In this document: positions 1 to 64,000 of the stretch, piece by piece
How positions within the stretch are numbered: the first letter of the stretch is position 1
How the letters are laid out: each line of letters begins with the position of its first letter
Assembly: GCA_011390365.1 (NCBI GenBank)
Contig: JAABSM010000007.1
Location: forward strand, 1-64,000
Source of the DNA: Gammaproteobacteria bacterium
Lineage (GTDB): Bacteria > Pseudomonadota > Gammaproteobacteria > Chromatiales > Chromatiaceae
Length of the DNA stretch: 64,000 nucleotides
Direction of reading: 5' to 3'
Made by a program: the position numbers and the translations under genes
The notes under the pieces: generated by a model
What the model was told of the DNA's origin: nothing
Databases searched by the model: none
The model's input: the letters and a program-made list of their open reading frames with translations, nothing else

Positions 1-50
1 TAACCCCGGCCCGCCCCAAAGGGAGAGGGAGAAAAGACGAATATTTTCAT
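1..50. repeat. Partial copy of a MITE-like palindromic repeat
   Basis: Bases about 15-50 match, with a few changes, the reverse complement of one arm of the repeat at 3651-3803: a GGGAGAGGG palindrome, then a GAAAAGAC stretch, then a degenerate GAATATTTTC tail. The rest of the element lies outside the window. It sits just downstream of tsaD and may be a transcription end or a mobile non-coding repeat. Confidence 0.5.
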
Positions 51-120
51 AGCCTCAGCGCGGTGAAGCAGCTGCAAAAAGTTGCAAAGCTCGGGGAGAG
101 GCGGGCCGATGCCAGCTGGA

Positions 121-1140
121 TTATTCGTTCAGGGGCCAGCGGGGTTTGGGGCGGAATGAGAGGTTCTCGTGGGCGCCTTTTCGGAGTCTCTGCCAGCCGG
201 CATAGGCGATCATGGCCCCATTGTCGGTGCAGAATTCGAGTCGGGGGTAGCGGACTTCGATCTGTTCCTTTTCCATGATCTCGCGCATGTGGCTGCGCAG
301 GCGGGTGTTGGCGCTGACGCCGCCGGCGAGGATGAGGCGTTGGTGGCCGGATTCGCGGATGGCGCGGCGGCATTTGATGGCGAGGGTTTCGACCAGGGCC
401 TGTTCGAAGGCGAGGGCGATGTCGGCGCGGATCTGTTCTGGGAGCGGGTCGCCGTGTTGGGCGATGGCGTCCTTGAGGGTGTTGAGGGCGAAGGTTTTTA
501 GACCGCTGAAGCTCATGTCGAGGCCGGGGCGGTCGGTCATGGGGCGGGGGAAGCGGTATCGGTCGGGGCGACCGGATTCGGCGAGGCTGGAGAGGGCGGG
601 GCCGCCGGGGTAGGGGAGGTCGAGGAGCTTGGCGGTCTTGTCGAAGGCCTCGCCGGCGGCGTCGTCGACGGATTCGCCCATTAGCCGGTAGTCGCCGACA
701 CCGCGCACGTCCACCAGTTGGCTGTGGCCGCCGGAGACGAGCAGGGCGACGAAGGGGAAGGGGGGCGGATTGTCTTCGAGCATGGGGGCGAGGAGGTGGC
801 CCTCCATGTGGTGGACGGCGACCGCGGGTTTGCCCCAGCTCCAGGCGAGGGAGCGGCCGAAGGATGTGCCGACCATGAGCGCGCCGATGAGGCCGGGGCC
901 GGCGGTGTAGGCGATGCCGTCGATGTCATCGGGGCCGCTGTTTGATTCGCTGAGCACCTCGTCGACGATCGGCAGTAGCTTGCGGATGTGGTCGCGGGAG
1001 GCGAGCTCGGGCACCACGCCGCCATACTCGGCGTGGAGTTCGACCTGGCTGTAGAGGCGGTGGGCGAGGAGTCCCCGCTCGCTGTCGTAGACGGCGGCGG
1101 CGGTTTCGTCGCAGGAGGTTTCTATGCCGAGGACGCGCAT
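121..1140 (-). CDS. tsaD: tRNA N6-adenosine threonylcarbamoyltransferase TsaD
   Basis: TsaD transfers the threonylcarbamoyl group onto A37 of ANN-decoding tRNAs, working with TsaB and TsaE. The 339-residue protein has the usual family length. It starts with the ETSCDET motif (residues 7-13) and carries the metal-binding HMEGH segment at 111-115, a SGGHSQL phosphate-binding segment near 136-142 and a C-terminal CTDNGAMIA motif. These are family hallmarks of the ASKHA fold. It is the last gene of a minus-strand run: only 3 bases separate it from the upstream cNMP-binding/rhodanese gene, so co-transcription is likely. In many gammaproteobacteria tsaD is divergent from rpsU-dnaG. That neighbourhood is not visible here because the window ends just after the gene. 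Confidence 0.97.
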
Positions 1141-1143
1141 GAA

Positions 1144-2232
1144 TCAGGCCTTGCTCTTGTTGTGTTCGCGGCGTTCCCGCTCGGCGATTACCGCGTTGAG
1201 GCCGCCCTTGAGGAAGTAGACGTCGAGCCCGAGGCTGGCGAGGATGAAGGCGGCGGCCTCGCTGCGCACGCCGTTGTTGCAGAAGAGGATGTATTTCTTG
1301 GAGTGGTCGAGTACCTTGGCCTTGCTGCGCAGCATGTGCAGGGGGATGTTGATGCTGCCGCGAATGCCGCTACGCACATATTCGTTTTCGGTGCGCACGT
1401 CTACCTTGAAGGCCCCCTCCTTCTTGAGCAGCGGCTTGGCCTGCTTCATGGTGATCGGGCGAATCAGGGGGTCCTTCAGCAGGGTGGTGAACTTCTCTTT
1501 GGAGAGGCGCATCAGGGCGCCGTCGGTGATCATCTCAACGCTGGCGTTGCGGGGGCGGTCGGAGATCAGCGCCTCTTCGCCGAAGCTGTCGCATTCGCCG
1601 AGCTGCGCCAGCTCCACATTGCCGGTATCGGTGGGTCGCCACACCTTGCAGCGGCCGGCGCGAATCACATAGTAGTAGTCGCCGCGCTCGCCATAGTTGA
1701 CGATCACCTCGCCCGCCCTGGTCTGGATCTCCTCAAACGAGTTGAACAGATTGGAGATGTTGGCGGCGGGCAGACGCCGGAAGGCGTTGGTGTTGAGCAG
1801 CGCCATCATCCAGCTCTGGTCTTCCGGGGTCTTGAATTCGTAGATCTCGATCAGGTCGAGGCCTTCTTCCGGCTGAGACGGCGTCTCGCCCATCGCCAGC
1901 AGGTTTTCGATGATGTCGCCGGGGACGCGCAGGATGGTCGCCTCGCGGGAGGCGACGGTGGCGCGGTAACGGCGTGGCTTGAGGTTGGAGAGGGGCGAGC
2001 GGGCGTCTTCGCTCTCGGCGTCGATGATCAGGTGCTGGTTGTCGTTGGCCACCAGTTCCAGCAGGCCTTCCTGCAAGTAGATGAAGTCATCGTCGGTATC
2101 GCCGCTGGAGAAGACGGCCTTACCCTTTTTCAGGGTTTCGATTTTCAGTCGCCTGGCCAGTTCCCGCTGGCTGCGCAGGGGCAGGGATTCGATGGGGATC
2201 AGCCGTTTGAATTTATGGGGGTCGAGTGTCAT
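1144..2232 (-). CDS. Cyclic nucleotide-binding domain / rhodanese fusion protein (second of pair)
   Basis: A 362-residue cytosolic protein with no signal peptide. Residues about 10-115 form a degenerate cNMP-binding fold. Residues about 150-260 form a better one with the phosphate-cassette residues FGEEAL (217-222) and PRNA (227-230), which normally contact the cyclic nucleotide. Residues about 265-350 form a rhodanese domain with the active loop CNNGVRS starting at Cys318. Loop and fold predict sulfur transfer gated by a cyclic nucleotide, which is inference. I chose the ATG at 2232: the open frame runs further upstream, but that part overlaps the preceding gene and is low-quality sequence. 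The gene lies 5 bases after its paralogue and 3 before tsaD. Its C-terminal tail (RERREHNKSKA) is basic. Confidence 0.85.
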   Translation of the reverse strand: MTLDPHKFKRLIPIESLPLRSQRELARRLKIETLKKGKAVFSSGDTDDDFIYLQEGLLELVANDNQHLIIDAESEDARSPLSNLKPRRYRATVASREATILRVPGDIIENLLAMGETPSQPEEGLDLIEIYEFKTPEDQSWMMALLNTNAFRRLPAANISNLFNSFEEIQTRAGEVIVNYGERGDYYYVIRAGRCKVWRPTDTGNVELAQLGECDSFGEEALISDRPRNASVEMITDGALMRLSKEKFTTLLKDPLIRPITMKQAKPLLKKEGAFKVDVRTENEYVRSGIRGSINIPLHMLRSKAKVLDHSKKYILFCNNGVRSEAAAFILASLGLDVYFLKGGLNAVIAERERREHNKSKA

Positions 2233-2237
2233 TGGCG

Positions 2238-3305
2238 CTATTTCCCGGTGGGCGCGAAGGCGGAACTGAGGCCGCCGCGGAGTACATAGACGTCGAGGCC
2301 GCGATTGGCGAGGATGAAGGCCGCCGCCTCGCTGCGGATGCCGGTATCGCAATAGAGCAGGTACTTGCGGTTGGCGTCCATCGCCGGGGCCTTCAGGCGC
2401 ATCATGTAGAGGGGGATGTTGATGCTCCCCTTGAGGCCGTTGTGGGCGTATTCGTTTTCGGTGCGCACATCCACCTTCACCGCGCCGTTGCGCAGCAGGG
2501 TGTTGGCCTCGGTGAGGGAGACCCACTTCACCAGCGGGGCCTTGAGCAGGGTGCTGAACTTCTCCTTGGATAGGCGCAACAGCAGCCCGTCCGTGAGCAT
2601 GGTGATGGTGGCGTTGCGCGGTTCGTCGGCGATCAGCGCGTCTTCGCCGAAGCTGTCGAACTTGTGCAGCTCGGCCAGCTTGATCTCGCCGCGGGCGGTG
2701 GGACGGGTCACCTTGCAGCTGCCTTCCTGGATGATGTAGTAGAAATCCCCGGGTTCGCCGAAGCGGATCACCATATCCCCCTCCCGCACCGGCACCGGTT
2801 CGAAGGATTCGAACAGCTTCTCGATGTTGGAGGAGGGGAGTTGCAGGAACGCCTTGGTGCGTAGCAGGGCCAGGGTCCAGTCCATGTCCTGGGTAACCGT
2901 GGCCTCGAAGGCGTCGCTTTCGTTGACCTCCATCACGCCGTCAGAGCCGCTGGGGATGTTGCCCCAGGCCAGCATCCGTTCCAGGGTCTGGCCGTCGATG
3001 CTCATGATCACCGCTTCGTCGGAGCGAATGGCGCCCTTGAACTGACGCGGCTTGAGGTTGGCGAGGGGGTAGCGGGCCTGATCGTCGCCGGCCTCGATGA
3101 GCTTGACGTCGCCGTCCTTGCTGGTGAGCGCCACTTCGCCTTCGAGCAGGTAGATGAACTCCTCGTCGGCGTCGCCGAAGTTGAAGATCTGGCTGTCCCG
3201 CGGAAAGCGGCTGATCTCTACCAGATTGCCCAACTCTCGCAACGCCGCCTCGTCTAGTGATTCGAGGGGGACGAAGCGAGTGAGTTGTTCGATGTCGATA
3301 TCCAT
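2238..3305 (-). CDS. Cyclic nucleotide-binding domain / rhodanese fusion protein (first of pair)
   Basis: A 355-residue paralogue of the next gene, with the same order: degenerate cNMP-binding fold (about 10-115), second cNMP-binding fold (about 150-260) with FGEDAL (219-224) and PRNA (229-232), then rhodanese (about 270-350) with the CDTGIRS active loop starting at Cys319. The two proteins differ throughout but keep domain borders and the sequence RLSKEKF before the rhodanese part, so the duplication is old. No DNA-binding helix-turn-helix is evident, so it is not a CRP-type regulator. It is the first gene of the likely operon with its paralogue and tsaD. Possible ligands are cAMP (a class III cyclase is encoded at 47909-49975) or cGMP. 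Confidence 0.85.
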   Translation of the reverse strand: MDIDIEQLTRFVPLESLDEAALRELGNLVEISRFPRDSQIFNFGDADEEFIYLLEGEVALTSKDGDVKLIEAGDDQARYPLANLKPRQFKGAIRSDEAVIMSIDGQTLERMLAWGNIPSGSDGVMEVNESDAFEATVTQDMDWTLALLRTKAFLQLPSSNIEKLFESFEPVPVREGDMVIRFGEPGDFYYIIQEGSCKVTRPTARGEIKLAELHKFDSFGEDALIADEPRNATITMLTDGLLLRLSKEKFSTLLKAPLVKWVSLTEANTLLRNGAVKVDVRTENEYAHNGLKGSINIPLYMMRLKAPAMDANRKYLLYCDTGIRSEAAAFILANRGLDVYVLRGGLSSAFAPTGK

Positions 3306-3577
3306 GTTGCCTCCATAGCGCGTGGGTCGTGTACGATCCCATCCGGGGGCGGGTTTCCCGCTCCGGGTATTTCCCTCACATCGTGATGAATCTGATAGGT
3401 TTCAAATTGGGAATTATAGGCGATGCGGTAACCGAAAGGCACGCCTAAATCGGCTTGAGGCGATTCCGCGGGCAAGAAGGGTCACGGAGAATGGGGTTAG
3501 CAGGGGGCCGGGTTTGGTGGCAGGGGTACGTGCCTTGGCGTGTGGGGAATGCCGATCCTTCTCCCCAGGGTTTAATG

Positions 3578-3616
3578 GACAGGATTCACGGGATTGCTCA
3601 GGATTGACAGGATTTT
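3578..3616. repeat. ACAGGATT-type repeat, copy 1
   Basis: GGACAGGATTCACGGGATT at 3578-3596 is followed by further GGATTGACAGGATT units. The same 19 bases recur at 30588-30606 just after smc. This is a dispersed short-repeat family of unknown function. Confidence 0.6.
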
Positions 3617-3650
3617 TTGTTTTCGCTGGTTCCGCTGGTTCCCGAGCTCC

Positions 3651-3803
3651 AGAGACTGTGAAAGTATTCTGTCTTTCTCCCTCTCCCTTTGGGAGAGGGC
3701 CGGGGTGAGGGCATGATTCGAGCGCAAGTGCTTGATTCTTGCCCTCACCCCAACCCCTCTCCCTCGGGGAGAGGGGCTTTTTCAGAATACTTTCACAGTC
3801 TCT
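3651..3803. mobile_element. MITE-like element with 21-bp perfect terminal inverted repeats
   Basis: Bases 3651-3671 and 3783-3803 are perfect inverted repeats (AGAGACTGTGAAAGTATTCT plus G). Nested inside are paired palindromes of the CCCTCTCCCnnnGGGAGAGGG type at about 3679-3700 and 3744-3777, so the whole unit can fold into one long stem. It is about 150 bp and has no coding capacity, which fits a non-autonomous transposable element. A partial relative lies at the window start. Confidence 0.7.
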
Positions 3804-4122
3804 CCAGCTTGTGAACCCAAGTCTTGGCAGCTCATGCTGCCCGACGGGTCGGCAAGCTAGAGCTTGCAAGACGTGCGTTCCCAAGGGGGACCTTGGGAAC
3901 GAGCCGAAACGAGCCGAATGGGGGACCTTGGGAACGAGCCATGATCAAGCCTCCAATCCCATTGTCCTCGTTGAGGTGCTCCATCCTCTGTGCGCTCTGT
4001 GTTCTCTGTGGTTTTTGCATGGATTCGACAAGAGTCAAGCGGCATGGGGGTCGCTTCTGTTACGGGCGGTGATTGGGTATCATGCGGGCGCGTTATCGGA
4101 TTGGATGGGGGGAGCGACAATA

Positions 4123-4596
4123 ATGCGAATCGGGCAGGGGTATGATGTCCATCGGTTTACCCAGGGCGACGGGGTGGTGCTGGGGGGGGTGGGCATCGAG
4201 CATGATCGGGGGCTGCTGGCGCATTCGGATGGGGATGTGCTGCTGCATGCCCTGTGCGATGCGTTGCTGGGGGCCGCCGGGTTGGGGGATATCGGCGGCC
4301 ATTTTCCGGATACGGATCCGCGTTGGGCGGGTGCGGATAGCCGGGATCTGTTGCGCGGCGTGGTCGAGTTGTTGGCGGAGAGGGGGCTGAGGGTGCACAA
4401 TTGCGATATGACCATCATCGCCCAGCGCCCGCGCATCGCCCCTCATGTTCCCGTCATGCGGGAAAGGATCGCTCAGGATCTCGCTATCGACACGGATCGG
4501 GTCAACGTCAAGGCGACCACCACCGAGGGTCTGGGCTTCGCCGGGCGGGAGGAGGGCATCGCCGCCCATGCGGTGGTGCTTCTCGATGAAGAATAA
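4123..4596 (+). CDS. ispF: 2-C-methyl-D-erythritol 2,4-cyclodiphosphate synthase IspF
   Basis: IspF converts CDP-methylerythritol 2-phosphate to the 2,4-cyclodiphosphate in the MEP isoprenoid pathway. The 157-residue protein is full length. It has the DVH zinc motif (Asp8, His10), the third ligand His42, the HSDGD segment at 34-38, the FPDTDP segment at 61-66 and the C-terminal [15 protein letters not shown] substrate loop. The ATG at 4123 is the family start; in-frame sequence upstream is repeat-derived. It is followed, after a repeat-bearing gap, by truD. ispD, its usual partner immediately upstream, is absent here, where a repeat-rich spacer lies instead. The MEP product stream also feeds the carotenoid genes at 52-56 kb. 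Confidence 0.97.
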
Positions 4597-4940
4597 GGCG
4601 ATTTCCGAGAAAGCTTTTATCTATGGTCGTATTGAAACGCAAGGTTAATTCCTCCGAATAAAAGTGGTGATTGATGGCATTTTCGGAGTATTACGCAAAA
4701 ACAGAAAAACCACTCCCCCTCCCGCTGGGAGGGGGCTGGGGGGAGGGTCTTCGGCATTGGCAGGGAAGTTCGAATTGTCTCCCGCCAACTCCCGCACCCC
4801 CTCCCTGACCCTCCCCCGGCGGGGGAGGGAACCCTTCGGTCGATGCAGGAAGTAAACTTCAACCGCCGGGGACACTTCGGGGTTCTCGGTATGGTCTTTT
4901 CTGGAAATCGCCTAAGCCGATTCAAGCAAGAGCAAGCCTA
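4597..4940. repeat. Palindromic G/C-rich repeat in the ispF-truD gap
   Basis: This gap has no gene. It contains an inverted-repeat pair: CTCCCCCTCCCGCTGGGAGG (4713-4732) with its GGGGG extension, and CCTCCCCCGGCGGGGGAGGG (4811-4830). The design resembles the 3651-3803 element (an outer G/C-rich palindrome on each side of a unique core), but the sequence differs, so it is a separate family. The gap may weaken or end transcription between ispF and truD. Confidence 0.55.
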
Positions 4941-6017
4941 ATGAGTGAGATCGATATAGCCCGGGCCTGGGAGAAACTGCCCTACGCTTGGGGTGGGCAC
5001 TGCATTCGCGGCGTGATGCGCGCCGAGCCGGAGGACTTTTTCGTGGATGAGGCGCTCTGCTTCGAGCCGGACGGGGCCGGTGAGCACCTGATGATTCACG
5101 TTGAAAAGCGGGATGCCAATACCGAGTGGGTGGCCCGCCATCTGGCCCGGGCGTTGGCGATGCCGGTTCGGGATGTGGCTTATGCCGGCATGAAGGATCG
5201 GCACGCCGTGACCCGCCAGTGGTTCAGCCTGCGCCAGCCGATCGGCCAGGATCCGGATCCCGCCTCTCTGGAGGGGGAGGGCATTCGAGTGCTGGATATC
5301 GTCCGGCATGGGCGTAAGTTGCGGCGGGGGGCGATTTCCCTCAATCGCTTTCGTATTCGAATCAGAGAGGTCGAAGGGGATCTGGACGGTCTGGCGCAAC
5401 GGGTCGTCGCCATCGCGAAGGGGGGCGTGCCCAATTATTTTGGCGAGCAGCGCTTCGGCCGTGACGGCGGCAACCTGATCGCCGCCCAGCGACTCTTCAG
5501 CCAGGGCGCGGGCAGGCTCAGTCGGCACAAAAAGGGCCTTTACCTCTCGGCGGCCCGCTCGTTTCTCTTCAACCGCATCCTCGCCTCTCGGGTCGAGGAG
5601 GGGAGTTGGGATCGCGGCGTAGCTGGAGACGTGATGATGCTCGATGGCAAGCGGGCGGTCTTCACCGCCGAGGTGGGGGACGACGCTCTCGCCGAGCGAC
5701 TGGCGACCCTGGATATCCACCCGACCGGGGCGATGTGGGGCCGGGGCGAGTTGATGACCACCGCCGATGCCGCCGAGGTGGAGCGGCGCGAGACCGAGCC
5801 CTATGCCGCCTGGCGGGAGGGGCTGGAGCGCTTTGGCCTCGATCAGGAGCGGCGCTCGCTGCGCCTGCCGGTGCGGGAGATGGCCTGGCGCCAGATCGAC
5901 GACGGCGATGTGGAGTTCTCCTTCGCCCTGCCGTCTGGCAGTTTCGCCACCGCGGTATTGCGGGAGCTGGTCCAGCTGCGCCAAGGTTTTGACAAGGTTT
6001 TTCACGCAGAGGAGTAG
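4941..6017 (+). CDS. truD: tRNA pseudouridine(13) synthase TruD
   Basis: TruD isomerises U13 in tRNA-Glu. The 358 residues match the family length. The catalytic Asp86 lies in the signature GMKDRHAVT (83-91). Further family segments are NYFGEQRFGRDGGN (near 155-168) and a PTGAMWG loop near 260. The domain inserted between the two catalytic halves is also present. The start follows a short AAGCCTA spacer. The ispF-truD order is typical of gammaproteobacteria, although here they are separated by about 340 bases of repeat. The usual downstream surE-pcm genes are missing; a MITE and miaA follow instead. Confidence 0.97.
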   Translation: MSEIDIARAWEKLPYAWGGHCIRGVMRAEPEDFFVDEALCFEPDGAGEHLMIHVEKRDANTEWVARHLARALAMPVRDVAYAGMKDRHAVTRQWFSLRQPIGQDPDPASLEGEGIRVLDIVRHGRKLRRGAISLNRFRIRIREVEGDLDGLAQRVVAIAKGGVPNYFGEQRFGRDGGNLIAAQRLFSQGAGRLSRHKKGLYLSAARSFLFNRILASRVEEGSWDRGVAGDVMMLDGKRAVFTAEVGDDALAERLATLDIHPTGAMWGRGELMTTADAAEVERRETEPYAAWREGLERFGLDQERRSLRLPVREMAWRQIDDGDVEFSFALPSGSFATAVLRELVQLRQGFDKVFHAEE

Positions 6018-6045
6018 ATCTCCGGGTGCTCCGCGCCCAATGTTG

Positions 6046-6250
6046 TTAACTTAAGCGCCACGTCAGGTTCCCGCCCTTGATGCGTCTTACTCCGGGGCAG
6101 CCCGGAAATCGCCGGGCCGGCATAGGATGTGCCGAAGAAAGAGCCTTGTCGCTCGGTCGACGGCACATCCTATGCAGAACCAAAAACGCTCGGCGCACCC
6201 ACGAAATGAGGCGCATCATTTCCGGATAATGCCATGGTGGCTTAAGTTAA
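6046..6250. mobile_element. MITE-like element between truD and miaA
   Basis: The outer arms TTAACTTAAGCGCCAC (6046-6061) and GTGGCTTAAGTTAA (6237-6250) are inverted repeats. An inner perfect pair GCATAGGATGTGCCG (6120-6134) and CGGCACATCCTATGC (6161-6175) forms a central hairpin. Total length is about 205 bp, with no coding potential. The rest of the truD-miaA gap (6018-6337) holds nothing else that I recognise. Confidence 0.6.
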
Positions 6251-6337
6251 TGACATTGGCTCGGTGCCTGCGTGAGCGTTTGTTGGGGTTAGAGATGCCC
6301 GGAAAAGCGGGTTGTCGAGAGAGGGGGCTCAGTCGGG

Positions 6338-7667
<1,330 letters not shown>

Positions 7668-7690
7668 GTCTCGCCGGGCTGATGCGTTAG

Positions 7691-8974
7691 GTGTTTGAAC
7701 GTCCCAAAAAGGGTGAGCGTACACTGCTGGTTCACCAATCCCCCGGCGGTCCCGCCGATCCGGAAGAGCTGCACGAGTTTCGGGAGCTGGCGCGGGCCGC
7801 CGGGGGGGAGATCGTCGCCCTGATCGGCGCCACCCGCGCCACCCCGGACCCCCGCTTCTACATCGGTCGCGGCAAGGCGGCGGAGATCCGCGAGCAGGCG
7901 CCGGAGTCGGGTATCGAGCTGGTGATCTTCAACCACGAACTCTCGCCCAGCCAGGAACGCAACCTGGAGCGGGAGTTTCAGTGTCGGGTGCTTGATCGCA
8001 CCGGCCTGATTCTGGATATCTTCGCCCAGCGCGCCCAATCCTTCGAAGGCAAGCTCCAGGTCGAGCTGGCCCAGCTTCGCCACCTCTCCACCCGGCTGGT
8101 GCGGGGCTGGACCCATCTCGAACGTCAAAAAGGCGGCATCGGCCTGCGCGGTCCCGGCGAGACCCAGCTGGAGACCGACCGGCGTCTGCTGCAGGCCCGC
8201 ATCGCCCAGATCCGGCGGCGACTGGAGCGGGTCGACTCCCAGCGCGACCAGGGGCGCAAGGCCCGCGATCGCGCGGAGATCCCCACCGTCTCGCTGGTTG
8301 GCTACACCAATGCCGGCAAGTCGACCCTCTTCAATGCCCTCACCGACGCCGCCGTGTTCGCCGAGGACCAGCTCTTCGCCACCCTCGATCCCACGCTGCG
8401 CCGTATCGAACCCCCCAATGGCCGGGCGCTGGTGCTGGCGGATACGGTGGGTTTCGTGTCGCGGCTGCCCCATGAACTGGTCGCCGCCTTTCGCTCCACC
8501 CTGCAAGAGACCATCTCCGCCGACCTGCTGCTGCATGTCATCGATACCGCCAGCCATCGCCGGGATGAAAACATCGAGCATGTCCACGAGGTGCTGGCGC
8601 GCATCGGCGCGGCGGAGATCCCCTGTCTTCAGGTGTTCAACAAGATCGACAGCCTGGAGCAGGGCGAACCGCGCCTGGAGCGGGACGAGGAGGGCCGGCC
8701 GTGGCGGGTGTGGATCTCGGCCCGGCGCGGCGATGGGCTGGAGCTGCTGCTGGAGGCGCTGGCCGAGTTCAGTCGCGGCGACGTGGTGCGCAAGCGCCTC
8801 AGCCTGGGGCCGGCGGACGGTCGGTTGCGGGCGCGTCTCTTCAGCAAGGGCTGGATTCTCCATGAATCGATCAACGACGACGGCGGTTGGGACATCGATG
8901 TGGAGCTGCCGCTGGGGGACTACCGACGCCTGCTGAAGAGTGAGACGGCGTTGGCGCAACGGGAAATTGCCTGA
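7691..8974 (+). CDS. hflX: Ribosome-associated GTPase HflX
   Basis: HflX is a GTPase that splits stalled or heat-damaged ribosomes. The 427 residues comprise the N-terminal glycine-rich HflX domain (FYIGRGKAAEI near 55, GPGETQLE near 155) and the G domain with P-loop GYTNAGKST (204-212), G3 ADTVGFV and G4 FNKID. It starts with GTG at 7691; no better ATG is in frame nearby. In many gammaproteobacteria hflK and hflC follow. Here a 156-base gap and then a chemosensory cluster follow. Confidence 0.96.
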   Translation: MFERPKKGERTLLVHQSPGGPADPEELHEFRELARAAGGEIVALIGATRATPDPRFYIGRGKAAEIREQAPESGIELVIFNHELSPSQERNLEREFQCRVLDRTGLILDIFAQRAQSFEGKLQVELAQLRHLSTRLVRGWTHLERQKGGIGLRGPGETQLETDRRLLQARIAQIRRRLERVDSQRDQGRKARDRAEIPTVSLVGYTNAGKSTLFNALTDAAVFAEDQLFATLDPTLRRIEPPNGRALVLADTVGFVSRLPHELVAAFRSTLQETISADLLLHVIDTASHRRDENIEHVHEVLARIGAAEIPCLQVFNKIDSLEQGEPRLERDEEGRPWRVWISARRGDGLELLLEALAEFSRGDVVRKRLSLGPADGRLRARLFSKGWILHESINDDGGWDIDVELPLGDYRRLLKSETALAQREIA

Positions 8975-9130
8975 AAACGACCAAAGAAAACTTGCCAACT
9001 TACCTGAGATAAATATAGTAATCATCGGTTTTGTTGGTTAAACTACCATCCATCATACCTTCCCATACTTCTCCTGTGGCGAGCCGTGTGCGGCGAGGTA
9101 CTGAAGCCTTTTGCGCGGAGGAAGAATAAA

Positions 9131-9511
9131 ATGGGCCTGTATTCGGATGAACTGAAGGTGATGATCGTGGACGACTCGGAGGTGGAACGCACCAACCTCA
9201 CCGCTATCGTGGAGCGTGCCGGCCACAAGGTCATCACCGCCAACAGCGGCATGGAGGCGCTGGATCTGGCCAAACAGGAAAAGCCTCGGGTGATCTTTCT
9301 GGATATCATGATGAGCGGCGGCATGGACGGCTTCAAGACCTGCCGCACCCTGCGCGGGGATGCCGCGACCCAGGACATACCGGTGATCATGGTCAGCTCC
9401 AAGAAGAACAAGGCGGACAAGGTATGGGCCGCGGAGCAGGGGGCGGTGGGCTATATCATCAAGCCTTATACGGAAGAAGAGATCCTTGAGACCCTCGGCA
9501 AGTTCGCCTGA
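9131..9511 (+). CDS. Single-domain response regulator, PilH-like (cluster A)
   Basis: A 126-residue receiver domain with no output domain. The acidic pair is VDD near residues 14-16, the phospho-acceptor is Asp58 (FLDIMM), the conserved Ser/Thr is in VSS and the Lys in IKPYT. It is closest in style to PilH/CheY-type regulators of Pil-Chp systems. The ATG at 9131 follows GGAGGAAGAATAAA, a good ribosome site. It is the first gene of cluster A. Its counterpart in cluster B (57496-57855) shares the KADKVWAxxQGAxGYIxKPYTEE segment, so they are close paralogues. It presumably accepts phosphate from the CheA hybrid at 13255-18723. Confidence 0.88.
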   Translation: MGLYSDELKVMIVDDSEVERTNLTAIVERAGHKVITANSGMEALDLAKQEKPRVIFLDIMMSGGMDGFKTCRTLRGDAATQDIPVIMVSSKKNKADKVWAAEQGAVGYIIKPYTEEEILETLGKFA

Positions 9512-9541
9512 GCCGGGGGCGCGAGAAGAGGCGGGTAAGCG

Positions 9542-10063
9542 ATGGAAGAGGTTCAGCTGATGACGCCGGTGGCGGCCCTCTCGCGGGGGTTGCAGCGCAC
9601 CGTGGTTCGCGACGGTCGCATCGCGCCCGCCGAGGCCGAGGTGGCGGTGATGCGTCGCAACTTCGAGATGGGCGGTCGCCGCTTCACCCTGGAGGGCAAT
9701 CCGCTGATGGAGGTGCTGGACGCGCCCAGCATCTTCCCGGTGCCCAATACCCCCGCTAGTTGCCGCGGACTGATCAATCTTCGCGGCAGTCTGGTGCCGA
9801 TCTTCGACATCCGCAAGACCTTTGGCGGCGGTGGCGGTTATCGCTGGGTGTTGGTGGTGGGGCGAGGCGAGCAGGCCGCGGGGCTGGTTATTGATGGGCT
9901 GCCGAAACAGGTGAAGGTCACGGAGAGCGCGCGGGTGGATCAGCCGCTGGATTCCGGTGACATTACCGCCGCTGCTGTGATCAAGGCCTATCGGATCGAC
10001 GATCAGGTCTATTTTGTGCTGAATCATATCGCGTTGCTGGAGAAGCTGGCGCAGCTGAACTGA
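9542..10063 (+). CDS. CheW-domain coupling protein, PilI-like (cluster A)
   Basis: A 173-residue cytosolic protein that should bridge the chemoreceptor and the CheA kinase. Residues about 40-170 form a CheW beta-barrel: ANPLMEV-type start, the CRGLINLRGSLVPIFDI core (near residues 75-90) and VLVVGRGEQAAGLVIDGLPK near 105-125. It follows the PilH-like gene by 30 bases and precedes the periplasmic-binding-protein gene by 17 bases, so all are likely co-transcribed. Position and composition match PilI of Pil-Chp systems. The first 40 residues have no recognisable domain. Confidence 0.85.
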   Translation: MEEVQLMTPVAALSRGLQRTVVRDGRIAPAEAEVAVMRRNFEMGGRRFTLEGNPLMEVLDAPSIFPVPNTPASCRGLINLRGSLVPIFDIRKTFGGGGGYRWVLVVGRGEQAAGLVIDGLPKQVKVTESARVDQPLDSGDITAAAVIKAYRIDDQVYFVLNHIALLEKLAQLN

Positions 10064-10080
10064 GTGCGCCGCGGAGGCGA

Positions 10081-11379
10081 ATGGCTGCTCAAACTCACAA
10101 CCTTGCCGGGCAAGACGCAGAGACGATGACAGATTTCGGAGAACACAAACCGGCACCAGGACCACGTTCAGCGGGGGCGGGCGTTGCGCCGTCCGGGCTG
10201 ACGCGTTGCGCCATGCTGCTGTGCTGGCTGTTGCTGCTGGCCTCTCCCCCCGCCTTTGCCGCCACTTTGGTGATGGTGGGGGATTTCTCGGGTGAGAGCA
10301 AGGGGGTCGGCCAGGGCCTGAAGCTCGGGCTGGATGCGGCGCTGGCGGGGCGTTCGGATGTGATCATCGACACCCGCGACCATGGCTATCAACCCCAGGA
10401 TGCGGCGGCGCGGGTCCGGGAGGCCGCCGCGGAGGGGCCGCTGGCCTTCGTCGCCAACAGCGAGACCGCGTCGATTGCCGCGTCGTTGGCGGCGCTGCGC
10501 GAGAGCGGCGCGCCGATGATCGGTTTCTTCAGCGGCCTCGACGCGCTACGGTCCGAGCCGACGGCGATCAATCTGCGTCCGAGCTATCGCCAGGAGGCGG
10601 ATTACCTGATCCGACGCGCCCTGGCCAACGGCTTTCAGGTCACCGATGTCTGCGCCTATGTGCAGGGTGACGAGGCCGGCCTCGCCGGCCTGCGCGGGAT
10701 TCGCGACGCGCTGGCGGCCAACGGCGGCGCGCCGGAACAGATCAAGGGGATGGATACGATCATCAACGCCAAGGCCGGGGCCGAGCTCAACAACATCGGT
10801 CCGGTCGGGGTGTATACCCGCAATACCCTGGTGTCGCGGGACGGTTACGGCTCGCTCAAGGAGTGGGAGGCGAGTTCGGGAAATCGCTGCAAACTGGTGA
10901 TCTCGGCGGGGGTGCATACCGCCCTGAGCAAGTTCGTCGGCTACTCCCGCTACAAGGGCGAGGGCTGGACGGTGGCGATGCTCTCCACCACCGGGGCGGA
11001 GACCCTGCGCGAGGCCTTTACCAGCTTCCGCATCGATGAACAGGTCGCGCGGCGAGTGGTGGTCGCGCAAGTGGCGCCGGCGCTGACGAGCGACATGCCG
11101 CTGGTCGCCGAGGCGCGCGCGGCGCTGGGGGATGATTTTACAACCTTGTCACTTGAGGGTTACATGGTGGGCAAGATGGTGCTGGCATTGATCGGCGGAG
11201 GCGCGGCCAACGGCGCCGATCTGCTTGCGGCGGCCAAGGGCAAGGTGCTGGATATCGGGGGCTTCGCCCTCGACTTTTCCAGCGACAATCAGGGTTCGGA
11301 TTACGTGTCGGCGATAACCCTGACGGCGGATGGCTGGGTTTCCATGGATGACGCGCGTTGGGCGGAATGGGCAAAGTAA
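10081..11379 (+). CDS. Periplasmic solute-binding protein (branched-chain amino-acid type) within chemosensory cluster A
   Basis: A 432-residue exported protein of the type I periplasmic-binding fold (Peripla_BP_6 style): GDFSGESKGVGQGLKLGLDAAL-type start, FVANSETASIAAS and a two-lobe layout. The hydrophobic signal core MLLCWLLLLASPPAFA lies at residues 45-60. The ATG at 10081 has a GGAGG site 8 bases upstream, giving a long basic leader. An ATG at 10213 would give a classical signal peptide but lacks an obvious ribosome site. No ABC permease or ATPase is nearby. It sits between the CheW gene and the MCP gene, so it more likely presents a ligand to that receptor than feeds a transporter. The ligand is unknown. 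Confidence 0.75.
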   Translation: MAAQTHNLAGQDAETMTDFGEHKPAPGPRSAGAGVAPSGLTRCAMLLCWLLLLASPPAFAATLVMVGDFSGESKGVGQGLKLGLDAALAGRSDVIIDTRDHGYQPQDAAARVREAAAEGPLAFVANSETASIAASLAALRESGAPMIGFFSGLDALRSEPTAINLRPSYRQEADYLIRRALANGFQVTDVCAYVQGDEAGLAGLRGIRDALAANGGAPEQIKGMDTIINAKAGAELNNIGPVGVYTRNTLVSRDGYGSLKEWEASSGNRCKLVISAGVHTALSKFVGYSRYKGEGWTVAMLSTTGAETLREAFTSFRIDEQVARRVVVAQVAPALTSDMPLVAEARAALGDDFTTLSLEGYMVGKMVLALIGGGAANGADLLAAAKGKVLDIGGFALDFSSDNQGSDYVSAITLTADGWVSMDDARWAEWAK

Positions 11380-11409
11380 AGGTCGCATAATGGTTAGGGA
11401 GTTGGAGTC

Positions 11410-13212
11410 ATGATTGGTCTGAATCGACTCAATATCGGCCCGAGACTGGGGTTGATGCTGGCGGTGCAGGTGGTACTGCTGCTGGTGGTTGGCGCGGTGG
11501 GGCTGGCGGCGCTGAAGAATTCTTCGGCCACCATCGACAGCCTCGCGGTGCGCATGAACAAGGTGGTGGACACGGTCGCCATGACCACCCTGATCCGCGA
11601 GGAGTTTCAGTCGCCGGTCTTCAAGGTCAATATCGGCGCCATGACCTGGGCCGAAGGGCGGGAGATGATCCAGAGCTTCGAGCCCAAGTTCGACGAAGGC
11701 TACCGCAACTGGCTGGAGGAGTTGCAGCGCCGCGGCAAGGAGCAGGAGCTGCGCGAGGCGGAGCGGGTGAGATCCCTGTTCGGCGAGGCGCTGATGGAGA
11801 TCCAGGTGCTTTTCGAGAAGGAGAATCGGGGCTTTCTGGAGGGCTTTCTGCTGAACGACGCCGATGCCCTGATCGAGCCCATGACCGAGTTGCTGACCCG
11901 CGAGATCGGCATTGCCCAGCAGGAGACCCAGGAGGCCCTCAACGCCTCCCGGCTGGACGCCCGCCTCTCGATGCAGTTGACGGCGGCGGTGCTCTCCGGC
12001 GGCTTGCTGCTGGCGATTCTGCTCGGTATCGTGCTCACCCGTTCGCTGGTGAAGCCGGTAGCGGATATCCACCGGGTGGTCACCGCGGTGGCCACCGGCG
12101 ATCATGAGGCGCGCACCCATCTGCTGATCCCCGACGAGATCGGCCAGCTCGGCCGCGCCTTCGACAACCTGCTTGATGAACGCGTCGCCCATCTCGCCCA
12201 GACCGAACGGGAGGCGGAGCAGCTCAACGACTCGGTCATCTCGCTGTTGCGCGCGGTATCGACCCTCAGCGATCGCGATCTGACGGTGCAGGTGCCGGTC
12301 ACCGAGGATGCCACCGGCCCGGTCGCCGACGCCATCAACCAGCTCGCCGGCGAGACCGCCAAGGTGCTGCGCCAGGTGCGGCGCATCGCCGAACAGGTGG
12401 AGCGGGCCTCGGATCAGGTCAATAATCAGGCCACCGAGGTCCATGAGGTGGGTGGCAGGCAGCAGCTGGAGATCGAACAGACCGCCCGCGAGCTGGCGGA
12501 TGCCTCCAAGAAGCTGATGGCGATTACCGAGACGGCGCGCCGCGCCAACAAGATCGCCGATATCACCATTCGCACCACCAAATCGGCGGCGACCACGGTG
12601 TTGACCAGCAAACAGGGCATGGAGAAGATCCGCGAGACCATCCAGGAGACGGGCAAGCGCATCAAGCGCCTCGGCGAACGCACCCAGGAGATCTCCGGCA
12701 TCGTCGACGTCATCAACGGCATCGCCGAGCGCACCACCGTACTCGCCCTCAACGCCAGCATGCAGGCCGCCTCCGCCGGCGAGGCGGGGCGCGGCTTCGC
12801 GGTGGTCGCCGACGAGGTGCAGCGCCTCGCCGAGAGCTCGCGCAAGGCGACCGATCAGATCGCCACCCTGGTCAAGAATATCGTCGCCGAGACCAATGAC
12901 ACCATGGCGGTGATGGATCACGCCATCGGCAATGTGGTGGACGGGTCGCGACAGGCGGATCAGGCGGCCCAGCAGATGGCCAAGACCCTCAAGGCGACCA
13001 ACTTCCTGGTCGAGTCGGTGGAGGAGATCGCCTCCGGCACCGAGGAGCAGGCGAGTATCGCCGTCAACCTGCGCGCCCGTGCCAACCAGATTCGGGAGCA
13101 GACCAAAAAGACCGCCACCCAGCTGACCAGTCAGCTCGAACAGACCAACGACCTGGTGGATTACGCCCGGCGGCTGGTGAGTTCGGTGGCGGTATTCAAA
13201 TTGCCGGAGTGA
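11410..13212 (+). CDS. Methyl-accepting chemotaxis protein, PilJ-like (cluster A)
   Basis: A 600-residue inner-membrane receptor. Transmembrane segment 1 is at about residues 13-35, followed by a helical periplasmic part of about 150 residues. Transmembrane segment 2 is at about 193-216, then HAMP and a long coiled-coil signalling domain. The hairpin tip reads EISGIVDVINGIAERTT then ALNASMQAASAGEAGRG, close to the PilJ tip. HAMP-linked text SDRDLTVQVPVTEDATGPV marks a second HAMP-like module near 295. No CheR-binding pentapeptide is seen at the C-terminus, and no cheR/cheB gene is in the cluster. The gene directly follows the periplasmic binding protein, which is its likely partner. Confidence 0.88.
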   Translation: MIGLNRLNIGPRLGLMLAVQVVLLLVVGAVGLAALKNSSATIDSLAVRMNKVVDTVAMTTLIREEFQSPVFKVNIGAMTWAEGREMIQSFEPKFDEGYRNWLEELQRRGKEQELREAERVRSLFGEALMEIQVLFEKENRGFLEGFLLNDADALIEPMTELLTREIGIAQQETQEALNASRLDARLSMQLTAAVLSGGLLLAILLGIVLTRSLVKPVADIHRVVTAVATGDHEARTHLLIPDEIGQLGRAFDNLLDERVAHLAQTEREAEQLNDSVISLLRAVSTLSDRDLTVQVPVTEDATGPVADAINQLAGETAKVLRQVRRIAEQVERASDQVNNQATEVHEVGGRQQLEIEQTARELADASKKLMAITETARRANKIADITIRTTKSAATTVLTSKQGMEKIRETIQETGKRIKRLGERTQEISGIVDVINGIAERTTVLALNASMQAASAGEAGRGFAVVADEVQRLAESSRKATDQIATLVKNIVAETNDTMAVMDHAIGNVVDGSRQADQAAQQMAKTLKATNFLVESVEEIASGTEEQASIAVNLRARANQIREQTKKTATQLTSQLEQTNDLVDYARRLVSSVAVFKLPE

Positions 13213-13254
13213 GGAAGAGATTGATCCGCGCCGGATTGGAGTCGCACGAGAGTC

Positions 13255-16200
13255 ATGTCAGACGCTGAAATACTGGCCCTGCTGGCCGAAGAGGCGGAGT
13301 TCGCCAAGGGCGAGCTGAGCAGGGCGCTGGAAGCCGATGGGGGCGGCGCCGGTGCGTTGTCGCCCATGCCGCTGATCCTGGATGGCTTGCGCGAGAGCGC
13401 CGAGGCGCTGGATTTGCGACCCATGGCCGAGATGATGACCTGGGTCGCCTCCAACCTCCAGGCCTTCGCGGCCCCCGGCGGCGGCGACATCAAGCGCACC
13501 CTGCTGATCGAGCTGCTCACCGGGTGGTTGTCGTCGTTTATCGGCCTCTGCGCCAATCCGGGCAAGCAGACCCTGCGTGACAGCTTCGAGGCGGCGCTCG
13601 AGCGTCGCGAGTGGCCGCGGCCCATCCCCGATACGCTGCTCGCCGAGATCCTGGCCAGCGTCTCCGTCGATTCCGAGCTATCCCCCCACGCGCGGTCCCT
13701 CCGCCAGCCCCCCGCTGAAGCGAGCGGCGCGGTCGCCGCCAGCGAGGAGGCGATCGATTTGCGTCCTGGGGCGAAGGTGGATGACGATGTCTGGCAGGGG
13801 TTCGCCAGCCAGGGGCGGGAGGAGGTCGCGGTCCTCGGTGAGTTGCTGCGGGATCCCGATCTGGAGATCTACGGCGAGCTGGCGCGGGATGCGGAGGAGT
13901 TGGCGGGGAGTGTCGCGGCGGGGGCGAGGGCGATGGAGATCCCGGCGATCGCCGACCTTGCCAAGGCGCTGGAGGATCTTCTCGAATCCATGGAGGAGGG
14001 GGAGGTAGAGGAGGAGCGGGTCAATCTGGTGCTGCGCGCCATCACCATCCTCGACGCCCAGTTTCAACACCTTGGCGCGGCGGATGCGCCAAAGGAGGCG
14101 GATCCCGCCGCCGTCCTCTACGAGATCCGCGCCCTCCTCGATACCGAGACCGCCTGGCTCGGCGCCACCCTCTCCAGTCTGGATATGGAGGCGGGTCCGG
14201 ATGAACGCCCGCGGCGGGAGAAGGGCGATGAGCCCCCTGCCGCGGACGCGGCGGAGGCCGAGAATTCGGCTGTGTCGGATGCCTACGCCAAGCCATCCGC
14301 GCAAGATGGCGGCGGCGCCTCGCTGCTGTTCGATCCGGCCACCGATCCGCGGCTGCTGGAGGCCTTCTTTCAGGAGACCCCGGAGCAGGCGGCGCAGCTG
14401 GTGGCGATGTTGCGCGGCATCGAGCATGGCGCCTTGATCGGCGAGGCGATGAGGGATGCGCAGCGGATAGCCCATACCATCAAGGGCGCCTGCGCCTTCG
14501 TCGGTCTGCAATCGGTCTACGACCTGAGTTATCCCCTGGAAGAGGCGCTGGAGGGGCTGGAGGCCGGGCCGCCTTCGCCGGCGTTCGGTGAGCTGCTGAT
14601 CGAAGTCGCGGATGTCATTGAGCGGCTGTTCGACGGCATCGCCGCCCACGACCCCGCGGCCCCCATCGATATCACTCCCTATGTGGAGAAGCTGTGGGAG
14701 TGGGCGAAACAGCTCAATCCCCAGCAAGAGGAGGAAGACGAGGAGGCGCAACAGCCGGATGGCCTTGGCGATGACGGGTCCGCGGACGAGGAGAGCACCT
14801 CGTTGCGCATGGGGGGGGAGGTCGATCCCCGCCTGATCGAGGCCTTTTTCGCCGAGACCCCGGGCATCGTCCAGCCGCTGGTGGAGTTCCTGCGCCGGGG
14901 CGAGGGCCTCTCCGGCGGGGATATGATGGAGGCGCAGCGCCTGGCCCACACCCTCAAAGGCTCATGCGGTTTCGTCGGACTGGATGAGGTCTACGACCTC
15001 GCCTATCCGCTGGAAGAGGCGCTGGAAGGGCTGGGCGCCGATTCGCCACCCGCCGGTTTTGCGGACTTGCTGATCGAGGTGGCGGATATCCTCGAACTGC
15101 TCTTCGAGCTGCTGTTGAGCGGTGAAAAATCCGCCCCCATCGATTGCGCCCCGTTTGTCGAGCAGTTGTGGCAGTGGGCCCACCACATCAATCCGCAGGA
15201 GGCGCTGGATCAGGGTACCATCGACACCTCCAGTAGCTTGCCTGGGGAGGAGGAGAGCGACTCCGCCCTCATCACGCTCAACGAACTGGCGGATGACCGG
15301 GAAGAGCCGGTGATGGCGGATGAGGCCGAGCTGGGCGGGTTGGACGTCGATACGAGCCTGGGGGGCGATAGCGAGGCGGGCGAGCCCTTCGATCCGATGG
15401 GCATGGAGGAGCCCTCCCTGTTCGATGACCTCCCCAGCTTCGATCTGGAGGCGATGGAGAGCGGCGGTGTCGGTACCCGACTCGCCGAGGATCTGGACCC
15501 GCGGCTGGCGGAGGCCTTCTATCTGGAGACCCCGGATCAGGTCGCCGAGCTGGGCGAGCTGTTGCGCTCGGCGCAACGCGGCGAGCTGGCCGGAGAGCGG
15601 GTGACCGAGGCGCAACGGGTGGCCCATACCGTCAAGGGGGCGTGCGCGCTGGTGGGGCTGGGTGAGGTGCGGGACCTGGCGCATCACCTGGAGGACGTGC
15701 TGGAGTTGCTGGGTGAGGAGGCGCCGCCGGCGGAGCTCGCGGATCTGCTGGCCGAGACCGGCGACACCCTGGAGTCGGTGTTCGACGCCATCCAGGCGGG
15801 CGAGGAGCAGGTCAGCGTCGATGTGGACGGCCTCCTCGCCGGCTTCTCCGACTGGGCCCAGCGCCTGGGAGCGGCTTCGGGGACCTTGCCGGATGGCGGC
15901 GTTGTCGACCCGTCCGCATCGGCGGCGGGCGGGGTCACGGACATCACCTTGGCCGCGGATCTGGATCCGCGGCTGGCGGAGGCCTTCTTTGTTGAAACCC
16001 CGGATCAGGTCGCCGAACTGGCGGTGTTGTTGCGCGCCGCCGGTGAAGGGGGCCTGCTGGGGGAGCTGGTGACCGAGGCCCAGCGCCTCGCGCATACGGT
16101 GAAGGGCGCCTGCGCGCTGGTCGGACTGGCGCAGGTGCAGATCTTCGCCCATCGCCTCGAAGATGTGCTGGAGCGGCTTGGCGAGCGCCCGCCGCCGGAC

Positions 16201-18723
16201 GCGCTGGCAGGGCTGCTGGTGGAGGTGGCGGATACCCTGGAGGGGATATTCGATGGGGTCACCGCGCGTTACGACCAGATCCCCACCTCCCTCGACCCGC
16301 TGCTCGCCCAGCTGGACCTCTGGGCCGCCAGGCTGAGCGGTGAAAACGAGGATGATGAGGAGCGGATCGAAGAGGATGCCCTCGAAGAGGAGGGCGACCT
16401 CAGCCCCGAAGAGCTGCTATGGGACGAGAATGTCGACCCCAAGATGCTCGACGAGTTTTTTATCGAGGCCCCGGATAATGCCGCCGCCCTGTGCCGGCTG
16501 ATCTACGAAAAGCGCATCCAGCAGGAGGAGAGCCGCACCGAGGCGGCGCGGCGGGCGGCGGCGGTAGAGCACTGGTCGCGCACCGTCGGCATCCATCCGC
16601 TGCGGCGCATCGGTCAGTATCTCAAGGTGGTGTTGCAGGCGCCCCGGGATGAACCCTTTTCGCCAGCGGCGATGGGCATGCTCGAAGAGAACGCCGAACT
16701 GCTCGACAATCTGCTGGGCGCGATTCAGGGCAAGAATGATCCGATTCATGATGCCGGCGAGCGGATTCGGGACCTGGCTCAGTGGGCGAAACGGGTCGGC
16801 GAGAGTCTCAAGGAGGCGTCCGCCGCCGGCGTCAAGGGCGGCGCCGCGGCGGCCCGGGCCGAGGCCGCGCCGGCCCAGGTGGCGGAGAGCTCGCTGCGGG
16901 TGCCCACCAGCCGTATCATCGACTTGATGCGGCTGGTAGGGGAGATGACCACCGCCGTCTCCCAACTTCAGGGGCGTCTCGCCCCGGTGCTGGAGTATGT
17001 CACCGCTATCCATCGCCAGGGTCTGGTCACCAGCCAAAGGCTCGCCGACCTCGAGACCCTGGTCGAGGTGCGCAGCAAGCCGGCGGACGAGCACGGCGAG
17101 GACTTCGATCCGCTGGAGATGGATCAGTACCACGAGCTTCACGGCATCGCCAGTGCCCTCAACGAGGCGTTCGTGGATAGCCAGGAGATCGCCAAGCTGG
17201 CCGAGGATCAGCTTCAGGATCTCGCCATGATCGCCCATCGCCAGGAGCGGCTCAGCCGCGATGTGAACGAGGCGGTGCTGGCGACGCGCATGATTCCGGT
17301 CAGCGTCCTGGTGCCGCGTCTCGAGCGCACCGTGCGCGAGGCCTGCCGCGCCGCCGGCAAGAAGGCGCGCATTCACGTCGAGGGCGAACACCTGCTGGCG
17401 GATACGGATATCATCGGCGGTCTGCGCGATGCGCTGATGCACATGCTGCGCAACAGCGTCGACCACGGTATCGAGATGCCGGCCAAACGTCTGCAAAAGC
17501 TCAAGCCGGAAGAGGGGCGCATCGATATCGGCTTTCGTCGCCAGGGCAATACCATCCTGATCCGCGTGCTCGATGATGGCGCGGGTTTCGATGTCGAACG
17601 CATTCGTCAGACCGCCGCCAAGCGCGGCCTGGAGTTGCAACAGGACCTCCCGGATAACGAGGTGCTGCGGCTGGTGCTGATGCCCGGATTCTCCACCAAG
17701 CAGAACGTGACCACCCTCTCCGGCCGCGGCATCGGCATGGACGTGGTGCGCCAGTCGGTGGAGGACCTGGGCGGCACGGTGATGCTCAATAATCGTCCCG
17801 AAGGGGGCGCGGAGACCACCATTCGCCTGCCGCTGACCCTGGTCTCCGCGCCGGTGCTGCTGGTGCGTTACGCCGGCCAGCGCTTCGCCATCCCCAGTGA
17901 CGACGTCAACCAGATCCTCTATCCCGATCAGGGCTCCATCTATGCCGCGGAGGGTGGGTGGCGCTTTCGTCTGGGGAGCGAGGATTTCCGGATTCGCTCC
18001 TTCGCCTCGCTGATCGGACGCGGCAGCGACGAACGGGAATTCCAGGATTACATCGGCAAGACCGTGCTGCTCATCCAGCAGGATACCAGCCCCCTGGCGC
18101 TGCTGCTGGACAAGGCGGAGGAGAGCCGCGATGTGGTGGTGCGGCAGCTGGGTCCCTGGTTGCAATCGGTCAAGGGCGTCGCCGGGGCCTGTATTCTCGC
18201 CAATGGCGACGTGGCGCCGATCATCGATATGCGGGCGATGTTGCGGGATGAGCGGGAACGTTCCCTCGCCGATGATCTGGACCGGGATTTCTTTGAGAAC
18301 TACTATGACGATGACACGGCGGAGCGGGTTCCTGTAGTGATGGTGGTGGATGATTCCCTGAGCGCGCGCAAGTCGCTGGAGATCGCGGTGGAGGCGGCCG
18401 GCTATCAGGCGGTTCCCGCCATCGACGGGCTGGATGCGATCCGCCTGATGGATGAGCAGCTGCCGGATCTGCTGCTGGTCGACATGGAGATGCCGAAGAT
18501 GAACGGCCTCGAACTCACCACCCATGCGCGCGCGCAGCCGGAGACGGCGAATATCCCGGTGGTGATGATTACCTCCCGTTCCACCAAGAAGCACCGCGAC
18601 CGGGCGCTGGCCGCCGGGGTTACCCATTATCTCACCAAGCCCTTCGATCAGCAGCAACTGCACGGTATCATGGCGGCGTTGCTGCAACGGGGCGGAAATT
18701 CATCGCGAGGTGAAGCGAGATGA
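13255..18723 (+). CDS. ChpA-like hybrid kinase: four Hpt domains, CheA core, CheW and receiver (cluster A)
   Basis: An 1822-residue cytosolic protein. The N-terminal ~380 residues look like helical domains without phospho-His. Four Hpt repeats follow, each with the H-box AHTxKGxCxxVG at His407, His565, His791 and His947, joined by acidic linkers. A degenerate fifth Hpt-like part (about 1060-1180) lacks the H-box. After the dimerisation region come the ATPase domain (N-box MLRNSVDHG with Asn1400, G-boxes DDGAGFD and GRGIGMDVV), a CheW domain (about 1520-1660) and a C-terminal receiver with phospho-acceptor Asp1743 (LLLVDMEMP) and Lys in LTKPF. This is the ChpA layout of Pil-Chp systems, with repeats similar enough to suggest recent internal duplication. 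The next gene overlaps its stop. Confidence 0.9.
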   Translation: MSDAEILALLAEEAEFAKGELSRALEADGGGAGALSPMPLILDGLRESAEALDLRPMAEMMTWVASNLQAFAAPGGGDIKRTLLIELLTGWLSSFIGLCANPGKQTLRDSFEAALERREWPRPIPDTLLAEILASVSVDSELSPHARSLRQPPAEASGAVAASEEAIDLRPGAKVDDDVWQGFASQGREEVAVLGELLRDPDLEIYGELARDAEELAGSVAAGARAMEIPAIADLAKALEDLLESMEEGEVEEERVNLVLRAITILDAQFQHLGAADAPKEADPAAVLYEIRALLDTETAWLGATLSSLDMEAGPDERPRREKGDEPPAADAAEAENSAVSDAYAKPSAQDGGGASLLFDPATDPRLLEAFFQETPEQAAQLVAMLRGIEHGALIGEAMRDAQRIAHTIKGACAFVGLQSVYDLSYPLEEALEGLEAGPPSPAFGELLIEVADVIERLFDGIAAHDPAAPIDITPYVEKLWEWAKQLNPQQEEEDEEAQQPDGLGDDGSADEESTSLRMGGEVDPRLIEAFFAETPGIVQPLVEFLRRGEGLSGGDMMEAQRLAHTLKGSCGFVGLDEVYDLAYPLEEALEGLGADSPPAGFADLLIEVADILELLFELLLSGEKSAPIDCAPFVEQLWQWAHHINPQEALDQGTIDTSSSLPGEEESDSALITLNELADDREEPVMADEAELGGLDVDTSLGGDSEAGEPFDPMGMEEPSLFDDLPSFDLEAMESGGVGTRLAEDLDPRLAEAFYLETPDQVAELGELLRSAQRGELAGERVTEAQRVAHTVKGACALVGLGEVRDLAHHLEDVLELLGEEAPPAELADLLAETGDTLESVFDAIQAGEEQVSVDVDGLLAGFSDWAQRLGAASGTLPDGGVVDPSASAAGGVTDITLAADLDPRLAEAFFVETPDQVAELAVLLRAAGEGGLLGELVTEAQRLAHTVKGACALVGLAQVQIFAHRLEDVLERLGERPPPDALAGLLVEVADTLEGIFDGVTARYDQIPTSLDPLLAQLDLWAARLSGENEDDEERIEEDALEEEGDLSPEELLWDENVDPKMLDEFFIEAPDNAAALCRLIYEKRIQQEESRTEAARRAAAVEHWSRTVGIHPLRRIGQYLKVVLQAPRDEPFSPAAMGMLEENAELLDNLLGAIQGKNDPIHDAGERIRDLAQWAKRVGESLKEASAAGVKGGAAAARAEAAPAQVAESSLRVPTSRIIDLMRLVGEMTTAVSQLQGRLAPVLEYVTAIHRQGLVTSQRLADLETLVEVRSKPADEHGEDFDPLEMDQYHELHGIASALNEAFVDSQEIAKLAEDQLQDLAMIAHRQERLSRDVNEAVLATRMIPVSVLVPRLERTVREACRAAGKKARIHVEGEHLLADTDIIGGLRDALMHMLRNSVDHGIEMPAKRLQKLKPEEGRIDIGFRRQGNTILIRVLDDGAGFDVERIRQTAAKRGLELQQDLPDNEVLRLVLMPGFSTKQNVTTLSGRGIGMDVVRQSVEDLGGTVMLNNRPEGGAETTIRLPLTLVSAPVLLVRYAGQRFAIPSDDVNQILYPDQGSIYAAEGGWRFRLGSEDFRIRSFASLIGRGSDEREFQDYIGKTVLLIQQDTSPLALLLDKAEESRDVVVRQLGPWLQSVKGVAGACILANGDVAPIIDMRAMLRDERERSLADDLDRDFFENYYDDDTAERVPVVMVVDDSLSARKSLEIAVEAAGYQAVPAIDGLDAIRLMDEQLPDLLLVDMEMPKMNGLELTTHARAQPETANIPVVMITSRSTKKHRDRALAAGVTHYLTKPFDQQQLHGIMAALLQRGGNSSRGEAR

Positions 18724-19199
18724 GCGACGAGGGACGGGAAGTCGAATTGCAGCACGAGGTCGGCGACGGGGGACCCTGGGTGCTCTTTTCGATCGACCAT
18801 TCGTGGGTGGCGGTGGCGATGGACAAGGTCTCGGCGGTATTTGATAGCGCCGCCGTGGCGCTCTCCGCCGGTGATTCGAAGATCGCCTATGCCCAGTCGG
18901 AGCGGCAGGGGATCATCTGGTGCTGCGATGGCGATCTGCGGCCTCGGCAGGGCGAGCCGCGGGCGAAGATCCTCTGGTTCGAGGCCGCCTCGGGTCCCTT
19001 TGGCCTGTTTTGCGACGAGGCCGATGACGTGGCCGCCGGCGCGCTGGTCTCGACCCATGAACTGCCGCCGATCCTGGGTGACGAAGAGGGGTTGCTCGCG
19101 GGCCTTCTGGTCCCCGACAAGCGGCGTATCGCCACCCTTTGCGACGTCGACGGGCTGGCGGACTATCTCCATCGCGAAGAGGGCGGCGAGCATGGCTGA
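18720..19199 (+). CDS. CheW-like protein, divergent (cluster A, ChpC position)
   Basis: A 159-residue soluble protein with a probable diverged CheW fold: WVLFSIDHSWVAVAMDKVSAVF resembles the first CheW strands, and AKILWFEAASGPFGLFCDEAD the central ones. The typical RGxxxPxxDL core is missing, so binding partners may differ. Its start overlaps the stop of the ChpA-like gene by 4 bases (ATGA), and its own stop overlaps the next CheW-like gene, so the three are translationally coupled. Position corresponds to ChpC in Pseudomonas. The CheW assignment is moderately sure; the exact role is unknown. Confidence 0.6.
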   Translation: MSDEGREVELQHEVGDGGPWVLFSIDHSWVAVAMDKVSAVFDSAAVALSAGDSKIAYAQSERQGIIWCCDGDLRPRQGEPRAKILWFEAASGPFGLFCDEADDVAAGALVSTHELPPILGDEEGLLAGLLVPDKRRIATLCDVDGLADYLHREEGGEHG

Positions 19200-19641
19200 G
19201 CGGGCGAAGGCATGGGTGCTGGATGTGGGGGCGCTGTTCCCCATCGCGGTTAGCGAACACGAGATGGTGGAGGTGCTGGAGACCCCGCAATCTCATCGCG
19301 TGCCGCGGGGACCGGCCTATTGCCGCAACGTGATCGTCAGGCACAACGAGGTGATGCCTCTGCTCGATCTCTCCCGACTCGAAGGGGCGGGTGACGCGAC
19401 GCCGGGGGAGGCCGCGCCCTACACCGTGATTCTGGCCTATCAGGCGGCCCAGGATGCCATGGTGCGGCGGGCCGGCATTCTGGTGCGGCGGGCGCCCAAG
19501 GGGATCACGGTGGGAAACGAGATGGACGCGGTACCGCCTAGCGGGGTGACATCCGCCTGGCGGGGGTTGCTGATCGCCTGTTTCGAGTGGCAGGGGCAAC
19601 CGGTGCTGATTCCCGATCTGGGGCGTCTGCTGCTGCCCTGA
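19192..19641 (+). CDS. CheW-domain coupling protein (cluster A)
   Basis: A 149-residue protein with a recognisable CheW domain: the first strand ALFPIAVSEHEMVEVLE, the core RGPAYCRNVIVRHNEVMPLL and the C-terminal PVLIPDLGRLLLP, which is a typical CheW end. The ATG at 19192 lies inside the end of the upstream gene (8-base overlap), and in-frame sequence further upstream is out-of-frame kinase/CheW coding. With the PilI-like gene at 9542 and the divergent one at 18720, cluster A has three CheW-type adaptors, which could build separate receptor-kinase contacts. A 254-base gap follows. Confidence 0.72.
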   Translation: MAERAKAWVLDVGALFPIAVSEHEMVEVLETPQSHRVPRGPAYCRNVIVRHNEVMPLLDLSRLEGAGDATPGEAAPYTVILAYQAAQDAMVRRAGILVRRAPKGITVGNEMDAVPPSGVTSAWRGLLIACFEWQGQPVLIPDLGRLLLP

Positions 19642-19895
19642 TTTTGTCCGATGGGCTTGCAACGCTGATCGGGCAATAAGCGACGCGGGGGAATTGCGTG
19701 GCGGCAACCGAGGCACGTAGGATCGTCCCATGCGGCGACGGCTTATCCCCGCCGCGGAAATATCCTACCCGCGGATGATGTCACGACAAACGCGGGAAAA
19801 GTCATCGTTGTGTCCGTTGGAGACTATATCCTGAACGGGCAATGCTATATCATGTTCGAACGATAAGAGATCAAAAGGGGCTGAGGTAGCGGACT

Positions 19896-20687
19896 ATGGA
19901 GCATAGAACCTTCACGGTTGGCCTGATAGGCGTGAAAGAGGTGGAACAGGCGATGATGGATCGTGCGGTCCGTCTGTCCCAGTTTCGGACCCGGGTCTAC
20001 CAACTCCTGCCCAGGAACTCCGTCCTCAGCGATGCCGACGTCGTGGTGGTGGATGGAGATCCCGGTCTGGCGCCGGTCGGCGTGCCGGTGGTACAGATCC
20101 ATGATCGCGGCGATGCCGCGGCGAAGAGCCGCAAGGGTTACAAGGTGGAGCGTCCGCTATTGCCCAATCGGGTTCTCAAGGTACTCGATCAGGTCACCAT
20201 GGAGGTGCTCAATTTCGCCCCGGAACTGGATATCGGCGGCGAGGTATCGGGTACCCAGACCAGCATTTTCGAGACCCTCAAGGGGGTCACGGAGGATGAC
20301 GGGGCGGCGAGAGCCAACAAGGTGGATCTGCGGGTGCTGGTGGTGGACGATTCGATGCTGGTGCAGAAACAGATGGAGTTGACCCTGGCAGGGGCGGGAA
20401 TACGGGCGGAATTCGCCTCCGACGGCCAGACCGCCATCGACATGCAGAAGCGCAATCACTACGACCTCATCTTTCTCGATGTCATGATGCCGGGAATCGA
20501 CGGCTTCCAGACCTGCAAGGCGCTCAAGAAGGTCGAGCCGTCGCCCCATGTGGTGATGCTCACCTCCAAGGGCTCCGCGTTCAACAAGGCGCACGGGGTT
20601 TTGGTGGGCGCCGATGCCTACCTGACCAAACCCGCGAATCGGGAGACGCTGCTCGAAGCGATGGAAAAGGTGTTCGACAAGAAGTAG
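19896..20687 (+). CDS. Two-domain response regulator: N-terminal receiver-like domain plus receiver (cluster A)
   Basis: A 263-residue protein. Residues about 1-110 look like a degenerate receiver fold (IGVKEVEQAMMDRAV, DVVVVDGD, ending VERPLLPNRVLKVLD). Residues about 140-262 are a canonical receiver with VDDSMLV, phospho-acceptor Asp195 (LIFLDVMMP), MLTSKG and YLTKP. The same unusual layout occurs at 56609-57409, the first chemosensory gene of cluster B. Here it lies last, after a 254-base gap with its own likely promoter. By position and receiver style it may do the job of PilG, the twitching-extension regulator. The N-terminal domain may be a docking or dimerisation module, which is inference. 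Confidence 0.8.
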   Translation: MEHRTFTVGLIGVKEVEQAMMDRAVRLSQFRTRVYQLLPRNSVLSDADVVVVDGDPGLAPVGVPVVQIHDRGDAAAKSRKGYKVERPLLPNRVLKVLDQVTMEVLNFAPELDIGGEVSGTQTSIFETLKGVTEDDGAARANKVDLRVLVVDDSMLVQKQMELTLAGAGIRAEFASDGQTAIDMQKRNHYDLIFLDVMMPGIDGFQTCKALKKVEPSPHVVMLTSKGSAFNKAHGVLVGADAYLTKPANRETLLEAMEKVFDKK

Positions 20688-20785
20688 CGAGAGGACCGGG
20701 CGGTTCAAACTGGTGTGTCGGCTTTTTCGATCACCGTAAGGCCTTTCCACATCATTTTGAATTGCACCCTGAGACGACAAAGGAC

Positions 20786-20814
20786 TTGCACTCAACCCAG
20801 AAATATGTCATAAA
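20786..20814 (+). promoter_or_regulatory. Possible sigma70-type promoter for the hemerythrin-like gene
   Basis: TTGCAC (20786-20791), then 17 bases, then CATAAA (20809-20814). It lies about 135 bases upstream of the start, in an AT-rich stretch. Pattern match only. Confidence 0.35.
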
Positions 20815-20950
20815 TCACCCCAGAAAACGAAAAAACGAAGAAATTCAATATATTAACGTTTTCTTATGGAGCTGTCGCGGGCCGATTCAAACCCGTCTCG
20901 GTGCGTCGCGATACTTCCGCGAGAAACAAGACATCCTGGAGGATTTGAAG

Positions 20951-21403
20951 ATGAGTACCCTGGTTGATTTCCGTGATCGTCAAACTGAAATTCTGGCCAT
21001 GATGAGCGAGCTCAAGGCGATGTGTACGCCGCAGAATCTCGCCATCAAACCCAATGCGAAGGCGGCCCATGAGCACCTCTGCACCCTGGCCGACAAGGTC
21101 AAGCAACATCTGGCGGCGGAAGATCGTGGGGTCTACCCGGCTCTGCTGATCCATGAAGATCCCAAGCTGAAATCCCTCGCCTGGGGGTTTATCAGCGGCG
21201 AAAAGCCGCTGCGCAAACAGTTCGACTCCTTCTACCGCAAATGGCTCAAGGATTGTGACTTCGAGTTCACCGACGAGTTTCTGGTCGAGGCGCGGGAGCT
21301 GTTCAGGGTGGTGGAAGAGCGCCTGGAGCGTGAGCGGAACGTGCTGCTGCCGCGCCTTGAAGAGACCGGCATGTTCGGCGAGCCAGCGGCAAACGCGGTT
21401 TAG
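20951..21403 (+). CDS. Hemerythrin-like four-helix protein, incomplete metal ligands
   Basis: A 150-residue soluble helical protein. Residues 30-65 contain a HEHLCTLADKVKQHL segment followed by EDRGVYPAL, which supplies the first His/His/Glu ligands of the hemerythrin HHE fold. The expected later His ligands are replaced in FDSFYRKW and ERNVLLPRLEE, so a di-iron O2 site may be incomplete. It may act as a redox or iron sensor, but the role is unknown. The ATG at 20951 follows CTGGAGGATTTGAAG. It is monocistronic, bounded by a likely promoter and a strong terminator. Confidence 0.65.
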   Translation: MSTLVDFRDRQTEILAMMSELKAMCTPQNLAIKPNAKAAHEHLCTLADKVKQHLAAEDRGVYPALLIHEDPKLKSLAWGFISGEKPLRKQFDSFYRKWLKDCDFEFTDEFLVEARELFRVVEERLERERNVLLPRLEETGMFGEPAANAV

Positions 21404-21457
21404 CATGGCCGGGAAGTGGCCGGCCTCCGGCAGGCCCCGTTTTCCCGGAATACATGG

Positions 21458-21484
21458 AACCGCCCCACGGGGCGGTTTTTTTGT
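21458..21484 (+). terminator. Rho-independent terminator after the hemerythrin-like gene
   Basis: A 9-bp perfect stem AACCGCCCC / GGGGCGGTT with a 2-base loop (21458-21477) is followed by a T tract. Confidence 0.88.
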
Positions 21485-21738
21485 GGCCGTTTCCTCAACT
21501 CAGCTCCAGGAAAATCAGCTCCGGGCTCAGGGGTGCGTGGCGCGAGTTGGCCAACCTGGCTCTACCGCGCACAAATTTCCCCTGCATTGCCAAAACCCCG
21601 AAAATCTCTTACGGAGGCACGGAGCACACGGAGAAATCCTCCTCGGCGATCTCCGTGTCTCCCTGGCAAGGTGCTCTTTTCAGGGTCACAAGGGGGCGCC
21701 GCGTTATCTTGATGGCACTGCGCCATCGCCTCAGGTCC
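21485..21738. other. Spacer without a recognised gene
   Basis: About 250 bases with no family-like reading frame. It contains a CACGGAGCACACGGAG tract near 21616, a short-repeat type resembling the CTCTGTG tract near 3990. No other feature seen. Confidence 0.5.
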
Positions 21739-21765
21739 TTGAATAGCGACGGCTCAGGCTATACT
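21739..21765 (+). promoter_or_regulatory. Possible promoter for the peroxiredoxin gene
   Basis: TTGAAT (21739-21744), 15-base spacer, TATACT (21760-21765), about 55 bases before the start. The short spacer makes it a weak match. An AGAACGATTCT palindrome follows at about 21784 and could be an operator. Confidence 0.35.
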
Positions 21766-21819
21766 ATTAGCCGTTCAAATTGTAGAACGATTCTTGATAA
21801 TGCCAACAGGAGAAACGCA

Positions 21820-22425
21820 ATGGGTGTTTTAGTAGGACGAGCCGCTCCGGATTTTACCGCTCCCGCCGTACTGGGCGATGGATCCATCGTCGACGACTAT
21901 AATTTCAAGGATGCCACCAAGGGCAGGTACGCCGTCGTCTTCTTCTACCCGCTGGACTTCACCTTCGTCTGCCCTTCGGAACTGATCGCCTTCGATCATC
22001 GCCTCGAAGAGTTCACCAAGCGCAATGTGGAGGTGATCGGGGTCTCCATCGACTCCCACTTCACCCATAACGCCTGGCGTAACACCCCGGTCAACCAGGG
22101 CGGTATCGGTCCGGTGCGCTATACGCTGGTGGCCGATATGACCCACAATATCTGCAAGGCCTATGATGTCGAGACCCCGGATGGCGCGGTCGCCTTTCGC
22201 GGCTCCTTCCTGATCGACAAGGAGGGCAATGTCCGTCATCAGGTGGTCAACGATCTGCCGCTTGGCCGCAACATCGACGAGATGATCCGCATGGTCGATG
22301 CCCTTCAGTTCACCGAGGAGCACGGCGAGGTCTGCCCCGCGGGCTGGAAAGAGGGTGACAAGGGCATGACGGCGACCCCGGATGGCGTGGCCTCCTACCT
22401 TTCCGAAGAGGCGGGATCTCTGTAA
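21820..22425 (+). CDS. 2-Cys peroxiredoxin (AhpC/Prx1 type)
   Basis: A 201-residue thiol peroxidase that reduces H2O2 and organic peroxides. The peroxidatic Cys lies in DFTFVCPSE near residue 49, with the conserved Pro/Thr/Arg environment. The resolving Cys is in GEVCPAGWKEG near residue 170, which is the typical 2-Cys arrangement. The ATG at 21820 follows an AGGAGAAACGCA ribosome site. No dedicated reductase (AhpF or thioredoxin reductase) is adjacent. The gene stands alone between a spacer and a terminator. Confidence 0.94.
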   Translation: MGVLVGRAAPDFTAPAVLGDGSIVDDYNFKDATKGRYAVVFFYPLDFTFVCPSELIAFDHRLEEFTKRNVEVIGVSIDSHFTHNAWRNTPVNQGGIGPVRYTLVADMTHNICKAYDVETPDGAVAFRGSFLIDKEGNVRHQVVNDLPLGRNIDEMIRMVDALQFTEEHGEVCPAGWKEGDKGMTATPDGVASYLSEEAGSL

Positions 22426-22473
22426 GCGGCGCGCCCAGGACAGCCGGGTTGCTACCCCGGTAGCGTCCCGTGG

Positions 22474-22508
22474 AAAAGGGGTCATGCTGGATAGCTGGCC
22501 CCTTTTTC
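22474..22508 (+). terminator. Rho-independent terminator after the peroxiredoxin gene
   Basis: AAAAGGGGTCA (22474-22484) pairs with TGGCCCCTTTTT (22496-22507), with a short loop and a terminal T run, and one bulge in the stem. Confidence 0.72.
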
Positions 22509-22581
22509 GTGTCAGGAGCGTTTGTTTTCGGCGGCGGAAGGGTTATCATACCTCGGTTTGCGGTCAGGATAAGGGTGAAAG

Positions 22582-23325
22582 ATGAAGTTAGCGATTATCG
22601 GCGGTACCGGCCTCGCCAACATGGAGGGACTGGAGGTTGTCCGGCGCGAGGTGGTTCATACGCCGTTCGGCGAACCCTCGGCCCCTCTCACCCATGGGCG
22701 ACTGGAGGGCGCGGAGGTGGTCTTTCTGCCCCGGCATGGGTCGGGGCATACCATACCGCCCCATCAGATCAACTATCGCGCGAACATGTGGGCCATCCGT
22801 CACGCCGGCGTGGATTGGGTGATCGCGGTGGCCGCCACCGGCGGTATTCGCGAGGACATGGGGCCGGGCGTGGTGGCGATACCGGATCAGATCATCGACT
22901 ATACTTGGGGCCGGGACCATACCTTCTATGAGCATGACCTCACCCATGTCACCCACGTCGACTTCACCGATCCCTACTGCGAGGCGTTGCGTCAGGGGTT
23001 GATCCAGGCCGGAAGGGCGGCGGGAATCGGCCTGGTGGAGGATGGCGCCTACGGGGTAACCCAGGGCCCCCGACTCGAGACCGCCAAGGAGATCGAACGA
23101 CTCAAGCGAGATGGCTGTGATCTGGTCGGTATGACCGCGATGCCCGAGGCGGGCCTGGCCCGGGAACTCGATCTCTGTTACGCCACCTGCTCGGTGGTCG
23201 CCAACTGGGCCGCGGGGCTCTCCGGCGAGGCGATCACCATGCAGGGCATTCGGCATAACCTTGAGGAAGGGATGTTGAAAGTGGAAGCCTTGATCCGCCG
23301 ATTGCTTGGCGATTTGACGAAATAG
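22582..23325 (+). CDS. S-methyl-5'-thioinosine / methylthioadenosine phosphorylase
   Basis: A 247-residue purine nucleoside phosphorylase of the MTAP family, used in salvage of the methylthioadenosine formed by polyamine or AHL synthesis. Visible motifs are the phosphate loop IIGGTGL (5-11), RHGSGHTIPPH, NYRANMWA (family signature) and VGMTAMPEAGLARELDL. The NYRAN stretch and the ATGGI replacement of the usual TACGSL are more like the methylthioinosine-specific enzymes of pseudomonads than human MTAP; specificity is inferred. The start follows AAGGGTGAAAG. It stands between two terminator or regulatory regions. Confidence 0.88.
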   Translation: MKLAIIGGTGLANMEGLEVVRREVVHTPFGEPSAPLTHGRLEGAEVVFLPRHGSGHTIPPHQINYRANMWAIRHAGVDWVIAVAATGGIREDMGPGVVAIPDQIIDYTWGRDHTFYEHDLTHVTHVDFTDPYCEALRQGLIQAGRAAGIGLVEDGAYGVTQGPRLETAKEIERLKRDGCDLVGMTAMPEAGLARELDLCYATCSVVANWAAGLSGEAITMQGIRHNLEEGMLKVEALIRRLLGDLTK

Positions 23326-23375
23326 CGAGAGTTGGCGAGGGGTGTTCGCGGTCGTTTGGCTAGACTCGAAGAAAT

Positions 23376-23441
23376 CTTCCCGATAGAATCGGGACATATC
23401 GAGTGGGTAGCGTGGCAGGTTTGGCGTTACTGATCGGGAAG
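23376..23441. promoter_or_regulatory. Inverted repeat upstream of the H1-like membrane protein gene
   Basis: CTTCCCGAT (23376-23384) and ATCGGGAAG (23433-23441) are perfect 9-bp inverted repeats 48 bases apart, and an extra GAATCGGG (23387-23394) lies inside. This could be a two-site operator or an RNA stem in the leader. No regulator match is claimed. Confidence 0.35.
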
Positions 23442-23479
23442 AGAAGATACCGAATAGGCACCCTAGGGGAGCGGAAGAG

Positions 23480-25009
23480 ATGGCAGACAAAGACGAACGT
23501 TCGACCACCGAATCCGAAACATCGCAGACGAAGAAGTCAACCACCGAGAGGGCCGTAACCAAGAAGCAGGCGGCCCCGAAGAAGAAGGCAGCGGCCAAGA
23601 AGACGGTCAAGAAGTCCGCGACCAGGAAAACCGTAAAGAAAAAGGCAACGGCCAAGAAGGCCGCGCCGTCGAAGAAGACGGCCACCGCGACGACGGCGAC
23701 CGCGGCGCCAGCGAAGGAGGCGGCGCCCGCCGAACCGGAAACCCCGTCGGCAAGCGACCAGGCGGCGCAAGCCGAAAAGCCCCAGCAGGTAGAAAATCCC
23801 CAAGCCGCGGAGAAGGCGACGCCGGACCAACCCGGGGACACTTCGCCCGCGGATACCTTGAAAGGCGGGACCCAGCCAAAACCTGAACAGGGTGGACCGA
23901 AAGGGGAGCCGCCCACGCAGGGAACGGCGGAGAGCGATGAGAAACGCGCCGCTCCCGAACCTTCCCAGGCCGCCGCGGCGCCCGCTGGAGAGCGCGAAAC
24001 CGAGACTCAGGCGGCAAAGAGCGACGTGCCGCGCAGGGTTACAGCCAACATTCAACCTCGTAACGAACACAAGGAGACTAGCATGTCCGCAGATTCACAA
24101 GCCCAGGAGACCTCGAGCGAAGCCGGAGGCGGCTTCTGGGTAAAGATCATCTTCATTCTGATCGTGCTGATCGTAGGTTTCGCCTACATCCGGGATATCG
24201 CCCACAGCACGCCCGTCCCAGGCGCGGACAAGGCGACCAGCCATGGCGCCGAGAAGACCTCTCCCAAGCCGACCCCGGTCATGGAGTCCCCGGATGAGGG
24301 CGTCGAGAGCGCCATACCGGACAGCGCCGCGGCGGTGGTAGAGGAGATGGCGGAAAAGGCTGAAGCCAGGGCCGAGGCCTCCCAGGCGGCGGCAACCGCG
24401 GCGGCGGATGACCGCGCAGGCGAAGGGAAGACAGGCGCTGAAAGCGCCGCCTCCGCCGCCGAGGAAGAGGCTGCGGCAGCCAGCGCGCCCGCGGCTCCCG
24501 AAGCCACGCCATATGCTGCCCCGGCATCGACACCGGCGCCAACGTACTCCCAGGCGCCAGCCGCCGCGGAAACCGTCGAAGACGATTCCGAAGCACCATC
24601 TGCCCAGATTCAGGAGGGCGAAGCCGCGCCGACGGAGACGGAGATGAATACGCAGGCGGAAGCGGAACAAGCGGCGCCAGCCTACGGGGCTGATGCGTCC
24701 GGAGAGGAGAGCGCAAGCGAAGGGACCGCAAACGGGGAAGAATCGGCGGCGGCGACAACCCGTGGCTATGCGGGACAGCGCTCCGATTATCATCGCCGCG
24801 GATACGACGATCGCCGCGGGTACGATGCAAGAGGCGCACAGCGAGGCTACCCAGGGTACGCCCCCGGTTACGGCGGCAACCAGCCCAGTGCCCCCAGCTA
24901 CCCGCAGTACGGCTACCCCAGCAGCGATCGCGGGGGTTACTACAACCCCGGGTACAACGGCTACAACCGCACCCCGAGCCCCTACGGACAACAGCCGTAT
25001 CGCTACTGA
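23480..25009 (+). CDS. Histone H1-like, single-membrane-span, Tyr/Gly-tailed protein of unknown function
   Basis: A 509-residue low-complexity protein. Residues 1-80 are Lys/Ala/Thr rich with AAKK, TVKK and KKAA repeats like H1-type or AlgP-like DNA-binding tails. Residues 80-200 are Pro/Glu/Ala rich. One clear membrane segment follows (FWVKIIFILIVLIVGFAYI, about 215-233). Then come an Ala/Glu-rich stretch and a C-terminal ~90-residue tail of GY, YP and RGY repeats. An ATG at 24083 (residue 202), preceded by AAGGAG at the right spacing, could start a second, shorter product beginning just before the membrane span. It is monocistronic, with an inverted repeat upstream and a strong terminator. 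The function is unknown; a membrane-tethered DNA- or polyanion-binding role is inference. Confidence 0.75.
   Translation: MADKDERSTTESETSQTKKSTTERAVTKKQAAPKKKAAAKKTVKKSATRKTVKKKATAKKAAPSKKTATATTATAAPAKEAAPAEPETPSASDQAAQAEKPQQVENPQAAEKATPDQPGDTSPADTLKGGTQPKPEQGGPKGEPPTQGTAESDEKRAAPEPSQAAAAPAGERETETQAAKSDVPRRVTANIQPRNEHKETSMSADSQAQETSSEAGGGFWVKIIFILIVLIVGFAYIRDIAHSTPVPGADKATSHGAEKTSPKPTPVMESPDEGVESAIPDSAAAVVEEMAEKAEARAEASQAAATAAADDRAGEGKTGAESAASAAEEEAAAASAPAAPEATPYAAPASTPAPTYSQAPAAAETVEDDSEAPSAQIQEGEAAPTETEMNTQAEAEQAAPAYGADASGEESASEGTANGEESAAATTRGYAGQRSDYHRRGYDDRRGYDARGAQRGYPGYAPGYGGNQPSAPSYPQYGYPSSDRGGYYNPGYNGYNRTPSPYGQQPYRY
24072..24085 (+). promoter_or_regulatory. Strong internal ribosome binding site within the H1-like gene
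   Basis: AAGGAG at about 24072-24077 lies 5-6 bases before an in-frame ATG at 24083. Translation from here gives a 308-residue product that begins MSADSQAQETSS and runs straight into the membrane span, without the Lys-rich domain. Confidence 0.5.
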
Positions 25010-25031
25010 TTCCGACCCCGGGTCAGCAAGC

Positions 25032-25070
25032 AAAAACCCCTAGCGGGCACGGCCCGCTAGGGGTTTTTTT
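25032..25070. terminator. Strong, probably bidirectional terminator
   Basis: CCCCTAGCGGGC pairs with GCCCGCTAGGGG around a 3-base loop (25037-25063). It is flanked by an A run on the left and a T run on the right, so it can work for both the H1-like gene (+) and the convergent IPTL-CTERM-type gene (-). Confidence 0.92.
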
Positions 25071-25307
25071 ATCGTTGGATCGCGTTCGCTGGCATTCATC
25101 GGCGATGAGATTGGTTCGCAACCTCGATATTGATTCTGCCTCTCTTCGGACTACAGCCCTGGGGCTGTGCGACCGTCGCTCATACGCCAAGGCGTGTACT
25201 CCAATCCGCGACCAGATCGATAACGGAACCGGGTCAAAGCCGGCTATCGCGGATGCTACCGCTCCCGTGGAAGAGGGGGGATTTCGGAACGAGACCGTTT
25301 CGTTGGG

Positions 25308-26120
25308 CTAACCCCGTTTTTTCAGTACACGGCTTGCGGCCACTCCGCTCAGCAGTGACAGCAGCAGCAGACCCAAGGTGTTGAATACCGGAATGCTCTG
25401 GACTTGGGAGCTGGTGGCGCCGGTCGTCGCGGCAGCACTCGACAGAGCGCCTCCATTGGGCGCCAGATCGGAGGGTTCCGACAGGGTGCCGGTCAGGGCG
25501 GCCAGGTTGACATTACCATCGTCGTTGCCGAGCGCGCTGAGGGGGATCGACAGGGTGAGGGTGGAGGCGGTATAGGCAGCAGATGCCTGGCCGGTCACAT
25601 CCTGTGGTGCAGTGCCCCGGAATACATTAACCGTCTGGGTCGCCGAGGAGTAGGTGCAGAGATCGACGAAATAGTCCTGGCCCAGTCCTAGATTGGCGCC
25701 GGTTTGGCTATACACATGAGATTCTACTCCGGTAGTGCCGTTCTGGTCGCTGTCGATGTCGATAAAGCCGCTTAAGGACACCTCGTTCTCACGAATCACA
25801 CCGGTGTAGTTTTCACAGGGCAGGATGTTCATGTTGAAGGAGAGGGTGACGGTGAGGTGGGTGGCGTTAAAGTAGGCGGAAAGGGTCAGGATATCCAGCA
25901 CCGGGGAGGTGCTTCCAAAGGTGTCGGTGTCGCCGGAACCGTCCTCGACCTGCCCCGAGAACAGGGCGGCACGCATGGCGGTGGAAGAGGCCGCCGGAGG
26001 GTTGTTCCCCCGGCTCTCGGTCAGTTTCTGGCTCCACTGGTCTTCCAGTATTTCCGCGGAGGCGGTGTTGGCGAATGTGCCGGCGGCCAGTAGCAACAGG
26101 ATAGGGCGTATTTTGGGCAT
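25308..26120 (-). CDS. Secreted protein with IPTL-CTERM-like C-terminal sorting signal
   Basis: A 270-residue exported protein. The N-terminal signal peptide MPKIRPILLLLAAGTFANTASA has a cleavage site near residue 22. The middle is Ser/Thr/Asn rich with a calcium-like IDIDSDQNGTTG loop (near 135-146) and beta-strand character. The C-terminus reads IPVFNTLGLLLLSLLSG, a transmembrane stretch, and a basic RVLKKRG end, which is the three-part plan of IPTL-CTERM sorting signals in which the Ile-Pro start is diagnostic. Such proteins are processed by an exosortase/archaeosortase-like or other unknown machine; none is seen here. The start at 26120 (ATG) is set by the signal peptide. The ligand or function of the mature part is unknown. 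Confidence 0.75.
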   Translation of the reverse strand: MPKIRPILLLLAAGTFANTASAEILEDQWSQKLTESRGNNPPAASSTAMRAALFSGQVEDGSGDTDTFGSTSPVLDILTLSAYFNATHLTVTLSFNMNILPCENYTGVIRENEVSLSGFIDIDSDQNGTTGVESHVYSQTGANLGLGQDYFVDLCTYSSATQTVNVFRGTAPQDVTGQASAAYTASTLTLSIPLSALGNDDGNVNLAALTGTLSEPSDLAPNGGALSSAAATTGATSSQVQSIPVFNTLGLLLLSLLSGVAASRVLKKRG

Positions 26121-26525
26121 GGCGTTATCTCCCGATCGAGTGTGGTGGGAGGGTGTAACATACCCCATTTTATGGGCTGAAACCAGCGTGTTTCGCAAGG
26201 TGGCCGGGGGGGCGGTGCTGGGGGGCCTTGCCCATTCGTCTTGGCAGCCGACTCTCGGGTCGCCGAGCTGCGCGCGGCTGATCTTGGCATTCCCGCGAGC
26301 TAAGGCGCATCGCGACCGGGTCTGCAAATGCCACGAATCGCTTTCGGCTCGGCCAACGGTCATGGGGCGCTTCGCCACCCCGGAAAATGGATCGGCCACA
26401 AGGAGTGGCAGTCCTTCGAGGACTGCCACTCCTCGATAGCTCCACAGTAGGGCCTCAACCGCCAAAACCGCGCCGGGCGTCGGAGGCTTCGGCCGGCGAA
26501 TGGGATGCGGGGCGTACTCGGTCGC
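26121..26525. other. Spacer between IPTL-CTERM-type gene and queF
   Basis: About 400 bases with no recognised gene. The main feature is the perfect hairpin at 26401-26433. Upstream sequence of the minus-strand IPTL-CTERM-type gene lies at 26121-26200, without a clear promoter match. Confidence 0.5.
26401..26433. repeat. Perfect 14-bp stem hairpin (REP-like)
   Basis: AGGAGTGGCAGTCC and its exact complement flank a 5-base TTCGA loop. There is no T tract, so it is more REP-like than a terminator. It lies downstream of queF. Confidence 0.6.
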
Positions 26526-26915
26526 TCAGGCCAGATCTACCTTCACCGGCGGCGTCCACCCCTCTTTTCGATGTTCCGCCACCACCGTGGTGTAGATGCC
26601 GCCGCGTACGTTGAAGTCGGCGGTGAGGCGCATGAAGCGGGGCTCGACGGTCGCTACCAGGTCGCTGAGGATGCGGTTGGTCACCGCCTCGTGGAAGGCC
26701 CCCTCATCGCGGAAGGACCAGACGTACATCTTGAGGGATTTAAGCTCCACGCACAGCTTGTCGGCGATGTACTCCAGGGTCAGTTCGGCGAAGTCGGGCT
26801 GGCCGGTCTTGGGACAGAGGCAGGTGAATTCGGGAACCCGAATGCGGATGGTGTAGTCCCGCTCGGGCTGCGGATTTTCGAAGGTTTCCAGTTCCTTGCT
26901 GGGTTGGCTGGGCAT
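26526..26915 (-). CDS. queF: 7-cyano-7-deazaguanine reductase QueF (short form)
   Basis: QueF reduces preQ0 to preQ1 with NADPH in queuosine synthesis. The 129 residues match the short, YkvM-type subfamily. The active Cys lies in the [11 protein letters not shown] motif (near residues 34-44), and the family ELKSLKMY motif follows. The ATG at 26915 has an AGGTGA site; upstream in-frame codons are probably not translated. It is divergent from smc, sharing a 153-base intergenic region. The QueD-like protein at 46719-47783 may belong to the same pathway. Confidence 0.95.
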
Positions 26916-27011
26916 CGCGTTCACCTGCTTGAGTCGTGCTGTGGAATGGGTCGGGCGCGGAATTATACCCAAAGCCGGGCGATAAATCTTGTGCAGCGGT
27001 CAGGGGAGCAG

Positions 27012-27020
27012 TGGTACAAT
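27012..27020 (+). promoter_or_regulatory. Possible extended -10 promoter for smc
   Basis: TGGTACAAT at 27012-27020 fits an extended -10 (TGnTACAAT), 48 bases before the smc start. A TTGTGC at 26989 is too far (20 bases) for a good -35. Confidence 0.35.
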
Positions 27021-27068
27021 CAGCCGCTTTGCTTGGCAGACGAAAAGGATATCGAGCCCACCCCCACC

Positions 27069-30000
27069 ATGCGCCTGGAGAAGATCAAACTGGCCGGATT
27101 CAAATCCTTCGTGGACCCTACCTCGGTGCGTATCCCCAGCAACCTGGTGGGCATCGTGGGTCCCAACGGCTGCGGCAAGTCGAACGTCATCGACGCGGTG
27201 CGCTGGGTGATGGGCGAGTCCTCCGCCAAGATGCTGCGTGGCGAGTCGATGGCGGATGTCATCTTCAACGGCTCCAACAGCCGCAAGCCAGTGGGGCAGG
27301 CCAGCATCGAACTGGTCTTTGATAACGGCGAAGGGCGCGCCGGCGGCCAGTACGCCCTGTTCAATCAGATCTCGGTACGCCGCGTGGTCACCCGCGACGG
27401 CCAATCCAACTACTCTCTCAACGGCGCCCGCTGTCGCCGTCGCGACATCACCGACCTCTTTCTCGGCACCGGGCTGGGGCCGCGCAGCTACTCGATCATC
27501 GAACAGGGCATGATCTCGCGCCTGATCGAGGCCCGTCCCGAGGACCTGCGCCTGTTCCTGGAAGAGGCCGCCGGCATCTCCAAGTACAAGGAGCGCCGCC
27601 GCGAGACCGAGAACCGCATTCGCCATACCCGCGAGAACCTGGAGCGCCTCAACGACCTGCGTGAGGAGTTGGCCAAGCAGCTCGAACACCTCAAACGTCA
27701 GGCGGCGGTGGCGGAGAAGTACAAGGAGCTGAAGGAGCAGGAGCGCCGCCTCAAGGCGGAGCTGCTGGCGCTGCGCCAGCGCGTCCTGGCTCGCCAGATC
27801 GCCGAGCTGGAGGAGCGACTGGCGCGCCTCGAAGACGACAAGGAGAAATCGGTCGCCCGCCAGCGCGGGCTGGAGGCGCGTATCGCCGGCGACCGGGAGC
27901 GCTATACCGAAACCAACGACCGCTTCAACGAGCGCCAGGGGTTGTTTTACGCGGTCGGTAGCGAGATCGCCCGCATCGAGCAGGCCCAGCGCTTCGCCCG
28001 CGAGAATCGTGCCGCGCTGGAGCAGCAGGTGGAGCGGGTCAAGCAGGAGTTGCGTCAGGCCACCGACAACAGCGAGCTCGACCACCAGCGTCTCGAAGAG
28101 ACCGCCGAGCAACTGGCTTCGGAAGAGCCCCGTCGCGACGAACTGAGCGAGCGGGAGGCCGAGGCGGAGACCCGCATCAGCGAGTTGGAGCAACGCATCA
28201 AGGACGCCGAGGCGGAGTGGGAGACGTTCAATCGCGAGGCGGCCCAGCCGGCCCAGACCGCCCAGGTGGAGCGTACCAAGATGAACCACCTGGAACAGCG
28301 GGAGGAGGAGCGGCGCGGTCGCAAGCAGCGGCTGCGGGACGAGCTGGGGCGCCTCGACCCGAGCGAGACCGAGGGCCAGGTCGAGGAGCTGGTGGAGCAG
28401 GTGGCCCAGCAGGAGCTGGTGGTCGCCGAGCTGGAAGAGGGCAAGCCGCGCATCCTCGAGGAGATCGAATCCCAGCGCCGCGCCATCCACGAACGAACCG
28501 GCGCGCTCAACGATACCCGCTCGGAACTGCAGCGTCTCACCGGTCGCATGTCCGCCCTCTCCACCTTGCAAAAGGAGGCCCTGGGCGAGACCGACCGCGC
28601 CGCCGGCGAGTGGCTCCGCCAGCACCAGATCGATGAAACCCGCCGTCTTGCCCGCCAGCTCGACGTCAATCCCCGTTGGCAGTCCGCGGTGGAGCAGGTG
28701 CTGGGGGATTTCGTGCAGGCGCTGGAGCTGGATCGGCTGGAGAGCCTGGAGACTGGCGAGGCGCGATTGGAGAAAGGCCATCTCGCCTTCGTTGCATCGC
28801 CGACCGACGCCGCTGAGGTCGAAAGGGGGGAGGGCGAGTGGCTGATCGATCAGACCGGCTCCGCGGGGCTGATCGGCGATCTGCTGCGCGGCATTCGCAT
28901 CGCCGAATCCCCCCCCCAGGCGTGGCGAATCCGCCCCCAGCTGGCCCCAGGCGAATCGGTGATCACCCCCGACGGCCTGTGGCTGGGGCGCAACTGGATG
29001 CGTCTCGACGCCGGCGAGGCGGAGCAGGGCGGGGTGCTGGAGCGGGAGCGCCAGCTCAAGGAGCTGGAACGGGCGATCAGCGAGGCGGAGCAGCGGGAAG
29101 CCACCCTGAAGCTGGCCAATGAACAGGACAACGAGGCCCTGCGCGCCGCCGAGCAGCGGCGGGAGGCGCTGCAGAACGAACTCACCGCCGGCGAACGCCA
29201 GCTCGCCGGCCTGCGTTCCGAGGCCGGCGCCAAGGCGGCGCGACTCGATCAACTGCGGGGTCGCCGCGAACAACTGCAACAGGAGCTCGAAGAGCTGGAA
29301 CAGCGCGATCAGAGCGATCGCGAGGAGATGGAACAGGCGCGCATGCTGCTCCATCAGTCCCTGGAGCAGATGGAACACTTCGCCGAACAGCGGGAGCAGA
29401 TGGCGCGCAACCGGGAAGGGCTGCGGGAACAGCTGGAAACGGTGCGCAACAGCACCCGCGAGGTGCGCACCGAACTGCGCGCGCTGGAGCAGCGGATCAG
29501 CGCCCTGCGCTCCAGCCACGACTCCCTCGCCGCCAACCTGCAACGGGAAGAGGGCCGGGTAGGGCAATTGCGGGAACGGCGCGAAGAGCTGATCGCAAAG
29601 CTGGAAGAGAGCGGCGAACCCCTGGAGGGCTATGCCGAACAGCTGGAGCATCAGCTCGCCCGCCGGGTCGAGGTGGAGAAGGAGCTGGGCGAGGCCCGCG
29701 CCGAGCTGGAAGAGGTGGAAGGCCGCCTGCGTCAGCTCGAAAAGGAGCGGGGCGAGGCGGAGCAGACCGTCACCCGCGCCAACGACCGCATGAATGACAC
29801 CCGGGTCAAGCGCCAGGAGGTGCTGGTGCGCCTGAAGACCGTCGAGGAGCAGCTCAGGGAGACCGGTTTCGATGGCGGCGAGCTATTGAAAGAGCTGGCG
29901 GAGGAGGCCGATCCCGCCGAATGGGAGCGCCAGCTCGGTGACCTGGATGGCCGCATCCGCCGCCTCGGCGCCATCAATCTGGCCGCCATCGAGGAGTACA

Positions 30001-30578
30001 AGGAGCGCTCGGAGCGATCCACCTATCTCGACGAACAGCACAAGGACATTACCGACTCGCTGGAGACCCTGGAAAGCGCCATCCACAAGATCGACAAGGA
30101 GACCCGCGGGCGATTTAAAGAGACGTTTGAGCGGGTCAACAACGGCCTGAAGGAGAAGTTCCCCCAGCTCTTCGGCGGCGGTCACGCCTATCTGGAGCTC
30201 ACCGGCGACGACCTGCTCAATACCGGCGTCACCGTCATGGCGCGCCCGCCGGGCAAGCGCAACTCCAGTATTCATCTGCTATCCGGCGGCGAAAAGGCCC
30301 TCACCGCGGTGGCGCTGGTGTTCTCCATCTTCGAACTCAACCCCGCCCCCTTCTGCATGCTCGACGAGGTCGACGCACCCCTGGATGACGCCAACGTCGG
30401 TCGATTCTGTGAGCTGGTCAAGACCATGTCCGAGCGGGTTCAGTTTATCATCATCAGCCACAACAAGATCACCATGGAGATCGCCAACCAGCTGATGGGC
30501 GTCACCATGCACGAACCCGGCGTCTCGCGGCTGGTCTCGGTGGATGTTAACGAAGCGGTTAAGCTGGCTGCCGCCTGA
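27069..30578 (+). CDS. smc: Chromosome segregation protein SMC
   Basis: SMC dimers organise and segregate the chromosome with ScpA/ScpB. The 1169 residues are full length: N-terminal ATPase half with P-loop GPNGCGKSN (31-39) and KSFVDPT start, a first coiled coil rich in Glu/Gln/Arg, a hinge around residues 510-620, a second coiled coil, and the C-terminal half with signature LSGGEKAL (1071-1078), Walker B MLDEVDAPLDDAN and a final switch His. The ATG at 27069 gives the usual MRLxxIKLAGFKSF start. smc-zipA-ligA is a conserved gammaproteobacterial order, but here a 434-base repeat-bearing gap separates smc from zipA. Confidence 0.97.
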   Translation: MRLEKIKLAGFKSFVDPTSVRIPSNLVGIVGPNGCGKSNVIDAVRWVMGESSAKMLRGESMADVIFNGSNSRKPVGQASIELVFDNGEGRAGGQYALFNQISVRRVVTRDGQSNYSLNGARCRRRDITDLFLGTGLGPRSYSIIEQGMISRLIEARPEDLRLFLEEAAGISKYKERRRETENRIRHTRENLERLNDLREELAKQLEHLKRQAAVAEKYKELKEQERRLKAELLALRQRVLARQIAELEERLARLEDDKEKSVARQRGLEARIAGDRERYTETNDRFNERQGLFYAVGSEIARIEQAQRFARENRAALEQQVERVKQELRQATDNSELDHQRLEETAEQLASEEPRRDELSEREAEAETRISELEQRIKDAEAEWETFNREAAQPAQTAQVERTKMNHLEQREEERRGRKQRLRDELGRLDPSETEGQVEELVEQVAQQELVVAELEEGKPRILEEIESQRRAIHERTGALNDTRSELQRLTGRMSALSTLQKEALGETDRAAGEWLRQHQIDETRRLARQLDVNPRWQSAVEQVLGDFVQALELDRLESLETGEARLEKGHLAFVASPTDAAEVERGEGEWLIDQTGSAGLIGDLLRGIRIAESPPQAWRIRPQLAPGESVITPDGLWLGRNWMRLDAGEAEQGGVLERERQLKELERAISEAEQREATLKLANEQDNEALRAAEQRREALQNELTAGERQLAGLRSEAGAKAARLDQLRGRREQLQQELEELEQRDQSDREEMEQARMLLHQSLEQMEHFAEQREQMARNREGLREQLETVRNSTREVRTELRALEQRISALRSSHDSLAANLQREEGRVGQLRERREELIAKLEESGEPLEGYAEQLEHQLARRVEVEKELGEARAELEEVEGRLRQLEKERGEAEQTVTRANDRMNDTRVKRQEVLVRLKTVEEQLRETGFDGGELLKELAEEADPAEWERQLGDLDGRIRRLGAINLAAIEEYKERSERSTYLDEQHKDITDSLETLESAIHKIDKETRGRFKETFERVNNGLKEKFPQLFGGGHAYLELTGDDLLNTGVTVMARPPGKRNSSIHLLSGGEKALTAVALVFSIFELNPAPFCMLDEVDAPLDDANVGRFCELVKTMSERVQFIIISHNKITMEIANQLMGVTMHEPGVSRLVSVDVNEAVKLAAA

Positions 30579-30587
30579 GGTTTTTTT

Positions 30588-30616
30588 GGACAGGATTCAC
30601 GGGATTTTCAGGATTT
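30588..30616. repeat. ACAGGATT-type repeat, copy 2
   Basis: Shares GGACAGGATTCACGGGATT exactly with 3578-3596, then TTCAGGATT. Confidence 0.6.
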
Positions 30617-30861
30617 CGTTGGGGCAGTTGCGATGAAGCGCGGCGAAGCCCGATGTAACGGCGGCACCTATCCCCGGATTCCGCAAGGCTTCATATGGGC
30701 TGCGCCAGCATTGGTTCAAGGATGAGGGAGACGGTGGCTGATCTCAGGCAGTGTGCCTGAAAAGCCCACAAGCCTGCAACAAAGCCCCAAAGCCGGCTCC
30801 CCCCTTCGCAAAGGGGGGCTGGGGGGGGGATTTTCCAGGCCGGAGTCGACCAATGATGGCT

Positions 30862-30886
30862 GGATCCCACGCGCTGCGTGGGATCC
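30862..30886. repeat. Perfect GGATCCCACGC hairpin
   Basis: GGATCCCACGC and GCGTGGGATCC flank a 3-base loop. It lies within the smc-zipA spacer, with no T tract directly after it. Confidence 0.6.
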
Positions 30887-31012
30887 TGTTTCGGCGCTCC
30901 GCGCCGGTTGCAGATTTTTTGATAACCCGGATAATTGGGCGATTGAGCGACACGCAGTAAACATCGGCGGCCCAAGGGCACGCCGGACGAACTCGCAAAG
31001 GTAGAAGACTGA

Positions 31013-33798
<2,786 letters not shown>

Positions 33799-33867
33799 TG
33801 GTGTTGGATTTTGGGACATGTGAGAAAGCAGGTGGTTATAATCGTGGAAATTCCAACAAAAATGGGG

Positions 33868-33887
33868 CTAGACTCCCGTCTAACCCC
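33868..33887. terminator. Possible terminator downstream of ligA
   Basis: GGGGCTAGAC and GTCTAACCCC pair around a short TCCC loop, with a weak TTGATTT tail. It could serve ligA or a former tRNA gene on the other strand. Confidence 0.45.
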
Positions 33888-33900
33888 TTGATTTGTTCCG

Positions 33901-33942
33901 TGGGTCATGAAGGATTCGAACCTTAGACCAATGGATTAAGAG
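33901..33942 (-). other. 3' fragment of a tRNA-Lys gene, probable attachment site
   Basis: Read on the minus strand this is the last ~42 bases of a tRNA-Lys(CUU): the anticodon-loop segment CTCTTAATC, variable loop, T arm with GGTTCGAATCC, acceptor strand ATGACCC and discriminator A. The 5' half and the CCA are absent. Similarity begins at the anticodon loop, the usual crossover point of tyrosine recombinases that integrate at tRNA genes, so it is probably an att remnant. No integrase gene is visible in the window. It marks the left edge of the AT-rich block. Confidence 0.72.
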
Positions 33943-34169
33943 AACAAAGCCAAGGGGTACTACAAGGGACAGTAGAGCGCAAAAACAACAACATAGCGCA
34001 ACGAAATAGGCCAAACCGGGACAGTTTGGCGCAAGACGGTGGACAGATTGTGGACACTGAGGCAATATAACCCAACGTAAAGATAGTTAAAGGGATGTGC
34101 GCCTGTTTCTGTATGCGGCGTCTCGCTCAATGCTGATCCGACCCCAATTTCCTTAAAAGCATTAAATAT
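33943..34169. other. AT-rich spacer at the start of the accessory block
   Basis: Contains two GTCCAC/TGTCC-like stretches (GGACAGTTTGGCGCAAGACGG and GTGGACAGATTGTGGACAC) around 34018-34060, a style often seen near integrase attachment sites. No gene is supported. Confidence 0.4.
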
Positions 34170-35316
34170 ATGTGTAATTTGCGTAAATTTGCGCTCATTG
34201 GTGCCATCTATGAGCTCACTGTAGACTTCGTAAATAGCAAATTCGTCGATGTTGTGCGAAAAAATATAGACTTAATAATTTTGATGGTAATGATAATTAC
34301 AATGGGGAATTTCGTTGCCGAAGGCTTTGAAAATGGGATTGTAGAGCAAGCACGACATGACAATGAAACCAGGGAAGCAATCGAAATTAGAGGCCAGTAT
34401 GGAGATAGCTTTGGATGGCTAACTTCGATATTTACTGCATCAGGTTTTGTTTTATTACTATTCGCATATATATATCAAAAGAGAGAATATAAGCTTGCGT
34501 CTAACGAGTTGAAGATGACGCGTGAAACGATGCAAAGGCAAGGATATCAAGCTGAGTTAACCGAACGAATTAAGCGGCATAATGATGTCATCGGTAGATT
34601 AAATGTTAAAGAAAAGCGAGGATATCGGGCTTTCGAACAGTTGCACCTTGAATTGACATATATTCATTTCAGAAAGCATGGCTTCGATGATATTGATATG
34701 GCGACAATGGCTGCAGCCATTAAAGACAAAGAAGCAAAGTCGAAGTATCTCCTGCGACTCAAAGACCTACGAGACAAACTGGACAGGAAATACTATAGAG
34801 AAATAATTGAATATTTGAAAGTAAAAGGTACGCCTTGGACGCCGCCGCCATCTATTACCATTAATGTGGGCCTGGAGTACGGCGTGTATTTCAAAGAATT
34901 AATTTTCGAACAAGATGGTTATGATTATTTAAGTTACCTAAAAAGTATAATTGGCGTTATAGAATACATATGCGATTTAGAACTCCCAGGTAATAGCGAT
35001 AAAATGATTGCCAAAAACATTCGATATCTTGCTTCTCAAATGCCAAAATACGGAACAGGTATTGCTTTTTTACTATACCGGAACTTTTAACTCACCATCA
35101 ACAAACCAAGAGATGAAGCAATTAGGATTATTTAAGAAATATGGTGGATTTGATAATATTCGAGAATATTCGTTATATTCATCTGCAGATGTTCGCCGTA
35201 AAGGAATTAAGGAAACGTTTGCGAAATTAGATGATTTCGAATATTCCCGGACACGCGAACTAGGACTATATAATGAGCAAGATTCATGCGCCGAAACTGA
35301 TGAGATACAACGCTAG
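34170..35316 (+). pseudogene. Frameshifted putative phage abortive-infection membrane protein (putAbiC-like)
   Basis: The first 306 codons (34170-35090) encode two membrane segments (about 33-50 and 88-106), then a soluble helical part. The frame then changes: an extra G at 35052/35053 truncates it. Removing one G restores QMPKYEQVLLFYYTGTF and a further ~75 residues to the stop at 35314-35316. The resulting tail with KYEQVLLFYY resembles the ending of the putative AbiC-like (putAbiC) phage-defence family, in which two N-terminal membrane helices precede a soluble domain. Base composition is far more AT-rich than flanking genes. It could be a real mutation, a sequencing error or a programmed shift. 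It lies just inside the tRNA-Lys fragment, a typical defence-gene niche. Confidence 0.6.
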
Positions 35317-35342
35317 TATTCGTTCATTCAAAAAATAGCGGC

Positions 35343-35547
35343 GTAGGGTGCGTTAGCCCTGCCCCGATTGAAGCCGAAAAGGGCGGTCACCCACCCAACG
35401 GAGATTCGTCGTTAAGCTATATGGAACACCGCAGGGCGCAACGCATCACTTTTCCAAATGTTGAACTTGCGGCATGGTGCGTTACGGCGCGCGCAAGTCT
35501 CGATGGCGGACCATAACCTTGGGGCATGCGCGCCTAACGTACCCTAC
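35343..35547. repeat. R-family palindromic repeat, copy 1
   Basis: About 205 bp bounded by inverted repeats GTAGGGTGCGTTAG and TAACGTACCCTAC, with an inner GGTGCGTTACGGCGCGCGCA unit. Copies 2 (36281-36485) and 3 (36776-36981) are nearly identical, and a fragment lies at 37490-37527. Copies 1 and 3 share about 40 further bases past their right end (through AAGATAT). Confidence 0.75.
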
Positions 35548-35592
35548 AACTACGATTATTCATTGGTCGGCGATGGGCTATAAGATATAGAA

Positions 35593-35680
35593 ATGAAGAC
35601 AGTATACATTGAAACATCAATAGTGAGTTACTTGCGGGAGAAGCCAAGCAGTCAAATCGTAACAGCAGCTCGCCAGTTGG
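35593..35680 (+). pseudogene. PIN-domain toxin gene fragment, cut by an S-family repeat
   Basis: The reading frame starts MKTVYIETSIVSYLREKPS, which is the N-terminus of VapC-like PIN-domain ribonucleases with the first catalytic Asp/Glu region (IETS). After about 28 codons (AARQL) the sequence passes directly into the S-family repeat at 35682, and translation continues in repeat-derived sequence to a stop at 35835. The rest of the PIN domain is missing, so the toxin is inactive. A small antitoxin-like gene at 37183-37383 may be a leftover partner. Confidence 0.65.
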
Positions 35681-35681
35681 C

Positions 35682-35840
35682 TCGTTACCAAGCTCTGCTT
35701 GGTAATTCCTGTCCCGCAAGCTCTGCTTTTAATGTGAAAAATGGGCAGCTATTTGGTGTAAATGGTACCCTATCCGGGTCAGGAGGCCGGCAAGCAGAGC
35801 TTGCCAGACATGCTTTACCAAGCAGAGCTTGGTAACGAGG
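35682..35840. repeat. S-family palindromic repeat, copy 1
   Basis: About 160 bp. It starts with the palindrome TTACCAAGCTCTGCTTGGTAA and ends with GGCAAGCAGAGCTTGCC and TTACCAAGCAGAGCTTGGTA. Copies 2 (36600-36758) and 3 (37022-37158, lacking the left palindrome) follow. This copy interrupts the PIN toxin gene. Confidence 0.75.
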
Positions 35841-35876
35841 AAACATGCCCCATACACTCAAAGAGGTACCAGAATC

Positions 35877-36089
35877 ATGAAAGCTGAGTTGACGGCAATT
35901 ATCAAAAAAGATGGTGATTGGTGGTTGGGCTGGGTTGAGGAGATTCCAGGCGCCAATGCACAGGAAAAGACGAAAGAGGAGTTAATGGTGAGCCTGAAGG
36001 AGGCGGCAAAGGACATTTTGGAGCTGCGCCGCGAGGAAGCAAAAATTCAGGCAATAAGTGATTACGAAGAAGTGCCTTTGGTGATATGA
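35877..36089 (+). CDS. hicB: HicB-like antitoxin
   Basis: A 70-residue protein of the HicB-like (DUF1902-related) family: DGDWWLGWVEEIPGANAQ is the family beta-sheet with the WxGWVEEIPG signature, followed by TKEELMVSLKEAAKDILE. No DNA-binding domain follows, so this is the short antitoxin form. The ATG is at 35877. Its stop overlaps the hicA start (ATGA), so the two are coupled, with antitoxin first. It neutralises the HicA toxin. Confidence 0.82.
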   Translation: MKAELTAIIKKDGDWWLGWVEEIPGANAQEKTKEELMVSLKEAAKDILELRREEAKIQAISDYEEVPLVI

Positions 36090-36271
36090 AGCGTAGTCGG
36101 CTGATAAAACACTTGTTGAGAAATGGGTGTGAATTATTGCGAGAAGGCGGGAGGCACTCAATTTGGAAGAATCGGAAGACCGGTGAGATGACTGCCGTGC
36201 CACGACATGTCGAGATAAAGGAATTGATGGCCAGAAAGATTTGCAGGGATCTTGGGATTATTGAACCTTGA
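36086..36271 (+). CDS. hicA: HicA-like mRNA interferase toxin
   Basis: A 61-residue double-stranded-RNA-binding fold toxin that cleaves mRNA. It has KRSRLIKHLLRNGCELLREGG then RHSIWKN, where the His is the catalytic residue, and the basic PRHVEIKELMARKICRDLGI end. Full length for HicA. It overlaps hicB by 4 bases. It is the only intact toxin-antitoxin pair in this block and could stabilise the element. Confidence 0.85.
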   Translation: MKRSRLIKHLLRNGCELLREGGRHSIWKNRKTGEMTAVPRHVEIKELMARKICRDLGIIEP

Positions 36272-36280
36272 GAGAGCGGC

Positions 36281-36485
36281 GTAGGGTGCGTTAGCCCTGC
36301 CCTGATTGAAGTCGAAGAGGGCGGTTACCCACCCAACGGAGATTCGTTGTAAAGCTATATGAGACAGCGCAGGGCGTAACGCACCATTCCTCCAAATGTT
36401 GAACTTTTGGCATGGTGCGTTACGGCGCGCGCAAATATTGGTGCAGGATTGAAATCGTGGGGCATGCGCGCCTAACGCACCCTAC
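36281..36485. repeat. R-family palindromic repeat, copy 2
   Basis: Same structure as copy 1, with GTAGGGTGCGTTAG / TAACGCACCCTAC ends. It lies directly after hicA and could act as its 3' hairpin. Confidence 0.75.
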
Positions 36486-36599
36486 AATGGCATTGCGTTA
36501 ATAATTACACGATACTACGGACCTTCGGAGGATGTAACGCACCTCTTTTTAATGAAGAGTTCGGGGTTTATATGCCTCCTTACCAAGCTCTGCTTTGCC
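36486..36599. other. Spacer with a stray S-repeat arm
   Basis: A CCTTACCAAGCTCTGCTTTG arm near 36577 precedes the full S copy 2. No gene seen. Confidence 0.5.
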
Positions 36600-36758
36600 T
36601 CGTTACCAAGCTCTGCTTGGTAATGCCTGTTCCACAAGCTCCGCTTGTAATGTAAAGAAAGGCGGCTATTTGTTGTGCATGTTGGCCTATCTGGCGCGGG
36701 TGATCGGCAAGCAGAGCTTGCCAGACATGCGTTACCAAGCAGAGCTTGGTAACGAGGA
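36600..36758. repeat. S-family palindromic repeat, copy 2
   Basis: Near-identical to copy 1, with both outer palindromes. It lies immediately before R copy 3. Confidence 0.75.
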
Positions 36759-36775
36759 AAGCTCGTGGCAGCGGC

Positions 36776-36981
36776 GTAGGGTGCGTTAGCCCTGCCCAGA
36801 TTAAAGACGGGGAGGGGCGGTTAAACACCCAATGCAGATGTATCTTTCGCGCACAAAAAACTCCGCAGGGCGTAACGCACCATCCCCCGGAATGTTGAAT
36901 TTGCGGCATGGTGCGTTACGGCGCGCGCAAGTCCCGATGGCGGGCCATAACCTTGGGGCATGCGCGCCTAACGCACCCTAC
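36776..36981. repeat. R-family palindromic repeat, copy 3
   Basis: Near-identical to copies 1 and 2. It is followed, as copy 1 is, by ATTCATTGGTGGGCGATGGG-type sequence, then by S copy 3 instead of the PIN gene. Confidence 0.75.
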
Positions 36982-37021
36982 AATTACGATTATTCATTGG
37001 TGGGCGATGGGCCGTAAGATA

Positions 37022-37158
37022 TGCCTGTTCCACAAGCTCCGCTTGTAATGTAAAGAAAGGGCGGTTATTTGTTGTGCATGGTGGCCTATCTGGCGCGGGT
37101 GGTCGGCAAGCAGAGCTTGCCAGACATGCGTTACCAAGCCGAGCTTGGTAACGAGGAA
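37022..37158. repeat. S-family palindromic repeat, copy 3
   Basis: Lacks the left palindrome but retains the GCCTGTTCCACAAGCTCCGC core and the right palindromes. It is followed by a small antitoxin-like gene. Confidence 0.72.
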
Positions 37159-37182
37159 TATGTACGCCAGAGGAGTTGTTAG

Positions 37183-37383
37183 GTGATAACCGATAGAGAA
37201 GGCGATTCAGTGATCGAAGAAATTCATCAGACACGGGAAAAAATCTCCGATCGATTCAATGGCAACATCGCCGCGATCGCCGAGGATGCAGAACAGCGGC
37301 AGAGGGAGTCAAAGCGTCGGATCTGGAAGGCAAAAAAGTCTGGTGGCGAACCTGACAACGAACCACAGGTTGGCGCGGTCTAG
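37183..37383 (+). CDS. Small antitoxin-like protein of unknown partner
   Basis: A 66-residue acidic-then-basic protein (DSVIEEIHQTREKISDRFNG then RRIWKAKKSGG). It resembles small proteins often found next to PIN toxins, so an antitoxin role is plausible but unproven. The GTG start at 37183 follows AGGAGTTGTTAG; a second GTG at 37210 is possible. Its TAG stop (37381-37383) lies inside the end of the MITE that begins at 37380, so its C-terminus may have been altered by insertion. No intact toxin is next to it; the broken PIN gene is 1.5 kb upstream. Confidence 0.5.
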   Translation: MITDREGDSVIEEIHQTREKISDRFNGNIAAIAEDAEQRQRESKRRIWKAKKSGGEPDNEPQVGAV

Positions 37384-37479
37384 TGCAGCACCCGCCAAGT
37401 GACCATGAATAATGCGGAGAGCAGGGCATTGATATTTATATAAATAGTGTTATTGCTTATTTGGCGGGTGCTGCACTAG
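37380..37479 (-). mobile_element. 100-bp MITE, copy 1
   Basis: Perfect 19-bp terminal inverted repeats CTAGTGCAGCACCCGCCAA (37380-37398) and its complement (37461-37479). The terminal CTAG may be a 4-bp target duplication. Copy 2 is at 41887-41986 in the opposite orientation. There is no coding capacity. Confidence 0.8.
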
Positions 37480-37489
37480 CTCTCGTAAA

Positions 37490-37527
37490 AAGGGTGCGTT
37501 AGCCCTGCCTCGATTGGAGTCGAAGTG
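37490..37527. repeat. R-family repeat fragment
   Basis: AGGGTGCGTTAGCCCTGCCT at 37491 onward matches the left end of the R copies. The rest is absent. It lies right after the MITE. Confidence 0.55.
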
Positions 37528-37559
37528 GATCATGCCGCCGGGGACTGGGGCGGCGTCGT

Positions 37560-37709
37560 TCATAGCCGAGGCGGGTCGAGGGCGGGTTCACCGTGATAGC
37601 GCTCGACGGTGTGGATGCGTACCGCCGAGTCGGTAAAGGCGCGGTTGCAGGGGTTCTTGCAGGGGTAATGGTGGGTGATCGGGTCAAAAACCGCTTCGAT
37701 GGGGGAGTT
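37560..37709 (-). other. Coding-like 49-codon extension in frame after the lipase stop
   Basis: Directly after the lipase TGA, in the same frame, 49 sense codons (NSPIEAVFDPITHHYPCKNP and onward to PALDPPRL) run to a second TGA at 37560-37562. Third-position G/C is high, like a true gene, and it has paired Cys residues and no stop. It could be an extension lost by a nonsense change, a stop-codon read-through product, or the end of a deleted gene. It is not recognised as a known family. Confidence 0.3.
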
Positions 37710-38471
37710 TCAGGATAGCCGGGCGATCTTTCGCAGCAGGGTGAGGTAGAGAGTGTCGGGGTCGAAGGGCCGCTGGTCGAGGGTGCTCGGCAGGCCGAAA
37801 TTCCAGCCGATCAGCTCGAAATGGTCGGCACGCAACTCGCCTTGATACTCTCCCCAAGCGGCGGAGTAGAGGGAGACCTGACCGTCGTTGGGTCCCTCCC
37901 GCTCTCGCAGTATTCTAGCCCAGTATCTTAGCCAGAATGGCATTTGGTGCATGGGTCTCGCGGCACCCCAGGAGAGATAGCGAATACCGGGGGAGTCCGG
38001 GGTCCCCTGATTGAACGTCTCCATCGAGGAGGGTCGCAGGTCCGCCACGGCGCGGCGCAGCCATGGACGCATGACGAACGGGAGAGGGCCGCTGCTCTCC
38101 AGCAGCCATTCGGCGATGGGCGAGCCTCGGTGGGGGGTCGCCAAGGTGGTGATGGAGCGAATCTTGCGGGCGGCATCGAGTCGGCTGGCGACGAGGCGGG
38201 CATCCAGGCCCCCCATGCTGTGGCCAATCAGGTGGATCGGGCCGTCCATTTTCGCCAGGTAATCCGCCAGCACTCGCGCCCGTTCCTCTATGGTCGCGGC
38301 GGGCGGCGTGACCGGGAAACGGGCGTTGACCACACCCCACGCATCCAGTCGCTTGCGCAAACCCCGGAAGTAATGAATCGGCCCGATTCGGTTGAAACCC
38401 GCCAGCCCGTGGCAGAAAACCAGATTGCCGGAGATGGGGGGCAGGGTGTCGTCAGTTGCCGAGGGTGACAT
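37710..38471 (-). CDS. Alpha/beta hydrolase, triacylglycerol lipase-like
   Basis: A 253-residue protein with the lipase fold: NLVFCHGLAGF oxyanion segment (near 16-26), nucleophile Ser85 in GHSMGG (83-88), and TLATPHRGSPIA (near 104-115), which is typical of bacterial lipases. Candidates for the other triad residues lie in DGQVSLYSA and RADHFELIGW. No signal peptide is seen, so a cytosolic or otherwise exported esterase is possible. It overlaps the ChaN-PDZ gene end by about 20 bases, so they are likely co-transcribed. I chose ATG 38471; the frame extends to 38498. Confidence 0.82.
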   Translation of the reverse strand: MSPSATDDTLPPISGNLVFCHGLAGFNRIGPIHYFRGLRKRLDAWGVVNARFPVTPPAATIEERARVLADYLAKMDGPIHLIGHSMGGLDARLVASRLDAARKIRSITTLATPHRGSPIAEWLLESSGPLPFVMRPWLRRAVADLRPSSMETFNQGTPDSPGIRYLSWGAARPMHQMPFWLRYWARILREREGPNDGQVSLYSAAWGEYQGELRADHFELIGWNFGLPSTLDQRPFDPDTLYLTLLRKIARLS

Positions 38472-39651
38472 CGATCCGCATCCTCTTCCCTTTGTCATCT
38501 GCGTCAGGTCGGAAAATCTCCACGGTTACCTGGTCGCCCGGGGAGAATCCGTGCAAACGCGCCTTGAGCTGTCCTACGCTGGAAATCGAATGGCCGTTGA
38601 CTTCGAGGATTCGGTCGCCATCGCGAAGGCCCGCCTGGGCCGCGCCCTTTCCTGGGAACACCTGGGTAATGAGCAGCCCAGACTCGTGCTGCTCCAGCAG
38701 CACGCCCAACAACGGCCGGGGCGGGGCGGGGAGCGAGCGGGTGAAGTAGACGAAGTCCGCCAGCCCTGGTTCGACATCGTGTTGATTACCGGGCAAGAAG
38801 ATGAATCCGGGCTCGCCGAGGCGGCGTTCGACGCGGGAGGGAATCCCCGAGCCAAAGGCGAGATGACCGGAGCCGGCGATCACCACCATGTGGTGTTCGG
38901 GATGTTCCTCCAAATAGTTCGCTACCTGTTGCGCCATGCCCTCGTCCCAGGCCAGCTGAATATCGAGAAAGCGCTGAAAGTCCCGGGATTCCGCGCCGGG
39001 GTGGGCCTCGAAGACCTGTCGCAGGCGGGCCTCATATGCCTTGTCGGAGCGATCAATCTCCTTCGGCAAGGTCGCCTGCTCGGACTCGCTGAGGCCGTTC
39101 ATTCCTTTGGCGCGAATCGCATCCACCGTCTCGCGGGGGATGTTGAGGGCGACGAGGGGGATGCCGTGCTCAAGGGCAAAACGCAGAATGGGGCGATAGA
39201 GGGCGTAGTCGTATCCCCAGCGGTCATACCACTCGCTATCGAGCAGCAGGGCCTGTTCATCGCTTTCGCCGGCGATGTATCGGTCGAGGTGGGACTGGAA
39301 GGGCGCCTGAAACATCTCCATGCCGATGGCAAGCGGAACGCCGCTGGCATGGAGTTTCTCGATCACCTCCAGCTGCTTGTCGTGGTGGGCCATCTCGGTG
39401 TGGGTCTCGCCTACGTAAACCACCCGTCGTGTCAGCAACTGGGGGAGCAAGTCATCGATGCCGGGTTGTCGGCGCAGGTCGAGAATGCCTTCCGCGGCGG
39501 GTATGGGCGCTGTTTCCGGCATCGCAGGGTCTTGGCCATGGGCTGGATGATCGGGGTGGGCGGGGGGTTTGCTGGGCTGGCTGTTGCAGCCGGCGGCGAG
39601 CGAGAGGAGGGCGGCGAGCAGCGTCAGCGGGAGAAGTCTGGAGAATGGCAT
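38452..39651 (-). CDS. ChaN-family haem-binding-type lipoprotein with C-terminal PDZ domain
   Basis: A 399-residue lipoprotein. The signal peptide ends in the lipobox LSLAAGC with lipidated Cys22. Residues about 55-285 are a ChaN (Tiki/EreA-like) domain: VVYVGETHTEMAHH near the start supplies the metal/haem-site Glu and His, then GMEMFQ and VVIAGSGHLAFGSG. Residues about 305-395 are a PDZ domain (LLGVLLEQHE, then GLRDGDRILEVNG). ChaN-type proteins are linked to haem/iron uptake or peptidase-like action; the PDZ addition hints at a peptide-processing partner. The start at 39651 fits the signal peptide. It is divergent from the M1-like peptidase gene. Confidence 0.86.
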   Translation of the reverse strand: MPFSRLLPLTLLAALLSLAAGCNSQPSKPPAHPDHPAHGQDPAMPETAPIPAAEGILDLRRQPGIDDLLPQLLTRRVVYVGETHTEMAHHDKQLEVIEKLHASGVPLAIGMEMFQAPFQSHLDRYIAGESDEQALLLDSEWYDRWGYDYALYRPILRFALEHGIPLVALNIPRETVDAIRAKGMNGLSESEQATLPKEIDRSDKAYEARLRQVFEAHPGAESRDFQRFLDIQLAWDEGMAQQVANYLEEHPEHHMVVIAGSGHLAFGSGIPSRVERRLGEPGFIFLPGNQHDVEPGLADFVYFTRSLPAPPRPLLGVLLEQHESGLLITQVFPGKGAAQAGLRDGDRILEVNGHSISSVGQLKARLHGFSPGDQVTVEIFRPDADDKGKRMRIDVTLGN

Positions 39652-39757
39652 GGATAATCCTGTTCGGTTCGGTTTTCGGTAGTTTGCCTGCAACCGGGGT
39701 TGATGCACAATATGGGGATGCGCTAGTGTGATTGCCAATTGGCCGGGAGGAGGCTTC

Positions 39758-41740
39758 ATGGAACGAATACTGAAGGCGGTGACGTTATGGTTGGGGCTCG
39801 CGGCGGGAGTAGCGGGCAGTGCGGAAACCCCGTTTCACGATCTGCGGGTGACGCTGGATCCTGACCGGGCCAGCCTGTCGGCGGAGGATCGCATCACCCT
39901 GCCCGCCCCGGTTACCAAGCTGCAATTCGCGTTGCACGGGGAATTGCGCATCGACTCGGTGGATGGCGATCTGCGACTGGAGCAGGGCGAAATCGATCCC
40001 TACGATCGCAGAATCTACCAAATCCAGGGTGATCAACCCTTTCGCGAGGTTGGCCTGCGTTATGGCGGTCAACTGAGTCATGGCGTAACCACTCTATCTG
40101 AGGGTTATGCGGGCGGCCGTTACGCCTCACGGGGGTATGTCGCTCCGGAAGGGGTGTTCCTCAGCGGCGGCAGCGGCTGGTATCCCGATCTGGATGGGGC
40201 ACGGGTGACCTTCCGGCTCAAGGTCGATCTCCCCGAAGGGTGGTCGGCGATCAGTCAGGGCGACAGTATCATCGCCAATACCTGGAAGGAGCTGATCCCC
40301 CAGGAGGAGATCTATCTGGTCGCCGGTCCCTTCACGCTTTATGAAGAGCGGGCGGGGGAGATTCGCAATCAGGCCTGGCTGCGCAACCCGGACAAGGCGC
40401 TGGCCGATCGTTATCTGCAAGCCGCCCGGGAGTATCTGCAACTCTACGAGGAGCTGATCGGCGACTATCCCTACGCCAAGTTCGCACTGGTGGAGAACCA
40501 TTGGCAAAGCGGCTATGGCATGCCATCCTTCACCCTGCTCGGCAGTCGGGTGATTCGTCTCCCCTTCATTCCGCATACTTCATATCCTCATGAGGTGTTG
40601 CACAATTGGTGGGGCAACGGCGTCTATATCGATGCCTCCCAGGGCAACTGGGCGGAGGGCCTTACCAGCTACCTGGCGGACCATTTGCTGGCGGAACGGG
40701 CGGGACGCGGCGTCGACTATCGGCGTGACGCCCTGCAACGATACGCCGATTTCGTGCGCGACGAAGAGGAGTATCCGTTGCGCATGTTCCGCGGCAACCA
40801 CGGCGAGGTGAGCCAGGCCATTGGTTACGGCAAGGCGATGATGCTGTTTCACATGCTGCGCGGACGCCATGGCGACGAGGTCTTCTTTCAGGCCATTCGC
40901 GACTTCTACCAGAATTACCTCCACCAGGCGGCGAACTGGTCGGATCTGCGTCGCGCCATGGAGAAGGCCACCGGTCGCAACCTCGAAGCGGAGTTCAGCC
41001 AATGGATCGACCGTGTCGGCGCGCCGGAACTGGCGGTGGAGGGGCGGCTTGACGCGGATGACGGGGTGTTCGTGGTCAGTGGACGCATTCGGCAAGTGCA
41101 GTCGGGTACGCCGTATCGCCTCCATGTCCCCATTGCCATCCTTTTTGGTGAAGAAGAAGCACCGCATGTCGAATGGCTGTATATGGCGGAGGCGGAACGG
41201 GGCTTTCGGTTTTCCGTGAAGCATCCGCCGGTGGGACTGATCGTCGACCCGGAATTCGACCTGTTTCGGCGTCTCGATCCAGGCGAGATGCCGCTCTCGT
41301 TCAGCAAACTCTTTGGCGCCGCAAATCCGCGCATCCTCCTCCCCGCGGAAGCGGCGCCGGATCGGCTGACGGCCTATCGGGAACTCGCGCAGCGGTGGGC
41401 AAGCTCAGGTTCGCTGGAGGTTTCGCTGGATAGCGAGTATGGCCAATTGCCGCTCGACCGACCGCTATGGGTTTTCGGGCGTGAAAATCGTTTCGCCGAG
41501 CACCTTCTTGCCGACCGGGACGGGGTGGGGCAGGATGATGGCTATGCCGCCATCGCCATGCTAGAGGGGCAGATCGCGGGTTTCGTCAGCGCCCGCGCCG
41601 AAGATCTCGCTTCAGTGGGACGCAAACTGCCCCACTATGGCAAATATGGGCGACTCCGCTTTGCCACTGGAAGCGTGGAGAATACCCTCAAGGAACGGGG
41701 GCCGACAGGCAAGTCGGCCCTTGCCCTGTCATTTGACTGA
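39758..41740 (+). CDS. M1-family-like metallopeptidase, exported
   Basis: A 660-residue protein with an N-terminal signal peptide (ILKAVTLWLGLAAGVAGSA). After a beta-rich N-terminal domain the zinc motif HEVLH lies at 278-282, with Glu300 in NWAEGLTSYL as the likely third ligand. The spacing is one residue shorter than the usual HEXXH-X18-E of M1 aminopeptidases. A catalytic Tyr-like GYGKAMMLFHMLR segment follows near 355. The C-terminal ~180 residues are not clearly assigned. It shares a short divergent region (106 bases) with the ChaN-PDZ lipoprotein, so the two may be co-regulated. The substrate is unknown. Confidence 0.83.
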   Translation: MERILKAVTLWLGLAAGVAGSAETPFHDLRVTLDPDRASLSAEDRITLPAPVTKLQFALHGELRIDSVDGDLRLEQGEIDPYDRRIYQIQGDQPFREVGLRYGGQLSHGVTTLSEGYAGGRYASRGYVAPEGVFLSGGSGWYPDLDGARVTFRLKVDLPEGWSAISQGDSIIANTWKELIPQEEIYLVAGPFTLYEERAGEIRNQAWLRNPDKALADRYLQAAREYLQLYEELIGDYPYAKFALVENHWQSGYGMPSFTLLGSRVIRLPFIPHTSYPHEVLHNWWGNGVYIDASQGNWAEGLTSYLADHLLAERAGRGVDYRRDALQRYADFVRDEEEYPLRMFRGNHGEVSQAIGYGKAMMLFHMLRGRHGDEVFFQAIRDFYQNYLHQAANWSDLRRAMEKATGRNLEAEFSQWIDRVGAPELAVEGRLDADDGVFVVSGRIRQVQSGTPYRLHVPIAILFGEEEAPHVEWLYMAEAERGFRFSVKHPPVGLIVDPEFDLFRRLDPGEMPLSFSKLFGAANPRILLPAEAAPDRLTAYRELAQRWASSGSLEVSLDSEYGQLPLDRPLWVFGRENRFAEHLLADRDGVGQDDGYAAIAMLEGQIAGFVSARAEDLASVGRKLPHYGKYGRLRFATGSVENTLKERGPTGKSALALSFD

Positions 41741-41886
41741 AGGAGACGATCGGGAATACCCGAATACCAAAGCCTGCGACCGGGTTTTATATGCAGCCCG
41801 CTCCCGAAAAGGCGGTGGGAGCAAAGGCAGCAAAAATGAGAAATTTTGTCATGGGGAATAACCACAAAACTTGTGCGCGCCATTAA

Positions 41887-41986
41887 CTGGTGCCGCACCC
41901 GCTAAATACGTAGTTACACTATTTATATGAAAATCAATACCCTGTACCCCGCACTGTTCATGGTCACTTGGCGGGTGCTGCACTAG
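41887..41986 (+). mobile_element. 100-bp MITE, copy 2
   Basis: The right end TTGGCGGGTGCTGCACTAG (41968-41986) is identical to copy 1. The left end (41887-41905) has several changes. Internal sequence aligns along its length with the reverse of copy 1. It lies at the 3' end of the PilZ gene. Confidence 0.78.
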
Positions 41987-42366
41987 CCGGTAACGTTCAG
42001 TCCGCCGGTGGCAGGTTGGCGCGTCAATGCTTGTTGGAAGTTGGCGCCATCGAGTCTATTCTCCGCCTCATTCGCGGCTACCACCAGTGCATAGAGATCC
42101 GGCTGAGCATCGGAGAAGAGAACACCGTGGTGGGCATTCGCCTCATGAAGGACCAGTGCCGATACCTCCCAATGCTGACCATGAAGGGTAAAGGCGCCGA
42201 GGATGATCTCCCCCTTGCGCAGGGTATGGCCATCCAGGGCCTGAACGCGCATCCCATCGAGACTGATGTCCTTGATTCGTCCGCGAGCATCAATTGAGCC
42301 GGCTCGTTTGATGACAAGCGGTATATCCACGGAAATTCGCGGACTGGTGCGTTTTTCCAGACCCAT
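41983..42366 (-). CDS. PilZ-domain protein
   Basis: A 127-residue protein with the PilZ signature: KRTSPRISVDIP near residues 5-16 supplies the RxxxR-like c-di-GMP motif and DISLDGMRV (near 35-43) the DxSxxG motif. PilZ proteins bind c-di-GMP or, in the PilZ-proper group, act in type IV pilus assembly. The first motif here is not a perfect RxxxR, so binding is uncertain. The ATG at 42366 was chosen. The stop codon (41983-41985) falls inside the MITE end, so the C-terminus (GLNVTG) may be altered. An FNR-type site is 84 bases upstream. Confidence 0.8.
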   Translation of the reverse strand: MGLEKRTSPRISVDIPLVIKRAGSIDARGRIKDISLDGMRVQALDGHTLRKGEIILGAFTLHGQHWEVSALVLHEANAHHGVLFSDAQPDLYALVVAANEAENRLDGANFQQALTRQPATGGLNVTG

Positions 42367-42449
42367 AGATGCCCCCCCAGGAATTGTATCGACGTTAACG
42401 ATCAATATACCGCAAATCCCCGAGTTTTCAACGCAAGAATAAGGCTTTG

Positions 42450-42463
42450 TTGATTTCGATCAA
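42450..42463. promoter_or_regulatory. Perfect FNR/Anr-type box upstream of the PilZ gene
   Basis: TTGATTTCGATCAA matches the TTGAT-N4-ATCAA consensus on both halves. It lies 84 bases before the PilZ start, suitable for anaerobic activation. It is inferred from consensus only. Confidence 0.6.
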
Positions 42464-42596
42464 AAAGGCGATAACAAAAAAGTATCAGGCGCGAGATCTC
42501 GAAACAAGGAGAGGCAACAGGATAGGGGGCACGGCCCTTGAGTGGGGTAGAGGTGTGTGTGAACCAGGGCGGGCGGTATAACCATGATGGTCTCCG

Positions 42597-44063
42597 CTAT
42601 CCAATTTCGAGACTCTTCCAGATATCGTCCACCCGTTTGACCACCCGCGGGTCCTTGAGGATCGGCGTCCCCCATTCCCGACTGGTTTCGCCGGGCCATT
42701 TGTTGGTGGCGTCGAAGCCGATCTTGGAGCCGAGGCCGGAGACGGGGGAGGCGAAGTCCAGGTAGTCGATGGGCGTGTTCTCCATCGTCACCGTGTCGCG
42801 CACCGGGTCCATGCGGGTGGTCATGGCCCAGATGACGTCGGTCCATTGGCGCACGTCCACATCGTCATCAGTGACGACGATGAACTTGGTGTACATGAAC
42901 TGGCGCAGGAAGGACCAGACCCCCATCATCACCCGTTTGGCGTGGCCGGGGTACTCCTTGCGCATGCTCACCAGCGCCATGCGATAGGAGCAGCCCTCTG
43001 GCGGCAGGTAGAAATCGACGATCTCCGGGAACTGCTTGCGGAGGATGGGCACGAAGACCTCGTTGAGTGCCGCACCCAGGATGGCGGGCTCGTCGGGTGG
43101 TCTCCCCGTATAGGTGCTGTGGTAGATGGGGCGGGCGCGGCGGGTGATGCGGTCGATGGTGAAGACATTGAAGCGTTCCACCTCGTTGTAGTAGCCGGTA
43201 TGGTCGCCGAACGGGCCCTCGTCGGCCAGATCGCCGGGGAGCAGGTGGCCCTCCAGGATGAATTCGGCGGAGGCGGGCACCAGCAGCTCGTTGCCAACGG
43301 ATTGGATCACCTGGGTGCGAGCGCCCCGCAGCAGGCCAGCGAAGGCGAATTCCGACAGGCTGTCCGGTACCGGGGTGACCGCGCCGAGGATGGTAGCGGG
43401 ATCTGCGCCCAAGGCGACGGAGATGGGGAAGGGCTTATCGGGGTGCTTCCGTTGCCAGTCGCGAAAGTCCAGCGCGCCGCCGCGATGGGAGAGCCAGCGC
43501 ATGATGACGCGGTTGCGGCCGATTACCTGCATGCGGTAGATGCCCAGATTATGCCGGGTTTTGTCGGGGCCCTTGGTGATTACCAATCCCCAGGTGATCA
43601 ACGGACCGGCATCGCCGGGCCAGCAGGTCTGCACCGGGATGCTGGCGAGATTCACCTCGTCGCCTTCCTCGACCACCTCACGGCAGGGCGCGTCGCGCAC
43701 CTCCTTGGGGGCCATGTCCAGCACCTTGCGGAAGATGGGCAGCTTTTCCCAGGCGTCTTTCATCCCCTTGGGTGGTTCCGGCTCCTTGAGCTGGGAGAGG
43801 ATCTCGCCGACTTCGCGCAGTTCCGCCACCGATTCCCGCCCCATCCCCAGCGCCACCCGCCGTTCGGCGCCGAAGAGGTTGGCCAGCAGCGGATAGTCGG
43901 AGCCCTTGACCTTTTCGAACAGCAGCGCCGGACCGCCCATGCGCAGGGTGCGGTCGCAGATCTCGGTGATCTCCAGGTAAGGGTCGACCTCGACGTTGAT
44001 GCGTTTCAGTTCGCCCCGGCTCTCGAGTTGCTCGATGAAGTCGCGCAGGTCTTGATAGTTCAT
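42597..44063 (-). CDS. ubiD: UbiD family 4-hydroxy-3-polyprenylbenzoate decarboxylase
   Basis: A 488-residue prenylated-FMN-dependent decarboxylase of ubiquinone synthesis. Motifs include [15 protein letters not shown] at the start, the prFMN/metal-binding [16 protein letters not shown] and SHRGGALD, and the catalytic E...E/D region [11 protein letters not shown] near 280, all in order. Length matches E. coli UbiD (about 497). It is the last gene of a four-gene minus-strand run whose gaps are 1-4 bases, starting from the QueD-like gene. UbiX, which makes prFMN, is not in the window. Confidence 0.94.
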
Positions 44064-44066
44064 GGG

Positions 44067-44844
44067 TTAATCGGTCTTCCGGGCATCATCGCCAACAACA
44101 TCCTCCAGGCTGGTTGCATCAAGAATGGCCTCGCTCCAGGCCTCCAGCTGCTCGGCGCTAGCCGTTTGGACCTTTGTTTCTACCCAACTCGGAAGTTCCG
44201 GACCGAAGCGGCGCTTTAACTGCCTGAGTAGAATCGCGCCCTCGCCCTCCAGTCGTCCTTCGAGTCGTCCTTCCTGCCTCCATCGCTGGGTCCAGTCGCT
44301 ATTGGGGTTCGCTAGCATCTTGCTGATCTCCTGTGCGTCGTAGAGTTCGCCGATATTCAGATCCGGGTAGTGCCGCCGTAATCCGATACGGTTGGCCCAG
44401 GCGATAAAGGCCTGGCGCAGGCTCCGTTTCCAGCATATCCGCCAGGCCCTCGACCGCGTTCCACGCTTGGTCTCCATTATAGAGCACAATCGGTAACACG
44501 GGTGGAAGGGGCTCAGCGGGGTCGAGGCGGCTGGTACGTTTGAGGTGCTGGTAGAGCAGGCCGACGTAGGTGAGCATCCGCACCGCCATGAAGCGGTCCA
44601 CGCTGGATTGGAACTCGATCAGCAGGTAGAGATAGAGCCTGCGCTCGCCCCAGCGCACCCGCCAGATGATGTCATCCGTCTGATCCCGCGGGCTGTCGCT
44701 GACGAAGCTGTCGGGCATGCGTTCCAGGGTGTCGAGTTTCAGTTCCGCGACCCACTCCTCATGCACATGGCCGAGGAGCAGGTCGGCGACCATCTGGGGG
44801 TGGGAGTAGAGCTGGATGTGTGCCGGGTCGTGGGAGCTTGCCAT
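44067..44844 (-). pseudogene. Decayed Rpn-family (PDDEXK) nuclease/transposase
   Basis: The first part (44844 down to about 44430) encodes an Rpn-type start: HSHPQMVADLLLGH-like segment, PDSFVSDSPRDQTDDIIWRV, and the active-site region LYLLIEFQSSVD (PDDEXK E-x-Q form). It then shifts frame after NAVEGLADMLE. The second part (44489-44067) gives RQAFIAWANRIGL, WTQRWRQEGRLEGRLEGEGA and a typical Rpn tail. Normal Rpn proteins have about 100 more residues between these parts, so an internal deletion plus frame change near 44420-44440 is likely. It is tightly packed between recD and ubiD. Confidence 0.72.
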
Positions 44845-44848
44845 GGTA

Positions 44849-46717
44849 TCAGTTCACCTCCCGCAGCCGATCACTCAGCCCCGACACCCGCTCTACTCGC
44901 CGTTCGATCCAGCCACCCAGCAGCGCGCGGGGGCCACTGAAGAGGCACTGCTCCCTGGCGCGCGTAAGGGCGGTGTAGAGGAGTTCGCGGCTAATCACCG
45001 GCGCGTCGGCGGGGGGCAGGACGAGGAGGATGTGATCGAACTCCGAGCCCTGGCTTTTGTGGACGGTGATGGCGAAGGCGGTTTCGTGGGCCGGCAGGCG
45101 GGCGGGGGTGAAGGCGCGAAAGCCTGCGTCGCCGGTGGGGAACCAGGCCTTGAGGCGTTCAGGGTCGTCCTCGTCGGGCAGCAGCAGACCGATATCACCA
45201 TTGAACAGCTTGAGATTGTAGTCGTTACGGGTGATCATCACCGGGCGTCCGGCATACCAGGGAATGCTACCGCGCGGGATGAGGCCGCGTCGAATCAGCT
45301 GCTGTTCGATGCGCTGATTGAGGCCATTGACGCCGTACTCGCCTTCACGCAGGGCGCATAGGCAGCGAAAGGCGTCAAAGCGCCGGAACAGCTCGGCGAC
45401 CGGCGTTTGACGCTGAGGGATGAGATTCAGCAGGTCGGCGTAACGACTGGCGGCGTAAGCCGCGGCCTCCTGCTCACCGTCGAGCCAGGCTACCCGCGGA
45501 ACGGCTGGGTCGTCGATCAGGGTCAGGGCGGTTGCGCCATCACCGCGGTTGCAGGCCTTGGCGAGGCGGCCTATGCCCGCCTCGTCGCTGAATCGATAGC
45601 TGCGATCGAGAACGACCACCGCATCGGCGATGGGCGAGTTGCACCGCTGCTCGGTTGGCGCTTCCGCGCCGAGTGCGTCGAGCCGCCTCGCGAAATTCGC
45701 GCTGAAGGTGGTGGCGTCGCCGCACAGATCTCCCAACACGGCGCCGGCCTCTACCGAGGCGAGCTGATCCTTGTCCCCCAGCAGGATTAAGCGGGCATGG
45801 GCGGGCAAGGCCTGGACCAGGCGGGCCATCAGCGCCAGATCGACCATCGAGGCTTCGTCCACCACCAGGATATCGATGGGCAAGGGATTTTCCCGGTCAT
45901 GGCGAAAGTGGACCGAGTCGGGACGCGCCCCGAGCAGGCGGTGGAGGGTAACCACCTTTTCGGGAATCGCCCCGCGAATGCTCTCTTTCATCGGCAATGC
46001 CGCCTTCTGGCGACGAATGGAATCTTGCAGCCTCACCGCCGCCTTGCCGGTGGGGGCGGCGAGGGCGATGATCGGCTCACCCGCTCCGCGGCCGGCGGAC
46101 TGTTCCAGCAACAGCGCGAGAATCTTGACCACGGTGGTGGTCTTGCCGGTACCGGGACCGCCGGAGATGATGGCGAAACGCCGCAGTAGCGCGACCATGG
46201 CGGCCAACCGTTGGCGGTCGCAACGATCAGCGTCGCCGAATAGCCGCCCGATGCCGTCAAGCAGCAACGACTCGTCGACCTCGTTGGCCTTGGAGTGGTG
46301 GCGAGCCACCAGATCCCGCGCCAGCTCCAGTTCCCAAAGATGATATTTGTGGAGATAGAGACGACCATGGTCGTCGAGCACCAGGGGGCGAAAACGGGGA
46401 TCGTCATTCCAATCCGCGGCGGCCACGGCATTGGCCTTTGTCAGGGCGGTGATCCAGTCTTCGGCAGGAGGCAGGCGGATGGGTGAGGGGTGATTCGGCG
46501 GCCAGACACGATCCGCGTCTTTGCGCAGGTCGATGCACAGGTCGCCCTGGCCCGTGCGATGACTAAGCAGCGCGGCGGCAAGGGCGACGCGGGTATCAGG
46601 TTGGGCGTCGAACCCCGCGACGAAACGGGCGAAGTGGAGGTCGAGCCTATTCAGGGCATCCTTGCCTTGAAGCGACTCAAGGGAAAAATCCGGATTGGGG
46701 GCTGGATCACGCATCAT
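44849..46717 (-). CDS. recD: Exodeoxyribonuclease V alpha subunit RecD
   Basis: A 622-residue superfamily 1 helicase. Motifs seen: Walker A GGPGTGKT (186-193), IDILVVDEASMVDLAL (Walker B), LLGDKDQLASVEAGAV and the late ITVHKSQGSEFDH motif. The N-terminal 130 residues match the RecD N-terminal domain. RecD is the 5'-3' motor of RecBCD. recB and recC, usually directly upstream, are absent here; the QueD-like gene precedes. Either the other subunits lie elsewhere or this is a solitary RecD. A start at 46717 or 46714 is possible; the stop of the upstream gene overlaps. Confidence 0.92.
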   Translation of the reverse strand: MMRDPAPNPDFSLESLQGKDALNRLDLHFARFVAGFDAQPDTRVALAAALLSHRTGQGDLCIDLRKDADRVWPPNHPSPIRLPPAEDWITALTKANAVAAADWNDDPRFRPLVLDDHGRLYLHKYHLWELELARDLVARHHSKANEVDESLLLDGIGRLFGDADRCDRQRLAAMVALLRRFAIISGGPGTGKTTTVVKILALLLEQSAGRGAGEPIIALAAPTGKAAVRLQDSIRRQKAALPMKESIRGAIPEKVVTLHRLLGARPDSVHFRHDRENPLPIDILVVDEASMVDLALMARLVQALPAHARLILLGDKDQLASVEAGAVLGDLCGDATTFSANFARRLDALGAEAPTEQRCNSPIADAVVVLDRSYRFSDEAGIGRLAKACNRGDGATALTLIDDPAVPRVAWLDGEQEAAAYAASRYADLLNLIPQRQTPVAELFRRFDAFRCLCALREGEYGVNGLNQRIEQQLIRRGLIPRGSIPWYAGRPVMITRNDYNLKLFNGDIGLLLPDEDDPERLKAWFPTGDAGFRAFTPARLPAHETAFAITVHKSQGSEFDHILLVLPPADAPVISRELLYTALTRAREQCLFSGPRALLGGWIERRVERVSGLSDRLREVN

Positions 46718-46718
46718 G

Positions 46719-47783
46719 TCAGGCGGGCAGGGCGGGGCCGTCGGGACTCCAGCTCAGCAGCACGCCGCGATCCGGTGTCTCAAAGAGATCAATACGGTCG
46801 AGCTGGGGCAGGCGTTGGCCCATCCGCTCCCGAATCCAGCCGGCGATGTTGGCGGCGGTGGCGTCCTCGATACCATCGAGATGGTCGAGGCGATAGTGGT
46901 CGATCGCAGTGTAGATCGGCTTAAACAACGCCTTGACGTCGCCGTAATCCACGGTCCAGCCGTAGATCGCATCCAGCGGCGCGGTAAGGTGGAGGCGGAT
47001 GCGATAGCTATGGCCGTGCAGGCGACGCTGGCCGATGCCATCCTGAATCGTTTTCAGGGTCAGGGCGCTCTCGAAATCCTGCTCCTTCCAGATCCGCAGA
47101 TCCTTGCCGTCGTAATGACAACCGGCATTGGCGGTCTCGCGCACGGTGATCCAGGAGAGCCCCTCCAGGCTGGTCGAGAGCCGCTTCCACAACCACAGCG
47201 AAAGCATCTCGCTGGTGGGGTTCTCCAACCCCGGCAGATCATTGAGGCAGGCGTGATGCAACTGTTCTCCCAGCGGCGTCCAGGCCCCATCGATCCGCGA
47301 ATGCTGCATCCAGCTTGGCCGGGCATCGGCACGGGCATGCAGGATCACCTCGAAACCGTGGCCGTGCATGCGACCGCACTTGTGACCCTCGGGCACATTG
47401 GGCAGGCGATGGGCCGCCTCGAAACGGTAGCGACGCCAGTAGTGGGCGACGCCACCTCCATCGAGGGTAAGGCCCTGGAAGGGGGTGCTGGCGAGATCGA
47501 GGGCGAAGGGGCTGGAACGGTCCAGGCGATCCCCGAGCCAGCGCGCCAACCGGGTATCCTCCGGCTGCTCCAGGAGTTGATCGAGATCCTGGTAATCCAG
47601 CGCAACGGCGGCCTCGGCAAGCCGGACGCGGGCGCCCTCGCAATCCTCCTCGCCCGCCACCCGCAAACGCACCCGAAAACGGTGGCCGTGGCGGCGGCGC
47701 GCGGGATGCCCCCGCGGCATGGCGTCGAGCCTGCGTGCGGCATGGAAGTGGGTCTGGGCCAGGGCGTGAATGTGCTGCTTCAT
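46719..47783 (-). CDS. QueD/PTPS-like protein with three tandem T-fold domains
   Basis: QueD makes 6-carboxy-tetrahydropterin from GTP-derived dihydroneopterin triphosphate. The 354-residue protein has three QueD-like segments where one is usual: residues about 3-115 (THFHAARRLD and RRRHGHRFRVR), 125-235 (RFEAAHRLPNVPEGHKCGRM, HGHGFEV, LENPTSEML, ETANAGC) and 240-354 (RRLHGHSYRI, GWTVDYGDVKALF). Each HGH is a zinc-ligand motif. The CGRMHGH Cys, the catalytic residue, is visible only in the middle unit. The start is the ATG at 47783. An in-frame upstream remnant (47784-47909) could make a longer fusion. Whether it is a QueD or a related enzyme is uncertain. Confidence 0.75.
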   Translation of the reverse strand: MKQHIHALAQTHFHAARRLDAMPRGHPARRRHGHRFRVRLRVAGEEDCEGARVRLAEAAVALDYQDLDQLLEQPEDTRLARWLGDRLDRSSPFALDLASTPFQGLTLDGGGVAHYWRRYRFEAAHRLPNVPEGHKCGRMHGHGFEVILHARADARPSWMQHSRIDGAWTPLGEQLHHACLNDLPGLENPTSEMLSLWLWKRLSTSLEGLSWITVRETANAGCHYDGKDLRIWKEQDFESALTLKTIQDGIGQRRLHGHSYRIRLHLTAPLDAIYGWTVDYGDVKALFKPIYTAIDHYRLDHLDGIEDATAANIAGWIRERMGQRLPQLDRIDLFETPDRGVLLSWSPDGPALPA

Positions 47784-47909
47784 CGGTCTGGGTGCTGAAG
47801 TCCGAAAACCGGGAAGTTTGCCACAGGTGTCACCGAGATGCAGCGACAAAATGCCGGCGATCGCGCTGATCGCGACCCCCGGCCCCATGTGGAAGGGCGT
47901 AAACGGCAT
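47784..47909 (-). pseudogene. N-terminal remnant of an MPFTPFHMGPG-type protein
   Basis: The reading frame MPFTPFHMGPGVAISAIAG, starting at 47909, resembles the conserved start of a family of small hydrophobic proteins (MPFTPFH-GPG). After about 22 codons similarity ends and the frame continues open into the QueD-like gene. Its ATG overlaps the cyclase TGA (TGATG). It is probably a decayed or fused gene. Confidence 0.45.
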
Positions 47910-49975
47910 CAGTCATTACCCGCCGATTCGAGGAAACGGCGTGCCTTCTCGGAGAGGCGGGTGAAACGAATCCGCATTCCCCTCTCGGTTTTATCGGTAA
48001 CCTTGGCGTAGAGGTCGTCATGGTCCAGCCCTCCCGCGAACAGATTGAGACGAATATCAGTTAGTGTATCTAGTGTATTGGTGATCTCGATCTCCGCGCT
48101 GCGTCCATCGCTCGCTACTAGCAAACCCTCGCCGGCCTGCCCGGTATCCTCTTTGCCCGATATCGCGACATAGCCAATGGGCAGGGGTTGGGCGAGAACG
48201 CTCAAGCACTCCTGGCGCACCGGCAGGCGCAGATTGTAATCGCCGGCGATGCCGATCACTTCAGTAATACTCATTGGCGTCTTCAGTCCCTTGGCCTTGA
48301 CCTGCATGCATTTTCCAAGCTCCAGGATCCCTTCCAGCGGTTGCCGGACCGAATCGGAAACCAGCAACTGGCCGCCGACGGTATAACCTTCGACCCGCGC
48401 CGCCATGTTCACCGGGCTGCCAATGGCGCTGAACTTGGCCCGTTTTTCGGAGCCGATGTTGCCGATGATCACCTCGCCGCTATTCAGGCCAATCCCCATT
48501 TCCAGCGGCGGCAGACCATCGCGGCGATTGGCCCGGTTGATCTCTTCCATGGCGAGCTGCATCTCGATGGCGCAGGCGACGGCGCGCGCGGCGTGGTCGT
48601 TCATGCGCAGCGGGGCCCCGAACATGATGAACATGCCATCGCCCAAGATATCGTCGATGGTACCGCGATGTTTCTGGATAATCTCCACCATCGGCTCGAA
48701 GTAACGGTTGAGCATGGTCACCACCTGCTCAGGCGAGTAGTTCTCGGTGAGGGCGGTGAATCCGCGCAGATCGCTCATCATGGCGGTGATCTCGCGGCGT
48801 TCTCCGCCCAGCGCCAGGGCGCCGGGGGTCTCCAGCAGGGTGCGCATCACCTCCACGTTCTGATAGCGACCGAAGACGTCCTTGATGTGTTCACGGTCGC
48901 GCAGGCCGCGAATCATCACATTGATCTGGATCGCCAGATAACCGATCTCGTCGCGGCGATCAAGGACCGGCGCTTGTGTCTCCAGATCCCCCTCACCGAC
49001 CCGCTTGACCGCTCTGTCCAGGGCGATGATGGGACGGCTGATGCGACGCGAAAAGAGCCAGGCGGCGAGGGTGGCGAGGAGCGCCGCGATCAGCGCCCAC
49101 ATCAGCAGGCGCTGGCGCATCCGCTCCACCGGCAGATAGGCGGTGGCGGCATCCCGCTCCACCACCACCGTCCAGGGGAGGGAGCGGGGCAGGGCATAGC
49201 CTCCCAGAATCGCCCGCCCCGTTTCGGTCCTGAAGGGCATCACCCCCACTGATGCGCCAGCCCCTTGCCGAAGCTCGGCGAGTTGGCGGGTCAGCGGGTT
49301 ATCATCAAGAATGTCGCTGGCCGCCCCGAACAGCGGTTCGCCGCGCTGATCCAGCAACAGGATTGCGCCATTTTCGTTGAATGGATGATTTTCGACATGC
49401 TGGCGCAATCTGGCCAGATCGATGCGGGCGCTCAACAAGGTGGAGGCATTCCCGACGTCACCAGCGACGGGAAGAACCAGATGGAGCAGCTCCAGGGTTG
49501 GCTCCTCGATGCGGGTGATGTGGCCATTGACGATGGCAGCCTCGCTCGCGACACGCAAGCGGGAGTGGGGAACCAGCAGTCGTTCCGCCGCCCGCCCTCC
49601 CCCGGCCTGGATCAGTTCGGCGATTCGATCCTGGACGATCAGCGCCGGCTCACCGCCCTCGTCGCTGGATACTTGCAGGGCGACGATATCCGGCAGGGCG
49701 CTGACACTGGTCAGCAGCGCCAGTTTAGCGGAGGCAGGGAGGTCGGGATTCGCCAGCGTGCCGGCCATCAACTCCAACGGCGCCCGCCATTGATCCAAAA
49801 CCAGATTGTCGATACGCTCGCCGACCGAGCGGGCGGTTTGCATCAACTCGTCGTTGATCGTGCTCTTGAGCTCGTTTTCGCTGTTTTTCAGGGAGTAAAG
49901 CCCCAGAGAGGCGAGCGGCAGAATCGCCAGGGGTATCGAGAAGAGCAAAAGTTTCCAGAAAATGTTGAATCGCAT
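47909..49975 (-). CDS. Membrane class III adenylate/guanylate cyclase with periplasmic sensor and HAMP
   Basis: A 688-residue inner-membrane protein. Transmembrane 1 is at about 7-26. A periplasmic sensor of Cache-like size (about 27-285) follows, then transmembrane 2 (about 290-310), HAMP (about 310-365), and the class III cyclase domain (about 390-565) with SDLRGFTALTE, GDGMFIMFGAP, and GLNSGEVIIGNIG near the dimer interface. The metal-binding Asp pair is in SDLRGF and GDGMF. The C-terminal ~110 residues (to RFTRLSEKARRFLESAGND) resemble a degenerate PilZ-like module. It likely makes cAMP in response to an extracellular signal. The start is the ATG at 49975; 49990 is also in frame. Confidence 0.88.
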   Translation of the reverse strand: MRFNIFWKLLLFSIPLAILPLASLGLYSLKNSENELKSTINDELMQTARSVGERIDNLVLDQWRAPLELMAGTLANPDLPASAKLALLTSVSALPDIVALQVSSDEGGEPALIVQDRIAELIQAGGGRAAERLLVPHSRLRVASEAAIVNGHITRIEEPTLELLHLVLPVAGDVGNASTLLSARIDLARLRQHVENHPFNENGAILLLDQRGEPLFGAASDILDDNPLTRQLAELRQGAGASVGVMPFRTETGRAILGGYALPRSLPWTVVVERDAATAYLPVERMRQRLLMWALIAALLATLAAWLFSRRISRPIIALDRAVKRVGEGDLETQAPVLDRRDEIGYLAIQINVMIRGLRDREHIKDVFGRYQNVEVMRTLLETPGALALGGERREITAMMSDLRGFTALTENYSPEQVVTMLNRYFEPMVEIIQKHRGTIDDILGDGMFIMFGAPLRMNDHAARAVACAIEMQLAMEEINRANRRDGLPPLEMGIGLNSGEVIIGNIGSEKRAKFSAIGSPVNMAARVEGYTVGGQLLVSDSVRQPLEGILELGKCMQVKAKGLKTPMSITEVIGIAGDYNLRLPVRQECLSVLAQPLPIGYVAISGKEDTGQAGEGLLVASDGRSAEIEITNTLDTLTDIRLNLFAGGLDHDDLYAKVTDKTERGMRIRFTRLSEKARRFLESAGND

Positions 49976-50168
49976 GGTCGTAGGTCCCATCCATTGTCAC
50001 TGCGGCCATTCTAATGCATTCCCGACTCGGGAAACGATCCCAAACCGGTGAATATGCGCCATGGGATTGGTGAAAACAGGTTAGAATCCTGTAGGATGGT
50101 CTGGTGTGGTAACTGAAAACGTCATCAAACCTTTTGATGGCTCGGTAAATAATTACGGGAGAACAGGA

Positions 50169-50561
50169 ATGTACGGTTTTTCAGTCAATTTGCGGGACGA
50201 CTTCGATCATGTGGTGGAACGCACCATCGCCGCCCTCAAGGAGCAGGGATTCGGGGTACTGTCCGATATCGATGTGCAGGCGACCTTGAAGGCGAAGCTC
50301 GGCGAGGAGATGCGCCCATATCGGATTCTGGGCGCCTGCGCGCCCCCCTACGCCCATCAGGCGATTACCCTTGAACCGGAAGTCGGCCTGCTGCTTCCCT
50401 GCAATGTTGTGGTGCGGGGTGAAGAGGATGGCACGGTCAAGGTCTCCATCGTCGACCCAGACGCCATGCTCAGCGTGGTGGACAACCCGGCGATGAAGGA
50501 GATCGCCGCGCAAGTGAAGGAGCGGCTGTTGCAGGTACGGGATACCCTGGCGGAGGCCTGA
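50169..50561 (+). CDS. DUF302 domain protein
   Basis: A 130-residue protein, a single DUF302 domain: FDHVVERTIAALKEQGFGV, then PYRILGACAPPYAHQAI and LLPCNVVVR. The family is widespread; some members are linked to heavy-metal or redox stress, but the biochemical function is unknown. The start at 50169 follows GGGAGAACAGGA. It is divergent from the cyclase and followed 32 bases later by the coiled-coil protein, so these two may be co-transcribed. Confidence 0.85.
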   Translation: MYGFSVNLRDDFDHVVERTIAALKEQGFGVLSDIDVQATLKAKLGEEMRPYRILGACAPPYAHQAITLEPEVGLLLPCNVVVRGEEDGTVKVSIVDPDAMLSVVDNPAMKEIAAQVKERLLQVRDTLAEA

Positions 50562-50593
50562 CGGGATTCGCGGTAACGCGGTAACAAGTGGTG

Positions 50594-51868
50594 ATGGCGA
50601 TGAGAGATTCGATAATACCGGGATGGTTATGGAGGGGGTTCCTCGGCCTGGCGCTGGCGACGTTCGGCGGCCCCGGCCTGGCCCAGCAGGATCTGATGGA
50701 TCGCACCAAGGGTGTGTTTCAGGATACCTGGAACAGCGTGGTGCGCATCGGTAGCGATGGCGAACCCCTGGCCACGGATATCGACCTCTATCGCGAAGGG
50801 GATCCCTCGGAAACCTTCGTCGAGGTCTGGGGCCGACTCCTGCCGCAACTGGAGGAGTCCCTCGATCTGCGCGAGGAGGCCACCACCCTGCCCGATTCAG
50901 CCTGGATCGGCCGCGACAAGCAGGACGCCCAATCCGAAATCGACGCCCTGCTCGACGAGGCGATCGGCGTCCTCGGCATCTCCCAGGCCAATCAGTTTCG
51001 TCAGCGTATCCGGGATCTGCGGAACGCCATCGCCGACAAGCGGGAACAGATCGCCGAATATCGCCAGGAAAAGGTCACCGCGCCCCGGGAGTCTACCTGG
51101 CAGACCACCGTCTCCGACTACGAAGAGAAGATCGAGGAGCTGCAAAAGGATATCGCTGACCACGAAGAGGAGATGAAGAAGATCCGCCAGCAGTTCGCCG
51201 CCCACCTGCGGAAGATCGGCCTCGATCTCGACGAAGAGCAGCTGGAGTTCCTGCTCTCCACCGTGGTGGGCGAGGACGTGGTCAACATGGGCATCGCCTT
51301 CGACAACGTCAAGCTGATGACCGTCCAGCTGGAGAAGCTGGTGGAGGAGTCCAAGGAGGAGCTACAGACCGCCCGCCGCTACTATGGCATGTACACCGTG
51401 CTGTTGCGGGTACTGGACCGCATGTACCTGCATCTGATCGAACGTATCGACGGCCAGTATCTGCCGCGCATCGACGCCATCATCGAACGCACCGAGGCGC
51501 TGGAAGAGGAGACCAACGAGCTGCTCGATCAATACCCCGATCGCGCCGATGTGCTGCGCGGCAACCTGGAATCCCAGCGCCTGACCCTCAAGGCCTCGCG
51601 CCTCTATCGCGAGTACCTGGGCGAGCAACGGGGTGATGTGGAGCTGGCGAGAAATCGCCTTAACGACGACATTCGCATCGCCAACAACACCTACGAAACG
51701 GTCAAGGTCTCCGGCGAGCTGATCGCCATCGTCCGCAACAGTCGCCACCTGCTGGAGACCCTGGGACGGATGCAGGTGCCGGCGCTGCGCGGTTTCGAGA
51801 ACTCCGAGATGAAACGGGAGTTCCAGCGGCTTACCGATCGGATCCGGGAAGAGCGACCGGTGGAGTGA
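50594..51868 (+). CDS. Periplasmic coiled-coil protein of unknown function
   Basis: A 424-residue protein with an N-terminal signal peptide (WLWRGFLGLALATFGGPGLAQ). The rest is nearly all alpha-helical, with long coiled-coil segments (about 130-210 and 230-340) rich in Glu, Lys, Arg and Leu heptads, and an RLTDRIREERPVE end. No enzyme motif or lipobox is seen. Length and layout suggest a structural or scaffold protein. The ATG at 50594 is preceded by tandem GTG codons (50588, 50591), and 50600 is also possible. A 183-base gap separates it from crtI. Confidence 0.7.
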   Translation: MAMRDSIIPGWLWRGFLGLALATFGGPGLAQQDLMDRTKGVFQDTWNSVVRIGSDGEPLATDIDLYREGDPSETFVEVWGRLLPQLEESLDLREEATTLPDSAWIGRDKQDAQSEIDALLDEAIGVLGISQANQFRQRIRDLRNAIADKREQIAEYRQEKVTAPRESTWQTTVSDYEEKIEELQKDIADHEEEMKKIRQQFAAHLRKIGLDLDEEQLEFLLSTVVGEDVVNMGIAFDNVKLMTVQLEKLVEESKEELQTARRYYGMYTVLLRVLDRMYLHLIERIDGQYLPRIDAIIERTEALEEETNELLDQYPDRADVLRGNLESQRLTLKASRLYREYLGEQRGDVELARNRLNDDIRIANNTYETVKVSGELIAIVRNSRHLLETLGRMQVPALRGFENSEMKREFQRLTDRIREERPVE

Positions 51869-51897
51869 TATGCTGATGCCCGGGCGCGGTCCGGAGC

Positions 51898-51913
51898 CCG
51901 GACTTCAGTCCGG
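51898..51913. repeat. Perfect palindrome upstream of crtI
   Basis: CCGGACTTCAGTCCGG is a 16-base perfect palindrome in the gap before the carotenoid operon. Operator, REP-like repeat or weak terminator for the coiled-coil gene are all possible. Confidence 0.4.
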
Positions 51914-52051
51914 CGACGCCACGCCACATCTCCAGTTCGTTGGATAAATCACAACGTTATCAGCCGGGGTGCCAAAGCCTTGCATGAGAGCCATTCGTCA
52001 CTATCGCGCTATGCGATGGGGTCTCTTTCCTTTTCGGCCGCCACCTGAGCC

Positions 52052-53533
52052 ATGGCGAACCCCTTCCCCACTATTGTTATTGGCGGCGGCTTCGGCGGCA
52101 TGGCGGCGGCGTTGCGCGCCCGTGCCTTGGGGCAGCGGGTGTTGCTGCTGGAGCGTGGCGACAGGCTGGGCGGGCGCGGGCGGGGTTTCGAGCTGGAGGG
52201 TTTTCGCTTCGACGCCGGCCCCACGGTTGTCACCGCCCCCCATCTTTTCGAGGAGCTGTTCGAGCTGTTTGGCGAGCGGCTCGCCGATCATGTCGAGCTG
52301 ATCCCGCTGGAGCGTTTCTATCGCTTTCGTTTCGACGACGGCAGCGAGTTCGCCTATGGCGGCGATGTGGCGCGCACGGCGGCGGCGATTCGAGCCTTCG
52401 CGCCGGGGGATGAACAGGGCTATCGCGTCCTGGTCGATCATTGCCGACGCATCTTCGAGGTGGGCTACCAGGAGCTGGCCCATGTCCCCTTCCACGATCC
52501 CCGTGTGCTGCTGCGCCACACCCCGCGACTCCTCGAATTGGGCGCCTGGCGTGGCGTCTATGGGGCCGTCAGTCGCCATTTGCGCGACGAACGGCTGCGG
52601 CGCGCCTTCAGCACCGCCCCGATGCTGGTGGGCGGCCACCCCTTCGACACCACCTCCATCTATCTGTTGATCCACTTTCTGGAACTGAAGTGGGGGGTGT
52701 GGTACCCGCGCGGCGGCGTCGGCGCCCTCGTGCAGGCCCTGACCCATCTGATGCGGGACCATGGGGTGGAGATCCGCCGTGGAGCGACGGTGCGGCGTAT
52801 CCATCGACAACGAGGCGATCGGGTGGGCGCCGTGGAGCTGGAAGGGGGAGAGATGATCGCGACCCAACGCGTCATCTCCAACATCGACCCCATGCATCTA
52901 TACCAATCGCTGTTGCCCGATACAGGAATCCTCGCCGGTCTGCGCCGCCGCACCCTGCAACACTCCATGGGGCTCTTTCTGCTCTACTTCGGCGTCGATC
53001 GGGAGTACCCCGGCGTCGATCAGCACAGCATCCTGTTCGGGCGGGATTTTCGCGCCCCGCTAGACGACATCTTCCATCGACGACGCATCCCCGACGACTT
53101 CTCCCTCTATCTGCACCGCGCCAGCGCCGCGGATCCGGCCATGGCCCCCGCGGGAGGGGAGAGTTTCTACGCGCTGGTTCCGGCGCCCAATCTGGCCGCG
53201 GACATCGACTGGCGGGAAGAGGGCAAGGCGCTGGAAGAGCGGGTACTGGATCGTCTCGAAGCGACCTTGTTGCCCGGGCTGCGCGCGCACCTGAAGGTCC
53301 GCCGCGCGATCACGCCCCAGTTCTTCGCCGATGAGCTGCTCAGCCATCTTGGCTGCGGCTTCTCCATCGCGCCGCGTTTCCACCAGTCGGCCTGGTTTCG
53401 TTTTCACAACCGCTCCCCCCATGCCCGGGGGCTCTACCTCACCGGGGCCGGGACCCACCCCGGCGGTGGCTTGCCGGGGGTGCTCAACTCCGCCAAGGTG
53501 GTCGAGAGCCTGCTCCGAGGGGATGCCCCGTGA
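52052..53533 (+). CDS. crtI: Phytoene desaturase CrtI
   Basis: CrtI desaturates phytoene toward lycopene. The 493-residue flavoprotein has the FAD-binding IVIGGGFGGMAAAL start (GGGFGG at 11-16), a conserved DAGPTVVT segment, and the C-terminal CrtI signature GLYLTGAGTHPGGGLPGVLN. Full length. It is the first gene of the tightly overlapping crtI-crtB-crtY-blh run. The upstream 183 bases contain a palindrome and no clear promoter match. Product lycopene is the substrate of the following cyclase. CrtE (GGPP synthase), needed to supply the pathway, is not in the window. Confidence 0.96.
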   Translation: MANPFPTIVIGGGFGGMAAALRARALGQRVLLLERGDRLGGRGRGFELEGFRFDAGPTVVTAPHLFEELFELFGERLADHVELIPLERFYRFRFDDGSEFAYGGDVARTAAAIRAFAPGDEQGYRVLVDHCRRIFEVGYQELAHVPFHDPRVLLRHTPRLLELGAWRGVYGAVSRHLRDERLRRAFSTAPMLVGGHPFDTTSIYLLIHFLELKWGVWYPRGGVGALVQALTHLMRDHGVEIRRGATVRRIHRQRGDRVGAVELEGGEMIATQRVISNIDPMHLYQSLLPDTGILAGLRRRTLQHSMGLFLLYFGVDREYPGVDQHSILFGRDFRAPLDDIFHRRRIPDDFSLYLHRASAADPAMAPAGGESFYALVPAPNLAADIDWREEGKALEERVLDRLEATLLPGLRAHLKVRRAITPQFFADELLSHLGCGFSIAPRFHQSAWFRFHNRSPHARGLYLTGAGTHPGGGLPGVLNSAKVVESLLRGDAP

Positions 53534-54510
53534 AAGGTGAAACAAGCAGCGGCGGCCCCGGCAAGCCCCCGCCATTCAGGCCCGAGGCGGCCATGCAAAG
53601 CCTGCGTCGCCATGGCAAGAGCTTCTTCTGGGCCTCCTTCTTTCTGCCCCGGAAAGGCCGGGAGGGGGCCGCTCGCCTCTATGCCTTCTGCCGCGCGCTG
53701 GATGACTACGCCGACGAGCTGCCGCCGGATCAGGCGCGCCAGATCCTGGCGGAGATTCAACGGGATCTGCTGGAGGATGGCACGGCCACTCCCTTCGGCG
53801 GCGAGATGCGCATCCTGGAACGGCGTTTCGATGTGCCTCGCGCGGCCATGCTGCGGCTGATCACCGCCCTGATCGAGGATAGCCATCCGCGTCGCATTAC
53901 CCGTCAAGGGGAGCTGCTGCGCTATGCATACGGAGTAGCGGGAAGCGTCGGACTGATGATGCGGCCCCTGCTGGCGGCGAAGGATTCCCAGGCCATCCCT
54001 TTTGCCGTCGATCTCGGGGTGGCGATGCAATTGACCAATATCGCCCGGGATGTGCTGGAGGATGCGCGGCGGGATCGACGCTATTTGCCAAGCGCCCCCG
54101 CCCCGGGCCATCCCCCGCGGGGCGACGAGCTTTGTCCGCAATCCCTCATCGCCGGGGATCCGCAAACGCAAGCCGCGGCGTGGCGCCAGATACAGGCGGT
54201 ACTGGACCTGGCGGCGTGCTATTATCGCAGCGCCGACCGGGGGATGGCCTTCATCCCCTTGCGTTCGCGCATCGCCATCGTTACCGCCGCGCGCATCTAC
54301 GAGGCGATCGGCACGCGTATTCTTCGCCTCGGTCGCGACCATTACTGGGGCCGAAGGGTGCGGATTGGGCCGGCGGGCAAGATCGGCGGGAGCTTTCGGG
54401 GCCTGATCCATGGGCTGGGGGTTTCCCGCCCTGAACATCACGATAAAAACTTGCATGAAGCATTCGCGGATTTGCTGAGAGAGGATAGCGGGACGGGATC
54501 GGATGGATGA
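53530..54510 (+). CDS. crtB: Phytoene synthase CrtB
   Basis: CrtB joins two geranylgeranyl diphosphates to make phytoene. The 326 residues include the first Asp-rich motif ALDDYADE (56-63), the second LTNIARDVLEDA (168-179), and the intervening YCYRVAGSVG-like YAYGVAGSVGLMM. The GTG start at 53530 overlaps the crtI stop (GTGA), so the genes are translationally coupled. The C-terminal tail is slightly long. It overlaps crtY by 8 bases. Confidence 0.95.
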   Translation: MKGETSSGGPGKPPPFRPEAAMQSLRRHGKSFFWASFFLPRKGREGAARLYAFCRALDDYADELPPDQARQILAEIQRDLLEDGTATPFGGEMRILERRFDVPRAAMLRLITALIEDSHPRRITRQGELLRYAYGVAGSVGLMMRPLLAAKDSQAIPFAVDLGVAMQLTNIARDVLEDARRDRRYLPSAPAPGHPPRGDELCPQSLIAGDPQTQAAAWRQIQAVLDLAACYYRSADRGMAFIPLRSRIAIVTAARIYEAIGTRILRLGRDHYWGRRVRIGPAGKIGGSFRGLIHGLGVSRPEHHDKNLHEAFADLLREDSGTGSDG

Positions 54511-55651
54511 ACTGACCATCATCGGCGGCGGCTGCGCGGGGCTGGGGTTGGCCGCGGCGCTCTCCGAGGCGGTCGAGCACCTCGACGGCGACGCACTGCT
54601 GCTGGAGGGACGCCCCCACTATGGCTATGATCGCACCTGGTGCTACTGGGATCTGGAGGAGCACCCCTACCGGCGTCTGGAACGATTCCACTGGCGGCGC
54701 TGGAAGGTCCGATATCAGGGCCGGGAGGTGGTCCAGGCAAGCGAACGCTACCGCTATGCGCTGCTGCCATCCGGCCTCTACTACCGGGAAACCCTGTCAC
54801 GGATCAATGCGCTGGCGAAGATTCATGTGGAACGGGGGTGCGAGGTGCAGGGGTATGCCCGCGAGGGCAAGGGTTGGCGGATCGATACCAATCGCGGTCA
54901 CCGACACAGCAAGGTGCTTGTCGAGGCGCGCGGGACCTTTGCCGAGAGAGGTGACCGGCGGGGGCTGCTCCAGCACTTCGTCGGCCAGTACCTGCACCTG
55001 AGCGAGCCGATTCTCGATCCCGGCGTGGCGACCCTGATGGATTTCGACGTGGATCAGTCGCGGGGCATTCACTTCATCTACATGCTGCCCCTAACCCACG
55101 ATAGCGCCTATGTCGCGGACACCTATTTCGGTCATGCGGCGATGGAGAGAGAGGTCTACCGCAGTAACATCCGCGCCTGGCTGCGTGAACGATATGGCGT
55201 CACCCGCTGCGACACGGATGGCGAGGAGTTCGGCGCCATCCCCATGTCTTGCGGCTACTCCAGACGACGACTGGGGCGGGGCGGCTTCGCCGTCGGCGGT
55301 GCCGGCGGGGCGATCAAGGCGAGCAGCGGCTACGCCTTTTGCGCCATTCAACGGCAGATCGGGAACTGGCTCAACGATATCCGTCGCAATCAATGCTGGT
55401 GCGTGCCGCCGCCGCCTCGCGCGCGGGGCCTGGAGTGGCTCGATCGGATCTTCTTGAGCTACATGTACCAACACCCCGGGCGCATGCCGGCGGTTTTCAC
55501 CAGGCTGTTCGAGACTTGTGAGCCGGATGCGCTGGTACGCTTCCTCTCCGATCGTCCCACGGCCGCGGATGTGGCGCAGGTGATTCGCGCCGCTCCGCCC
55601 CTCGGCATGACCCTGGCCGCGCTGCGCGGCCTGCCATGCTGGGTCGGCTAG
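54503..55651 (+). CDS. crtY: Lycopene beta-cyclase CrtY
   Basis: CrtY cyclises both ends of lycopene to make beta-carotene. The 382-residue protein has the FAD-binding IIGGGCAGLGLAAAL start (6-20), the DRTWCYW motif typical of CrtY, and MDFDVDQSRGIHFIYMLP plus GGAGGAIKASSGYAF near the end. It is translationally coupled to crtB by an 8-base overlap and is followed by blh after 13 bases. Beta-carotene is the substrate of the next enzyme. Confidence 0.95.
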   Translation: MDELTIIGGGCAGLGLAAALSEAVEHLDGDALLLEGRPHYGYDRTWCYWDLEEHPYRRLERFHWRRWKVRYQGREVVQASERYRYALLPSGLYYRETLSRINALAKIHVERGCEVQGYAREGKGWRIDTNRGHRHSKVLVEARGTFAERGDRRGLLQHFVGQYLHLSEPILDPGVATLMDFDVDQSRGIHFIYMLPLTHDSAYVADTYFGHAAMEREVYRSNIRAWLRERYGVTRCDTDGEEFGAIPMSCGYSRRRLGRGGFAVGGAGGAIKASSGYAFCAIQRQIGNWLNDIRRNQCWCVPPPPRARGLEWLDRIFLSYMYQHPGRMPAVFTRLFETCEPDALVRFLSDRPTAADVAQVIRAAPPLGMTLAALRGLPCWVG

Positions 55652-55664
55652 CAGGGGAGCGGGG

Positions 55665-56594
55665 ATGAGCCGAGATCGCTCCTCCAATCTGTTCATGGTC
55701 GTCGCCTGGCTGGTGATCTTCGGTTCTCTCCTGTTGGCGGCGCCCGGCGACGCCATGGTGCTATGGATGCTTGCCGCTGCGGTCATCGCCGGGCTTCCCC
55801 ATGGCGCCCTGGACGCCTGGGTGCTGCGCCAAACCGGGCAGGGGCGCTGGTTCATCGCTGGCCTGCTTGGCTATGCCCTGGCCGCCCTGAGCGTGATTCT
55901 GGCGTGGATTTTTTTCCCGGCGATCCTGCTGGGGGCTTTTCTTTTCCTCGCCGGGTTCCATTTTGCCATTAGTGATCCGCTGGCGCCGACCCGCCGCGCC
56001 GCGCTTTTCGAAGGGCTCGCCCGGGGCGGCGCGCCCCTCGCGACGCCCGCCTTCTTCCATCAAGAGCGAACCGCGGAACTCTTCGGCATGCTCGCAAGCG
56101 GTGGCGCGGGAGAGCGACTGGCGGAGATGCTCGGGCTATTGTTCTGGCCGTGGCTGGCATCCCTGATCCTCGCCCTGGTGCTGGCAAGCCGCGGCGCGCC
56201 GCGGCGCGTCGGTTTCGAGCTGCTGACCCTGCTGGCGCTATTCGCGCTAGTGCCGCCGCTGCCGGCATTCGCGATCTATTTCGCGCTGTTGCACTCGCCG
56301 CGTTCGATGGTCGCCACCCTGCAAAAAACGGGACTGGAGCGAAAGGGGTGGTTTTTCGATGCGGTTTGGCCCACACTCGCGACGATCGCCGCCGCCCTGG
56401 TCATCTTCGCGACGGGGATGGCGGGCGGTTTTTCGGACGCGGGCGTGGTCCGGGTGCTGTTCGTGGGTCTCGCGGCGGTCACCTTTCCCCATGTGATACT
56501 CTGGACCATCATTATTGCAAGAGAGGGTGGAAGCCATCAGAATAGGCGCAATGCGTTGATCGCCGCGGGAAGTGGCGATCGCGGTCGAGAATAA
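55665..56594 (+). CDS. blh: Beta-carotene 15,15'-dioxygenase, Brp/Blh family
   Basis: Blh cleaves beta-carotene into two retinal molecules. The 309-residue protein is integral-membrane with about 7-8 hydrophobic segments. The metal-binding and family motifs are GLPHGALDAW (43-52, His46), GFHFAISD (97-104, His99), LLHSPRS (near 208-214) and FPHVIL (near 274-279). These four His positions match the Brp/Blh signature. Bacteria use Blh to make retinal for rhodopsins. No rhodopsin gene is in this window. Its TAA stop overlaps the ribosome site (TAAGGAGCA) of the next gene, a response regulator. Confidence 0.94.
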   Translation: MSRDRSSNLFMVVAWLVIFGSLLLAAPGDAMVLWMLAAAVIAGLPHGALDAWVLRQTGQGRWFIAGLLGYALAALSVILAWIFFPAILLGAFLFLAGFHFAISDPLAPTRRAALFEGLARGGAPLATPAFFHQERTAELFGMLASGGAGERLAEMLGLLFWPWLASLILALVLASRGAPRRVGFELLTLLALFALVPPLPAFAIYFALLHSPRSMVATLQKTGLERKGWFFDAVWPTLATIAAALVIFATGMAGGFSDAGVVRVLFVGLAAVTFPHVILWTIIIAREGGSHQNRRNALIAAGSGDRGRE

Positions 56595-56611
56595 GGAGCA
56601 ATCATCTTATG
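56592..56611 (+). promoter_or_regulatory. Ribosome binding site overlapping the blh stop codon
   Basis: TAAGGAG at 56592-56598 joins the blh stop to a strong ribosome site, 10 bases before the ATG at 56609. This supports read-through from the retinal genes into the chemosensory cluster. Confidence 0.8.
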
Positions 56612-57409
56612 GCGGGCAGGGAAATCTTTTCAATCATGCTATGCGGCCTGAGCGATCGGGATCGCATGCTGGTCTCCAGCGCGGTGCGTCTCTCGGCGAT
56701 GCGGGCCGGAAAATATGCGATCCACGACCCGAAAGACGACAAGGATCCGCCCTCCCTCTATCTGGTGGACGATACACAGGAGGGCTGGAAGATCTGGAAC
56801 CAGCATGCCGGCAAATACGACAACTACAACGCCCCGGTGCTGATCCTCGGCGATGGAGGCGAAAGCAGCCACAACCACGCCCCCCGCTATCACCTCTTCA
56901 AGCGGCCGGTCGTGGCGACCCGCCTGCTCAAGGCGCTCGACGAGATGACCGTGACCTACTTCGACCGCGGCGTCCTCATCAGCGATGACATCAGCGTCGG
57001 CGAGATCACCGCCATCGGCGGGCAGAGCTGCGCCATCCCCGGCCAGGGCAAACGCGTACTGGTGGTGGACGACAGCGAATCGGTGCGCAAGCTGATGGAG
57101 GTCAAGCTCTCCGCCAAGGGCATCGGCGCCGATTTCGCCGAGGACGGCGAGAGCGCCCTTTCCATGGCCCGCAAGCACGAGTATGACCTGATCTTCCTCG
57201 ACGTGATGCTGCCCGGCATCGACGGTTACGAGGTGTGTCGCCACCTCAAGAAAAACCTGGACATCAAGGGCAAGGTACTGATGCTTACCAGCCGATCCTC
57301 GCGCATGGATCGCCTTCGCGGAAGCCTCTCCACCGCCGACGGCTACCTGACCAAGCCCTTGAGCGGAGAGGATTTGCAAAACGTCCTAGAGGAATATCTT
57401 GAGCTTTAG
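56609..57409 (+). CDS. Two-domain response regulator: receiver-like plus receiver (cluster B, PilG position)
   Basis: A 266-residue protein with the same layout as 19896-20687. Residues about 1-125 look like a receiver-like fold that lost key residues (GLSDRDRMLVSSAVRLS, SLYLVDDTQEGWK, VLILGDGG, ending LFKRPVVATRLLKALDEM). Residues about 147-266 are a canonical receiver: VVDDSESVRK, phospho-acceptor Asp198 (LIFLDVMLP), LTSRSS, YLTKPL. It sits 14 bases after blh and 86 bases before the PilH-like gene, at the PilG position of a Pil-Chp order. The C-terminal receiver could take phosphate from the CheA-like protein at 60317. Confidence 0.82.
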   Translation: MAGREIFSIMLCGLSDRDRMLVSSAVRLSAMRAGKYAIHDPKDDKDPPSLYLVDDTQEGWKIWNQHAGKYDNYNAPVLILGDGGESSHNHAPRYHLFKRPVVATRLLKALDEMTVTYFDRGVLISDDISVGEITAIGGQSCAIPGQGKRVLVVDDSESVRKLMEVKLSAKGIGADFAEDGESALSMARKHEYDLIFLDVMLPGIDGYEVCRHLKKNLDIKGKVLMLTSRSSRMDRLRGSLSTADGYLTKPLSGEDLQNVLEEYLEL

Positions 57410-57495
57410 AGTGATCGTGCGATATAGTTCAGGTTATACAAGAATGGGCTCATCGCGCAATACAAAAATTGTACAAACCGGTATGGAGTTCCCCC

Positions 57496-57855
57496 ATGAG
57501 CAAGCTACTCGTCGTCGACGACTCAACCACCGATCAGAACTATCTGGCGGATATCCTCAGCAAGGCCGGCCACCATGTGTCGCGGGCCTCATCCGGCAAG
57601 GAGGCCATTGAGCGGGCGTTGGCGGAGAAGCCGGACATGATCTTCATGGACGTGGTGATGGAGGACATGGATGGCTACAATGCCACCCGCGAGATCCTGG
57701 AACAGGACAAGGAGAGGGATGTGCCGGTGGTGATGGTGACCAGCAAGAATCAGAAGGCGGACAAGGTATGGGCGCAGATGCAGGGCGCCAAGGGGTATAT
57801 CGTCAAACCCTACACCGAAGAGGACGTGCTGGAGCAGCTGCGCAATCTGCTGTAA
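57496..57855 (+). CDS. Single-domain response regulator, PilH-like (cluster B)
   Basis: A 119-residue receiver with VDDS start, phospho-acceptor Asp52 (FMDVVMED), VTSKNQKADKVWAQ and IVKPYTEED. It is nearly the same type as 9131-9511 in cluster A. The ATG at 57496 has a GGAG site 7 bases upstream (57485-57488). An 86-base gap before it contains AT-rich sequence that could hold an internal promoter. Confidence 0.88.
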   Translation: MSKLLVVDDSTTDQNYLADILSKAGHHVSRASSGKEAIERALAEKPDMIFMDVVMEDMDGYNATREILEQDKERDVPVVMVTSKNQKADKVWAQMQGAKGYIVKPYTEEDVLEQLRNLL

Positions 57856-57891
57856 TCCGCGCCCGCCCTCGGCGGCGAAAAGGTGAACAAG

Positions 57892-58470
57892 ATGACACCA
57901 GACCATCCTTCAATGGATACCACGAAACCGAAGCCCGCCAACACCAACCTGGAGCAGCTCAAGCAGGAGATCCTGGGATACTCCGAGGAGCTGACGGAGC
58001 GGGGCGAGGGCGCGCCGGGACGGCGTCACGGTGGTGATACCTTTCTCCACATCTTCGTCGTTGGCGGCGACGGCTACATGATCCCCGCCGGCGCCCCGGC
58101 GGTAATGGTGCAGGCCGGCAGTGTGCGACGCCTGCCGTTTTCCACCCCCTGGTTCGAGGGGCTGATCCACTACCGGGGCGATCTGGCGCCGCTGTTCGAT
58201 TTGAGCCGCTTCTACGCGCCGAACGGCGACAGGAGCAAGGGGCGCTACATGCTGGTCGTCGGCCATGGCGATGACAAGGCGGCGCTGCGGGTGGAGGAGG
58301 TCAGTACCGTCGCCGCCGAGGCCATCATCGAAGAGACCCGGCAAAGCGAAAGAGAGTTCGTGGTGAGGATTCACAACATCGACGGCAAGAGCTATCGGGA
58401 GCTGGATCTTCAGGGATTGTTCAAGGCGATGGCGGGGCGCTCGATCTCCAATCAGACGGAACCTGCCTGA
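57892..58470 (+). CDS. CheW-domain coupling protein, PilI-like (cluster B)
   Basis: A 192-residue protein. After an unstructured ~50-residue start, residues about 55-185 form a CheW domain: FEGLIHYRGDLAPLFDLSRF is the RGxxxPxxDL core, and YMLVVGHGDDKAALRVEEV follows. It links the MCP at 58498 to the CheA-like protein at 60317. I chose ATG 57892, which has AAAAGGTG upstream; a GTG at 57883 is also possible. It lies 36 bases after the PilH-like gene and 27 before the MCP gene. Confidence 0.85.
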   Translation: MTPDHPSMDTTKPKPANTNLEQLKQEILGYSEELTERGEGAPGRRHGGDTFLHIFVVGGDGYMIPAGAPAVMVQAGSVRRLPFSTPWFEGLIHYRGDLAPLFDLSRFYAPNGDRSKGRYMLVVGHGDDKAALRVEEVSTVAAEAIIEETRQSEREFVVRIHNIDGKSYRELDLQGLFKAMAGRSISNQTEPA

Positions 58471-58497
58471 CGACACCACTGGATTGGAGGAACGAAT

Positions 58498-60297
58498 ATG
58501 CAGATCAAAGACCTATCGATTTCGGCCAAGCTGACCCTGGCGACCACCAGCGCGATGCTGGTGATCTTCTTCCTGGTCTCCGCCGGGGTGGTGGCGATCA
58601 CCATCACATCCGGCGGTTCGGGGCCGATACACCAGGCCCCGGCGGCCAATCCCCAGGAGCATTTCCTCAAGAGCGTTCGTTCGATCGAGAGCGCCGGGGT
58701 GATGCTGTCGAGCATGGTCGCCGATGCGCTGGCCGATGGCGAGGGCCTGGCGCAAGCGGAGAGCCAGCGCCTCAACGAGATGATCGCCCTCGCCAGCAAG
58801 GACCCGGAGATCGCCTACGCGGTGGTCACCTCCGCCAGCGGCGAGGCCCTCGTCGGCAATGGCGCGCCGGGCTCCAGCGCCAATTTCCGGCGCTTTCCGG
58901 TGATGGTCTCGGGCGAGGAGCAGGGCAGGCTGGAGATCGGTCTCAGCAAGCCGCTGAGCGGCGTCGCCGCGGTCGAACCCGCCTCCGAGAGAGCGCCTCA
59001 GGGCAACGACGCCGCCATCGCCACCATCATCGCCATCGTCCTCACCGGCGCGGTGGTCACCGCGATGGTCATTCAGTACGCCATCTACAAGATGACCCAA
59101 CGTTTCATCAATCTTCCGGCCACCCGCATCCAGTTCGCCCTTAGCGAGATGGAGCGGCGGCGGGATTACTCCAGCCGGGTCGAGGCGGAGGCGGACGACG
59201 AACTGGGCGCCACCGTGGAGGCGTTCAACCGGGCGCTGGATTTTCTCGATCGCCAGAACAATCAGCTCAACGACTCGGTGATCGACCTGCTGGAGAGCGC
59301 GGGCAAGATCAGCACCTCCCGCGACCTCACCATCAAGGCGCCGGTGCGCGAGGATATTACCGGCCCCCTCGGCGACGCCCTCAACCGCCTTACCAAGGAG
59401 ACCAGCCGGGTGCTGGAGAAGGTGCAATCGGTGGCGGAACAGGTGGCGTCGGCGGCGCGCGAGGTGCGCGAGCAGGGTGGCCGGGTGGTCGACGTTGCCA
59501 ATCGCGAACAGGAGCTGATCGAGCACACCTCCAAGGAGCTGTCGCAGGCGATCGAGGCGATCGACGGCATCGCCGAACTGGCCCAGCTCTGCAACGACGC
59601 CGCCCAGGAGGCGACGACCTCCACCGGCGAGGCCCTCAACGCGGTGGACAACACGGTAGAGGGGATGAGCGACATTCGCGACACCATTCAGGAGACCGGC
59701 AAGCGCATCAAGCGCCTCGGCGAACGCTCCCAGGAGATCAGCGGCATCGTCGACATCCTCAACTCCTTCGCCGAACGCACCCACGTCCTCGCCATCAACG
59801 CCAGCATGCAGGCGGTCAACTCCGGCGAAGCGGGCAAGGGCTTCGCGGTGGTTGCCCACGAGGTGCAACGCCTCGCCGACAGCTCCCGCTCCGCCACCTC
59901 CCAGATCGCCGACCTGGTCGGCAACATCCAGGTCGAGACCTCGGACGCCATCCAGACCGTGAATCAGGCGATCGAGACGGTCACCGAACAGTCCCGCACC
60001 GTCGAATCCGCCGGTGAGCAGATGCGTATTACCCAGGGCAAGAACAATACCCTCGCCGATTCGGTGCAGCAGATCTTTGCCCGCTCCCAGAATCAGGCCG
60101 CGGCCAACTCCCGCCTGCTGGAACAGATCGGCTCGATGCGTGCCGGGACCACCGAGACCACCAATCAGATCGCCGAGCAGAGCGAGCACACCAAGCGCCT
60201 GGCCGGCTACGCCGAGGAGATGCTGGAGGCGATCCAGATGTTCAAACTGCCCAAGCCGGTCGGCGAGGCCGCCGCCAAGTCCGGCGACAAGGCCTGA
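58498..60297 (+). CDS. Methyl-accepting chemotaxis protein, PilJ-like (cluster B)
   Basis: A 599-residue inner-membrane receptor. Transmembrane 1 is about 12-36, the periplasmic part about 37-165, transmembrane 2 about 168-195, then HAMP and coiled-coil signalling. The tip reads EISGIVDILNSFAERTH then AINASMQAVNSGEAGKG, clearly paralogous to cluster A's MCP. The periplasmic sensor is shorter than that of cluster A and not similar to it, so the two receptors probably sense different things. No periplasmic binding protein gene precedes it. Its position next to the retinal genes makes it a candidate partner for a rhodopsin, but nothing in it binds retinal as far as can be seen. Confidence 0.88.
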   Translation: MQIKDLSISAKLTLATTSAMLVIFFLVSAGVVAITITSGGSGPIHQAPAANPQEHFLKSVRSIESAGVMLSSMVADALADGEGLAQAESQRLNEMIALASKDPEIAYAVVTSASGEALVGNGAPGSSANFRRFPVMVSGEEQGRLEIGLSKPLSGVAAVEPASERAPQGNDAAIATIIAIVLTGAVVTAMVIQYAIYKMTQRFINLPATRIQFALSEMERRRDYSSRVEAEADDELGATVEAFNRALDFLDRQNNQLNDSVIDLLESAGKISTSRDLTIKAPVREDITGPLGDALNRLTKETSRVLEKVQSVAEQVASAAREVREQGGRVVDVANREQELIEHTSKELSQAIEAIDGIAELAQLCNDAAQEATTSTGEALNAVDNTVEGMSDIRDTIQETGKRIKRLGERSQEISGIVDILNSFAERTHVLAINASMQAVNSGEAGKGFAVVAHEVQRLADSSRSATSQIADLVGNIQVETSDAIQTVNQAIETVTEQSRTVESAGEQMRITQGKNNTLADSVQQIFARSQNQAAANSRLLEQIGSMRAGTTETTNQIAEQSEHTKRLAGYAEEMLEAIQMFKLPKPVGEAAAKSGDKA

Positions 60298-60316
60298 CGG
60301 GCGGGTTGGCGCATCC

Positions 60317-63300
60317 ATGACCGGCCAGGACGTCAGCACCGAGCCCTTGCGGCCCCTGATTCAGGCCCTCATCGACGGCGATGAGGGCTTCGATCGCCTG
60401 TGGCTGGAACGTCGAGATTCGCTCGCCGCGCTGGACCACCAGGCACAGGCCGCGCCCCTCGCCGGGCAGTTGATCCGCTTCATCTTCGCCAACCTGGAAC
60501 CGCTTTCCGAATTGCCCGCCAGCGAGGGCAGGAAGCTGGCGAAGCGCCTGATGCGGCTCCTCAACCAGGCGGACCGCATCCTCTCGCAAGAGGCCAAGGG
60601 TTACAGCAAGGAGGTGGCGACTGCCATTGACGGCGTGTTCTGGCCCGAGCCCGCCAAGTTCGAGGTGGTGATCGAGGAGGGCTCGTCCGCGGGTTCCAAG
60701 AAGAACGCCGTAAAAAAGCGATCGGCGAGCGGCCAATCGCCAACCAAGAAATCAACGGCCAAAAAGTCGCCGACGAAGGAAACGACGACCAAGAAGGGCC
60801 CCTCCCCCAAGGCAGCCCAAGCGGTGAAGGCCGCGGACGAGGCCCCCCGCCCTGAGCAACCACCTCCCGCGCCAGGGTTCGAGGAAACACCCCCCGCGTC
60901 AGCCGCGGTTAGCGCGCTGTTCGCACGCTTCGAGGCGTTAGCGGAGCAGGCGGAACCGGCGTTGCTGGAGACGCTGTTGCGACTGATGGAGACGCAAGAG
61001 GCCAACCAGTGGCGTAGAATCTGCGCCCACACCGCCAGCCTGCTGGAGCCCTTCTCCATCGCCGCGGAGATGGTGGGTTTCGCCTCCCTCGACACCTTCT
61101 ACAAGGCGATGGATAGCGGGCTGCGCACCCTCGAGATGCCGGCGCGGGAGGAAGCCCGGGTAGTGAAGATCCAGGCGCTGGCGGATCTGCCGGGGCTGCA
61201 TGCGGCGATGTTTCTGGAAGGTGCTGAGGCGATGGCCGAAATCGCCGCGGCGCTGCTGCGGGCGGTCGACGGCTCCGGTGACCATGAATCCATCATTGGA
61301 TCTCTGGCCGGGGCGACCCCTGAGATCGCCGCCATCGCCGCGGAAGGGGTGATGATCCTGGACGCCGCGGGTATCGAGGAGATGATCGACCAGAACAGCG
61401 AGGCGGCTGGCGAATCGGCCCAGGAGCTGGCGCAAGCGGCGCCCGTACCACAGCAGACCCCGGCCGAGATCCCCGCCGACGGCGGGCTGGCGAGTGAGTT
61501 CGATGAAAGCGCCTGGGGCGACCCGCAAGCACCGTTCCAGGCAGACGAAACAACGGCCGAAAGCGGCGAAGAGGGTGACGAAGCGCAACAAGCCTGCCCC
61601 TTCAGCGACGGGACCATGGAGCTTCTCGGCATCCTTGCCGCCGGCGTCAGTGAGTGCCAGGAGGATCTGGAGCGGCTGGCAAGGGAGCTGGAACAGGCGG
61701 AAGGGGAGGCGTGGGAGAAGGGCGTCAAGCGCTATGGGGATCTGTTGCAACGGCTGGTGCTTGCCGCGGAGACCATCGAATTCGACGCCCTCCACCAGGG
61801 CGCGGAGTGGTTGGCCGCGAGAGTCACGGGATGCCCTGCCACCGCCGATGCGGCGCAACGAACGGATCTGAGTCGCGCCCTGGCCCGCTTGCCGCAAGCC
61901 CTCCTCGATTTTCTCGTCGCCCCCCACAACGACCAAGCCCTGTTGGCCCTGTATGGCCTGTTCGAAGAGACCGGCGCCCTGGAATCCCTGGATGAAAGCG
62001 GCCGCATGGCCTTTCTCGAAGGGCTCAGTCGCGGCCCGGCGGAGGACGATACGCCCCAGGAAGCGCCCAAGGTGAAGGTCGCCGATCTTGTCCTCAAGCC
62101 CGATAGCGACGCCGACGCCTCGGTGCTGGAGAGCGTCGCCAACGAAGGCCCGCGGCTGGCCGGCGAGTTCGCCCAGCTGTTGCAGCAGATCATCGCCGGC
62201 GAAGAGGTCAAGGAGAACCTCCATCGCGCCCAGCGCGCGGTGCACACCCTCAAGGGCTCGGCCAACATCTGCGGGATCCGCGGCATCGCCGTCCTCAGCC
62301 ATCACCTGGAGGACCTGCTCGAACATCTGGGCGAGCGGGGCGAAGCCCCCGATGCGACGCTGGCAAGCGTGCTGGTGGACGCCGCCGACGCCCTGGAGTC
62401 GGCGCTGGAGGTGGTCTTCTCCGGCGAAGCGCATGATCCCAAGGTATTCGCCGATATCCTGGTCAAGGTGGTGGGTTGGTCCTACGCGGTTCGTGCCGGC
62501 GAGACGGAGCCCCAGGCGGTAGCGCTGGAAGGCGCTGTCGAGGAGACACCCGCCCAGGGCGCCGAGGACGACAAAAAGGGGGCGCTCAGCCCAGGCGGGG
62601 CGCAGCTTGCCCCCAGCGCAAGCCTGGTCGACAGCTTGCAGAAACAGATGGGCGAGCTCTCCATCGCCCTGACCCAGGCGGAGTCCCGCCTCTCGGGGGC
62701 GCGGGACTCCGTCGACCAGATGACGGATCAGCACATCCGCAACCTGCGCAACGTTGAGAAGCTGGAAGAGCTGGCGGACATTCGCGGCCTTGGCACCCGT
62801 TTCAGCAACCTCTTCGCCGGCAACGTCGCGGCCAGCGGGGCCGACTACGATCCACTGGAGCTGGAGGAGTACAACGAGCTCTACATCACCACCCGCCGCC
62901 TTCACGAGGGCGAGGCGGACGCCCAGGCCCTGGCCGAGGGCCTCGACCAGGCGATCAAGGTGCTGGAGGAGCTGAGCCAGATCCAACTGCGCCTCAACCA
63001 CGAGATGCAGGACCTCATCGCCGCCGCCCGCCGGGTACCCGTGGGTCAGTATATCCCCCGCTTGCAGCGCGTAGTCCGCCAGACCTGTCGCGCCACCGGC
63101 AAGGCCGCCGAGATGACGGTGGAAGGCAGCGAGCTGGAGGTGGACAACGAGGTGATGGACAAGCTACTGCCGGCGCTGCTGCACATCCTGCGCAACGCCA
63201 TCGACCACGGCATCGAAGACCGTGAAACCCGATTCGCCGCCGGCAAACCCGAAAGCGGGACCCTGACCCTCGGTTTCAAACGGATCGGCAACGCCATCGA

Positions 63301-64000
63301 AGTGGTGTTCAGTGATGACGGCGCGGGCCTCGATTACCACAAGGTGCGGGAGCGCGCGCTCGCCAACGGCATGATCGAGGAGGGCGCCACGCCGACGACG
63401 CGCGAGCTGGCGCTGCTCACCCTCAAGCCCGGCTTCTCCACCCGTTCACAGGTCAGCGAGATCTCCGGGCGAGGCGTCGGCATGAACGTGGTCGACGCGG
63501 CGATCCGCGAACTCAAGGGGGCGCTCTCCATCGACTCCGAAGCCGGTCAAGGCTATACCCTTACCATGCGTGTGCCTACCTCCACCATCTCCATGTACAC
63601 CCTGCTGGTCTCCATCGGCGAAGAGCAGTTCGCCATCCCCGGCAGCGAGGTGAGATATGCCGCGCCCTTTGGCGACGGCGAGGTGGAAGAGGAGGGGGAC
63701 GAACGCTATTTCCGCTATGGCGAGGAACGCTATCCGCTGGAGGAGCTGAGTGATCTGATCGGCATCAAGCGGACCAGCCTGCGCGCCGAGCGCCCGATCG
63801 TGCTGATCGCCTACAGCGACGTCGACGAACGGGCGGTGCTCGCCGACTCCCTCGACGACAGCCGGGTGGTAATCTCCAAGAAGCTGGGTTCCTTCGTACC
63901 ACCCATCCCCGGCGTCTCCAGCGCCACCATCCTGGGTGACGGCGGTATCGTACCGATCCTGGAGTTGCGGCGTCTGCTGCGGCGGGAGGGGATGATTGAG
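60317..64000 (+). CDS. ChpA-like hybrid kinase, cut by window end (cluster B)
   Basis: At least 1228 residues, open at 64000. Residues about 1-110 are a helical start. About 115-170 is a Lys/Thr-rich linker (KKNAVKKRSASG, KKSTAKKSPTK) like histone H1. Several Hpt-like helical domains follow, but only one has an intact H-box (AVHTLKGSANICG, His643). A dimerisation region, ATPase (N-box LRNAIDHG with Asn960, DDGAGLD, GRGVGMNVV) and CheW domain follow. A receiver may lie beyond the end. The ATG at 60317 is 19 bases after the MCP gene. Compared with cluster A it has lost most phospho-His sites, so signalling rate or output may differ. Confidence 0.86.
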   Translation, partial: MTGQDVSTEPLRPLIQALIDGDEGFDRLWLERRDSLAALDHQAQAAPLAGQLIRFIFANLEPLSELPASEGRKLAKRLMRLLNQADRILSQEAKGYSKEVATAIDGVFWPEPAKFEVVIEEGSSAGSKKNAVKKRSASGQSPTKKSTAKKSPTKETTTKKGPSPKAAQAVKAADEAPRPEQPPPAPGFEETPPASAAVSALFARFEALAEQAEPALLETLLRLMETQEANQWRRICAHTASLLEPFSIAAEMVGFASLDTFYKAMDSGLRTLEMPAREEARVVKIQALADLPGLHAAMFLEGAEAMAEIAAALLRAVDGSGDHESIIGSLAGATPEIAAIAAEGVMILDAAGIEEMIDQNSEAAGESAQELAQAAPVPQQTPAEIPADGGLASEFDESAWGDPQAPFQADETTAESGEEGDEAQQACPFSDGTMELLGILAAGVSECQEDLERLARELEQAEGEAWEKGVKRYGDLLQRLVLAAETIEFDALHQGAEWLAARVTGCPATADAAQRTDLSRALARLPQALLDFLVAPHNDQALLALYGLFEETGALESLDESGRMAFLEGLSRGPAEDDTPQEAPKVKVADLVLKPDSDADASVLESVANEGPRLAGEFAQLLQQIIAGEEVKENLHRAQRAVHTLKGSANICGIRGIAVLSHHLEDLLEHLGERGEAPDATLASVLVDAADALESALEVVFSGEAHDPKVFADILVKVVGWSYAVRAGETEPQAVALEGAVEETPAQGAEDDKKGALSPGGAQLAPSASLVDSLQKQMGELSIALTQAESRLSGARDSVDQMTDQHIRNLRNVEKLEELADIRGLGTRFSNLFAGNVAASGADYDPLELEEYNELYITTRRLHEGEADAQALAEGLDQAIKVLEELSQIQLRLNHEMQDLIAAARRVPVGQYIPRLQRVVRQTCRATGKAAEMTVEGSELEVDNEVMDKLLPALLHILRNAIDHGIEDRETRFAAGKPESGTLTLGFKRIGNAIEVVFSDDGAGLDYHKVRERALANGMIEEGATPTTRELALLTLKPGFSTRSQVSEISGRGVGMNVVDAAIRELKGALSIDSEAGQGYTLTMRVPTSTISMYTLLVSIGEEQFAIPGSEVRYAAPFGDGEVEEEGDERYFRYGEERYPLEELSDLIGIKRTSLRAERPIVLIAYSDVDERAVLADSLDDSRVVISKKLGSFVPPIPGVSSATILGDGGIVPILELRRLLRREGMIE

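Follow-up and report, generated by a model that had tools for sequence, protein, structure and literature searches.

Archaeal sensory rhodopsins signal to their Htr transducers within the membrane. The cyanobacterial photosensor PixJ1 is fused to an MCP-type protein, and ChpA, the kinase of the Pil-Chp system, has several Hpt domains. Engelmann's bacteria were probably purple sulfur bacteria. A 2017 review (PMC5812497) presents sensory rhodopsins as known to steer motility in archaea only; for purple bacteria it names the photosynthetic apparatus as the source of their responses to light. Among the literature matches listed, no title or abstract beginning names the arrangement described here, and none joins a rhodopsin with a Pil-Chp system.

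The locus comes from a Gammaproteobacteria bacterium of the Chromatiales, family Chromatiaceae (the purple sulfur bacteria family; assembly GCA_011390365.1). The stretch analysed, hereafter the window, comprises positions 1-64,000 of the forward strand of contig JAABSM010000007.1. On one strand, genes follow in the order crtI-crtB-crtY-blh-RR1-RR2-CheW-MCP-CheA-secreted protein-rhodopsin-RR3-heme oxygenase, extending past the window through the rhodopsin gene to contig position 67522. This run is probably a dedicated photosensory operon, in which a non-pumping sensory rhodopsin would drive a Pil-Chp-type array that sets type IV pili. Light input to the array is strongly supported; a pilus output, and with it light-guided surface motility, is what we infer from the genes at hand. 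The features are as follows:

52052..53533, + strand: crtI, phytoene desaturase (TIGR02734, 526.6 bits; cut-off 238.1)
53530..54510, + strand: crtB, phytoene synthase (SQS_PSY, 170.2 bits; cut-off 26)
54503..55651, + strand: crtY, lycopene cyclase (PF05834 Lycopene_cycl, 142.5 bits; cut-off 23.4)
55665..56594, + strand: blh, beta-carotene 15,15'-dioxygenase, retinal-forming (Brp/Blh TIGR03753, 155.6 bits; cut-off 95.25)
56609..57409, + strand: RR1, N-terminal receiver-like domain and REC (Response_reg over cut-off; REC at 150-260)
57496..57855, + strand: RR2, single REC, PilH/PilG-like (PF00072)
57883..58470, + strand: CheW-like protein (PF01584, 50.9 bits, over cut-off)
58498..60297, + strand: MCP-type transducer with two TM segments, weak HAMP and PilJ-like tip (MCPsignal, 103.5 bits, over cut-off)
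60317..64432 (contig C147), + strand: CheA/ChpA-like kinase with C-terminal REC (Hpt, HATPase_c, CheW, REC)
contig 64425-65102, + strand, outside the window: secreted-repeat protein (Pfam)
contig 65268-66029, + strand, outside the window: rhodopsin (PF01036, 91.6 bits)
contig 66047-66868, + strand, outside the window: RR3 (Pfam; 37% identical to RR1 over 271 positions)
contig 66881-67522, + strand, outside the window: heme oxygenase (Pfam)
contig 67766-69298, - strand, outside the window: phytochrome module (Pfam)
contig 69291-73865, - strand, outside the window: CheB-CheR-PAS-GGDEF-EAL protein (Pfam)

A sequence-only reading of the window had supplied coordinates and gene calls, which hold base for base, and a Pil-Chp order of response regulator, CheW, MCP and CheA-like genes, which stands with one correction: the CheA-like gene ends outside the window, at 64432. 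The phytochrome module is encoded on the minus strand just past the heme oxygenase gene (67766-69298, against 66881-67522 on the plus strand).

The retinal-making genes are packed tightly against RR1, as that reading had described: the successive gaps between crtI, crtB, crtY, blh and RR1 are recomputed as -4, -8, +13 and +14 bases, and the TAAGGAG ribosome site 5′ of RR1 starts within the blh stop codon. CrtB and CrtY passed no NCBIfam profile cut-off, which leaves Pfam matches and the order of the genes as the basis for naming them; in Blh, four histidines are invariant in all five Blh proteins compared. A terminator between blh and RR1, which the same reading named as evidence against its proposal, was absent from the sites listed by a sequence pattern scan, as was any plus-strand promoter-like site in that gap. 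The scan did return a minus-strand promoter-like match touching the last bases of the gap (56604-56633), a plus-strand promoter-like match at the end of RR1 (57399-57428) and a plus-strand terminator-like match inside blh (55914-55935), none of which we count as evidence, because the totals are near expectation (promoters, 2 versus 2.1 expected; terminators, 12 versus 8.2 expected, sd 3.1). The intergenic gaps of 86 bases between RR1 and RR2 and of 165 bases before the rhodopsin gene could divide the transcript here. The latter holds an inverted repeat, rejected as a terminator since it belongs to an element of about 100 bases that occurs twice more on the contig. Base composition gave no sign that crt-blh is of recent foreign origin, and this reading was rejected: the GC of the four genes (0.65-0.67) lies inside the spread of the whole cluster (0.58-0.72). 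The proteins of these four genes share 42-57% identity with their S22.Bin169 counterparts, where the rhodopsin is 92% identical; this low identity proves nothing, because CheW (52%) and RR3 (59%) are about equally low.

The rhodopsin gene, the only PF01036 match in the genome, lies 1.3 kb past the window end, in the same gene run as the retinal genes and the array. The sequence-only reading was therefore right that the window itself holds no rhodopsin, and the genome search it suggested returns this one gene, so that its refuting condition of a genome devoid of rhodopsin genes does not apply. Its proposal that retinal feeds a photoreceptor coupled to a Pil-Chp-like system is well supported by the position of this sole match and by linkage at 17 of 17 loci (see below). 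By sequence and modelled fold the protein is assigned to the seven-helix type 1 microbial rhodopsins: its PF01036 score is over cut-off, it has the helix G lysine, and its closest solved relative by sequence is the Exiguobacterium rhodopsin 4hyj (E 2.3e-35); a structure model of the 92%-identical S22.Bin169 rhodopsin (pLDDT 88.9) gives a TM-score of 0.83 to 4hyj. This relative, a proton pump, and the fact that retinal operons usually serve pumps would speak for an ordinary light-driven ion pump used for energy, with the array a neighbour by chance or co-expression only. However, the Asp85 (pump acceptor) position is Tyr in the rhodopsins of all 17 carriers, so that none has the acceptor Asp of a proton pump, and the Asp96 (donor) position is Met in 16 and Thr in one; in the alignment, the Exiguobacterium sibiricum protein has Asp and Lys where the present rhodopsin has Tyr and Met. 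The consistent array linkage also argues against a pump, as does the little need of one that would be expected in the 14 of 17 carriers with photosynthetic reaction centre genes (none were found in the other three). We regard a pump as extremely improbable and reject it on the helix-C residues. As a sensory protein, the rhodopsin would not pump, because its helix-C proton-relay residues are gone. The Arg82, Asp212 and Lys216 positions are kept in 17/17 (the lysine being residue 230 here), and dN/dS is 0.067-0.214 in nine pairs.

Among 195 family genomes, 17 carry the rhodopsin; named strains with the rhodopsin-array cluster are Thiocystis violacea DSM 207, T. minor DSM 178, Chromatium okenii DSM 169 and Imhoffiella purpurea AK35. 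Counted over the 17 carriers, the gene adjoins the visible part of the array in every case, and in four it overlaps the preceding gene by 4 bases. An MCP lies in the same cluster at 16 loci, the seventeenth contig (G001) ending within CheA; one cluster (G122) gave no CheW match. Beyond the family, a search of 369 class genomes scored the source genome alone as a member, with nine others at 42-52 bits, presumed to be ordinary proteorhodopsins. A genome_contigs scan, with two peptide patterns and 92 stretches, yielded 12 loci; ten bear the name of Chromatiaceae or of one of its genera, and the other two are titled Gammaproteobacteria. A viral origin was also considered and rejected: 195 viral_contigs stretches matched the peptide patterns and none was confirmed as a relative.

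In the proposed pathway, CrtI, CrtB, CrtY and Blh would convert the cell's geranylgeranyl diphosphate to retinal, which would bind Lys230 of the downstream rhodopsin. Blh occurs in five of the 195 family genomes, all of which carry the rhodopsin, and blh shares a block with it in three of the five. The blh-RR1 junction, whose absence from all relatives the sequence-only reading named as refuting, exists in the source genome and was not seen in the other four Blh carriers, where blh stands just before the rhodopsin gene (two genomes) or on another contig (two); this counts in part against that reading. Blh is missing from 12 of the 17 rhodopsin carriers, including Chromatium okenii and T. minor, which speaks against the proposed pathway as the source of their chromophore. 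An alternative retinal enzyme was rejected as a general source, since an RPE65-type oxygenase occurs in only two carriers (11 lack both types) and, besides the array, no gene family is common to more than four of the 17 stretches, by a listing whose counts are slightly low (rhodopsin itself, 16/17). The opsins of Blh-lacking carriers form a separate clade (support 100/100) with 29 diagnostic columns, some of which, by homology of pocket positions, presumably lie near the retinal pocket. This clade and the missing Blh would fit an opsin that serves as a membrane part of the array and has become independent of retinal, in the Blh-lacking genomes at least, the retinal genes here serving something else. 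We find this very unlikely: Lys216 and Asp212 are retained throughout, dN/dS of 0.067-0.096 in six Blh-lacking pairs indicates purifying selection, and every Blh genome carries the opsin. Returning to a light-sensing opsin, we tentatively suggest that purple sulfur bacteria, Chromatium okenii and C. weissei among them, may have an overlooked direct photoreceptor beside the photosynthetic apparatus, in the form of a distinct Tyr-counterion sensory rhodopsin family wired to a Pil-Chp-type array. Members of this family in Blh-less genomes might scavenge retinal or use another chromophore, for instance an apocarotenal derived from the carotenoids of photosynthesis.

The two-helix MCP would receive the light-driven change from the rhodopsin laterally, through the membrane; its TM segments span residues 19-37 and 174-192, and its HAMP match is below its cut-off. 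Two TM segments are found in 14 of 15 carrier MCPs, and the fifteenth (G168, start set too early) aligns over both. Five of the 15 transducers read through, which form a single clade, have lost most of the periplasmic domain and kept both TM helices, suggesting that their input arrives inside the membrane. TM1 and TM2 are more conserved than the periplasmic part and less so than the cytoplasmic part. The secreted protein and the periplasmic domain may provide a second, chemical input, lost in that lineage.

The MCP, CheW and ChpA-type kinase would then phosphorylate RR1, RR2 and RR3. The N-terminal part of RR1 has no Pfam match; beta-alpha order and profile comparison suggest a receiver fold. 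RR2 shares 50% identity with the REC at window 9086-9511 and 41% with the C92 Pil-Chp cluster's second REC. Paralogues of the ChpA/PilJ type in the same genome are the best-scoring matches of both kinase and transducer, the kinase giving 316 bits to its ChpA versus 160 to its C111 CheA; with its Hpt, HATPase_c, CheW and C-terminal REC domains it is of the ChpA type. A tree groups the 17 linked CheA in a single clade (100/99) that leaves out the five other CheA of the family included in it. The linked kinases join the window's other ChpA-like kinase, with the C92 ChpA beside the C111 CheA; because these joins are flagged as long-branch, descent from ChpA rests on the scores.

Through the regulators, the array would govern how type IV pili extend and retract. 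PilB scores over cut-off in the genome, as do three ATPases of the PilT/PilU family, and no flagellin was found in it; because 12 of 17 carriers have flagellin, the output may be something other than pili in some of them. Alternatively, the rhodopsin could drive the array toward a second messenger or gene expression (cAMP, cyclic di-GMP, biofilm) and not movement. Pseudomonas Chp systems also control cAMP, a class III nucleotide cyclase is encoded 2 kb upstream (47909-49990), the CheB-CheR-GGDEF-EAL protein is encoded downstream, and genome G092 has a PAS-GGDEF-EAL match (41%, 554 residues) about 6 kb from its rhodopsin gene. Yet the cyclase has no match in the fetched stretches of relatives, only the GGDEF-EAL half of the CheB-CheR protein is matched, in four relatives' genomes, and it is the REC outputs that are conserved, with pilus motors present. 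Such an output is unlikely in our view, and pilus control is preferred.

The cluster, with its probable retinal-binding sensor, resembles a ready-assembled light sensor for moving over surfaces, and its conservation in named strains makes a direct photoreceptor testable in purple sulfur bacteria. Use of the cluster need not depend on photosynthesis, because the three carriers without a detected reaction centre gene keep it. Given the Tyr-for-Asp change and the majority of carriers that lack Blh, counterion and chromophore become a pointed question.

Compared with the haloarchaeal sensory rhodopsin-Htr-CheA system, the locus is alike in that its rhodopsin gene neighbours those of an MCP-type transducer with two TM segments and of CheA, CheW and REC proteins, the linkage to a transducer with TM1-TM2 that marks a sensory rhodopsin, and in the short periplasmic loop of one Chromatiaceae clade. 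It differs in being bacterial, in its Pil-Chp-type kinase and transducer, in Tyr for the Asp85 counterion and in a presumed pilus output where haloarchaea have an archaellum. With Pil-Chp (PilGHIJ-ChpA) it shares the REC-REC-CheW-MCP-ChpA-like order, its nearest paralogues by score being the window's second ChpA-like cluster and the genome's ChpA and PilJ. Unlike Pil-Chp, the linked MCP lacks the PilJ N-terminal domain (PF13675, present in the C92 PilJ), a photoreceptor is in the operon, RR1 has an extra receiver-like domain, and the kinase has one Hpt match, whereas the other ChpA-like kinase encoded in the window has four. Cyanobacterial Pix/Tax, as described in PMC5812497, likewise feeds light input into a chemosensory array for type IV pili and has a regulator pair of PATAN-CheY and CheY; there the sensor is the bilin-binding cyanobacteriochrome PixJ1, whereas here it is a separate retinal protein.

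The sequence-only reading had described crtI, crtB, crtY and blh running into a Pil-Chp-like array; its coordinates, overlaps and gaps all proved exact on re-checking, and domain and family matches bear out the identities it gave to the retinal and array genes. The array extends beyond the window (bases 1–64,000 of contig C147, which has 74,609 bases), the kinase stopping at 64432. That reading saw no rhodopsin in the window and suggested a genome-wide check; a search of the whole host genome (4.26 Mb, 98% complete) with the bacterial rhodopsin family PF01036 only, from which heliorhodopsins are separate, gave one match, at 65268–66029 on the array's own contig and strand and within its gene run. 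This run reads crtI-crtB-crtY-blh-RR1-RR2-CheW-MCP-CheA-secreted repeat protein-rhodopsin-RR3-heme oxygenase, RR1 being a receiver-like domain plus REC, RR2 a single REC and RR3 a regulator resembling RR1. From the kinase onward contig C147 carries the following, everything after the kinase lying beyond the window:

60317–64432, + strand, CheA/ChpA-like kinase
64425–65102, + strand, secreted repeat protein (Lipoprotein_15)
65268–66029, + strand, rhodopsin (PF01036)
66047–66868, + strand, RR3
66881–67522, + strand, heme oxygenase, last gene of the rhodopsin run
67766–69298, convergent to the rhodopsin run, phytochrome photosensory module without kinase
69291–73865, convergent to the rhodopsin run, CheB-CheR-PAS-GGDEF-EAL protein

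Since the crt/blh genes and heme oxygenase both lie in the rhodopsin run, retinal and biliverdin enzymes share one gene run. The phytochrome module's start overlaps the stop of the CheB-CheR-PAS-GGDEF-EAL gene and the pair adjoins heme oxygenase; rhodopsin and phytochrome sensors may work together. Neither heme oxygenase nor phytochrome had a match in the fetched stretches of relatives. An element of ~100 bases with 16–19-base inverted ends has three copies on the contig (37380–37479, 41887–41986 and, between the secreted-protein and rhodopsin genes beyond the window, 65099–65198), and 2 kb from crtI, on the opposite strand, a class III nucleotide cyclase is encoded (47909–49990, − strand) that has HAMP and, scoring below threshold, a Cache domain.

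Rhodopsin carriers number 6 among 56 relatives, host genome included, and 17 of the 195 genomes of the family, spread over 9 of 61 genera. Named genomes were scanned as well and yielded 12 rhodopsin loci, which mark the family as Chromatiaceae; they include those of Thiocystis violacea DSM 207, T. minor DSM 178, Imhoffiella purpurea, two Thiodictyon, Chromatium okenii (2 strains) and C. weissei. The array adjoins the rhodopsin gene in 17/17 carriers, counting the array visible where clusters are partly in view: CSSed165cm_20 shows the CheA side alone, and the PL23b contig begins at RR2. CheW had no match in the G122 cluster, and in C. okenii LaCa (L050:3600–4545) the RR1 match is partial and the RR2 match is split into two pieces that overlap, perhaps through sequencing error or decay. 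In four carriers (Imhoffiella, T. minor, C. okenii DSM 169 and G187) the rhodopsin gene begins within the stop of the gene before it, with a four-base overlap; the gap is 165 bases in the host genome, 181 in S22.Bin169, 234 in G023 (Thiorhodococcus) and 236 in G032, both times after blh and with RR1 following rhodopsin, and 19–85 in the remaining carriers. Outside the core, no gene family recurs in over 4 of the 17 stretches. Rhodopsin-linked CheA form one clade (100/99) with five other family CheA outside it, in a tree that has long branches and singles out none of the latter as nearest. Upstream of its rhodopsin cluster S22.Bin169 has kinase-like pieces and a further pair of RR1 and RR2 (L015:16373–19999), as if duplicated.

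By sequence and by fold the nearest solved structure is 4hyj, the fold comparison using the 92%-identical S22.Bin169 rhodopsin. In bacteriorhodopsin numbering, placed on the alignment by eye, Asp85 is Tyr in 17/17, Asp96 is replaced by Met in 16 carriers and by Thr in the other, and Arg82, Trp86, Asp212 and Lys216 are conserved throughout. Tyr at Asp85 and Met or Thr at Asp96, with the other positions conserved, speak for a sensor.

Blh occurs in 5/195 family genomes, every one a rhodopsin carrier, with 6 genes in total; Thiorhodococcus has two, the second on a contig (C71) that also bears reaction-centre genes. In 3/5 Blh genomes blh lies within the rhodopsin-cluster block. The exact junction that the sequence-only reading described, blh directly upstream of RR1, was seen in the host genome only; elsewhere blh immediately precedes rhodopsin (G023, G032) or sits on a different contig (S22.Bin169, CSSed165cm_20). 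Blh was not found in 12/17 carriers; one of these has an RPE65-type oxygenase, which leaves 11 with neither enzyme, including the single-contig assembly G187. Opsins of the 12 form a separate clade (100/100) marked by 29 diagnostic columns, including Tyr to Phe at two helix F sites, and are under purifying selection (dN/dS 0.067–0.096 in 6 pairs). Reaction centre genes were not found in three carriers (host genome, CSSed165cm_20, S22.Bin169), all with Blh; passages of PMC6704655 place the origin of the CSSed165cm bins in Cock Soda Lake.

The rhodopsin-linked MCP has two TM segments. Among 15 read through, 10 are long (589–612 residues, periplasmic region roughly 135–150) and five short (two Thiodictyon, three Chromatium; 515–528 residues, periplasmic region about 60), the short form retaining TM1, TM2 and the signalling part. 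Identity to the short form is 0.65 (TM1), 0.55 (TM2), 0.76 (cytoplasmic rest) and, over few alignable columns, 0.33 (periplasmic) for eight long MCPs, and 0.45, 0.30, 0.61 and 0.10 for those of the host and S22.Bin169. The Lipoprotein_15 gene was matched in 12/17 clusters, the five unmatched loci being exactly those with the short MCP. These carriers form one clade in both trees, which makes this a single co-loss, not five, and we interpret this as a chemical input having been lost while the light input was retained.

For the linked kinase the scores are 376 bits with the window's second ChpA-like kinase, 316 with ChpA of contig C92 and 160 with CheA of contig C111; with the MCPs that go with these three, the linked MCP scores 276, 179 and 71. 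The window's second Pil-Chp-like cluster (9086–20687) comprises REC, CheW, a Peripla_BP_6 ligand-binding protein (10081–11379), MCP, a ChpA-like kinase of 1822 aa in which Hpt matches four times, a regulator resembling RR1 and CheW-type genes; it seems to be for chemical input what the light cluster is for light. In the model of RR1 the strands and helices of the N-terminal domain follow one another as in a receiver (mean pLDDT 77.3), and the domain matches receivers at 80% probability in a profile comparison; the fold search, matching two-receiver proteins over the whole chain at 13–19 Å rmsd, contributes little for this domain. PilB and three PilT/PilU-family ATPases exceed cut-offs in the host genome. 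Flagellin, present in 12/17 carriers, had no match in the host or in 4 of the other 16.

What the analysis observed directly is which genes are present, their conserved linkage, the residues, the loss of a domain and the phylogenetic clustering. Light input to the array is very likely, and pilus output, given that input, is probable. The rhodopsin would bind retinal and contact the MCP, with phosphotransfer and pilus output to follow. The passages seen of PMC5812497, PMC12826048, PMC3746430, PMC4766312 and PMC6704655 do not describe this arrangement. The PilJ N-terminal domain, a Pil-Chp feature present in the C92 MCP, is missing from the linked MCP, so the array is better called Pil-Chp-type than Pil-Chp. 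The rhodopsin array would work like a sensory rhodopsin-Htr system, but with a Pil-Chp-type relay.
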